A DNA stretch of 32,442 bases from contig CAIVSK010000053.1 of assembly GCA_903908495.1 (NCBI GenBank), positions 1 to 32,442 on the forward strand, given 5' to 3'. This DNA comes from Akkermansiaceae bacterium. Lineage in GTDB: Bacteria > Verrucomicrobiota > Verrucomicrobiia > Verrucomicrobiales > Akkermansiaceae. The notes under the pieces were generated by a model, which was not told the DNA's origin, did no database searches, and saw only the letters and a list, made by a program, of their open reading frames with translations. Shown piece by piece: positions 1-32,442 of the stretch (positions are counted from its first letter, which is position 1; each line of letters opens with the position of its first letter). Made by a program: the position numbers and the translations under genes.

Positions 1-498
1 CCCTACGAACAACGCGCGGCCGGCCAGGACACGGTGTATGGCGACGTGGGTGGCGAATTTTCCAACGGCATCGTGGTGGCGGTGCTTGGCGGCCAGGCGG
101 GAAACCTGGCGTACCACCCGCTTGATTACAACGTGAAGGACATCAATCCCAAGGAAGAGGTGTACATGATTTTCAAAGTGGCCGACAAGAAGAAGAACGG
201 CGTGACCCCCGATGGCGTGCTCAACGATCCATGGGGCAGGCAGTTGATGTTTGCGGTCAATGCCTTCAAATCGACCAATTCGAATGCCGTGCTGGTGGAA
301 AAAAACAACACCAACCCGGGCAAGAACGACTCCTACCTGGACACCAAGGACCTGGCCGTGTATTCCGACACCGAACCACGCGACCAATCGTTTGTGGTGT
401 GGAGCTACGGCAAAGACGGGAAAAAAGGCGGCGAAGAAGGCCGCAACCGGAAACCGCCCCCCTACAACGGGTCGGACGACGTGATTTCCTGGAAGTAA
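1..498 (+). CDS. Pseudopilin-like type II secretion/type IV pilus protein, C-terminal part (5' end outside window)
   Basis: The reading frame is open from base 1 to a TAA at 496-498, giving the last 165 residues of a protein whose start lies to the left. The internal GTG at 34 is not needed as a start. The tail resembles the globular end of verrucomicrobial GspG/GspH-like pseudopilins: a DPWGRQLMF block, which in this family follows the variable loop, then a VVWSYGKDGKKG block and a terminal DDVISW. Such proteins are made with a cleavable prepilin N-terminus, sit in the inner membrane and assemble into a pseudopilus. The N-terminal helix that would prove this is outside the window, so the call rests on the C-terminal pattern only. 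The oxidoreductase start follows 49 nt downstream. The protein could instead be a type IV minor pilin. Confidence 0.6.
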   Translation, partial: PYEQRAAGQDTVYGDVGGEFSNGIVVAVLGGQAGNLAYHPLDYNVKDINPKEEVYMIFKVADKKKNGVTPDGVLNDPWGRQLMFAVNAFKSTNSNAVLVEKNNTNPGKNDSYLDTKDLAVYSDTEPRDQSFVVWSYGKDGKKGGEEGRNRKPPPYNGSDDVISWK

Positions 499-547
499 TT
501 GCAGCGCGGGCTTGCCGCGCGAGTGTGGGCGGCTCTAACCTTGCCGC

Positions 548-1486
548 ATGCAGAAGATTCGAGCCGGAGTCGCGGGTGCGGGTGCCATGGGGCGCAACCA
601 TGCCAGGGTGTATTCATCGTTAGACAGCGCGGTGCTCACCGCCGTCTACGATGCGGACGCGGGGCGGGCGGCGGCGGTGGCGGCGGAATTCGGCGCGCAA
701 CCGGTGGCAAGCTTGGAAGCCCTCGCCGAGTTGTGCGATCTGGCCAGTGTGGCGGTGCCCACCGTGGCGCACCGCGCGGTCGGCTGCCGGTTGATGGATC
801 TGGGGATGCATGTGTTGATGGAAAAGCCGATTGCGCCGACGCTGGCGGACGCGCAGGTGTTGGTGGAGACGTCGCAGCGCAGGGCGCGGGTGCTGCAAAT
901 CGGCCACATCGAGCGCTTCAATCCGGTGCTCCGCGAATTGGAGAAGAAGCTCTCCCGCCCGCGTTTCATCGAGGCTCACCGCTTATCGCCGTTTCCCAAC
1001 CGCAGCATCGATATTGGCGTGGTGCTCGACCTCATGATCCACGATTTGGAAATCATCCTGCACCTCGTCCGCTCGCCCATCGCCAGCATCGACGCGGTGG
1101 GCGTGGCGGTCCTGACCGGCCAGGAGGACATTGCCAATGCGCGCCTGCGCTTCGAAAATGGCTGCGTCGCCAACGTCACCGCCAGCCGCATCAGCCCGGA
1201 ACGCATGCGCAAGCTGCGGGTGTTCCAGGAAGATTGCTATCTGTCGCTCGACTACCAGGAGCAATCCGGCCACATCCACTGGAAGGAAGGCATGGAAATC
1301 ATGCGCGCCGCCGTGGCGGTGGAGCCCGGTGAGCCGCTGCGGCTGGAACTCGAGGCGTTTGTCAACAGCGTGGCCGCCGGTGCAGCCCCCGCCGTGAGCG
1401 GTCAGCAAGGCACCGCCGCCCTCGGCGTGGCCCTGGAAATCACCCGGATCATCCACCTGACGATGGGTGCGGGGCCCGGTGTTTGA
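548..1486 (+). CDS. Gfo/Idh/MocA-family NAD(P)-dependent sugar dehydrogenase, possibly UDP-GlcNAc 3-dehydrogenase (GnnA-like)
   Basis: This 312-aa protein starts at the first ATG after the pseudopilin gene. An N-terminal Rossmann fold is shown by GAGAMG at residues 10-15. The family EKP motif is at 92-94 and supplies the lysine near the nicotinamide. GHIERFNP is at about 119-126, and the D-x3-H catalytic pair falls in VVLDLMIHDL (D161, H165). Members oxidise a sugar hydroxyl with NAD(P). The short length and the GHIERFNP block recall the oxidoreductases that make 3-keto UDP-GlcNAc for 3-amino lipid A, but no lpx gene is visible here, so that substrate is inference. No Shine-Dalgarno sequence precedes the ATG. 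A cytoplasmic enzyme is expected. Confidence 0.85.
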   Translation: MQKIRAGVAGAGAMGRNHARVYSSLDSAVLTAVYDADAGRAAAVAAEFGAQPVASLEALAELCDLASVAVPTVAHRAVGCRLMDLGMHVLMEKPIAPTLADAQVLVETSQRRARVLQIGHIERFNPVLRELEKKLSRPRFIEAHRLSPFPNRSIDIGVVLDLMIHDLEIILHLVRSPIASIDAVGVAVLTGQEDIANARLRFENGCVANVTASRISPERMRKLRVFQEDCYLSLDYQEQSGHIHWKEGMEIMRAAVAVEPGEPLRLELEAFVNSVAAGAAPAVSGQQGTAALGVALEITRIIHLTMGAGPGV

Positions 1487-1512
1487 GATCGATCAGGGCG
1501 GGCACCAGTACA

Positions 1513-1555
1513 CCCTCCCGACCGAAATTTCGGGTTGTGTTCCCCTGCGGGAGGG
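1513..1555 (+). terminator. Two-tier hairpin between the oxidoreductase and lipoprotein genes
   Basis: Outer arms CCCTCCCG (1513-1520) and CGGGAGGG (1548-1555) pair perfectly. They enclose the 12-nt palindrome CCGAAATTTCGG (1522-1533). There is no T tract, so intrinsic termination is uncertain; it could also be a protein-binding site, since it overlaps the putative promoter of the next gene. Confidence 0.35.
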
Positions 1556-1562
1556 CTAGAAT
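1535..1562 (+). promoter_or_regulatory. Putative sigma70-type promoter for the glycine-zipper lipoprotein
   Basis: TTGTGT (1535-1540), a 16-nt spacer and TAGAAT (1557-1562, 5 of 6 to TATAAT) end only 7 nt before the ATG at 1570. Transcription would then begin at or next to the start codon, giving a leaderless or near-leaderless mRNA. The match is by eye only. Confidence 0.35.
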
Positions 1563-1569
1563 CGTGCCG

Positions 1570-2028
1570 ATGAAAACACAATACCTTGTTTGCTTGCCAG
1601 TTGCGATGCTGTTTGCCTCATGCGCCCAAGACACCATGACCGGTGATGTCTATCGGCACGGTGACACCCGTCAGGCACAGTCCGTCAGTTATGGCAAAAT
1701 CACCTCCATCCGCGCGGTGAAAATCGAGGGTAATCACGAGGCCGGCACCGTGGTCGGGGCTGTGGCCGGCGGCTTGCTCGGCAGCCAACTGGGCCGCGGC
1801 AGCGCCGCACACACGGCCGGTGCCGTCGGTGGAGCCCTGGTCGGCGGTGCCGTCGGATCCAATGTCGAACAATCGATGGGCAACCGCAATGGCATCGAAA
1901 TCACCGTGCGTCTCAATGAAGGCGGCTCACTCTCCGTGGTGCAGGAAGTCAATCCGCGTGAGGGATTTGGCATCGGCGACCGCGTGCGCGTCCTGACCTC
2001 GGGCAACCGCTCGCGCGTGACCCACTGA
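1570..2028 (+). CDS. Glycine-zipper 2TM lipoprotein, SlyB/PcP-like
   Basis: This 152-aa protein starts at the ATG that gives a lipoprotein signal: a short basic start, a hydrophobic stretch and a Cys in FASC (C18). The frame is open upstream to 1483, but that part does not look like a signal peptide. Residues about 61-102 contain Gly-rich small-residue patterns (VVGAVAGGLLG, AVGGALVGGAVG) typical of the glycine-zipper 2TM domain. A small beta domain with RLNEGGSLSVVQE and VRVLTSG follows, as in SlyB. Family members are outer-membrane lipoproteins linked to envelope integrity. The gene ends 94 nt from a convergent hydrolase gene, with a hairpin between them. Confidence 0.85.
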   Translation: MKTQYLVCLPVAMLFASCAQDTMTGDVYRHGDTRQAQSVSYGKITSIRAVKIEGNHEAGTVVGAVAGGLLGSQLGRGSAAHTAGAVGGALVGGAVGSNVEQSMGNRNGIEITVRLNEGGSLSVVQEVNPREGFGIGDRVRVLTSGNRSRVTH

Positions 2029-2070
2029 GCCAAGCCCGCAATGGGACTTGGGAGCGGGACTTGCCGATAT

Positions 2071-2100
2071 CCCGTGTGACGGCAGTGGCCGTGACACGGG
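2071..2100. terminator. Hairpin between convergent genes
   Basis: CCCGTGT (2071-2077) pairs with ACACGGG (2094-2100). One G.G mismatch and five further pairs close on an AGTG loop. It lies between the ends of the lipoprotein (2028) and hydrolase (2123) genes and could stop transcription from both sides, although no U tract is present. Confidence 0.4.
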
Positions 2101-2122
2101 GCATGGCAAGCGCCGCTCCGGT

Positions 2123-3523
2123 TTAAAACTCGACTTCCGTCCCCAGCACGCCCAGCACGACCGCGCCGGAGTGGCGTGCGGCGATGGCTTCGCGGAGTAT
2201 TTCCGAGCGCTCGGTCTCGCCGTGGACGAGCCAGACTTTTTGCTTCGGGCCGGTGGTGCGGTCGAAATAATCCAGCAATTCCGAGTGATCGGCGTGGCCG
2301 GAGAACGAATCGATGCTTTCGATTTTGGCGCGCACTTGGAAGCGGCCGCCGAGGATGGGGACTTCCTTGGCGCCGTCGCAGATGCGGCGGCCGAGTGTGT
2401 TATCGGCGCAATACCCGACAAACAAGACGGTGGTGCGCGGGTTGCCGATATTATTTTTAAGGTGATGCAGGATGCGGCCGGCCTCACACATGCCGGAGGC
2501 GGATATGATGATCGCCACGCCGTCGAGCTCGTTGAGCGCCATCGAGCCGCGCACCGATCTGACCAAGGTGAGGTTTTCAAACCCGAACGGGTTTTGTTTC
2601 TCAAACAGCGCGGCGTAGACCTCGGTGTTGAACGACTCGGGATGGAGCCGGTAGATCTCGGTGGCGCTAACCGCCAGCGGGCTGTCGACGTAGACCGGAA
2701 TTTCGGGGATCTTGCCGCTCTCGAACAACTCGTTCAAGATATACAATATCTGTTGGGTGCGCTCCACGGCAAAGGCCGGAATCAGGATCTTGCCGCCGCG
2801 TTTCACCGCCTGGCGGATGACTTCCGCAAAGTAATCCCCCACCCCCGGCGGTGCCTCGTGTTCGCGCCCGCCGTAGGTGCTCTCCATCAGCAGGAAATCC
2901 ACGTCCCTGACCGGCACCGGATCGCGCAGCACCTCGTTGTGGCCGCGGCCGACATCGCCGGAAAACAAAAACCGCTTGGTCTTGCCATCGGCGTGGTCAT
3001 TGACCTCCAACAACACTTGCGCGCTGCCCAGAATGTGGCCCGCGTCGAAGAATGTTAGAGTCACCCCGTCCGCCACCAGGATCGGCCGCTCGTAGCCGAC
3101 GGTCACGAACTGGCGCAGGCACATCTCCGCGTCCCTCTCGCTGTAGATCGGCGTCACCGGCTCCAGGCCGTCGCGCTTGCGGTGCTTGTTGAGCCATTCG
3201 ATATCGCCGGTCTGGATGCGGGCGGAATCCGCCAGCATGATCTGGCAGAGGTCGCGCGTGGCGTCGGTCGCGTAAATGTTGCCGGTGAATCCCTTCTTGG
3301 TCAGGTTCGGCAGGTTGCCGCTGTGGTCGATGTGGGCGTGGGACAAAATCACCACATCCACTGCCGCCGGAGCGTAGTGGGGAAAGCTGCAGTTGATCCC
3401 GTACGCCTCCTTGCGGCTGCCTTGGTAGAGACCACAATCCAACAGGATCCGCTTGCCATTGACCTCCAGCAGGTGCTGTGAACCGGTGGTGGTGCCGGCG
3501 GCACCGCAGAACTTCAGTTTCAT
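2123..3523 (-). CDS. Metallo-beta-lactamase fold hydrolase with beta-CASP and RMMBL domains (RNase J/CPSF-like)
   Basis: This 466-aa protein has the full signature of the CPSF73-like RNA nucleases. The HAHIDHSG zinc motif is at residues 62-69. A DAGHILGSAQ block supplies another metal His, SGDVGRG a metal Asp, and ESTYGGREH begins the beta-CASP region. IPAFAVERTQ and SASGMCEAGRILHHL mark the beta-CASP domain, and SFSGHADHSELLDYF plus a late VHGE motif mark the RMMBL part. Family members cut or trim RNA with two zinc ions in the cytoplasm. There is no KH domain, unlike the archaeal homologues. The gene runs opposite to the lipoprotein gene. Substrate is unknown. Confidence 0.92.
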   Translation of the reverse strand: MKLKFCGAAGTTTGSQHLLEVNGKRILLDCGLYQGSRKEAYGINCSFPHYAPAAVDVVILSHAHIDHSGNLPNLTKKGFTGNIYATDATRDLCQIMLADSARIQTGDIEWLNKHRKRDGLEPVTPIYSERDAEMCLRQFVTVGYERPILVADGVTLTFFDAGHILGSAQVLLEVNDHADGKTKRFLFSGDVGRGHNEVLRDPVPVRDVDFLLMESTYGGREHEAPPGVGDYFAEVIRQAVKRGGKILIPAFAVERTQQILYILNELFESGKIPEIPVYVDSPLAVSATEIYRLHPESFNTEVYAALFEKQNPFGFENLTLVRSVRGSMALNELDGVAIIISASGMCEAGRILHHLKNNIGNPRTTVLFVGYCADNTLGRRICDGAKEVPILGGRFQVRAKIESIDSFSGHADHSELLDYFDRTTGPKQKVWLVHGETERSEILREAIAARHSGAVVLGVLGTEVEF

Positions 3524-3635
3524 GGTCGGATGAGGGTGTGGGTTGGGTAGAGTCCTTGAAACGCCCGGGACGCTGTCGTTAGATCAAATTCTTCGTCATG
3601 GGTCTTGAAGTCCCCGCGCCCGGGGCGAATCCTCG

Positions 3636-5018
3636 TTAGACGTGGATGGCGTGGCCCTCGGCGGCGAGCGCCGCCTCGTGGATCACCTCCGACATCGTCG
3701 GATGAGCGTGGATGGTGGCGTGGATTTCCTCGGCGGTGAGTTCCTGATCGAGGGCCAGGCCCATTTCGGCGATGAGCTCGGTGGCGTTCTCGCCGACGAT
3801 GTGCGCGCCTAACAACTCACCGTGCTTCTTGCCAAAGAGCAGCTTGGCAAAACCTTCCGGCTCGCCGGCGGCAATCGCCTTGCCAATCGCCAAAAACGGG
3901 ATTTTGCCGACGCTGTAGGCGGTGCCGGCCGCCTTGAGCTCGCGCTCGGTTTTGCCGACCGACGCCACCTGCGGGTGGCAATACGTGCAGCCCGGGAAAT
4001 TCTTCACCTTGCGCGGGGTGTGGCCCGCCAGATAGAGCCCCTCCACCGCCTGCACCGCCTCATACGACGCGGTGTGGGCGAGCCACGGCGGGCCGGTGAT
4101 ATCGCCAGCGGCATAGACGCCGGGCAGCGAGGTTTCATAGCGCTCGCCGACCTGGATGTAGCCACGATCCGTCAGGACGGGTTGCATGCCGCCGGGCAGC
4201 ACCGGTTGGATGCCGATGGCCACCAGGCACACATCGGCGCGGATGACGCCGGTTTCCTTGGGCCCCTCGACGCTGATTTCCACGTGATCGCCATGATCGG
4301 CGGCGGCAGTGACCTTGGTGTTGGTCAGACAGCGGATGCCCTGTTTGATCAGGGATTTCTCCAACGTCTCACCGACCTCATCGTCTTCCACCGGCAGGAT
4401 GCGCGGCAGCATTTCCACCAGCGTGACCTTGGTGCCAAACGCGTTATAGATATAGGCAAACTCGACGCCGATGGCCCCGGCACCGATGATGATCATCTCC
4501 TTGGGCTGGGTGGCGAGCACCATCGCTTCCTTGGAGCTGATCACCGAGCTGCCATTGAATGGCAAGAGCGGCAAACCGCGGGACTTGCAGCCGGTGGCGA
4601 TGAGGATGTGCCGGGTCTCGAGCGTCTGGCTGCTGCCATCCGCGGCGGTGACGCGGACTTTTCCCGGTCCTTCGATCGAGGCGACGCAGTTGATATAATC
4701 GACTTTGTTTTTCTTGAAAAGAAATTCGATGCCGCCGGCCAAGCGTCCGGAAACCTTGCGCGAGCGGCCAATCACCGCCGACCAATCGTAGGATAATCCC
4801 TCGATCTTCAAACCGAACTCCGCCGCCTTGTGGGTGAGCGTCTGGTACAGCTCGGCATTTTTCAACAGCGCCTTGGTCGGGATGCACCCCCAATTCAGGC
4901 AGGTGCCACCCGCCCGGTCGGCTTCGACACAGGCGACATTTTTCCCGAGTTGGGCGGCGCGGATGGCGGCGACGTAGCCGGCTGGGCCGCCGCCAATGAC
5001 AATGAGATCGTAGGCCAT
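3636..5018 (-). CDS. lpdA: Dihydrolipoyl dehydrogenase (E3)
   Basis: This 460-aa flavoprotein reoxidises the dihydrolipoyl group of 2-oxo acid dehydrogenase complexes or of the glycine cleavage system, with NAD+. An FAD-binding GGGPAG is at residues 9-14. The redox disulfide sits in GGTCLNWGCIPTK (C40 and C45). The NAD-binding GAGAIGVEF is near 175, AAGDITG near 305, and HAHPTMSE near the C-terminus carries the catalytic His-Glu pair contributed to the partner subunit. I chose the ATG at 5018 over a TTG four codons upstream because the sheet-forming YDLIVIGG normally starts within a few residues of Met. Neither start has a clear ribosome-binding site. No E1 or E2 genes are nearby. Confidence 0.95.
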   Translation of the reverse strand: MAYDLIVIGGGPAGYVAAIRAAQLGKNVACVEADRAGGTCLNWGCIPTKALLKNAELYQTLTHKAAEFGLKIEGLSYDWSAVIGRSRKVSGRLAGGIEFLFKKNKVDYINCVASIEGPGKVRVTAADGSSQTLETRHILIATGCKSRGLPLLPFNGSSVISSKEAMVLATQPKEMIIIGAGAIGVEFAYIYNAFGTKVTLVEMLPRILPVEDDEVGETLEKSLIKQGIRCLTNTKVTAAADHGDHVEISVEGPKETGVIRADVCLVAIGIQPVLPGGMQPVLTDRGYIQVGERYETSLPGVYAAGDITGPPWLAHTASYEAVQAVEGLYLAGHTPRKVKNFPGCTYCHPQVASVGKTERELKAAGTAYSVGKIPFLAIGKAIAAGEPEGFAKLLFGKKHGELLGAHIVGENATELIAEMGLALDQELTAEEIHATIHAHPTMSEVIHEAALAAEGHAIHV

Positions 5019-5058
5019 GGGGTAATTCAAGAGTGAGGTTGCGCCCCAGCTTGTCGCA

Positions 5059-5087
5059 GGTTTCGCGGCATGTCAAAGCGCGAAACC
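5059..5087 (-). terminator. Hairpin after the polyprenyl synthase gene
   Basis: GGTTTCGCG (5059-5067) and CGCGAAACC (5079-5087) form a perfect 9-bp stem with an 11-nt loop in the 88-nt gap between the synthase stop and the lpdA start. No U tract follows. It may attenuate read-through into lpdA. Confidence 0.45.
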
Positions 5088-5106
5088 AGCGATTTGACGC
5101 CGCGGC

Positions 5107-6114
5107 CTAGCGGCGGCACTGGTTGAGCAGGCCGGCGAGAAACCAGGTGATTTGCGCCAGCGCGTCGCTGTGGACCGATGAGTCGAGGGCCTCGAGGTCG
5201 CGGCGGCTGTCTTCCAACAAACCCAGCGCGGTATCCACGGCGCTTTCGATGGAGCCCTCGTATTCGGCGATGCCGACGAGCACCGGCAGGTCCAGCGGTT
5301 GCTGATCGAGGATGCGTTTATTGAGTTTGGTGCGCTGGGCTTCGGACGCGGCTTCCAGCAAGTTGAGGATGGGCAGGGTGAGTTTGCCCTTGGCCATATC
5401 GGTGCGCAATGTCTTGCCGACGATTTCCTCGGCACCGACCAGATCCAGGCAGTCGTCGTAAATCTGATAAGCCGTGCCGAGCTTCATGCCGTAGCTGTAG
5501 AGCTTGGCCTCGGTGGCGGCATCGACGCCGGAGAGGTTGCCCGCCAGGCCGGTGGCGGCGGCAAACAGGACGCCGGTCTTCATTTCGATGATGCGGAAAT
5601 AGTCCTCCTTGGACAGCGACAGATCGAAGCGGCGCTGGGTTTGGATCATTTCGCCCTGGCAGACTTCGCGCACGGAATCGCCGACCTTGCGGCAGATGTC
5701 GATGCTGTCGAAATCGGTGGCCAGCGTCATGGCATGCGAAAACAGCGCGTCGCCCAGCAACACAGACAACGCATTGCCCCACTTGGCATTGGCCGTGGGC
5801 ACCATCCGGCGGGTGGTGGCCCCGTCCATGATGTCGTCATGGACGAGAGACGCCATGTGGATGAGTTCGAGGATGACGCCGATCTTGAGGTGCTTGTCAT
5901 TGACGCCGCCGGTGGCACCGCCGACGAGGATGGCGAGCGCGGGGCGGATCCGCTTGCCGGAGGTGTTGCAGACGTAATCGACGTAGGGCTCAACGGCGGG
6001 ATCAAAGGCGCGGATTTGCTCGCGAATCGACGCCTCGACGCGCTCGATTTCCGGGCGGACGAGGTCGAAAGGGAACAAATCGCTGCGGGCGGGCGTGGTG
6101 GGTCTGGCGGCCAT
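5107..6114 (-). CDS. All-trans polyprenyl diphosphate synthase (octaprenyl/heptaprenyl type)
   Basis: This 335-aa enzyme condenses isopentenyl diphosphate units onto an allylic primer, probably for the quinone side chain. GKRIRP (53-58) binds the diphosphate. The first aspartate-rich motif DDIMD (93-97) is followed by GATTRR. MKTG lies near 178-181, and the second aspartate-rich motif DDCLD (220-224) follows YQIY. All metal-binding Asp residues are present. The DDxxD spacing without an insertion fits long-chain all-trans synthases rather than bacterial FPP synthase, but chain length cannot be read with certainty. The ATG at 6114 is preferred; a GTG 13 codons upstream is possible. The gene is divergent from the large lipoprotein at 6294. 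Confidence 0.9.
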   Translation of the reverse strand: MAARPTTPARSDLFPFDLVRPEIERVEASIREQIRAFDPAVEPYVDYVCNTSGKRIRPALAILVGGATGGVNDKHLKIGVILELIHMASLVHDDIMDGATTRRMVPTANAKWGNALSVLLGDALFSHAMTLATDFDSIDICRKVGDSVREVCQGEMIQTQRRFDLSLSKEDYFRIIEMKTGVLFAAATGLAGNLSGVDAATEAKLYSYGMKLGTAYQIYDDCLDLVGAEEIVGKTLRTDMAKGKLTLPILNLLEAASEAQRTKLNKRILDQQPLDLPVLVGIAEYEGSIESAVDTALGLLEDSRRDLEALDSSVHSDALAQITWFLAGLLNQCRR

Positions 6115-6254
6115 GAGGGTGCGTCGAGCGCCAGCATGGCCCGAAGCAGGCACTTGCGCAACCCCGGAAATTCAATCATGGGTAAGAAATGAGGCGGGCG
6201 CAACGCAGCCACTGCGGGAGCAATCCGGTATTTTTGCGGTGGCGGCCATTGTGC

Positions 6255-6283
6255 TTGCTAGCAGGCAGGCAAACCGCTAGTAT
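6255..6283 (+). promoter_or_regulatory. Putative sigma70-type promoter of the 849-aa lipoprotein gene
   Basis: TTGCTA (6255-6260), a 17-nt spacer and TAGTAT (6278-6283) each match the consensus at four of six positions. The -10 box ends 10 nt before the ATG, so the 5' leader would be only a few bases long. Confidence 0.4.
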
Positions 6284-6293
6284 TGATGCGTCT

Positions 6294-8843
6294 ATGAAAA
6301 CGCGATTATTTTGGGTGGTCATTCCGGCGGTGATATTATCGTTCGGAGCATGCAAGAAGACAGAAGAAGCAGCCAAACCGGCAGCGTCCACCGCTCCAAC
6401 GGAAGCGAGTCCCGGCGAGACCCATCCGGCTGCACCTGCCGCACCCGCAGCCCCGGCGACTCCTGCCGCAAGCCCCACCAAGCCGGCAGCGGCGGTGGTT
6501 GCGCCGCCGCAGGAAGTCAAGGCGCTGAATGCGGAGGAACGAGCCGCCAAGCTCGGTTTCGTGCGTTATTTGCCGCAGACCACGGAGTCGGTGATTTCTG
6601 TCTACAACGGCACGAAAATCGGCGATCGCGCCAAGGGCATGAAGCTCTGGAAAGTCATTGGGGACCAACTCGGGCTTGGCATGATGGGCCTGCAAGGAGG
6701 CGCGCCGATGGTGCCGGGTGCCGGCATGGACAATGATGAAAAGCCCAAGGACGAGGATTTTGCGATTCCGGAAGGCGAGCAGGACAAGGCCAAACCCGCC
6801 GCCGCCGCCAAACCCAAGGAGACCACCAAGCCCGCTGGCACCGCTACCGGTGCCCTGCTAGGCGCTGCCGCTGCGGCACCGGAAGACGGCGCTGCCGCCG
6901 AGCCGGACATGGGCGTGAAAGTCGTGCCTGCCGACGCTGACGATAGCGAGGACGCGGGGGCCGGTCCGTTCACACCGGGCGACATGCTCGGCCTGGAAGT
7001 GACGTTTGCGGTGGGCAAATCAGCCGGAGAACAACTGGTCAATCTCAGCACTCTCGGCAATCGGCTCAATTATTTTCAAATCCGGGCCTTGGCCAAGGCC
7101 TACGCAGCGGCGGTGAAGGCCGGTGATATGTCCACTCTGAAGAGTTCCATGGGAGCTGGCTTCGGCGAGGATCTGGTCAAGAATCTGGTCAATGACCCGG
7201 AATCCGGCGTGGCGCTGCTGGAGCGCTCCAGCATGCCGCCCGTTTACGTGGCGTTTCGCACGACCAAGGACAAACAAGCGGCAGTGGCTGCGGGCGTGAC
7301 TGAAGCCATTGGCAGCATGGGGCAGGGCGGCGAAATGGTCGAAACCCTCGACTTCGAGAAAGCCGGCGCCAAATTCACCGGCTTCAAACTGGTGGGCTCC
7401 AAACTCTCCGAGCAGATCGCCACCGACCGCGGCTCGATGGACGAAATGCTGGGTGCCGAGACCGGCACCAAACTGCTGGCCGCTGTCGCCAAGAAAAACC
7501 TGGTGGTCGCATCCGCCACCCTCGGCGACTATGTGGTGATTTTCATCGGCGCGGCCGAAACGGATTGCAACCTCGTGAGCGAGCCTGCCCAGTCGCTCGC
7601 CAGCGGCAGCGCACTTGCCTTCAGCGATGCCTATGCCGCCAAGGAACTCGCCGCCCTCATCGTCGGCAACGATAGCGTCGCCAAAGCCATCAACCAGGCC
7701 CAAACCGGGCTTATTCCCTACACCAACGGCCTGCGCGACGGGCTGGCCGGTGAGGACGGCTTGAGCGACACCCGCGACCTGCAAGCCTTGCTGCAAATGG
7801 TGGCCGACCGCGAAGCCGCGTTGCGCAAGCTCGGGGGCATGGAAGCGCTCGGCATGGTGGCGTATTTCGAAGAGGGGCTCAAAGTGGAATCCTTTGGCGG
7901 TTACGACGCGGGTGCCATCGATTGGAAAACCCCGACCAAACTCAGCCAACTGGGCGAGGGCGCTGATGTGGCCTTTTTCGCCGACGTGACGTCGGAGGCC
8001 GCCTTTGACGCCAAAGCCCGCGCTTACTACGAAGCGCTGGTGGAGACGGCCTATGCGATGGCGATGAAAGTTTCCGAGTTGCCCGGCGACGACGGCCCGC
8101 TCAAGCAATTCAAGAGCATGGCCACCCTGTTCAACGACAAGTTCCGCGGCGATGCGGTGGCGTTGTGGGATGCCCTCAAAGGCGGCGCGACCGGTGGCCT
8201 CGGCCAGGAAAGAGCGGTCGTCATCGATCTCAAAGGCACCGTGCCGGCCCTCCCCGGCATCCCCCAACTGCTGGTTGACAAAGGCCGTTTCCCGCGCGCC
8301 ACGATGGTCGCGCCGGTGACCGACCGCGCCAAGCTGGCCGCGTCCTGGACGCAGATGAACGAGGCCTGCACCAAGTTGCTGGCCAAGGTGAGCGAGGTCA
8401 GCGGCCAGGAGATCCCGATGCAGAAGCCGATGAGTTCGGAAAAAGCCGGCTACACGACCTGGTACATGTCCCTGCCCTGCCTCAGTGATGATTTTGTCCC
8501 ATCCGTGACGGTGGGCGACAAGTGGTTTGCCGCCTCCACCTCGAAAAACCGTGCGCTGGAACTCCTCGCCACTGCCGATAAGGGGACTGCCGGGCGCACC
8601 GGGGCATACATCAAAGTGGACTTCAAGGCGATGCAGGAATGCCTCGCCGAAACCATGAAACTGGTGGATGAGAATTCCAAGGCGGTGTTGGGTGAGGACA
8701 CCCCGCAACTCGAAAAATTCACCTCCAGCAAGGAAATGCGGACGAAGCTGCTCGATGCGATGGCGGAATTGGACTCCCTGACCATTCACAGCCGGCGGGA
8801 AGGCGCGGTGCTGCGCGGCAGCATCCACTTCAAGACGCGCTAA
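6294..8843 (+). CDS. Large Ala/Pro-rich lipoprotein of unknown function (849 aa)
   Basis: The ATG at 6294 begins a lipoprotein-like signal (basic start, hydrophobic core, Cys in SFGAC at about residue 20); the frame is open upstream but without a signal. Residues about 22-75 are a flexible Ala/Pro/Glu linker, and a second low-complexity stretch rich in Ala, Lys, Pro and Asp spans about 155-235. Between and after them lie folded regions with alternating beta-strand and helix patterns, such as FVRYLPQTTESVISVY, LVVASATLGDYVVIFIG and a late WFAASTSKNRALELL. This style recalls the DUF3352-like exported proteins of Planctomycetes and Verrucomicrobia, but I do not recognise the family firmly. No catalytic motif is evident. 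A perfect 15-bp hairpin follows the stop. The protein probably sits on the periplasmic side or the outer membrane. Confidence 0.8.
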   Translation: MKTRLFWVVIPAVILSFGACKKTEEAAKPAASTAPTEASPGETHPAAPAAPAAPATPAASPTKPAAAVVAPPQEVKALNAEERAAKLGFVRYLPQTTESVISVYNGTKIGDRAKGMKLWKVIGDQLGLGMMGLQGGAPMVPGAGMDNDEKPKDEDFAIPEGEQDKAKPAAAAKPKETTKPAGTATGALLGAAAAAPEDGAAAEPDMGVKVVPADADDSEDAGAGPFTPGDMLGLEVTFAVGKSAGEQLVNLSTLGNRLNYFQIRALAKAYAAAVKAGDMSTLKSSMGAGFGEDLVKNLVNDPESGVALLERSSMPPVYVAFRTTKDKQAAVAAGVTEAIGSMGQGGEMVETLDFEKAGAKFTGFKLVGSKLSEQIATDRGSMDEMLGAETGTKLLAAVAKKNLVVASATLGDYVVIFIGAAETDCNLVSEPAQSLASGSALAFSDAYAAKELAALIVGNDSVAKAINQAQTGLIPYTNGLRDGLAGEDGLSDTRDLQALLQMVADREAALRKLGGMEALGMVAYFEEGLKVESFGGYDAGAIDWKTPTKLSQLGEGADVAFFADVTSEAAFDAKARAYYEALVETAYAMAMKVSELPGDDGPLKQFKSMATLFNDKFRGDAVALWDALKGGATGGLGQERAVVIDLKGTVPALPGIPQLLVDKGRFPRATMVAPVTDRAKLAASWTQMNEACTKLLAKVSEVSGQEIPMQKPMSSEKAGYTTWYMSLPCLSDDFVPSVTVGDKWFAASTSKNRALELLATADKGTAGRTGAYIKVDFKAMQECLAETMKLVDENSKAVLGEDTPQLEKFTSSKEMRTKLLDAMAELDSLTIHSRREGAVLRGSIHFKTR

Positions 8844-8879
8844 CCCCGTGCCCTGGCACCACCTGATTTGACCTCACCC

Positions 8880-8914
8880 ATGCGGGCCGCCGGACACCCT
8901 CCGGCGGCCCGCAT
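8880..8914 (+). terminator. Perfect 15-bp hairpin terminator between the large lipoprotein gene and trmO
   Basis: ATGCGGGCCGCCGGA (8880-8894) and its exact complement (8900-8914) enclose a five-base CACCC loop, followed by TCGTTT. The very stable stem fits an intrinsic terminator with a weak U tract. It ends only 14 nt before the trmO start and could also limit trmO expression. Confidence 0.65.
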
Positions 8915-8928
8915 TCGTTTCCAGTCCC

Positions 8929-9624
8929 ATGACAATCGATCCCATTGGCGTGATCCGCTCGTGCTTCGGCGGTAAATTCGCCGCGCCGCGCCAGCCGGGC
9001 CTGTGCCCGAGCGCCTGGGGCAGCTTGGTTTTGCATGACCCGTACCGCAGCGACGAGGCGGTTCGCGGGATCGAGGGGTTTTCGCATTTGTGGCTCATCT
9101 TCGGGTTTCACCAAACCCTCGACCAAGGCTGGCACCCCACCGTCCGGCCGCCGCGTCTGGGCGGCAACCAACGGCTCGGGGTGTTTGCCAGCCGCTCGCC
9201 GTTCCGGCCCAACGGCCTCGGCCTGTCACTGGTCCGCCTGGAGGGAATCGATCGCGAACCGGCCGAGGCTCCGGTCCTGCGGCTGGGCGGATTGGACCTG
9301 ATCGACGGCACCCCCGTCTTCGACATCAAACCCTACCTGCCCTATGCGGAATGCCCGCCGGACGCGGCTGCGGGTTTCGCCGGCGAGGCCCCGCCCCGCC
9401 TGCCCGTGACCGTCCATCAGGATGCCTTCGACGCGTTTGCGCGGCTGCCGGCACGCGCCCAGGCCGTGTTGCGCGAAGCCCTCGCGCTCGACCCCCGCCC
9501 CGCCACCCAAACCACCGACGCCACCCGCATTTTCGGTGCCGACCTCTGCGGCTGCAACGTCCGCTTCACCATCGCCGGCGGCATTTGTCAGATCGTGGCA
9601 ATCGAGGGCGGCGCCGCATTGTAG
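8929..9624 (+). CDS. trmO: tRNA (adenine(37)-N6)-methyltransferase TrmO (TsaA/YaeB family)
   Basis: This 231-aa protein N6-methylates t6A37 of ANN-decoding tRNAs such as tRNA-Thr using S-adenosylmethionine. The beta-barrel TsaA domain is recognisable from the opening IDPIGVIRS, the GIEGFSHLWLIF block, the highly conserved GVFASRSPFRPNGLGLS (about residues 84-100) and DLIDGTPVFDIKPYLPY (about 123-139). The C-terminal extension with RIFGADLCG is as in the E. coli length class. The start codon is directly behind the 8880-8914 hairpin and has no Shine-Dalgarno sequence. The 3' end overlaps the convergent Fic-like gene by 37 nt. The stop codon TAG is itself part of a REP-like element. Confidence 0.93.
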   Translation: MTIDPIGVIRSCFGGKFAAPRQPGLCPSAWGSLVLHDPYRSDEAVRGIEGFSHLWLIFGFHQTLDQGWHPTVRPPRLGGNQRLGVFASRSPFRPNGLGLSLVRLEGIDREPAEAPVLRLGGLDLIDGTPVFDIKPYLPYAECPPDAAAGFAGEAPPRLPVTVHQDAFDAFARLPARAQAVLREALALDPRPATQTTDATRIFGADLCGCNVRFTIAGGICQIVAIEGGAAL

Positions 9625-11000
9625 CGGCGGCCTGTGACCGTCGATCGCCACTGCGCGAACTCGCTGGGGCGGAGACGGTAGCGGGCGATGTTGCCTTCAT
9701 GCAGGCCGCCAAGCTCGGCTTTGATCGTGTCGATGAATTGAGCTTGGTCTGCTGCCGGAATGTCTTTGGCGTTGCGTTGGATCCAACGGATCGAGACGGC
9801 CGGTGTCAGCATTTGTTGCACGATCTCGCGGACGCAGTGGCCGATTTGGCCGCGGTATTTCAAGCGGAAGGGATCAGGATCACCGAGTGACTGGCGAACG
9901 GCAGAGTAGCGTTGGGCGGAGCGCGTGTAGGCCCAAACGAAGACATCGCGCAAGTACTCGATGCGGTTGAGTTCGTAGATGCCGATGAGACCATTGAGAT
10001 AGTCCTCGGCTTCGACATCGACGAAGGAAAGCGGACAAAGATTGTGGCGGACCAGGGAGATGTTGGCAGCGAGCCGGGACACCCGCTTGTTGACGTCCTC
10101 GAAGGCTTGCAAATAGGGCAGTTGCACCATCACGAAGAATGCGGCTTCGAATGGGTCTTCGACTGCGGCTGCCTTTGTCAGAATGCAATGAAAGTATTCC
10201 TCGATCTGCTGCGGAACTTCCAAGGGGAGAAAGACGCTGCCGGAAATGCCCACGGCGCGGTCACGCAGGCGACCGCAAGCGGCGGAATCACCGAGCAAAT
10301 TGTCGGATAGCAGCGCATGGAGATTGCAGAGGGTGTAGCGGTTGAAGCCGATTTCTTCCGCCTGGTCCGCCAGCATTTCAATGGCGGCCTTGTGATTGAG
10401 GATCATCTGGGCTTCCTGAGATGCCTTGCCATCTGCGGTTTCTCCGAGTTCGAGCAGTCGCTGGGTTTCCAGCAGCGAGTAGGTGTTGCCTTCAAGCCGG
10501 CTGGAGTTCCAAGCAAGGTCGATGAGCAGGCGGTCGAGAATCTGGCGCAGGTAGGTTCCTGCCGGCAGATCCGTGATGCCGACCTGTCCAAGCACCGCAA
10601 GGCTGCGACGGGTGGCCGCAGGCAGGTAAAAAGTGGCGTTGGGTTGATAGCTGGTCAGAAAGGCTGCATCGTAACCGACCGGGCGGCGTTGACTTAGCGG
10701 GCGGCTGATGAGGGCACGGATTTCATGGGCCTCGGCGCTGAGCCAGTCCTGATCCGTTGACGACGGGCGCGGATCGCTGACGGGAGCCGATGCCACTACG
10801 AGATAGCGGCGGGCGCGTCCTTCGCCCTGGGCGACAAGCCGCCCTTGGCCGCACAGAAGATCGAGGCGGCGCTGCAGGGTGCGGCGTTTGCAATCGAGTC
10901 GTTCGTCCGCCATCAAGCCCCCAACCGAGGTGCCGGAAGCCGCAGAAGCCACGACCTCAAGGATCCCTTGCAATTCCTGTGCTGTAATCTGAAGTGGCAT
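9588..11000 (-). CDS. Fic-domain protein with N-terminal winged helix; catalytic His replaced by Gln
   Basis: This 470-aa protein is counted from the ATG at 11000; the frame runs upstream to 11084, but MPLQITAQEL is a natural start of the winged helix. Residues 1-70 look like a DNA-binding winged helix (TLQRRLDLLCGQGRL). The class II inhibitory helix motif (S/T)xxxEG(N) is seen as SSRLEGN (166-172). The Fic core motif HPFxxGNGRxxR appears as QAFEDVNKRVSR (298-309). The catalytic His is Gln and the first Gly of the anion-binding turn is Val, while N and both Arg are kept. Fic enzymes usually AMPylate target proteins; this one may be inactive as an enzyme and act as a regulator or ligand binder. 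The last residues are encoded by the REP-like element, so the natural C-terminus may have been altered. Confidence 0.85.
   Translation of the reverse strand: MPLQITAQELQGILEVVASAASGTSVGGLMADERLDCKRRTLQRRLDLLCGQGRLVAQGEGRARRYLVVASAPVSDPRPSSTDQDWLSAEAHEIRALISRPLSQRRPVGYDAAFLTSYQPNATFYLPAATRRSLAVLGQVGITDLPAGTYLRQILDRLLIDLAWNSSRLEGNTYSLLETQRLLELGETADGKASQEAQMILNHKAAIEMLADQAEEIGFNRYTLCNLHALLSDNLLGDSAACGRLRDRAVGISGSVFLPLEVPQQIEEYFHCILTKAAAVEDPFEAAFFVMVQLPYLQAFEDVNKRVSRLAANISLVRHNLCPLSFVDVEAEDYLNGLIGIYELNRIEYLRDVFVWAYTRSAQRYSAVRQSLGDPDPFRLKYRGQIGHCVREIVQQMLTPAVSIRWIQRNAKDIPAADQAQFIDTIKAELGGLHEGNIARYRLRPSEFAQWRSTVTGRRYNAAPPSIATI
9618..9645 (+). repeat. REP-like element, copy 1
   Basis: ATTGTAGCGGCG, two variable bases, CTGTGA, then a CGnCGAT end. 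The same 28-nt pattern recurs at 27322-27349 and, inverted, at 27401-27432. The centre can fold into a short stem. It lies exactly at the overlapping 3' ends of trmO and the Fic-like gene. Confidence 0.65.
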
Positions 11001-11016
11001 GATTCCGGTTATGGAT

Positions 11017-11084
11017 GTGGCGCGATTGGCGTGACAAGCGCCAGATCGCTCATCTATGTGGCACGATTTCGTGAAACGCGCCAC
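11017..11084. promoter_or_regulatory. Two tandem imperfect dyads in the Fic-like gene promoter region (putative operators)
   Basis: Unit 1 (11017-11043) begins GTGGCGCGATT and ends GCGCCA. Unit 2 (11058-11084) begins GTGGCACGATT and ends CGCGCCAC, so each unit is itself an inverted repeat. Both units carry CGTGA near the centre. A third GTGGCATGATT half-element covers the start codon (10994-11004). The layout fits binding by a dimeric regulator, for instance the winged helix of the Fic-like protein itself. Confidence 0.5.
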
Positions 11085-11090
11085 TTAAAA

Positions 11091-11145
11091 CGTACAAGGT
11101 GCAGATAAACCGTATAAGGTGACACGTACAAGGTGACAGATAAAC
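11091..11145. repeat. Three direct repeats (GTAYAAGGTG core)
   Basis: CGTACAAGGTG at 11091, CGTATAAGGTGACA at 11111 and CGTACAAGGTGACA at 11125. The first and third are each followed by AGATAAAC. They fill the gap between the putative Fic operators and the recombinase remnant. They may be recombinase arm-type sites, iterons, or a duplication left by recombination. Confidence 0.6.
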
Positions 11146-11146
11146 T

Positions 11147-11416
11147 GTGAAGAATCCCGCCCGCACCCTGCTTGCCCGCCAAGGCAAGGGCGACACGAGC
11201 CGCCTGCTGCCCAGGGGTGGACGCGCCGCCTGGTGGCTCGACCGCTTCCTGGCCGAGGCCCGTGTGCTGTTCGACCACCTGCCCGACGAAACAGCGCTGT
11301 ATCTCAGCGCTTATGGCACCCGCATCACCCCCGCCTACCTCGGCACCTGGGTCGTCGGGCAAATGAAAAAGGGCGGCATTACCAAGCCCGGCGCGTGCCA
11401 CCTGCTGCGTCACTCG
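11147..11416 (+). pseudogene. Tyrosine recombinase/integrase remnant (middle of catalytic domain only)
   Basis: About 90 codons match the interior of XerC/phage-integrase catalytic domains. RQGKGDTSRLLP (11-22) carries the beta-hairpin Lys region. RAAWWLDRFLAEARVL is the following helix. ALYLSAYGTRITPAYLGTWV (50-69) matches the usual 'LFls..G.rlt...v' block. CHLLRHS (84-90) is the HxLRH box. The upstream catalytic Arg, the second HxxGH box and the Tyr nucleophile are all missing. A TAA stands immediately before the fragment. After LRHS the frame continues for 25 unrelated codons into the end of the GH32 gene on the other strand. It cannot be an active recombinase. Confidence 0.75.
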
Positions 11417-14400
11417 ACGTCGATAAAGGGACAGAGAAACTATCGCAATGATAGAGCTTGTTGCGGTAGCTTCCGGGCACGCTGCCATAGGTGATGGAAT
11501 CGCCCAGCGGCAGGATCCGGATCGGCGGCGGCCGGCTGCTGCCGGACACCACATCCGCATAGGTCGCGCCGATGCGGATTTCATCATGGGCCACGCTGCG
11601 ACTGCCGCTAAACGCGGCGAGCGAAATGCCGTTGAACGACATGTCGGCGGCCCCCAGCTTGGTCAGCGTGGGCACGCCCGGCTCGCTGGCGGAGCTGGGG
11701 TTTTGATAGACATAGACATCATCATTGCCCGGCTTGAAGTCGATGCGCAACACATAAAAATTCACTGCGAGGGTGCCGCGGCCGACCGCGGTCTGGGCGG
11801 TGCCCGAGCGCAGGAAGACGTTGGTGCTGGCGCCCTGGTCGTTGCCAATGCCGCCGATGCGGCCCGGGTCGCCCAGATCGTCACGGTGGAGTTCGAATTC
11901 GTAAAAACTGGTAGTCCCGTTGGGCTGTTGCAGAAAGCTGATATAAATGGACTTGCCGTCCGCGCCGATGCGGCCGTTGGCATCGAGATAGCCACGCGAG
12001 CCGAACGTGCCGCCCCCCGTGGTGTCGAGCATCCGCCCCACTCGGCGGTTAGTGGCCAGATTGCAACTGTTGCCCAGCGCAGCCGCGTCGGAGCCCGCCG
12101 GCGCGTTACCCGTGGCGGCGAGACTGTCGGTCACGATGTCCGCGCTGCCACCATTGACCGTTTGCCACGCCGTGCCCCAACCGTTGCCGCCGGTCATGCC
12201 GGTGAGATTGGCGGAGCCCGCGGCGTAGTCGAATCCTTCATAGGCCAGCGGCGGCGGGGCGAAAGTCAACGTCACGTTGTCCGCCAGGTATGGCTTTTCG
12301 CCGTCGGTGGCCGTGGCACTGGCCGACGCGTTGAGCAGGTCGATCACTGCAAACACCTCGCTGCCGACGTCTGCCAGCGTGGGCGTAAAGGTGGCGGTCT
12401 TTCTAACTAGAGCAACGCTCGCCAGCGAGGGCAGCAGGGCATCGTCGGCGGTGACGCTGCGCAGGCCGGCCGCTCCTAACAAGGTTCCCTTGTCACCCGG
12501 AACCCCGCCGGTGACGCCCTTGCGGAACGACACGCTCAGATCGCCACTATAAGCATAGTTGCCCGCGCCGTCGGTGATCCGCGCGCCCAGATCGGCGCCC
12601 AGCGTGTAGGTCTTGCCGACATCATTGAGGGCGACATGGCCGAGCGACTGGAACAAGCCGGCGCGATTTTCCGTGCTGCCGTTGCGCGCCTTGAGGGAGG
12701 CCGCGCCCAGACCGCTGAAATTCGGATAGCCGGCGGCCGGCGTCAGGGCGTTGCCGCTGTTGTCCCAGCAACCCGCGGCATCCGCCCAGTCGCCAAACGT
12801 GGTCCAGTTGGGCACCGTGTTGTGGAAGGTCGCACCGCTGGGAATTCCTGCTTCGAAGCCGGGATTGAGGAGAGTCGTTGAGAGTGGGGGTTCCGGCGTC
12901 CACGACGAGTTGAGCGAATTCACCGTGAGCGAATAGATATACGCCGAGCCACCCACGGCCCTCAACGACGGAGTGGTGGTTCCGTAAGTAGGACTGACGT
13001 AATGGGCGCTGAAGCTCTCACCGCCGAACGTATAAGCTTCCAGACTCAGGCGGTCGAGCAACAGGCGCAGGGTCACGTGGCCGTTGCGCGCAAACTGCGC
13101 GCCGGTCACGGCGGGAATGCTGGTTCCGTCCGTCGCTACGAAACTGACGATCCCGCTGGCCACGTCGTAGCGCACGGTGGTGCGGGGCAAGTCGATGACG
13201 ACCTGGGTGGCGGTGCCGGGATCAAAGTCCAAGGAGAGATCGACCAGATCCAGGTTGCCCATGCCGGCGAAGAGGTTGCTCGTCGTGGTGAGGGCCTGCG
13301 CGGTCACGGTATGGGTCGCGCTGATCAGCGCCGAAATCTCAGGGATTGGATAGACACAGAGTCGCACCCCGCTGGGCGTAGTCCGCAAGGTGAGATCACA
13401 GGGAAATGACATTTGCTGGTTGAAGGGCAGTCCGTAAGTCGTGACGGAATCCGGTCCGCCAGCCATCCAACCGATCTGCACGGTGCGGCCCCCGGGCGCC
13501 TGATTGAAGGTTTGCGCCGCATAGAAATTACTGCTGTGGGTGCTTGCAAAGATATCAAATCCCTGGCCTGCCTGAAATGGCCCGGCTTCCGTGTGGAACG
13601 TGGTGCCGTCGAAATTGCCGATCTCATAGTCGAAGCTTGCATCGGAGATCACGCACTTGGTTTGGGCCGGGTCGCCATCCACCGGCGCGAAATACACGTC
13701 CATGCACTCGAATGCCCAATCCCGCAGCAGGTCGGACGCGAAGGTCCAGTCCTTGAGATTGGTGGAGGTGAAAAAGCGCACCCGGCCCGGGTTGGTGTGC
13801 ACCCACAACGTCATCACCCATTTCTGCGAGGCTTCATGCCAGAACACCTTTGGATCGCGCTCGGTGGTGTCAAAACCCTGGTTGGGAATCACCGCGCGCC
13901 CGTGGTTGTAATACTGCCAAGTCACGCCACCATCCGTGCTGTAGGCCATGGCCTGATAGTAAGGTCCGGCCGGGGAACCATTAGCGGCATTGTTGGCAAA
14001 GGTGAAAAACGCCACCAGCGTTTTGCGCGAACTCACTTGGACGCCGAGGCTGTTATTGAAATCAACCACGGCAGAGCCGGAATAAATCACGCCGCTGCGG
14101 CCATCGACCTGATAGGGAAGCAGCGCATGATCGAGCTGCCGCCAGTGCATCATATCGCTGCTGACGGCGTGACCCCAAGTTTGGTTCCCGCCGCTGGAGC
14201 CCAGCGGATTGTGTTGGAAAAACAGATGGTAGTCGTGACCATCGAAAACCATGCCATTCGGGTCATTGTCAAAGTTGCGGCGCGAGCTGAAATGAAATTG
14301 CGGGCGCAACGGTTGGTCGTAGCCGACGCCCGGAGGATCCGCGTTGGGGTAGCCCGGGCATAGCTGGAACCCGACGTCGGCGGGCGTGTCACTCGCCTCG

Positions 14401-14945
14401 AAGTCGTCGGCATTGATGTGGCCCCAACTGCCGGTGGCTTGATCGTAAATGACGATGGTGGCGCTCTTGCCCACGAGCGCCGCGGCATCAAAAGTCACTG
14501 GCAACATCGATTCGCTGTTGAAGCCGGTGCCCATGACATATTCCTGGCCCTCGCACACCAATTTGGCCCCGGTTTGGCCGGTCAGGTTGCCGCCGCCCAT
14601 GCGGAACGTGATGTAGCGTTTGGCAATCGTGAAGGCCTGCGAGGTCAGCGTGCCGGTGGCGCTGTCGCCGCGAGTCGCTCCCGGAGTCCCCGTGATCCCG
14701 TCGTAGTTTTCAAAAGTGCCGATCCAATAGTTGCCCTGCTGCAGGGCGGACACGTTGCCGCGAGCGGTCGTGTTGTCACCATAGGTCGGCTGGCGGGTGC
14801 TGAACGCCGCGCCGACGGCCGTCCAGTTGGCCAGCGTGCCGGTTTCAAAGTCGGAGTTGGGAAACAGCAGCGCCGTCGCACCAGCCGCGAACTGGGAGGC
14901 GAGCGCGGCGGCGAGCATGGCTGATTGCAGGAAATTTTTGCACAT
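11379..14945 (-). CDS. Secreted multidomain GH32 fructanase (levanase/inulinase type), 3' end truncated within an SGNH-hydrolase domain
   Basis: The open frame is 1188 aa and begins with a signal peptide (ending near ASQFAAGATA). Residues about 25-190 form a jelly-roll-like accessory domain (FPNSDFETGTLANW). The GH32 five-blade propeller follows, with all three acidic residues: nucleophile D228 in NDPNG, RDP at 363-365 and acid/base E413 in FECMDVY. The GH32 C-terminal sandwich ends near 680. A NPGFEAG-type beta domain (about 693-895) and a lectin-like domain opening YEGFDYAAG (about 902-1135) follow. Then comes IRILPLGDSITYG, the first block of an SGNH esterase/lipase domain. The frame leaves this homology after RNKLY (near 11450), and the last 23 or so codons are antisense to the recombinase remnant. 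The fructan hydrolase part should be intact, while the SGNH part is not. Confidence 0.88.
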   Translation of the reverse strand: MCKNFLQSAMLAAALASQFAAGATALLFPNSDFETGTLANWTAVGAAFSTRQPTYGDNTTARGNVSALQQGNYWIGTFENYDGITGTPGATRGDSATGTLTSQAFTIAKRYITFRMGGGNLTGQTGAKLVCEGQEYVMGTGFNSESMLPVTFDAAALVGKSATIVIYDQATGSWGHINADDFEASDTPADVGFQLCPGYPNADPPGVGYDQPLRPQFHFSSRRNFDNDPNGMVFDGHDYHLFFQHNPLGSSGGNQTWGHAVSSDMMHWRQLDHALLPYQVDGRSGVIYSGSAVVDFNNSLGVQVSSRKTLVAFFTFANNAANGSPAGPYYQAMAYSTDGGVTWQYYNHGRAVIPNQGFDTTERDPKVFWHEASQKWVMTLWVHTNPGRVRFFTSTNLKDWTFASDLLRDWAFECMDVYFAPVDGDPAQTKCVISDASFDYEIGNFDGTTFHTEAGPFQAGQGFDIFASTHSSNFYAAQTFNQAPGGRTVQIGWMAGGPDSVTTYGLPFNQQMSFPCDLTLRTTPSGVRLCVYPIPEISALISATHTVTAQALTTTSNLFAGMGNLDLVDLSLDFDPGTATQVVIDLPRTTVRYDVASGIVSFVATDGTSIPAVTGAQFARNGHVTLRLLLDRLSLEAYTFGGESFSAHYVSPTYGTTTPSLRAVGGSAYIYSLTVNSLNSSWTPEPPLSTTLLNPGFEAGIPSGATFHNTVPNWTTFGDWADAAGCWDNSGNALTPAAGYPNFSGLGAASLKARNGSTENRAGLFQSLGHVALNDVGKTYTLGADLGARITDGAGNYAYSGDLSVSFRKGVTGGVPGDKGTLLGAAGLRSVTADDALLPSLASVALVRKTATFTPTLADVGSEVFAVIDLLNASASATATDGEKPYLADNVTLTFAPPPLAYEGFDYAAGSANLTGMTGGNGWGTAWQTVNGGSADIVTDSLAATGNAPAGSDAAALGNSCNLATNRRVGRMLDTTGGGTFGSRGYLDANGRIGADGKSIYISFLQQPNGTTSFYEFELHRDDLGDPGRIGGIGNDQGASTNVFLRSGTAQTAVGRGTLAVNFYVLRIDFKPGNDDVYVYQNPSSASEPGVPTLTKLGAADMSFNGISLAAFSGSRSVAHDEIRIGATYADVVSGSSRPPPIRILPLGDSITYGSVPGSYRNKLYHCDSFSVPLSTSSDAAGGTRRAW

Positions 14946-15308
14946 GGGTTGGATGGGTCATAGATCGTCGGCTCGCGCCGCCCCGGCAAGCGGAGAATTC
15001 GATTAGAAATAATGAGCTGTCCTGACAGGTTTGCAATCACTCTTTACCGCAGTTTCTAAAGGCAGGGATCCGGCCTTCAGACTCTGACCTAATTTCAACA
15101 TCACCTCGCGGGCCGCGCATGGGCGCAACAGCCGCGACGGCTGCCTTCGCTAACCGCCGAGGACGCCTGTTCTCCGGTCAAAATGCGCATGAAACAAAGC
15201 GGACGAGAGTGATCCGGCCCGCCCTGGATCGCGAGGGTTGCACCACGAATTGGCGGCCCTGCAAGATAAGCATTGGATTATCAGGCCAGCCGGAGTAGGC
15301 TGCCGACC
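14946..15308. other. Intergenic region between divergent GH32 and ankyrin genes
   Basis: These 363 bp hold no gene I can support. Two dyads are visible: CTGTC-CT-GACAG at 15017-15028, 72 nt upstream of the GH32 start, and GATAA...TTATC (15265-15269 with 15278-15282) 27 nt before the ankyrin gene start. They are candidate operators, not proven. The region must contain the promoters of both divergent genes. Confidence 0.4.
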
Positions 15309-16778
15309 ATGAAGTGGCAAGCCCGCAACCTCCTGGCCACCGCCCTGTGCGTGATCGCCACGGCCGGGATCGCGGCCTGCAAAAAACGCGTGGAGGCGGT
15401 CAAGGCCGACCTCCGCGACGTTGGCTACCAACTCACCCCCGAGGATTGGTTCCGCGCCAGCCGCGATAACAACGTGGCGGTGCTGAAAAAATTCATCGCG
15501 GGCGGATTGGCGGTCGATACCCGGGATGCGGCCGGCGATTCCGCATTGCATGCCGCCGCTGCAGCGGGCGCGGAAAAGTCTGCGACTTACCTACTGGACC
15601 GGGGGCTGGCGGTGGACCTGGCGGGGGCCGCCGGGCGCACGCCGCTGATGGTGGCGGTGCTGGCCAAGCAAACCCGGATGGTGCGCTGGCTGCTGCGGCA
15701 AGGTGCCGCCCCGCGCCTCAAGGACAAGGACGGCTACACCGCTCTGATGCTCGGCGTGCGCGAGGGTTGTGCCGGGCCACTCGGGGAGCTGGCCGTTCAC
15801 ACACGGGAGGATCTGGATGCCGCGCTGCTGGCCGCCGCGCTGCAAGGCCAAACCGAGGTGATCGATGTTTTGACAAAATATGGCGCGTCGGTCTACGCCC
15901 GGATGGAGGATGGCCGCAGCCCGTTGATGCTCGCCGCCGAAAACGGCCACGCCAAGGCGGTCGAATTACTGCTGGAACTCGGCTCGAGCCGCTTCACCAC
16001 CGACCCGGACGGACACAACGCCGCCGACCTCGCCACCCAGGAGGGCCACCCGGAAATCGCCGACTTGATCCTCAAGCAGCCGCCGGCCGCCGAACTGGTG
16101 CTCGATTCGCCCGCCCAAATCGCCGCAGCGATGGATGCTGCGGTCGAAGCCGGATCCGAACGTGAGCCGGCCATCCAGCCCGCAACCCGCAGCGGCCAGG
16201 GTGACCGCGCCACGGCCCGCGCAGTGCCCGCCGCGTTGGAAGGACAGACCCTCGGCGCAGGTGCCGCCACCACCGCCGCCGGCTCTGGCGGGCCAGCCGG
16301 CCCCCAGTTGGTGATGCGCCATTACCGCGAACGCGAACTGCCGGTGACCGTCAAAACCGTGCAGAACGACACCGCGACGCTGCGCATGGCGGGGGCCACA
16401 CCCACCGAAGTGCATGTGCGTGCCGGGGCGGCGTTGCCGGGCTCGCGCCTCGTCGTCGTGAATGTCCAGCGCCGCATGAAGAGCGGCAAGGCCAACCTCG
16501 GCAAGCCGACTGAGGTGTCGGTGGTGGAGATCAAGGACACCACCACCGGAGCGACACGGGAGTTGATTGCCGGGGTGCCCTCCAGCGCCCATGATCCGGT
16601 GGCGCTGGTGGAGGACGTCAATACCGGCAAACGCTACACCGCCTCCCCGGGCCAGCATTTCCGCGGGGCCGACGGCCTGGAATACGTCATCAACGACGTC
16701 AGACCCAACCAACTCGTGATTGCGGAGGTGGCCGGCGGCAGCGTGCACACCCTGCCGTTGCGTGGAGCACGCGGTTGA
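15309..16778 (+). CDS. Ankyrin-repeat lipoprotein with an unassigned C-terminal beta domain
   Basis: This 489-aa protein starts at the ATG that gives a lipoprotein signal with Cys at residue 24 (GIAAC); an upstream in-frame codon at 15273 gives no signal. Residues about 45-255 contain ankyrin repeats of the outline G-x-TALMxAxxxG, for example DAAGDSALHAAAAAG, GRTPLMVAVLAKQ and DGRSPLMLAAENGHAKAVELL. An Ala/Gly-rich linker spans about 270-325. The C-terminal 165 residues are strand-rich and end with YTASPGQHFRGADGLEYVI and NQLVIAEV. That pattern recalls the PilP-like periplasmic domains that read 'G..y.v..i....v.l'; this is only a resemblance. The protein is probably anchored in the envelope for protein-protein contacts. 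Confidence 0.85.
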   Translation: MKWQARNLLATALCVIATAGIAACKKRVEAVKADLRDVGYQLTPEDWFRASRDNNVAVLKKFIAGGLAVDTRDAAGDSALHAAAAAGAEKSATYLLDRGLAVDLAGAAGRTPLMVAVLAKQTRMVRWLLRQGAAPRLKDKDGYTALMLGVREGCAGPLGELAVHTREDLDAALLAAALQGQTEVIDVLTKYGASVYARMEDGRSPLMLAAENGHAKAVELLLELGSSRFTTDPDGHNAADLATQEGHPEIADLILKQPPAAELVLDSPAQIAAAMDAAVEAGSEREPAIQPATRSGQGDRATARAVPAALEGQTLGAGAATTAAGSGGPAGPQLVMRHYRERELPVTVKTVQNDTATLRMAGATPTEVHVRAGAALPGSRLVVVNVQRRMKSGKANLGKPTEVSVVEIKDTTTGATRELIAGVPSSAHDPVALVEDVNTGKRYTASPGQHFRGADGLEYVINDVRPNQLVIAEVAGGSVHTLPLRGARG

Positions 16779-16808
16779 TTTTCCACCATCCCCCCCCTTT
16801 CAAGCGCC

Positions 16809-17267
16809 ATGGAATTCCCCACAGTCATCACCCACGGCGCGCCAGTGCGCCAGTTTGCCGTCATGTTGCCGAACCGTTCCGGCGCGCTGTCCTCAATCGT
16901 CAAGCTGCTGCGGGCAGCCAGCGTCGAGGTCATCGGGCTGAGCATGCAGGACTCGCGGGATGCCACGGTGGCCCGGATGGTGGTTTCCGATCCGGACGCT
17001 GCGGCGGCCGTGTTTATGGAAAAGGGCATCCCACACACCGATTGCGAGCTCATCGTCGTCGCCTTGCGCGAAGCCGGCCCCGATCTGTTGCAATGCCTTG
17101 ATATCCTCAAGGTCGCCGAGACCAATATCGATTTTGCCTACGCCCTGCTGCCCTCGGTAAAGGGGCAGGCTCTGTTGGCCCTGCACGTCGAGGATTACGA
17201 GTTCGCCGTGTCCATCCTCCATCAAAGCGGCTTCAAGCTGCTCTATCAGGATGATCTGAGCCGCTAG
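16809..17267 (+). CDS. Tandem ACT-domain protein (regulatory, cytoplasmic)
   Basis: This 152-aa protein consists almost only of two ACT units of beta-alpha-beta-beta-alpha-beta type. The first begins VRQFAVMLPNRSGALSSIVKLL (a typical 'P.rpG.l..i...L' ligand site near residues 22-27) and runs to about 70. The second covers about 78-148 with NIDFAYALLPSVKGQALLALHV. There is no enzymatic domain. ACT pairs bind amino acids or similar effectors; homologues are often loosely named acetolactate-synthase-like, but the catalytic subunit is not here. The gene lies 30 nt after the ankyrin gene and 120 nt before the transporter, so it might share regulation with either. Confidence 0.85.
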   Translation: MEFPTVITHGAPVRQFAVMLPNRSGALSSIVKLLRAASVEVIGLSMQDSRDATVARMVVSDPDAAAAVFMEKGIPHTDCELIVVALREAGPDLLQCLDILKVAETNIDFAYALLPSVKGQALLALHVEDYEFAVSILHQSGFKLLYQDDLSR

Positions 17268-17387
17268 GCGGCCGGTCAACCGGAATTTGCTTGTAACTCT
17301 GGCGCAATCCGATGGTGTCGCCCGTGGCGGGTTGTTTGCGTTGCGTAAGGGCTGATCCTGAGCACGCCCGGCGCGCCAGCCAAGCCG

Positions 17388-19022
17388 ATGAATTCTCCAG
17401 CAAACGACTGTGCCCGCAGACCCAGAATCAGCGAAGACTGGCTGTCGCTATGGACCGGCTTGGCGGTTTTTGTCCTCTCGCTGGGGGTCTTTTTCGGCGT
17501 CGAACTGCTCGGCTTTGGCGCGAAGGTGGGCACTTGGACGGATTTGTCGAAGGCCATCACGCCGGCGGGTGCCTCGTTCAAGTGGATGTCCGGTTGGCTG
17601 GCGGTGGTGGCAACCTATCTCTTCATGGGCGTCCTCATTGGCACCGGCAATTGGCTGCTGGGCGGCAATTCGCGCAAATTCGCCGTCGCCTTCACGCTGG
17701 CGTTCGCCATCAGTTTTGCCTGCTGGGTGCTGGGTAATCACGCCAACATCGCCGCGACCACTCCGGCGGAGCTCAAGAAATTTGGTATCAGTTGGTCACT
17801 GAAGCTCACGGGTGAGGCGGGGTTTGTGCTGGCGCTGATGGCCGGCCTGCTCATCGGGAACTTTTTCCCGCGGCTGGCGGCGCTGTTGCAGGAAGCGGTC
17901 AAGCCCGAGCTGTTTGTCAAAGCGGCGATTGTCATCATGGGAGCCGGGGTCGGCATCAAGGCGTTGGAGAATTCCAGCCTGGCATGGAACATCATGTTCC
18001 GCGGGATCTGCGCCATCGTCGAGGCCTACTTGATTTACTGGGCGGTGATCTACTACATCGCCCGCAAATACTTCAAGTTCAGCCGCGAATGGGCGGCGCC
18101 GCTGGCCTCGGGCATCTCCATTTGCGGGGTGTCGGCCGCCATTGCCACCGGCGGGGCGATCCGGGCGCGGCCGATGGTGCCCATCATGGTTTCGTCGCTG
18201 GTGGTGGTGTTTGCCGTCGTCGAGTTGTTGCTGCTGCCGTTTTTGGCGCAAACTTTCTTGTGGAAGGAGCCGCTGGTGGCCGGCGCCTGGATGGGCTTGG
18301 CCGTCAAAACCGACGGTGCGGCGACGGCAGCCGGTGCCATCACCGATGCCTTGATTCTGGCCAAGGCGGCGGGCAACGGCATCATCTACGAGAAAGATTG
18401 GATTCTCAACACGGCCACCAGCATCAAGGTGTTCATCGATATCTTCATCGGCATCTGGGCCTTCGTGCTCGCCTACATCTGGGCCAACCATATCGAAAAA
18501 CGCGACGGCGATAAAGTCCGCCCCATCGAAATCTGGCATCGCTTCCCTAAATTCATCATCGGCTACGTCCTCACCTTTGGCCTGTTCCTCACCCTCGGCC
18601 TGGCATTTCCCGCGCTCGTCAAAACCGAATCCCTCGTGGCCGTCACCAAGGAAGTGAAAGTCACCGACCCAGCCAGCGGGCTCGTCCGGCTGGACAAGGT
18701 GCCGGTCATGAAAACGATGACCAAGCTGGATCCGGCCACCGGCCAGTTGGTGCAGGTGGCGGTGCCTGAGATGAAGAAGGAAATCAAAGCCGGGGCGGCC
18801 AAGGCGTCGACCGACCAAGCCAACATCTTCCGGGTGCTGTTCTTTTGCCTGACGTTTTTCACCATCGGGGTGATTTCAAACTTCAGAAAGCTCTGGGACG
18901 AAGGCATCGGCAGGCTCGCCGCCGTCTATGCGGTCGGGCTCTTCGGCTTCATCATTTGGTTTGGCCTGATCATCTCCTGGGTGTTTTTTGGCGGAGTTCA
19001 TCCGCCACTGGTCCATCCCTGA
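17388..19022 (+). CDS. YeiH/UPF0324-family putative sulfate exporter, long form
   Basis: This 544-aa integral membrane protein is longer than the usual 330-350 aa of the family. Hydrophobic segments occur throughout; roughly ten to twelve can be counted. The family core is seen in GEAGFVLALMAGLLIGNFFP, KAAIVIMGAGVGIKALE, SGISICGVSAAIATGGAI and the late VFIDIFIGIWAFVLAYIW. The extra length comes from an N-terminal membrane segment pair and from a soluble charged insertion at about 420-470 (EVKVTDPASGLVRLDKVPVM), predicted outside the core. YeiH proteins are annotated as sulfate exporters on little direct evidence, so the substrate is open. The next gene, a 57-aa membrane protein, starts 46 nt downstream and is probably cotranscribed. 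Confidence 0.85.
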   Translation: MNSPANDCARRPRISEDWLSLWTGLAVFVLSLGVFFGVELLGFGAKVGTWTDLSKAITPAGASFKWMSGWLAVVATYLFMGVLIGTGNWLLGGNSRKFAVAFTLAFAISFACWVLGNHANIAATTPAELKKFGISWSLKLTGEAGFVLALMAGLLIGNFFPRLAALLQEAVKPELFVKAAIVIMGAGVGIKALENSSLAWNIMFRGICAIVEAYLIYWAVIYYIARKYFKFSREWAAPLASGISICGVSAAIATGGAIRARPMVPIMVSSLVVVFAVVELLLLPFLAQTFLWKEPLVAGAWMGLAVKTDGAATAAGAITDALILAKAAGNGIIYEKDWILNTATSIKVFIDIFIGIWAFVLAYIWANHIEKRDGDKVRPIEIWHRFPKFIIGYVLTFGLFLTLGLAFPALVKTESLVAVTKEVKVTDPASGLVRLDKVPVMKTMTKLDPATGQLVQVAVPEMKKEIKAGAAKASTDQANIFRVLFFCLTFFTIGVISNFRKLWDEGIGRLAAVYAVGLFGFIIWFGLIISWVFFGGVHPPLVHP

Positions 19023-19068
19023 CCGCCTCAACCTTCCCAACCCTCCAATCCCGCAACCCAACTGACCT

Positions 19069-19242
19069 ATGGCTGACACACCGAAAATCGGCGAGGAACT
19101 CAAAAAAATGCAGCAAGACTACGAGCCGTTGCTGCCGATCGAGAAAAAACTCATCGCTTGGAGCCTCGGCATCGGCCTGGTCCTCCTGGTCGTGCTCTAC
19201 TGCGTCAGCCGCTTCCTGCCCGACGGCCAACCCCCGTTGTAA
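19069..19242 (+). CDS. 57-aa single-pass membrane protein, probable partner of the YeiH-like transporter
   Basis: An ATG at 19069 opens 57 codons to TAA. The product has a charged, amphipathic N-terminal half (KIGEELKKMQQDYEPLLPIE) followed by one strong transmembrane segment (LGIGLVLLVVLYCVSRFL) and a short Pro-rich tail. Codon use and GC content match the neighbours. The 46-nt gap and same strand suggest one transcript with the transporter. I recognise no named family. It could be an accessory or stabilising subunit. Because it is so short, the call rests on the coherent topology and position. Confidence 0.65.
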   Translation: MADTPKIGEELKKMQQDYEPLLPIEKKLIAWSLGIGLVLLVVLYCVSRFLPDGQPPL

Positions 19243-19673
19243 GCCCAGAACTCAGTTGACGACCTCGTTTTAGACAACGGGCTGAACACGGTGGATTCCC
19301 CTGATTCGTGGCAAAGAAACCACTGCAATACTGAGTTCTACCCCCCCCGGCGGCCGCACCCACACCCAGCCCGACAAAAAAAATTTCGGTCAGCGTCAAG
19401 AATTGGATTGCGGGCCGGCAAAAGCTGCCTATGGTTCCTATCGACTGCTGTGTGCGTTCGATTTGGTTGCAAGCCCGAACCGATACAATGGAACCGGGAT
19501 CACTACCTTGCCGGATAGGTCATGCCTTTACTGGAAGACCGATGAAGGCAAAGCGATCCCACTTATTGAGCTTTAGGAACGTGGCTCATTGCGCCAAGAA
19601 CGGCACAGCGGTTTTTCTTTTTTCCAAGGATCGGAGTTGATTTTTCGGACAAATCGCGGACCCTCAGGCCTCC
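19243..19673. other. Noncoding region with a spaced inverted repeat
   Basis: These 431 bp carry short open frames that do not look coding. AGAACTCAGT (19247-19256) and ACTGAGTTCT (19330-19339) form perfect 10-bp inverted arms 73 nt apart, directly before a run of eight C (19341-19348). Further on is a run of eight A (19376-19383). The region must also contain the promoter of the 896-aa gene. The arms may close a structured RNA or mark a small mobile-element scar. Confidence 0.4.
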
Positions 19674-22364
19674 ATGAACCCCCTTGGCGCAGCTTTCCTC
19701 ACCTGTCTGGCCGTCTTGCCGCTGGCCGTGGCTGCTGAAGTGGCTCCGCCAACCGCCACTCCACCCACCCAGCCAGCCCCGGCTGACCCCCAGCCCGCAC
19801 TGGCCGACCCCCAGCCCGCGCTGGCCGACCTCATCACCCAACTCGCCGATGACAGTTTCCAAGTCCGCGAAGCCGCCACCAAAAAACTCTGGCGGCTCGG
19901 CGCGGCCGCCCTTGATGAATTGACCAAGGCCGCCGCCGGCAGCGATCCGGAAGCAGCCCACCGCGCCAAGGGACTTCTCCACAAAATCGACCTTCACATC
20001 ACCCCGGATACCGACCCATCGGTCATCGCCTTGGTGGAGCGCTACAAAAAAGCCGCGCTCGGTGACAAAATCGCCCTCCTCAAGGAGATGCGGCAAAAAC
20101 GCGCCTACCGCCAAATCCTCACCCTCTACGCCGCCGAGACCGACCCGAAAATCCGCAGCGACCTGCAATCGACCGTCAGCGGCATCGCCATCTTCGCCGC
20201 CCGCGAACGCCTCGTCGCCAACGACGGCCCGGGTGCTCAGGAGTTGTTGGAGCTGGCCCCCGCGGATGCCAAGAGCCTCGTAGCTCTCGCCGCGTTCCAC
20301 CGCGCCAATGGCACCCTCGAAGACGAGCTCAAACGCGCCAAAGCCTCGAAAGCCAGAGGCGCGCTGGCTTGGCAGCTCGCCCTCCAACGCGCCGCCGGCC
20401 GGCTCACCGAAGCCCACGCCGCCGCCATCGATGCGGGCGAACCGCTGCTCGCCGCCACCATGGCCATGCTCGCCGGGGACCCCGTGCCTTGGCTTGAACA
20501 CCACCCGACCAGTCGCCGCGCCGTCCCGGACTCCGACCTCTACTCGCCGCTCGCCCTCAAACGCTGGCAAGACCATGGCCTCCGCAAGGCCGACCTCGAG
20601 CCCACCCTCAAACTGCTCAATTCGCGCAACCCCAACAGCCGCACCCTCGCCTTCAATTCGCTCTTTCTCCTCGGTGAGACCGCTGCCACCGAAGCGGCGT
20701 ACACCAAAGCCTTTCCCTTAGACGCCTTTATCTATTTCGAGGCATTGGAACGCATCCCGGAAGCACTTGCCGCCATCGGACTCGACCCGGACAACCCCGA
20801 CTACACCGCCTGGGTCAAGACCCGCTTCGAGCGCCTCATCAAAGAAGCCGAAACCAGCGACATGGCGACAAGCGAATTGGTCGCCCTCGCCAGCTTTCTG
20901 GAAAATCGAGGTCTCGACGAGGAACTCGCGGCGGCCTTCGATGCCCCGCTGGCACGCCTCGCCAAAAAGGACATCGACGTCTTCACCAGTTTCATCAGCG
21001 CCCTCTTCGGCAACCGCTTCGTACGCACTGGCATCGTCGGCCCGCTGATGGGCGCAGGCACCCGCTGGGCCGCCGACGACGCCGAGCGCTGGGAGCAGCT
21101 CGTTATCGCAACCTTCGGTGACAACGATGACAACCTCGCCTGCTGGAAGTGGCTCGCCGAGCTCCAGCCCGATGCCACCCGCAAACAACGCCTCGCCGCC
21201 ATGCTCGCCCTCTCCGGCTATGGCGCAGACCCCGATCACCTCCGCGACCAGTGGCTCACCCTCGCCTGGGCCGCCATCACCAAAGCCGATGGCGACCAAA
21301 AAACGCTCTGCCTCAAGCTTCTCGCGTCCATCGTCGGGCCAACCGGCGACGCCGCCACCTGCCTGAAAATCCGCGACCTGCGGCCGCCCGGCGAAACGGC
21401 CACCGAATTGGACGGCCTCGGCCTGCTGCAATTTTCCGCCGCCGGCCGCTGGGAAGAGGCCTCCCAAATCATCCTCAAACTCCTGGCCAGGGAATCCGAC
21501 GCCAGCTCACAAGCCCGCCCCGACCTCCACGCTTATGCGGCCTCATGCCTGCGCCGCGCCGGTCACCCGGAAGACGCCGCAGTGCATGACGCATGGGTCG
21601 AAAAGCTCGCCCTCGGCGATACCGCGAGTTATTTACACATCTGCGATGGCTACGCCTTCGGTGCCGATTACGAGCGCTGTTCGTTGTGGTGGGAACGCGC
21701 CGCCCGCGAGGCCGCTCCCGAGTCCGAAACCTTTGCCAAAATCTTGAAATCCCTCTCCACCGACCAACTCAAACGCGGCCTCTGGAATCAGGCCGCCGCC
21801 ACCTCCGAAGCCCTCGCCCAAATCTATGGCGGCAGCAGTTTCAGCGGCAGTCTACCCCTGGTATTCCTCCGCTTGCGCTTGCAAGCCGATCAGGCGCATG
21901 CCTTCAGCCTGCTTGCCAGCGAGCGGGCCGCCGCCCTCGCCATGTTGGAAAAATGCCACGCCTTGTTGCCCTGCGATGGCTCGCTGGCCGACTATTTCTT
22001 CCCAGCCCTGCGCCAGGCCGGACTCACCCAACAGCACAACGCATGGTTTGAAATCACTTGGCTTCACCTCCAAGCCGTCATCCAACGCTACCCGCTCTCC
22101 CACAACACCCGCAACACCACCGCCTGGCTCGCCGCCCGCGCCAGACTCCACCTCGATGAAGCCGAGGCCCATCTCCACCAGGCGCTGGCCAACCACCCGA
22201 ACCAGGCCGCCTACCTCGATACCATGGCCGAGTTGCAATTCGCCCGCGGCAATCGCAAACCCGCCATCGAGTGGTCCGATAAGTCGGTCAATTTCATGCC
22301 CACCGACGATGACGTCCGGCGCCAGAATTTCCGCTTCATCCACGACCCGCTGCCAGAGGAGTGA
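19674..22364 (+). CDS. Exported HEAT/TPR-like repeat protein of unknown function (896 aa)
   Basis: A signal peptide covers about residues 1-21 (hydrophobic, ending AVAAE). A Pro/Ala linker containing a perfect ADPQPAL duplication follows. Residues about 50-105 form a HEAT-like unit (DDSFQVREAATKKLWRLG) common at the start of large planctomycete and verrucomicrobial exported proteins. The rest is mainly helical with repeat character. TPR-like units are clear at the C-terminus (HLDEAEAHLHQALANHP and LQFARGNRKPAIEWSDKSV, about 825-880). There is no catalytic motif. The protein probably acts as a periplasmic scaffold. It is followed 97 nt later by the PQQ-like propeller gene on the same strand. 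Confidence 0.82.
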   Translation: MNPLGAAFLTCLAVLPLAVAAEVAPPTATPPTQPAPADPQPALADPQPALADLITQLADDSFQVREAATKKLWRLGAAALDELTKAAAGSDPEAAHRAKGLLHKIDLHITPDTDPSVIALVERYKKAALGDKIALLKEMRQKRAYRQILTLYAAETDPKIRSDLQSTVSGIAIFAARERLVANDGPGAQELLELAPADAKSLVALAAFHRANGTLEDELKRAKASKARGALAWQLALQRAAGRLTEAHAAAIDAGEPLLAATMAMLAGDPVPWLEHHPTSRRAVPDSDLYSPLALKRWQDHGLRKADLEPTLKLLNSRNPNSRTLAFNSLFLLGETAATEAAYTKAFPLDAFIYFEALERIPEALAAIGLDPDNPDYTAWVKTRFERLIKEAETSDMATSELVALASFLENRGLDEELAAAFDAPLARLAKKDIDVFTSFISALFGNRFVRTGIVGPLMGAGTRWAADDAERWEQLVIATFGDNDDNLACWKWLAELQPDATRKQRLAAMLALSGYGADPDHLRDQWLTLAWAAITKADGDQKTLCLKLLASIVGPTGDAATCLKIRDLRPPGETATELDGLGLLQFSAAGRWEEASQIILKLLARESDASSQARPDLHAYAASCLRRAGHPEDAAVHDAWVEKLALGDTASYLHICDGYAFGADYERCSLWWERAAREAAPESETFAKILKSLSTDQLKRGLWNQAAATSEALAQIYGGSSFSGSLPLVFLRLRLQADQAHAFSLLASERAAALAMLEKCHALLPCDGSLADYFFPALRQAGLTQQHNAWFEITWLHLQAVIQRYPLSHNTRNTTAWLAARARLHLDEAEAHLHQALANHPNQAAYLDTMAELQFARGNRKPAIEWSDKSVNFMPTDDDVRRQNFRFIHDPLPEE

Positions 22365-22461
22365 CCGCCCAGTAGCGGGCAGGTTTACACAATCTTGACA
22401 ATTTTCCTTTGTTTCGACATACGGACTTAACATAGTCAGCGCTGAATCCAATCGCAATGAC

Positions 22462-23778
22462 ATGAAAGCAACCGTCACCCTTACCACCCATGTTCTAACT
22501 GTCTCACTGCTCGCCCTGCTGGCGGGCGACGCCTTCGGTGCCGCCACCTGGCCGCGCTTTCGCGGACCGGACGGTGCCGGCATCGCCGCCGCTGACGCCA
22601 GGCCCGCCACCAGCTGGAGCGAATCGAGCCACCTGCAGTGGAAGACGGCCCTGCCCGGGCCCGGCTCGTCGAGCCCGATCGTGGCGGGCGAGCGGATGTT
22701 TGTCACCTGCTACTCGGGTTACGGCGCGGGCGGCAGCGGCGACAGCCAGGACAAGTTGCAACGCCATCTGGTGTGTCTGGAACGCGCCAGCGGCAAGATC
22801 CTGTGGGACAAGACGGTGGCCGCCGAATTGCCGGAAGACCCGTTCAGCGGCTTTCTAACCGAGCACGGCTATGCCAGCAACACGCCGGTAACAGACGGCG
22901 AACACGTGTATGTGTTTTTCGGCAAGACCGGGGCGCTGGCATTTGATTTCGACGGCAAGCAACTTTGGAAGGTCAATCTCGGCAAGCGCTCCAGTCCCCG
23001 CCACTGGGGATCTGGGGCGAGCCCGCTTCTCTATCAGAACACTCTGATCGTCAACGCGGCCGACGAGAGCCGGGCCATTTACGCGCTCGACAAGCTCACT
23101 GGCAAGGAGATCTGGAAGACCGAGGTGGCCGCGCTGGACCTGAGTTTTGTCACCCCGATTCTGGTGGATGGCGAGGGCGGCCACAGCGATCTGGTACTCG
23201 CGGTGCCGGGCGAAATGTGGGGGCTCAATCCGGAGACCGGCAAGTTGCGCTGGTTTGCCGGGATCCCCATCAAGGGCAACGTTTCGCCCAGCGTGGTGGC
23301 AGCCGATGGCGTCATCTACGCGACCGGCGGGTACCCGCAGCAGGGGACCGTCGCGGTGCGCGCAGGCGGCAAGGGCGACGTCACCAAGACCCATGTCCTG
23401 TGGTCGAGCGAAACCGCTTCCTACGTGCCCTCGCCGGTGGTTTGCAAGGGCCACCTCTATTTTGTCAGCGACCAGGGTTTTGCCACTTGCCTGGAGGCCG
23501 CCACCGGCAAAATGGTGTATAAGGAACGCCTGCCCGGACTGCGCGGCAACAAGCCATTCTATGCCTCGCTCGTGTTGGCCAACGGCCGGCTCTACGCCAC
23601 CAGCCGGCGCGCGGGCACCTTCGTGCTGCAGGCCGACCCGAAGTTTGCCCAGCTCGCCCACAACACGCTGGCCGGCGATGACAGCGACTTCAACGGCACG
23701 CCCGCCTTGGTGGGCCAACAACTTTTCCTGCGCTCCAACCGATTTGTTTACTGCATCGATGGCGGTGCGGGCGGTTGA
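22462..23778 (+). CDS. Secreted PQQ-like beta-propeller repeat protein
   Basis: This 438-aa protein has an N-terminal signal peptide (cleavage near GDAFGA). WPRFRGPDGAGI, the typical opening of the planctomycete/verrucomicrobial 'outer membrane protein assembly BamB-like' propeller family, follows. Propeller blades are marked by repeated 'G..lW' closures: SGKILWDK, GKQLWKVN, TGKEIWKTE, TGKLRWFAG and THVLWSS. There are no residues for PQQ binding or dehydrogenase catalysis that I can identify, so a structural or ligand-binding role is more likely. The start has no Shine-Dalgarno sequence. A TTGACA hexamer lies at 22395-22400, but no good -10 box is placed behind it. The next gene starts 35 nt after the stop. 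Confidence 0.88.
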   Translation: MKATVTLTTHVLTVSLLALLAGDAFGAATWPRFRGPDGAGIAAADARPATSWSESSHLQWKTALPGPGSSSPIVAGERMFVTCYSGYGAGGSGDSQDKLQRHLVCLERASGKILWDKTVAAELPEDPFSGFLTEHGYASNTPVTDGEHVYVFFGKTGALAFDFDGKQLWKVNLGKRSSPRHWGSGASPLLYQNTLIVNAADESRAIYALDKLTGKEIWKTEVAALDLSFVTPILVDGEGGHSDLVLAVPGEMWGLNPETGKLRWFAGIPIKGNVSPSVVAADGVIYATGGYPQQGTVAVRAGGKGDVTKTHVLWSSETASYVPSPVVCKGHLYFVSDQGFATCLEAATGKMVYKERLPGLRGNKPFYASLVLANGRLYATSRRAGTFVLQADPKFAQLAHNTLAGDDSDFNGTPALVGQQLFLRSNRFVYCIDGGAGG

Positions 23779-23812
23779 AATGGAGGGAACGAACAACACA
23801 AAGGAATCCATC

Positions 23813-24256
23813 ATGAAACCATCAGCAATCATTCTGGCGCTGGCACTCAGTGTGTCGGCAGGGTCTCTAACAGCCAAGGACAAGACCGCCGCGCCGCAGG
23901 CCGGCGACCGTCCGCCACCCCCACCCGAAGGTGGCGCACAGGGCGGCCAGCAGCAACACCCGGGCGGGCCACGCCTGTTGCCGCCGGGTGCCGCCGAGGC
24001 ACTGAAACTCACCGCCGAGCAGCAAAAGCAAATCAACGAGCTGGAGGCGGATATCAAAGCCAAGCTCGAGAAAATCCTCACCCCTGAGCAAATGGACCAA
24101 CTCAAACAGATCCGGCCACCGCGTCAGGCACCGCCGCGCGACGGCGCCCCGGGCGCAGACGCCCGCCCCCCTGCTGACGGTGCCGGTGCCGCTCCCGATG
24201 GCCAGGGCAACCCCGACGGCCAAGGCCCGCCACCGCGGCCGCCGATGGAGCAATGA
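23813..24256 (+). CDS. Small periplasmic Spy/CpxP-like protein with Pro/Gly-rich flanks
   Basis: This 147-aa protein starts at the ATG at 23813, which has AAGGA eight bases upstream, one of the few clear Shine-Dalgarno sequences in the window; the frame is open further upstream inside the previous gene. A signal peptide (residues 1-21) is followed by a Pro/Gly/Gln-rich stretch. A single helical segment comes next, LTAEQQKQINELEADIKAKL followed by EKILTPEQMDQL (about 65-100), as in Spy/LTXXQ-type chaperone-like proteins. A second Pro/Gly/Asp-rich tail ends the protein. The LTxEQ...LTPEQ pattern is typical. It sits in a probable operon with the propeller gene. A strong hairpin follows. Confidence 0.78.
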   Translation: MKPSAIILALALSVSAGSLTAKDKTAAPQAGDRPPPPPEGGAQGGQQQHPGGPRLLPPGAAEALKLTAEQQKQINELEADIKAKLEKILTPEQMDQLKQIRPPRQAPPRDGAPGADARPPADGAGAAPDGQGNPDGQGPPPRPPMEQ

Positions 24257-24266
24257 TCCCGCCGCC

Positions 24267-24296
24267 GCGGTCCGCACAGCCCGCTGTGCGGACCGC
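24267..24296 (+). terminator. Perfect 13-bp hairpin after the Spy-like gene
   Basis: GCGGTCCGCACAG (24267-24279) pairs with its exact complement (24284-24296) around a CCCG loop. No T run follows directly, but the stem is very stable. It separates the propeller operon from the DUF2892 remnant and sulfatase. Confidence 0.6.
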
Positions 24297-24357
24297 CCGA
24301 TAATGTCAGTTTGTTGCAGCCCTTGGTCCGCTTCACTCTAACCGCAATACAGCGTCT

Positions 24358-24432
24358 ATGAAAAGCGATTCCCTCATCCGCCTGCTCGCAGGCACGATGG
24401 TGCTGATTGGCAGCGCCCTCACTCATTTATGA
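24358..24432 (+). pseudogene. Truncated DUF2892 (YgaP-type membrane domain) gene start, overlapping the sulfatase frame
   Basis: The ATG opens 24 codons (product begins MKSDSLIRLLAGTMVLIG) that match the first transmembrane part of small DUF2892 proteins, where 'LIRLxAGxxVLxGxAL' is followed by a second helix. Here a TGA ends the frame at 24430-24432, sharing ATGA with the first sulfatase start. After one lost base the sequence would read on as HFMNHP, a plausible continuation, so a frameshift followed by loss of the rest is likely. It could also now serve as a leader peptide that couples translation to the sulfatase. Confidence 0.5.
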
Positions 24433-25871
24433 ACCATCCGAAGCCACCGCCCCGTCGCCCCGCCTCGTTTTTGTTAGCAGTCCCGGCTCTATCCATGCGT
24501 GCCATGCTCATCGCCTCCCTGGTGGCATGCTGCGGCGATAGCGGCGCGCAGCAGCGCCCGGCCCAACCCAACATCCTGGTCTTGCTCGCGGACGACCTCG
24601 GTTGGGGCGACGTCGGGTTTCATCATGCCACCCTGCCCACGCCGCAACTCGACCGGCTCGCCAAGGAGGGCGTTGAGCTGCAACGCTTCTATGCCTATCC
24701 GGTTTGCAGCCCGACCCGCGCCGGACTGCTCACGGGGCAAATGCCGCGCCGCTTCGGCATCGCCGATGTGGTCGGCCCGCAACAAAATCTGCCGGCCGGA
24801 ATCGCGACGCTGCCCCGCACCCTGCAGGCCGCAGGCTATCAAACGTCGCTGGTCGGCAAATGGCATCTCGGCCAATCCGTCGTGCCCCAACAATGCGGCT
24901 TCGACCACTTCTACGGCTTTCTGGGCCCGCAGATTGATTATTTCAAACACACCAATCAGCGCGATGCCATCGATTGGCAGCGCGATGGCAAGACCCTCAA
25001 CGAGACCGGCTACTCGACCTATCTGTTTGCCGACGAAGCCATCCGGCAGTTGAAGCAACGCGATGCCAAGCGGCCGTTCTTCATCGAGGTCGCCTTCAAC
25101 GCGGTGCACGTCCCGCGCAGCGCGCCGCCGGAGTTGTTAGCCAAGTACAAGTCGCTGGGCGAGGCGGCGGCGATCTATGCCGCCGTGACCGAAGCGATGG
25201 ACAGCTCGATCGGGCGGATTCTCGCGACTCTTGATGAGGAGGGCCTGCGCGCCAACACTCTGGTGCTGTTCTTTTCCGACAACGGCGCGGCTGGCCGCGA
25301 CGGCGGCAGCAACGCGCCGTTGCGCGGCGGCAAAGCCACCGTCTTCGATGGCGGCATCCACATGCCCTGCCTGATGCGCTGGCCGGGTCACCTCACACCC
25401 GGCAGCGCCAGCCTGCAACCCATGGCCGTCCACGATGTGTTCCCCACCCTCGCCGCTGCGGCCGGCGCGCCCGTGACCGACCCCACCAAACTCGACGGTA
25501 AAAACCTGTGGCCAGCTCTGAGCGAGGGCCGCGTCATCGACCGCGGTGCCTTCGTCATTGCCGCCATCGACCTGGCGCTCTTCGACGGGGAGTGGAAACT
25601 CATCGAAACCGCCGCCGGCCAGCGCTCGCTCTATCAAATCGTCAAAGACCCCCGCGAAACCACCGACCTGCTCGCCAGCCAAAGCGACGTCGCCGAGCGT
25701 CTCGGCGCGAAGCTCACCGAGGTGAAAAAAGGGCTGCCCGCCGTCAGCACCCGGCCACGCCCCCGGCCGGGTGGCGCGGGTGGCCCGGGCGGAGCTGGAG
25801 GTCCGGCAGGAGCCGGGCCGGGCCGAGCCCGCCCCGGCGCAACCGGCCCGGGCAGCGGGCCTCAGAATTGA
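24429..25871 (+). CDS. Family S1 (formylglycine) sulfatase, exported
   Basis: This protein of up to 480 aa hydrolyses sulfate esters, probably of polysaccharides, outside the cytoplasm. Metal-binding Asp pair D55-D56 lies in LADDLGWGDVGF. C93 in CSPTRAGLLTG is the Cys converted to formylglycine (CxPxR type). GKWHLG near 143, AFNAVHVP near 224 and FFSDNGA near 285 complete the site. The C-terminal substrate part is followed by a Gly/Pro/Ala/Arg-rich tail of about 45 residues with no fold. ATG 24429 gives MNHPKPPPRR before the signal region; ATG 24495 gives a tidier lipoprotein-like signal (LVACC) and may be the real start. No sulfatase-maturase gene is in the window. Confidence 0.9.
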   Translation: MNHPKPPPRRPASFLLAVPALSMRAMLIASLVACCGDSGAQQRPAQPNILVLLADDLGWGDVGFHHATLPTPQLDRLAKEGVELQRFYAYPVCSPTRAGLLTGQMPRRFGIADVVGPQQNLPAGIATLPRTLQAAGYQTSLVGKWHLGQSVVPQQCGFDHFYGFLGPQIDYFKHTNQRDAIDWQRDGKTLNETGYSTYLFADEAIRQLKQRDAKRPFFIEVAFNAVHVPRSAPPELLAKYKSLGEAAAIYAAVTEAMDSSIGRILATLDEEGLRANTLVLFFSDNGAAGRDGGSNAPLRGGKATVFDGGIHMPCLMRWPGHLTPGSASLQPMAVHDVFPTLAAAAGAPVTDPTKLDGKNLWPALSEGRVIDRGAFVIAAIDLALFDGEWKLIETAAGQRSLYQIVKDPRETTDLLASQSDVAERLGAKLTEVKKGLPAVSTRPRPRPGGAGGPGGAGGPAGAGPGRARPGATGPGSGPQN

Positions 25872-25953
25872 GGCAGCGAGCCCAACTCGAGAGGGTTGCC
25901 CGGCGAGTTCGCTTCCCTGAAGTTGCGGTGATCCTCCCGAGGAACTTGAAGAT

Positions 25954-26063
25954 TTACCGCAAAGGCCGCAAAGGGCCGCAAAGAGGCGCAAAGGGAAATG
26001 GGGTATCGAGAATCATCCTGTCTTGCTCCGCGTCCCCTGGCGACCTTTGCGGCTTTGCGGTAA
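25954..26063. repeat. Inverted CCGCAAAGG-type intergenic repeat
   Basis: TTACCGCAAAGGCCGCAAAG (25954-25973) and its near-exact complement (26044-26063, one base missing) frame about 70 nt. The left arm continues as further GCAAAG direct repeats to 25993. It lies between the convergent ends of the sulfatase and recA genes and could serve as a two-way terminator. Similar 'GCAAAGG' intergenic elements are seen in many genomes. Confidence 0.6.
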
Positions 26064-26083
26064 GCATTTTCTTGAATTAAGGA

Positions 26084-27127
26084 TCAGTTCTTTTTCTTTG
26101 CTTCGAGCTGTTCCTTGACCTTGGTTTCGATTTCGGCGTAGAGGACGGGGTCGCCCTTGAGGAGTTCCTTGGCGGCATCGCGGCCTTGGGCGAGCTGGGT
26201 GCCATTATGGCTGAACCACGAGCCGCGCTTTTGCACGATTTCCATTTCCAGAGCCAGGTCGAGCAACGAGCCGGTTGAGGAAATCCCCTCGTTGTACATG
26301 ATGTCGAACTCGGCCTCGGTGAAGGGAGGAGCCACCTTGTTTTTGACGATTTTGACCTTGGTGCGGTTGCCGGTGACGGTGCCGTCGCTGGCTTTGATCT
26401 GGCCGATGCGGCGGATATCGACGCGCAGCGAGGAGAAAAACTTGAGTGCGCGGCCACCGGGGGTGGTCTCGGGATTGCCGAACATGACGCCGATTTTCTC
26501 GCGGATTTGGTTGGTGAAGATGACCACGGTGCGGGCCTTGGACACGAGCGCGGTGAGCTTGCGCATGGCGGCGCTCATCAGGCGGGCCTGCGCACCCACG
26601 GTGGAATCGCCGATTTCCCCGTCGAGTTCCTGCTTGGTGACGAGTGCGGCGACCGAGTCCAGCACGATGACGTCGATGGCATTGGAGCGGACCAGTGCCT
26701 CGCAGATTTGCAGGGCTTCCTCGCCGGACGAGGGTTGCGAAACGAGCAGGTCGTCCATGTTGACGCCGAGTTTTTTGGCGTATTGCGGGTCCAACGCGTG
26801 CTCGACGTCGATGAAGGCGGCGACACCGCCGCGTTTCTGGGCCTGGGCGATGACGGTGAGCGTGAGGGTGGTCTTGCCGGAGGACTCCGGGCCGAACACC
26901 TCGACCATGCGGCCGCGCGGGAAGCCGCCGACGCCCAATGCGCGATCGATGAGCAGGTTGCCGGTGGGGATGACGTCCACATCGACGCGGTGGCCATCGC
27001 CCATGCGCATGATGGCGGCCTCACCGAATTCCTTTTGGATGGAGGCGATGGCGAGGTCGAGGTTGCGCTTGCGGGCTTCGGCGTGTTTCTCAGCGGCGGA
27101 TTCTTCAGAGGATTGTTTGGCGGCCAT
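26084..27127 (-). CDS. recA: RecA recombinase
   Basis: This 347-aa protein forms ATP-dependent filaments on single-stranded DNA for homologous recombination and triggers LexA self-cleavage. The Walker A motif GPESSGKT is at 79-86, the Walker B strand VIVLDS at 153-158, and the L2 DNA-binding loop [14 protein letters not shown] at 217-230. Length and all motifs are normal, and the C-terminus is Lys-rich and ends KKKN. The ATG at 27127 gives MAAKQSS and has no Shine-Dalgarno sequence. A LexA-type box 63 nt upstream implies SOS control. The gene stands alone; recX is not next to it. Confidence 0.98.
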
Positions 27128-27189
27128 GGGGTGGGTGGTTGGTGTGCAGCTTGTTTACCGCAGCAACGAATAAACGCAAGCTAAAAAGA

Positions 27190-27203
27190 TGTTCGCTCGA
27201 ACA
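27190..27203 (-). promoter_or_regulatory. LexA (SOS) box upstream of recA
   Basis: The sequence TGTTCGCTCGAACA is a perfect dyad matching TGTTC-N4-GAACA, the LexA motif described for Verrucomicrobia. It is 63 nt before the recA start, in the usual place for operator control. LexA itself is not encoded in the window. Confidence 0.8.
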
Positions 27204-27319
27204 AAAAAGTGAGTTTTTCATGATTTGCCGGGATTTTCGCGCGAGGGATGCGCGTCAAATCAGGGTGAATTGAGAAAAATGCGCCGCAGAGCTGGCTTGA
27301 ATGGTAGTGCGGGGGGGGG

Positions 27320-27432
27320 GGATTGTAGCGGCGCACTGTGAGCGCCGATGTGGATGGGATGGCGCTCGCTGGAAATGCAGGTTCATTGGCGGTTCAGGGG
27401 CATCGGCGGTCATAGACACGCCGCTACAATCC
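27320..27432. repeat. Inverted pair of REP-like elements (copies 2 and 3)
   Basis: Copy 2 (27320-27350) and copy 3 (27401-27432, inverted) share ATTGTAGCGGCG-nn-CTGTGA-n-CG-n-CGAT with copy 1 at 9618-9645. The 14 outer bases are exact complements, so the pair can fold into one long stem around a 50-nt centre, like a BIME. Copy 2 is preceded by the G11 run. Confidence 0.7.
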
Positions 27433-27527
27433 GATAAAATTTTTGCACGGCTCAATTGCCTGTTCCCATCACCGGAATGCGATCCCCTTCCCGCCCGGAA
27501 CATGAATGCGAAAGACGTCCAACGTTA

Positions 27528-27977
27528 ATGGGTGCAAATCGCCGCTGCCGACCGGCATCAGCTCCACAATCTCAGATCAACAACCATCCTGCGCGCCGGC
27601 GGCAGGGCTCGACGTCCGAATACGACGACGTTCTTGTCCGCCCCAATTCTGGAATTCTCATCCCTAGGCAGGCGGTGGATGCGATCATCGGGCGGATTGC
27701 CCAAATCTCCCACAAGAGCCTTCGACTTCCTGATTCGCTGCACCGCAAGCTCAAGCAGGCCGCCGATGCGGACGGCATTTCCATCAATCATTTTGTCAGC
27801 CTTGCGGTGGCCGAGAAGCTTTCCGCCATTCAGACCATCGACATTCTTTCCGAGCGAGCCAAGGGAGCCTCGCGTTCTGTGTTTCTTCATGCCATGTCAT
27901 TGGTTCCTCGCGGCGAGATCATTGAGGGAGATGAACCTCGCCCCAAGAAAGGGCGAACAAGACGTCCCACGGAATGA
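27528..27977 (+). pseudogene. Chimeric toxin-antitoxin remnant: PIN-toxin-like fragment fused to HicB-like antitoxin
   Basis: The frame gives up to 149 aa from an ATG at 27528 (a GTG at 27675 is also possible). Residues about 27-57, EYDDVLVRPN...IPRQAVDAIIG, resemble the middle of COG1569 PIN-domain toxins ('EYxDVLxRPxF.l....vdall'). The sequence then switches to a ribbon-helix-helix antitoxin of HicB type: SLRLPDSLHRKLKQAADADG then ISINHFVSLAVAEKLSAI. The Asp/Glu catalytic core of PIN is missing before and after the fragment. The simplest reading is a deletion that joined a toxin gene to its antitoxin. The antitoxin part may still be translated. Confidence 0.55.
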
Positions 27978-28240
27978 CCGCCAAGCCTCACGGCCGCCTA
28001 TGGGACGATTGCCGTGAATAACCTAAATCGCGCCATCATATCAAACCAGATGGCGAACCATGTCAGACAAGGAACCAGGTGATAATACAATAGATCTAAT
28101 TTATTATTTAACCATCGCCCTACCCCCGGACGCAGTATATTAGAGCGTCGGCAGGATTTCACCAAGGTGGCATGCCTTATTTGGCTGTAGATTCAAGTTC
28201 AGCCCGCCCCTAGCGAAAAAAATCGTAGAGAACAACAACA

Positions 28241-28912
28241 ATGAAGACAGCAACCCGCAGAAAAAACCTTGAGGCCGCTTCGATCGGGGCCATCAGCTTG
28301 GTGTCAGCATCAGCTGCCCATGCGAGTTTGACTACGACGGATGTATCCGCGCTGGATCTGACAATATCGACAAATACAGACGGCGGGACGATCTATTTTG
28401 ACCTCGACCGGAGTGGCTCGGCACCCTACGCGGGATTCGTTGCGGGGGCTGTCAGCGGGTACGACTATTCGATTCATCCGGACGGAAGTTTTAATGGAAA
28501 ACCTACTGTGAGCGCCACAGGCTCACATAGCGTTCAGAACAACAAATTCAGCAGTGGTGCATTGATCGGCGCAGAGGGCACTTGGGGCACGTCCGCGGTC
28601 CTGGACAGTGGGACTGTTGGTGGACCTTGGAACGGTACCAATGGCGAAGGCTACCTCGGGTTGCGGATGTCTGCGGGAGGCAGTGACTATCAATATGGCT
28701 GGGCATTGCTCGACTACGAGGATGGAGCGGGCCAAATCAGCTTGAAGTCGTTCGGCTACGAAAGCGTGCTCAACCAGTCGATTGGAGCGGGGGCGGGAAT
28801 TTCCGCGATTCCAGAGCCAGGGAATATGTCGATGCTGGCGGCGCTGTTGTCAGGTTCAGTGCTGTTGCGCTCGCGGCGTCGCATGGTGAGGCAGGATTCG
28901 CATGAGGTCTGA
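28241..28912 (+). CDS. PEP-CTERM surface protein
   Basis: This 223-aa protein has a signal peptide ending near AAHAS (residues 25-29). An about 160-residue, Gly/Ser/Asp-rich, strand-rich middle follows, and a PEP-CTERM sorting signal ends the protein: IPEPG at about 191, a hydrophobic MSMLAALLSGSVLL helix and an RSRRR stop. Exosortase would cut at PEP and the protein would be released or anchored outside. The middle (for example GYLGLRMSAGGSDYQYGWALLDY) is like other verrucomicrobial 'LGLRF...YGW' PEP-CTERM proteins. The 223 bp before the ATG are AT-richer than the rest of the window and hold TATATT (28136-28141), a possible -10 box. The stop overlaps the next gene by 11 nt. Confidence 0.85.
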   Translation: MKTATRRKNLEAASIGAISLVSASAAHASLTTTDVSALDLTISTNTDGGTIYFDLDRSGSAPYAGFVAGAVSGYDYSIHPDGSFNGKPTVSATGSHSVQNNKFSSGALIGAEGTWGTSAVLDSGTVGGPWNGTNGEGYLGLRMSAGGSDYQYGWALLDYEDGAGQISLKSFGYESVLNQSIGAGAGISAIPEPGNMSMLAALLSGSVLLRSRRRMVRQDSHEV

Positions 28913-31892
28913 CCACCGTTTGTTGCTCGTCGGGCTGGATGGGCTGGATTGGGCGCTGGCAGGCGAACTGGCACGGGCGGGGTCCTTGCCATTCATCGAC
29001 GGAGTGCTGCGGCGCTCGTCCGGAGGGCTGCTGCGGGGCTTGCCCTATTGCACAGCGGCTGGCTGGTGGACCAGCGCGGCCACAGGGGTTTGGCCGCATG
29101 AGCATGGCAGTGTCGGCCGCGGCCGGATCGAAGCGGCTTCGGGAGTGGTCCATCCCCACACGGCCTGGACCAGAAAGCAGCCCGCGTTTTGGAACATCCT
29201 CAAGGGAAACGGCAAGCGATGCCACGTCGTTGGGTGGCCGGGGGCACAGCCAGCCGAGGCCATCGACGGGTATTTCCTAACTGGGGAGTGGGTGCGATCC
29301 CCGCCCCCTCCGGGATCGACGGATCCGCTGCCGGGTGCTTGGACCAGCCCGGCGGATCTGGCCCGTGCTTTGGGGCAATGCCGGGCGCGGGTGGAGGAGT
29401 TGGATCCAGGTATTCTCGGGTTCTTCGTGGATGCGGCGGCAGCCGGGGCGGAATTGGCTGCCGAGCCGCTAGTCGGACATCTGCTGCGCGAGTTGGCCGC
29501 GCTCTACACTTGCCACAACACGGCTATGGCCATTCTCGAAGATGCGCGGGAGGGCGCTGAGCCGTGGCAAGTCATGGCCGTTCATTATGCCTTTCCCGAG
29601 GAGATCCACCGGGCGTTTGGCAAGTTCCGCAGCCCGCAGACGGGGGAGGATCCGCGCCAGCACCGACTTTTCAACAAGGTGGTGGAGGGGTCGATCCGGC
29701 TCATGGATCTGCTTCTCGCCGACCTCGTCAACGGCTGCGGCCCGGAAACCACCCTGCTGCTGGTCTCGGCAAGGACGCATCCCCCGGCGGATGCGGCGGC
29801 TCCCGAGCCGACCTTGCTGGGGCCTCCACCTGAGCTTGACGGCCGGGTGTACTTGAGCGGTCGCGGAATCCGCGCCGGGGCGCGGCCCCACCAAGCACGG
29901 GTGACCGACATTGCGCCGACGCTGCTGCACTTTCTCGGCTGCGATATTCCGACACAGATGGCGGGCCGGCCCTGGGTTGAGGTCCAGCGCTCACCCCGCG
30001 AGGTGACAAGGGTGCCCTATGCGGGAGCGCCTGCCTGCCCGGTGGGCGAGGAACCCGCCGCGGACGCGGCGGACCGTGTGCTTGATGGCAGGGACCTCGA
30101 GGCCGCCCTGTGCGCGATCGAGTTCGAGACCGGCGTCTCGCTCATAGCTGCCGGCGAACCGGCGCGGGCGGTGGGACCGTTTGCGCGGGCGATGGTGATG
30201 CGTCCCGAGCACCCGCAGTATGGTTACCACCTCGCCTTCGCGCTGCTGGCCTGCGGACTCCGCGGTGAGGCGCTGGAAGCCATGGCGGGACTGGCGGATT
30301 TTGCGGGCGGGGATCCCGCGGTGGGTCTGCACGTGGCCGGATTCGCCATGCGCTGCGGTGATTTTCAGAATGCCGGTCAAATCCTTGATCATCCGGCCAA
30401 TCGGCAGGATGAAGGGGGTGAACACCGGGCGGAGTGGCTGTTGTTAAAAGCCTTGCTGCTAAACCACCAGGGGCAATGCGTGGCGGCAGAGGCGGCTTGC
30501 CGCGAGGCGCTTGCCCGCAAGCCTGGCATGGCGCAGGGCTGGCTGGGATTGGCCAATGTGCTGCTCAGCCAAGAGCGGTTTTCCGATGCCGAAGACGCCG
30601 CGCGACAAGCCCTGCGGCGGCTTGGATCCAAGCCGGACGCCCACTGGGTAATGGCTTATGCGGCCGCTCATGATGGCAGGTTCAGAGCGGTTCTGCGCCA
30701 TGCCGCCATGGCCATCCGGGGGGAGCCAGGACAAGCGGACGCACGCCGGTGGCTGACGGCGAATTTTTCCAAGGCGGATCCGGCATTGCGCAGCGAGCTC
30801 ATGCGGGTGATGAAACAGGCGGGTCACGAGGGGGCCGCCCATGGCAAGCACCCGGGCGTGGCAAGGCGGCACCTCGCCGAGGCGCTGCACGGGCCCGGTG
30901 GATTCACGGCCCGGACCCGTGTTGACGCCTGGCGCGCCAATCACGAGCCGCTGGTGCGTGCCGCAGGCGTCACGGAGTTTGACCGGGTTGATGCATTCTT
31001 GGAAATTCAGCGGCCTGCGGCAGGTGCCTACCGGCGGCGTTTCCTCGCGGTTTGTGGCAAACTTCAGCGCATCGTCGCTGCCGCCGTGGTGGAGGCGGCG
31101 GGGACACGTGGCATGGCGCGCTTGCACCTCAAGTTGCGGCCGGCGCACCAGCAGCAGGCGCTGGTGGAGCGATTGCTGGAGCATGCGGTGGTCGAGGCAC
31201 GGGCGGAGGGGCACACGTCGATGGCCGTCGTATTGCCCGAGACCGACGGGATTTGTCCGTGGATGGAGAGCGCGGGCTTCCTACATGTCCGGACTGATTC
31301 GTGGTGGCTCGCGAGCGACCTGGAGCGGGTGCGGGTGCGTCTGCAAAAAGCGACGGACCTGTGCCAGCGGCTCGCCTTGTCCGGGCACGGGATCGAATCC
31401 TCGGCCCTGACAGGTGGCGATTTTCCAGAGATCCAAGAGATTCTGCGTGTCCACCAATTGGTTGCGTTGCGCAATGATACGGGCGGCCATCAGGAGCCCC
31501 GGGATTTCATCGATCTCACACACAGCGGGCAAATGGCCTCCGCCGAAGGGGAAGCGGGGTGTCCAGCCGCTACCGACTACCAAGGGTACGACCCGTTGCT
31601 GTCATGCGTCCTGCGGGTCGATGGCAGGATTGCCGGGGTGCAGCTGGTGCAACGACTTTCCGCCGATTCTATCTTTGTGCACGCCCGCGCCGTTCATCCC
31701 GACTACATGAAGCAATCGGGATTGTTAAATCTGCACTTCTATGGCCGGCTCATCGGCGGGGAGTGGGAGGGCGTCAAGCGCTGCTTGTTCAGCGGCCAGG
31801 TCGGCAAGGCGGATGAAACCCATGCGATGGCCCGCCGCTTTGCGGCCGTGCATCTGGGAACTTTTCGCACCATGAGGAAAGACCTGACATGA
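28902..31892 (+). CDS. AlkP-superfamily phosphodiesterase-like / TPR / GNAT-like fusion protein
   Basis: This 996-aa protein starts 11 nt inside the PEP-CTERM gene. Residues 1-375 match type I phosphodiesterase folds: LLVGLDGLDW (metal D13), CTAAGWWTSAATG (candidate Thr51 nucleophile), PHEHGSVG, and the late TDIAPTLLHFLGCDIP. The motif SDHG that supplies the second metal site reads SART here, so phosphatase activity is doubtful. Residues about 400-670 are TPR-like (EFETGVSLIAAGEPARAVGPF, WLGLANVLLSQERFSDAEDAA). From about 690 a two-part acyltransferase-like region follows (LKLRPAHQQQALVERLLEHA, then a late SGLLNLHFYGRLIGG). No signal peptide or TM segment is evident, so it is probably cytoplasmic. 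The tight overlap suggests that it processes or modifies something linked to PEP-CTERM export. Confidence 0.8.
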   Translation: MRSDHRLLLVGLDGLDWALAGELARAGSLPFIDGVLRRSSGGLLRGLPYCTAAGWWTSAATGVWPHEHGSVGRGRIEAASGVVHPHTAWTRKQPAFWNILKGNGKRCHVVGWPGAQPAEAIDGYFLTGEWVRSPPPPGSTDPLPGAWTSPADLARALGQCRARVEELDPGILGFFVDAAAAGAELAAEPLVGHLLRELAALYTCHNTAMAILEDAREGAEPWQVMAVHYAFPEEIHRAFGKFRSPQTGEDPRQHRLFNKVVEGSIRLMDLLLADLVNGCGPETTLLLVSARTHPPADAAAPEPTLLGPPPELDGRVYLSGRGIRAGARPHQARVTDIAPTLLHFLGCDIPTQMAGRPWVEVQRSPREVTRVPYAGAPACPVGEEPAADAADRVLDGRDLEAALCAIEFETGVSLIAAGEPARAVGPFARAMVMRPEHPQYGYHLAFALLACGLRGEALEAMAGLADFAGGDPAVGLHVAGFAMRCGDFQNAGQILDHPANRQDEGGEHRAEWLLLKALLLNHQGQCVAAEAACREALARKPGMAQGWLGLANVLLSQERFSDAEDAARQALRRLGSKPDAHWVMAYAAAHDGRFRAVLRHAAMAIRGEPGQADARRWLTANFSKADPALRSELMRVMKQAGHEGAAHGKHPGVARRHLAEALHGPGGFTARTRVDAWRANHEPLVRAAGVTEFDRVDAFLEIQRPAAGAYRRRFLAVCGKLQRIVAAAVVEAAGTRGMARLHLKLRPAHQQQALVERLLEHAVVEARAEGHTSMAVVLPETDGICPWMESAGFLHVRTDSWWLASDLERVRVRLQKATDLCQRLALSGHGIESSALTGGDFPEIQEILRVHQLVALRNDTGGHQEPRDFIDLTHSGQMASAEGEAGCPAATDYQGYDPLLSCVLRVDGRIAGVQLVQRLSADSIFVHARAVHPDYMKQSGLLNLHFYGRLIGGEWEGVKRCLFSGQVGKADETHAMARRFAAVHLGTFRTMRKDLT

Positions 31893-32115
31893 CCGAAAGC
31901 ATGACGGGGATGCTTCCACCATGCGTCCGGCAGGCATTGCGGAATTTCGGAACAGCTTTTAATTTTTCCGTTGATAATTATTGACACGCCTCCCAAGCGC
32001 CACTACTTGCCGTCCGTCTGCCGCCCGATCTGGAATAAATTTGCTTCTGTTGGGCCAAAAATAGGGGTCAACTCTCAAATTTCTTATCTGACCCAAGCGC
32101 CAAACCGCATCTATC

Positions 32116-32442
32116 ATGAAAACGAATTCCATCGCTATTATTTCGCTCGCCGTTTTTTGCCAGACCTCGCCTCAGTCTCTCTTTCACGGAGAACTTTGCC
32201 AATACGACCGTCACACCTGAACTTACGCTCGCAGACGGTTGGGTGAGCGGAACAGATAATACCAACTACCCGGGGACTGCGGAAGTGACATCTGGCCCCA
32301 GATCTTTCATTACCACGGCCTCGTCTGATTACAATACCGTCGATTTCACCGCCCAGACGGTATTCACCCTGCGCAGTGGTGGCGGCCAAGGTGCGGCATT
32401 CTTCGGGTTCGGCCCGGGAACCGCTGGCGGAACCTATGGCGA
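32116..32442 (+). pseudogene. Frameshifted, edge-truncated gene for a secreted beta-rich protein
   Basis: An ATG at 32116 opens a signal-peptide-like start (MKTNSIAIISLAVFC) but hits TGA at 32218-32220. One frame over, a coherent protein runs from about 32189 to the window end: ENFANTTVTPELTLADGW, then a Gly/Thr-rich stretch with FTLRSGGGQGAAFFGFGPG, as in lectin-like PEP-CTERM proteins. That frame has no usable start codon after its TGA at 32117-32119. A one-base deletion anywhere between the T6 run (32153-32158) and 32188 restores one reading frame. It may be a real mutation, phase variation or a sequencing error. The 3' part lies outside the window. Confidence 0.65.

Follow-up and report, generated by a model that had tools for sequence, protein, structure and literature searches.

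What does a 996-aa protein that joins an AlkP-fold domain, TPRs and a GNAT-like region do for the secreted PEP-CTERM protein whose gene it overlaps? The question is raised by the window, the whole 32,442-nucleotide stretch of Akkermansiaceae DNA that was analyzed; environmental bacteria possess many PEP-CTERM and related surface proteins, the maturation of which is still poorly known. As the original prediction had it, the open reading frames of the partner (28241..28912) and of the fusion (28902..31892) both lie on the + strand and share 11 nt (28902..28912; ATGAGGTCTGA), an overlap that suggests translational coupling of the two genes. For the start at 28902, support comes from a paralogue in the same genome, whose N-terminus matches (MHDRRVLLVAREGMDW versus MRSDHRLLLVGLDGLDW). 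The predicted architecture of the fusion also proved real, with its GNAT assignment resting on the family. An AlkP/NPP-fold domain (aa 1–363; 28902..29990, + strand) is recognized by PF01663 (47 bits, cut-off 23), and residues 1–363 of the predicted model resemble nucleotide pyrophosphatase and alkaline phosphatase structures (Z 25–26). There follow TPR helical repeats at about aa 396–645 (30087..30836, + strand; PF14559, 39.7 bits, cut-off 25, and the model) and, defined through homologues, a tandem GNAT-like region (aa 675–996; 30924..31889, + strand) that occupies the place of the sulfotransferase of most relatives. In the model, aa 6–12 form the first AlkP-fold strand, so that the protein opens with this strand and leaves no room for a leader; hydropathy, tried as a pointer to cytosolic location, gave no separation from the exported partner (1.44 for the fusion, 1.36 for the partner) and was dropped. 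No description of the AlkP-TPR-GNAT combination was found in the literature searched.

The partner gene (28241..28912, + strand) codes for a 223-aa protein that matches, with 66.2 bits and E 9e-19, a partner profile built solely from 18 other neighbors. It starts with a basic leader (aa 1–28, MKTATRRK...SAAHA; 28241..28324, + strand), read from the sequence with a putative cleavage site, and continues into a mature domain (28325..28807, + strand) with the alignment pattern ..YLGLRM..YGWA..FGYES..I.AG, for which a Pfam scan returned no family at E ≤ 1. Its model has a mean pLDDT of 66.8, mostly 80–90 over aa 135–174, and structure comparison gave no usable match (Foldseek best E 0.27; VIA-align best Z 3.7); because of this weak model and the want of a usable structural match, we do not claim a new fold. 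At the C-terminus, a predicted PEP-CTERM sorting signal (aa 190–213; 28808..28879, + strand) scores marginally below the cut-off of TIGR02595 (15.6 bits versus 16), and sequence and model together reveal the PEP motif, a hydrophobic helix (residues 193–220 in the predicted model) and a basic tail. In these features, and in the three PF09721 exosortase matches above cut-off in the host genome, the locus resembles the PEP-CTERM/exosortase system (EpsH, XrtA) as given in the available text of PMC1569441. Among the genes described there are a TPR lipoprotein (PrsT), a kinase and a regulator; no sulfotransferase, phosphatase or acetyltransferase turned up when the main text of PMC1569441 was searched by word.

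A recurrent pair of genes

Scanning genomes with an alignment retrieved at least 568 relatives, the best 80 of which were kept as an 80-locus set; these best 80 span Verrucomicrobiota, Planctomycetota, Proteobacteria, Nitrospirota, Acidobacteriota and Bacteroidota. With the fusion protein as query, viral contigs yielded no relative, and neither did genome contigs scanned with its own patterns. Most relatives are AlkP-TPR-sulfotransferase proteins, to which the fusion is homologous in its AlkP fold followed by TPRs, with a partner-family gene directly adjoining. The anticipated recurrence of PEP-CTERM neighbors was upheld: by regular expression, such a gene lies within 1.5 kb of 36 of 49 Verrucomicrobiota loci versus 3 of 265 background genes. 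Partner-family genes lie within 1.6 kb of AlkP-TPR at 59/80 (the best 80 of at least 568) and 42/49 loci, counts from overlapping sets (e.g., L096/L053) that are partly circular because AlkP-TPR neighbors, that of the 996-aa fusion gene included, served to train the iterated partner profile; the un-iterated 18-seed profile, with seed loci left out, gave 42/66 in the 80-locus set and 38/46 in the 49-locus set. As to the make-up of the latter, it contains 42 of the 47 AlkP places from the first search; of the other five, four were retrieved later and G070:C107 was left out; seven of the 49 loci (L041–L043, L045–L048) were chosen via GNAT matches, and L044, L049 and L050, for which neither blastp nor the profile detected an AlkP-TPR gene, lie outside it. 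Of the 16 best partner matches in a genome-wide search of 99 genomes, 13 have AlkP-TPR no more than 2.5 kb away; query rows account for six of the 16, and seven of the remaining ten are near AlkP-TPR. For 29 of the 57 partner-family matches at E ≤ 1e-18, no AlkP-TPR gene was seen inside the same 2.5 kb, though one of these 29, in G029, was later found to have the gene nearby. The linkage of AlkP-TPR to a secreted partner is well supported.

This linkage bears on the alternative that the product of the locus is a small molecule or glycan bearing sulfate or phosphate, with the surface protein as its carrier or just co-regulated. The relatives do join a phosphodiesterase fold to a sulfotransferase (Sulfotransfer_3 above cut-off in L051 and L041, both of the two scanned), and exosortase systems are tied to exopolysaccharide in the available text of PMC1569441; however, the recurrent neighbor is a single protein family, which the fusion locus kept despite its degenerate AlkP domain and missing sulfotransferase, and we regard this explanation as unlikely.

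A role at the anchor, one of the possibilities first envisaged, is not supported. Partner-family C-termini carry PEP-CTERM, IPTL-like, type IX-like or no recognized signals, the last three adjoining AlkP-TPR relatives in other phyla, and in this the locus departs from PEP-CTERM/exosortase systems. Because these signals vary, what the partners have in common is the mature domain and an often long leader, not an anchor. The leaders of AlkP-adjacent partners have a median of 33 aa versus 19 aa in other partners (p 9e-5; 68 AlkP-adjacent leaders, with lengths that depend on uncertain start codons); the leader of the 223-aa partner falls outside the comparison because its profile match starts further in. 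A leader tyrosine was considered as a general sulfation site and rejected: RLxxY occurs in 34/68 AlkP-adjacent and 4/20 other partners, and many sulfotransferase loci are without it.

Degenerate AlkP sites and absent sulfotransferases

By its model, the AlkP domain has the likeness of NPP enzymes (PF01663) in fold, superposing on Xac NPP (2gsn) with Z 25.1 and rmsd 2.8 over 266 aligned residues. We scored seven residues, which we take to be metal ligands and the nucleophile with roles as in Xac NPP. The fusion differs from the NPP enzymes in having lost five of these seven, which its relatives keep: D13 and S58 remain, E233, R237, A290 and R291 stand where relatives have D, H, D and H, and the distal H is missing. 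With most metal-site residues gone, AlkP catalysis by the fusion protein is unsupported. Moreover, a Pfam scan of the fusion lists no sulfotransferase family at E ≤ 1, and a motif search found no P-loop in it. Of 138 AlkP-TPR proteins, 22 have no sulfotransferase motif, and a degenerate AlkP site is seen in 12 of these 22 versus none of the 116 with the motif, 114 of which keep all seven residues; six of the 12 are GNAT fusions. This degenerate fraction is not a population estimate, since the set was enlarged via GNAT matches and weak AlkP matches; in half of the 12 (L260, L268, L270 and L275–L277) several scored positions fall in alignment gaps, and Fisher p values ignore the relatedness of the sequences. 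A rule that absence of the sulfotransferase entails a dead AlkP domain was discarded, as 10 of the 22 motif-less proteins keep all seven residues; among these, L072 and L083 are cut by contig ends, L245 has its sulfotransferase in an adjacent gene, and L113, at 983 aa, is long enough for a variant sulfotransferase motif. Only the reverse rule holds, namely that a degenerate AlkP domain goes with an absent sulfotransferase (12/12). The fusion gene is accordingly a derived form, with AlkP degenerate and the sulfotransferase absent.

Degenerate enzyme domains, like the gene overlap, are compatible with AlkP-TPR being a regulator of partner expression, a TPR sensor with a degenerate enzyme domain that does not touch the partner protein; yet the Pfam scan of the fusion protein lists no DNA-binding family, the sulfotransferase-bearing relatives nearly always keep an intact AlkP site, and the difference in leader length points to the protein level, which together make regulation distinctly improbable. 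The same losses might mark the fusion gene as a relic heading for elimination. This we judge very improbable, since the 996-codon frame is open, the combination recurs in several separate groups, and a second locus in the same genome retains open frames and 40% identity over AlkP-TPR. The gene order of that second locus is the same, its AlkP-TPR and GNAT parts being encoded by two genes that overlap. Encoding of the two parts by independent genes, which the original prediction would have counted against itself, is thus seen there and in other relatives; as these genes are often adjacent, this favors a common function of the two parts and does not speak against it.

The GNAT-like region

The canonical acetyl-CoA motif of GNAT proteins is Q/RxxGxG/A. 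The GNAT-like region of the fusion scores 15.4 bits where Pfam sets 20.7, and among five family regions scanned, L088 (38.8) and L043 (26.5) pass this cut-off, whereas L023 and L041 returned no GNAT family at all; the putative GNAT assignment therefore rests on the family and not on the score of the fusion itself. The family profile matches solved acetyltransferases over part of the first half (E 0.0041–0.03), and its top two structure matches (E 0.0013) are labeled acyl-CoA synthetase. A motif search found the usual acetyl-CoA motif to be absent from 23 of 31 GNAT rows, including the fusion, which leaves acyl transfer without motif support. In the predicted structure aa 667–996 lie below pLDDT 50, the region being left without a model because the input alignment rows carry the sulfotransferase at that place. 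A search with the GNAT sequence of the fusion alone recovered, outside its own genome, just L025, a false coiled-coil match that was set aside; in the class search, 17 of 24 GNAT places (E < 1e-15) are either part of a fusion with AlkP-TPR or sulfotransferase genes or lie close to them. The short stretches examined at the degenerate loci L275, L276 and L277 contain no GNAT.

GNAT and AlkP-TPR trees, all of them long-branched, have in common the groupings of the fusion with its paralogue and G254, of L088 with L043, and of L260 with L048, and place L046 and L267 differently; the repeat GNAT tree excludes two fragments from contig ends that differ little from the fused L048. The six degenerate GNAT fusions fall into several separate groups.

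These observations weigh on a further possibility, that the fusion remains an enzyme, its GNAT-like half adding an acyl or aminoacyl group to the partner, or to the lipid of the partner, ahead of export and in place of sulfation. For it speak the retention of the GNAT module in the six fusions with degenerate AlkP and no sulfotransferase motif, the two members above the Pfam cut-off and the profile matches to solved acetyltransferases; against it stand the missing motif, the sub-threshold score of the fusion, and the relatives and degenerate loci with no GNAT. On balance it seems possible but rather unlikely.

A candidate pre-export step and its known counterparts

Most likely, the fusion works in the cytosol, escorting the partner or modifying it ahead of its export. 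Our preferred account, to which we give limited confidence, treats the pair as a derived version of a widespread locus whose cytosolic AlkP-TPR protein serves a single secreted partner until that partner is exported. As to how, we infer that the newly made partner would be recognized by the TPR part, probably via its leader, at a stage when the two proteins share the cytosol; the AlkP and sulfotransferase domains of most lineages would next work on the partner itself or on a group destined for attachment to it. In the lineage of the fusion, the AlkP domain may be retained as a scaffold only, and whatever work is left would fall to the GNAT-like part, either as a second binding module or as a transferase of non-canonical type, after which the partner would be exported and handed to the exosortase. 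More tentative still is the broader proposal of a leader-dependent pre-export maturation system in several phyla, whatever route sorts the cargo (exosortase, type IX or none), in which the AlkP-sulfotransferase would repeatedly have become a dead scaffold with a tandem GNAT-like module taking over; if true, repeated pseudoenzyme formation would be tied to a changed modification chemistry. The conserved pair would reveal a pre-export step absent from the literature searched, whatever the sorting signal of the cargo. Since several groups have lost both catalytic domains and acquired the GNAT fusion, loci with and without the sulfotransferase can be compared for the same cargo family, which makes the system testable.

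The available text of PMC6637879 describes tyrosine sulfation of a leader-bearing precursor in the RaxST-RaxX system, the sulfated precursor shedding its leader before secretion; there too, a sulfotransferase gene adjoins that for a leader-bearing secreted substrate. Unlike RaxST, the sulfotransferase of the AlkP-TPR relatives is fused to AlkP-TPR and its neighbor is a surface protein of ~220 aa, and the 996-aa fusion has no sulfotransferase motif. Should sulfation be confirmed in the relatives, bacterial protein sulfation would extend beyond the RaxX type. The catalytic fold of O-GlcNAc transferase differs from the domains of the AlkP-TPR family; guidance by the TPR part may, by analogy, operate as in that enzyme. 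The likeness lies in a TPR array joined to a transferase-type domain, and the TPR part of the family matches O-GlcNAc transferase among many TPR proteins.

The overlapping gene pair and its second copy

The PEP-CTERM partner gene (28241-28912, 223 aa) and the fusion gene (28902-31892, 996 aa), both delineated as reading frames from the sequence, overlap by 11 nt, with the latter starting inside the former, as originally noted. The proposed architecture was likewise recovered, the 996-aa protein comprising an AlkP/NPP domain, TPR repeats and a C-terminal GNAT-like region. The window spans contig C53 from end to end. Its source assembly (6.19 Mb, 432 contigs, 95.7% complete, 4.8% contaminated) contains a paralogous locus on a second contig, C226, with the same gene order (PEP-CTERM, AlkP-TPR, GNAT-like); here the GNAT-like part is a gene of its own, and the overlaps between successive genes are 8 nt and 4 nt. 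The two copies share ~40% identity in their AlkP-TPR regions and 38% in their GNAT parts. Since the GNAT-like part is a separate gene at C226, we consider the fusion to be one arrangement of a cassette with three parts.

The AlkP-TPR family and its variable third part

AlkP-TPR matches at E <= 1e-10 were detected in 32 of 99 genomes (own genome included), with identities to the window protein of 25-32% beyond its own genome. A P-loop sulfotransferase motif was found in 32 of the 40 loci fetched from these matches; this domain forms the C-terminal end of the relatives, the position occupied by GNAT in the window protein, and Sulfotransfer_3 (Pfam) scored above cut-off in both relatives scanned. 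A broader genome scan recovered at least 568 relatives, the best 80 of which come from Verrucomicrobia, Planctomycetes, Delta-, Beta- and Gammaproteobacteria groups, Nitrospirae, Acidobacteria groups, Armatimonadota, Bacteroidetes and Chlorobiota. One locus (L245, contig G111:C16, 4404-12207) has tandem copies: in one, AlkP-TPR-sulfotransferase is complete in a single gene, whereas in the other AlkP-TPR and the sulfotransferase are encoded separately; three partner genes accompany them.

The GNAT profile marked 17 of the 49 Verrucomicrobiota AlkP-TPR loci, including seven chosen through GNAT and two from the own genome (8 of the 40 chosen through AlkP), and none of the best 80 of the at least 568 from the broader scan. 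Of the 384 genomes searched from the class, with the own genome counted, 30 have GNAT matches at E <= 1e-5. GNAT places at E < 1e-15 number 24, including some query rows; at 17 of them the GNAT is fused to, or lies close to, an AlkP-TPR or sulfotransferase gene, and the remaining seven comprise three at contig ends, one beside a partner gene and three with neither. In genome G116 (L044), the stretch 6931-8861 holds a GNAT gene overlapping one that resembles the family's sulfotransferase end, and no AlkP-TPR gene was found within the 16 kb examined. The usual acetyl-CoA motif is missing from 23 of 31 GNAT-like family rows, the window's included; hence, this part could be either a non-canonical transferase or a binding module.

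We scored seven AlkP positions, presumably with the functions of their counterparts in Xac NPP, in 138 AlkP-TPR proteins. All seven residues are retained in 114 of the 116 proteins that have the sulfotransferase motif, and six in the other two; of the 22 that lack the motif, 10 retain all seven and 12 between one and three. These degenerate 12 are the six GNAT fusions (window, L046, L048, L088, L260 and L261), the paralogue, L268 and L270, each of these three with an adjoining GNAT gene, and L275-L277, for which the short stretches examined showed no GNAT; an SDHG motif was found in none of the 12. The window protein has most likely lost both AlkP and sulfotransferase activities.

On a GNAT tree of 29 rows, with two contig-end near-copies left out, the fused label requires five changes (each either a gain or a loss), at least three of them forced by well-supported branches; with the near-copies it requires six, at least five of them forced. 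On a 43-row AlkP-TPR tree, the degenerate state requires five changes, at least four of them forced. Both trees unite the window, the paralogue and genome G254, and both recover the pairs L088 + L043 and L260 + L048; the conflict between them concerns L046 (with the window and paralogue on the AlkP-TPR tree only) and L267, and long branches make exact placement in both unsure. The G254 locus has overlapping genes in the order PEP-CTERM, intact AlkP-TPR-sulfotransferase and separate GNAT.

The secreted partner family and its leaders

The anticipated PEP-CTERM neighbour recurs in Verrucomicrobiota, being present within 1.5 kb at 36 of 49 AlkP-TPR loci (on the same strand in 33 of the 36), whereas the same strict pattern matched 3 of 265 background genes located over 3 kb off; some of the 13 loci missed by this pattern have variant tails. 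In other phyla, neighbours, inspected by eye, frequently have what we take to be IPTL-like tails or type IX-like C-termini, or no recognised signal.

A profile built on 18 neighbours, leaving out the window partner, gave 121 matches at E < 1e-3 among 3719 reading frames, including the partners of the window (E 9e-19) and of the paralogue (E 1.2e-8). After iteration, it matched within 1.6 kb of AlkP-TPR at 42 of the 49 Verrucomicrobiota loci and, in the 80-locus set, at 28/32 loci from other phyla, 20/32 from PVC and 11/16 from Bacteroidota; 12 of 129 matches lay farther away within the same loci. With the un-iterated profile and seed loci excluded, linkage was 42/66 in the 80-locus set and 38/46 in the 49-locus set. 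Pfam scans of eight partners returned nothing above cut-off except the anchor motif. In Desulfoluna spongiiphila AA1 (L107, 7901-10705), the partner domain lies inside a 934-aa protein adjoining an AlkP-TPR-sulfotransferase.

A search of the 99 genomes in full gave 16 partner matches at E <= 1e-30, 13 of them less than 2.5 kb from AlkP-TPR, and 57 at E <= 1e-18, of which 28 are that close; six query alignment rows are counted in both sets, and their removal gives 7/10 and 22/51, respectively. A good part of the family thus stands alone. One match counted as unlinked (G029) adjoins the start of an AlkP gene.

Leaders were compared between 68 AlkP-TPR-adjacent partners and 20 others (four without a length; the window's and paralogue's partners not included): the medians are 33 vs 19 aa (Mann-Whitney p 9e-5), the core is slightly less hydrophobic in the adjacent set (p 0.011), and an RLxxY pattern occurs in 34/68 vs 4/20. 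Among the 20 others, seven belong to AlkP loci but lie farther off, six of them with leaders of 27-40 aa; the remaining 13, from standalone regions, have eleven leaders of 17-25 aa, one of 35 aa and one unmeasurable. By eye, the window and paralogue partners have basic leaders of 28 and 26 aa. In two genomes the AlkP locus lacks a partner within 1.6 kb, and partners are encoded elsewhere: G079 on another contig (35-aa leader), and G002 both 13 kb away on the AlkP-locus contig and on another contig (17 aa by script, 41 aa from the first ATG); the leader differences and these distant cases are suggestive only. Several partners beside AlkP-TPR-sulfotransferases in Bacteroidota (L138-L169) combine an RLxxYSxxAGA-like leader with a type IX-like C-terminus, and comparable leaders are found in phyla whose partners have different C-terminal signals.

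The fusion protein begins with the first AlkP-fold strand and is thus probably cytosolic, whereas its partner is exported. The common mature domain, often long leader and variable C-terminal signals suggest that the AlkP-TPR protein meets its partner ahead of export, as had been proposed, and that it does not target the anchor, one of the options raised originally; beyond gene linkage, we infer each step of this scheme. RaxST is reported to modify RaxX (PMC6637879), and by analogy the AlkP and sulfotransferase of the relatives may modify the partner. Among the titles and abstract beginnings of open-access papers that the literature searches brought up, none describes an AlkP-TPR/partner locus.

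Other genes of the window

The window further encodes a 1188-aa protein with a GH32 N-terminal domain (11379-14945), an ankyrin-repeat protein (15273-16778), a PQQ beta-propeller (22462-23778) and a sulfatase (24429-25871); the 884-aa and 896-aa frames (6189-8843 and 19674-22364) gave no Pfam match at E <= 1e-5. Near the contig end (32116-32442), a signal-peptide-like start, read by eye, and a longer secreted-looking frame (..NTTVTPELTLADGWVSGTDNTN..) lie in different frames and may represent a frameshifted gene for a further secreted protein, truncated where the contig stops.
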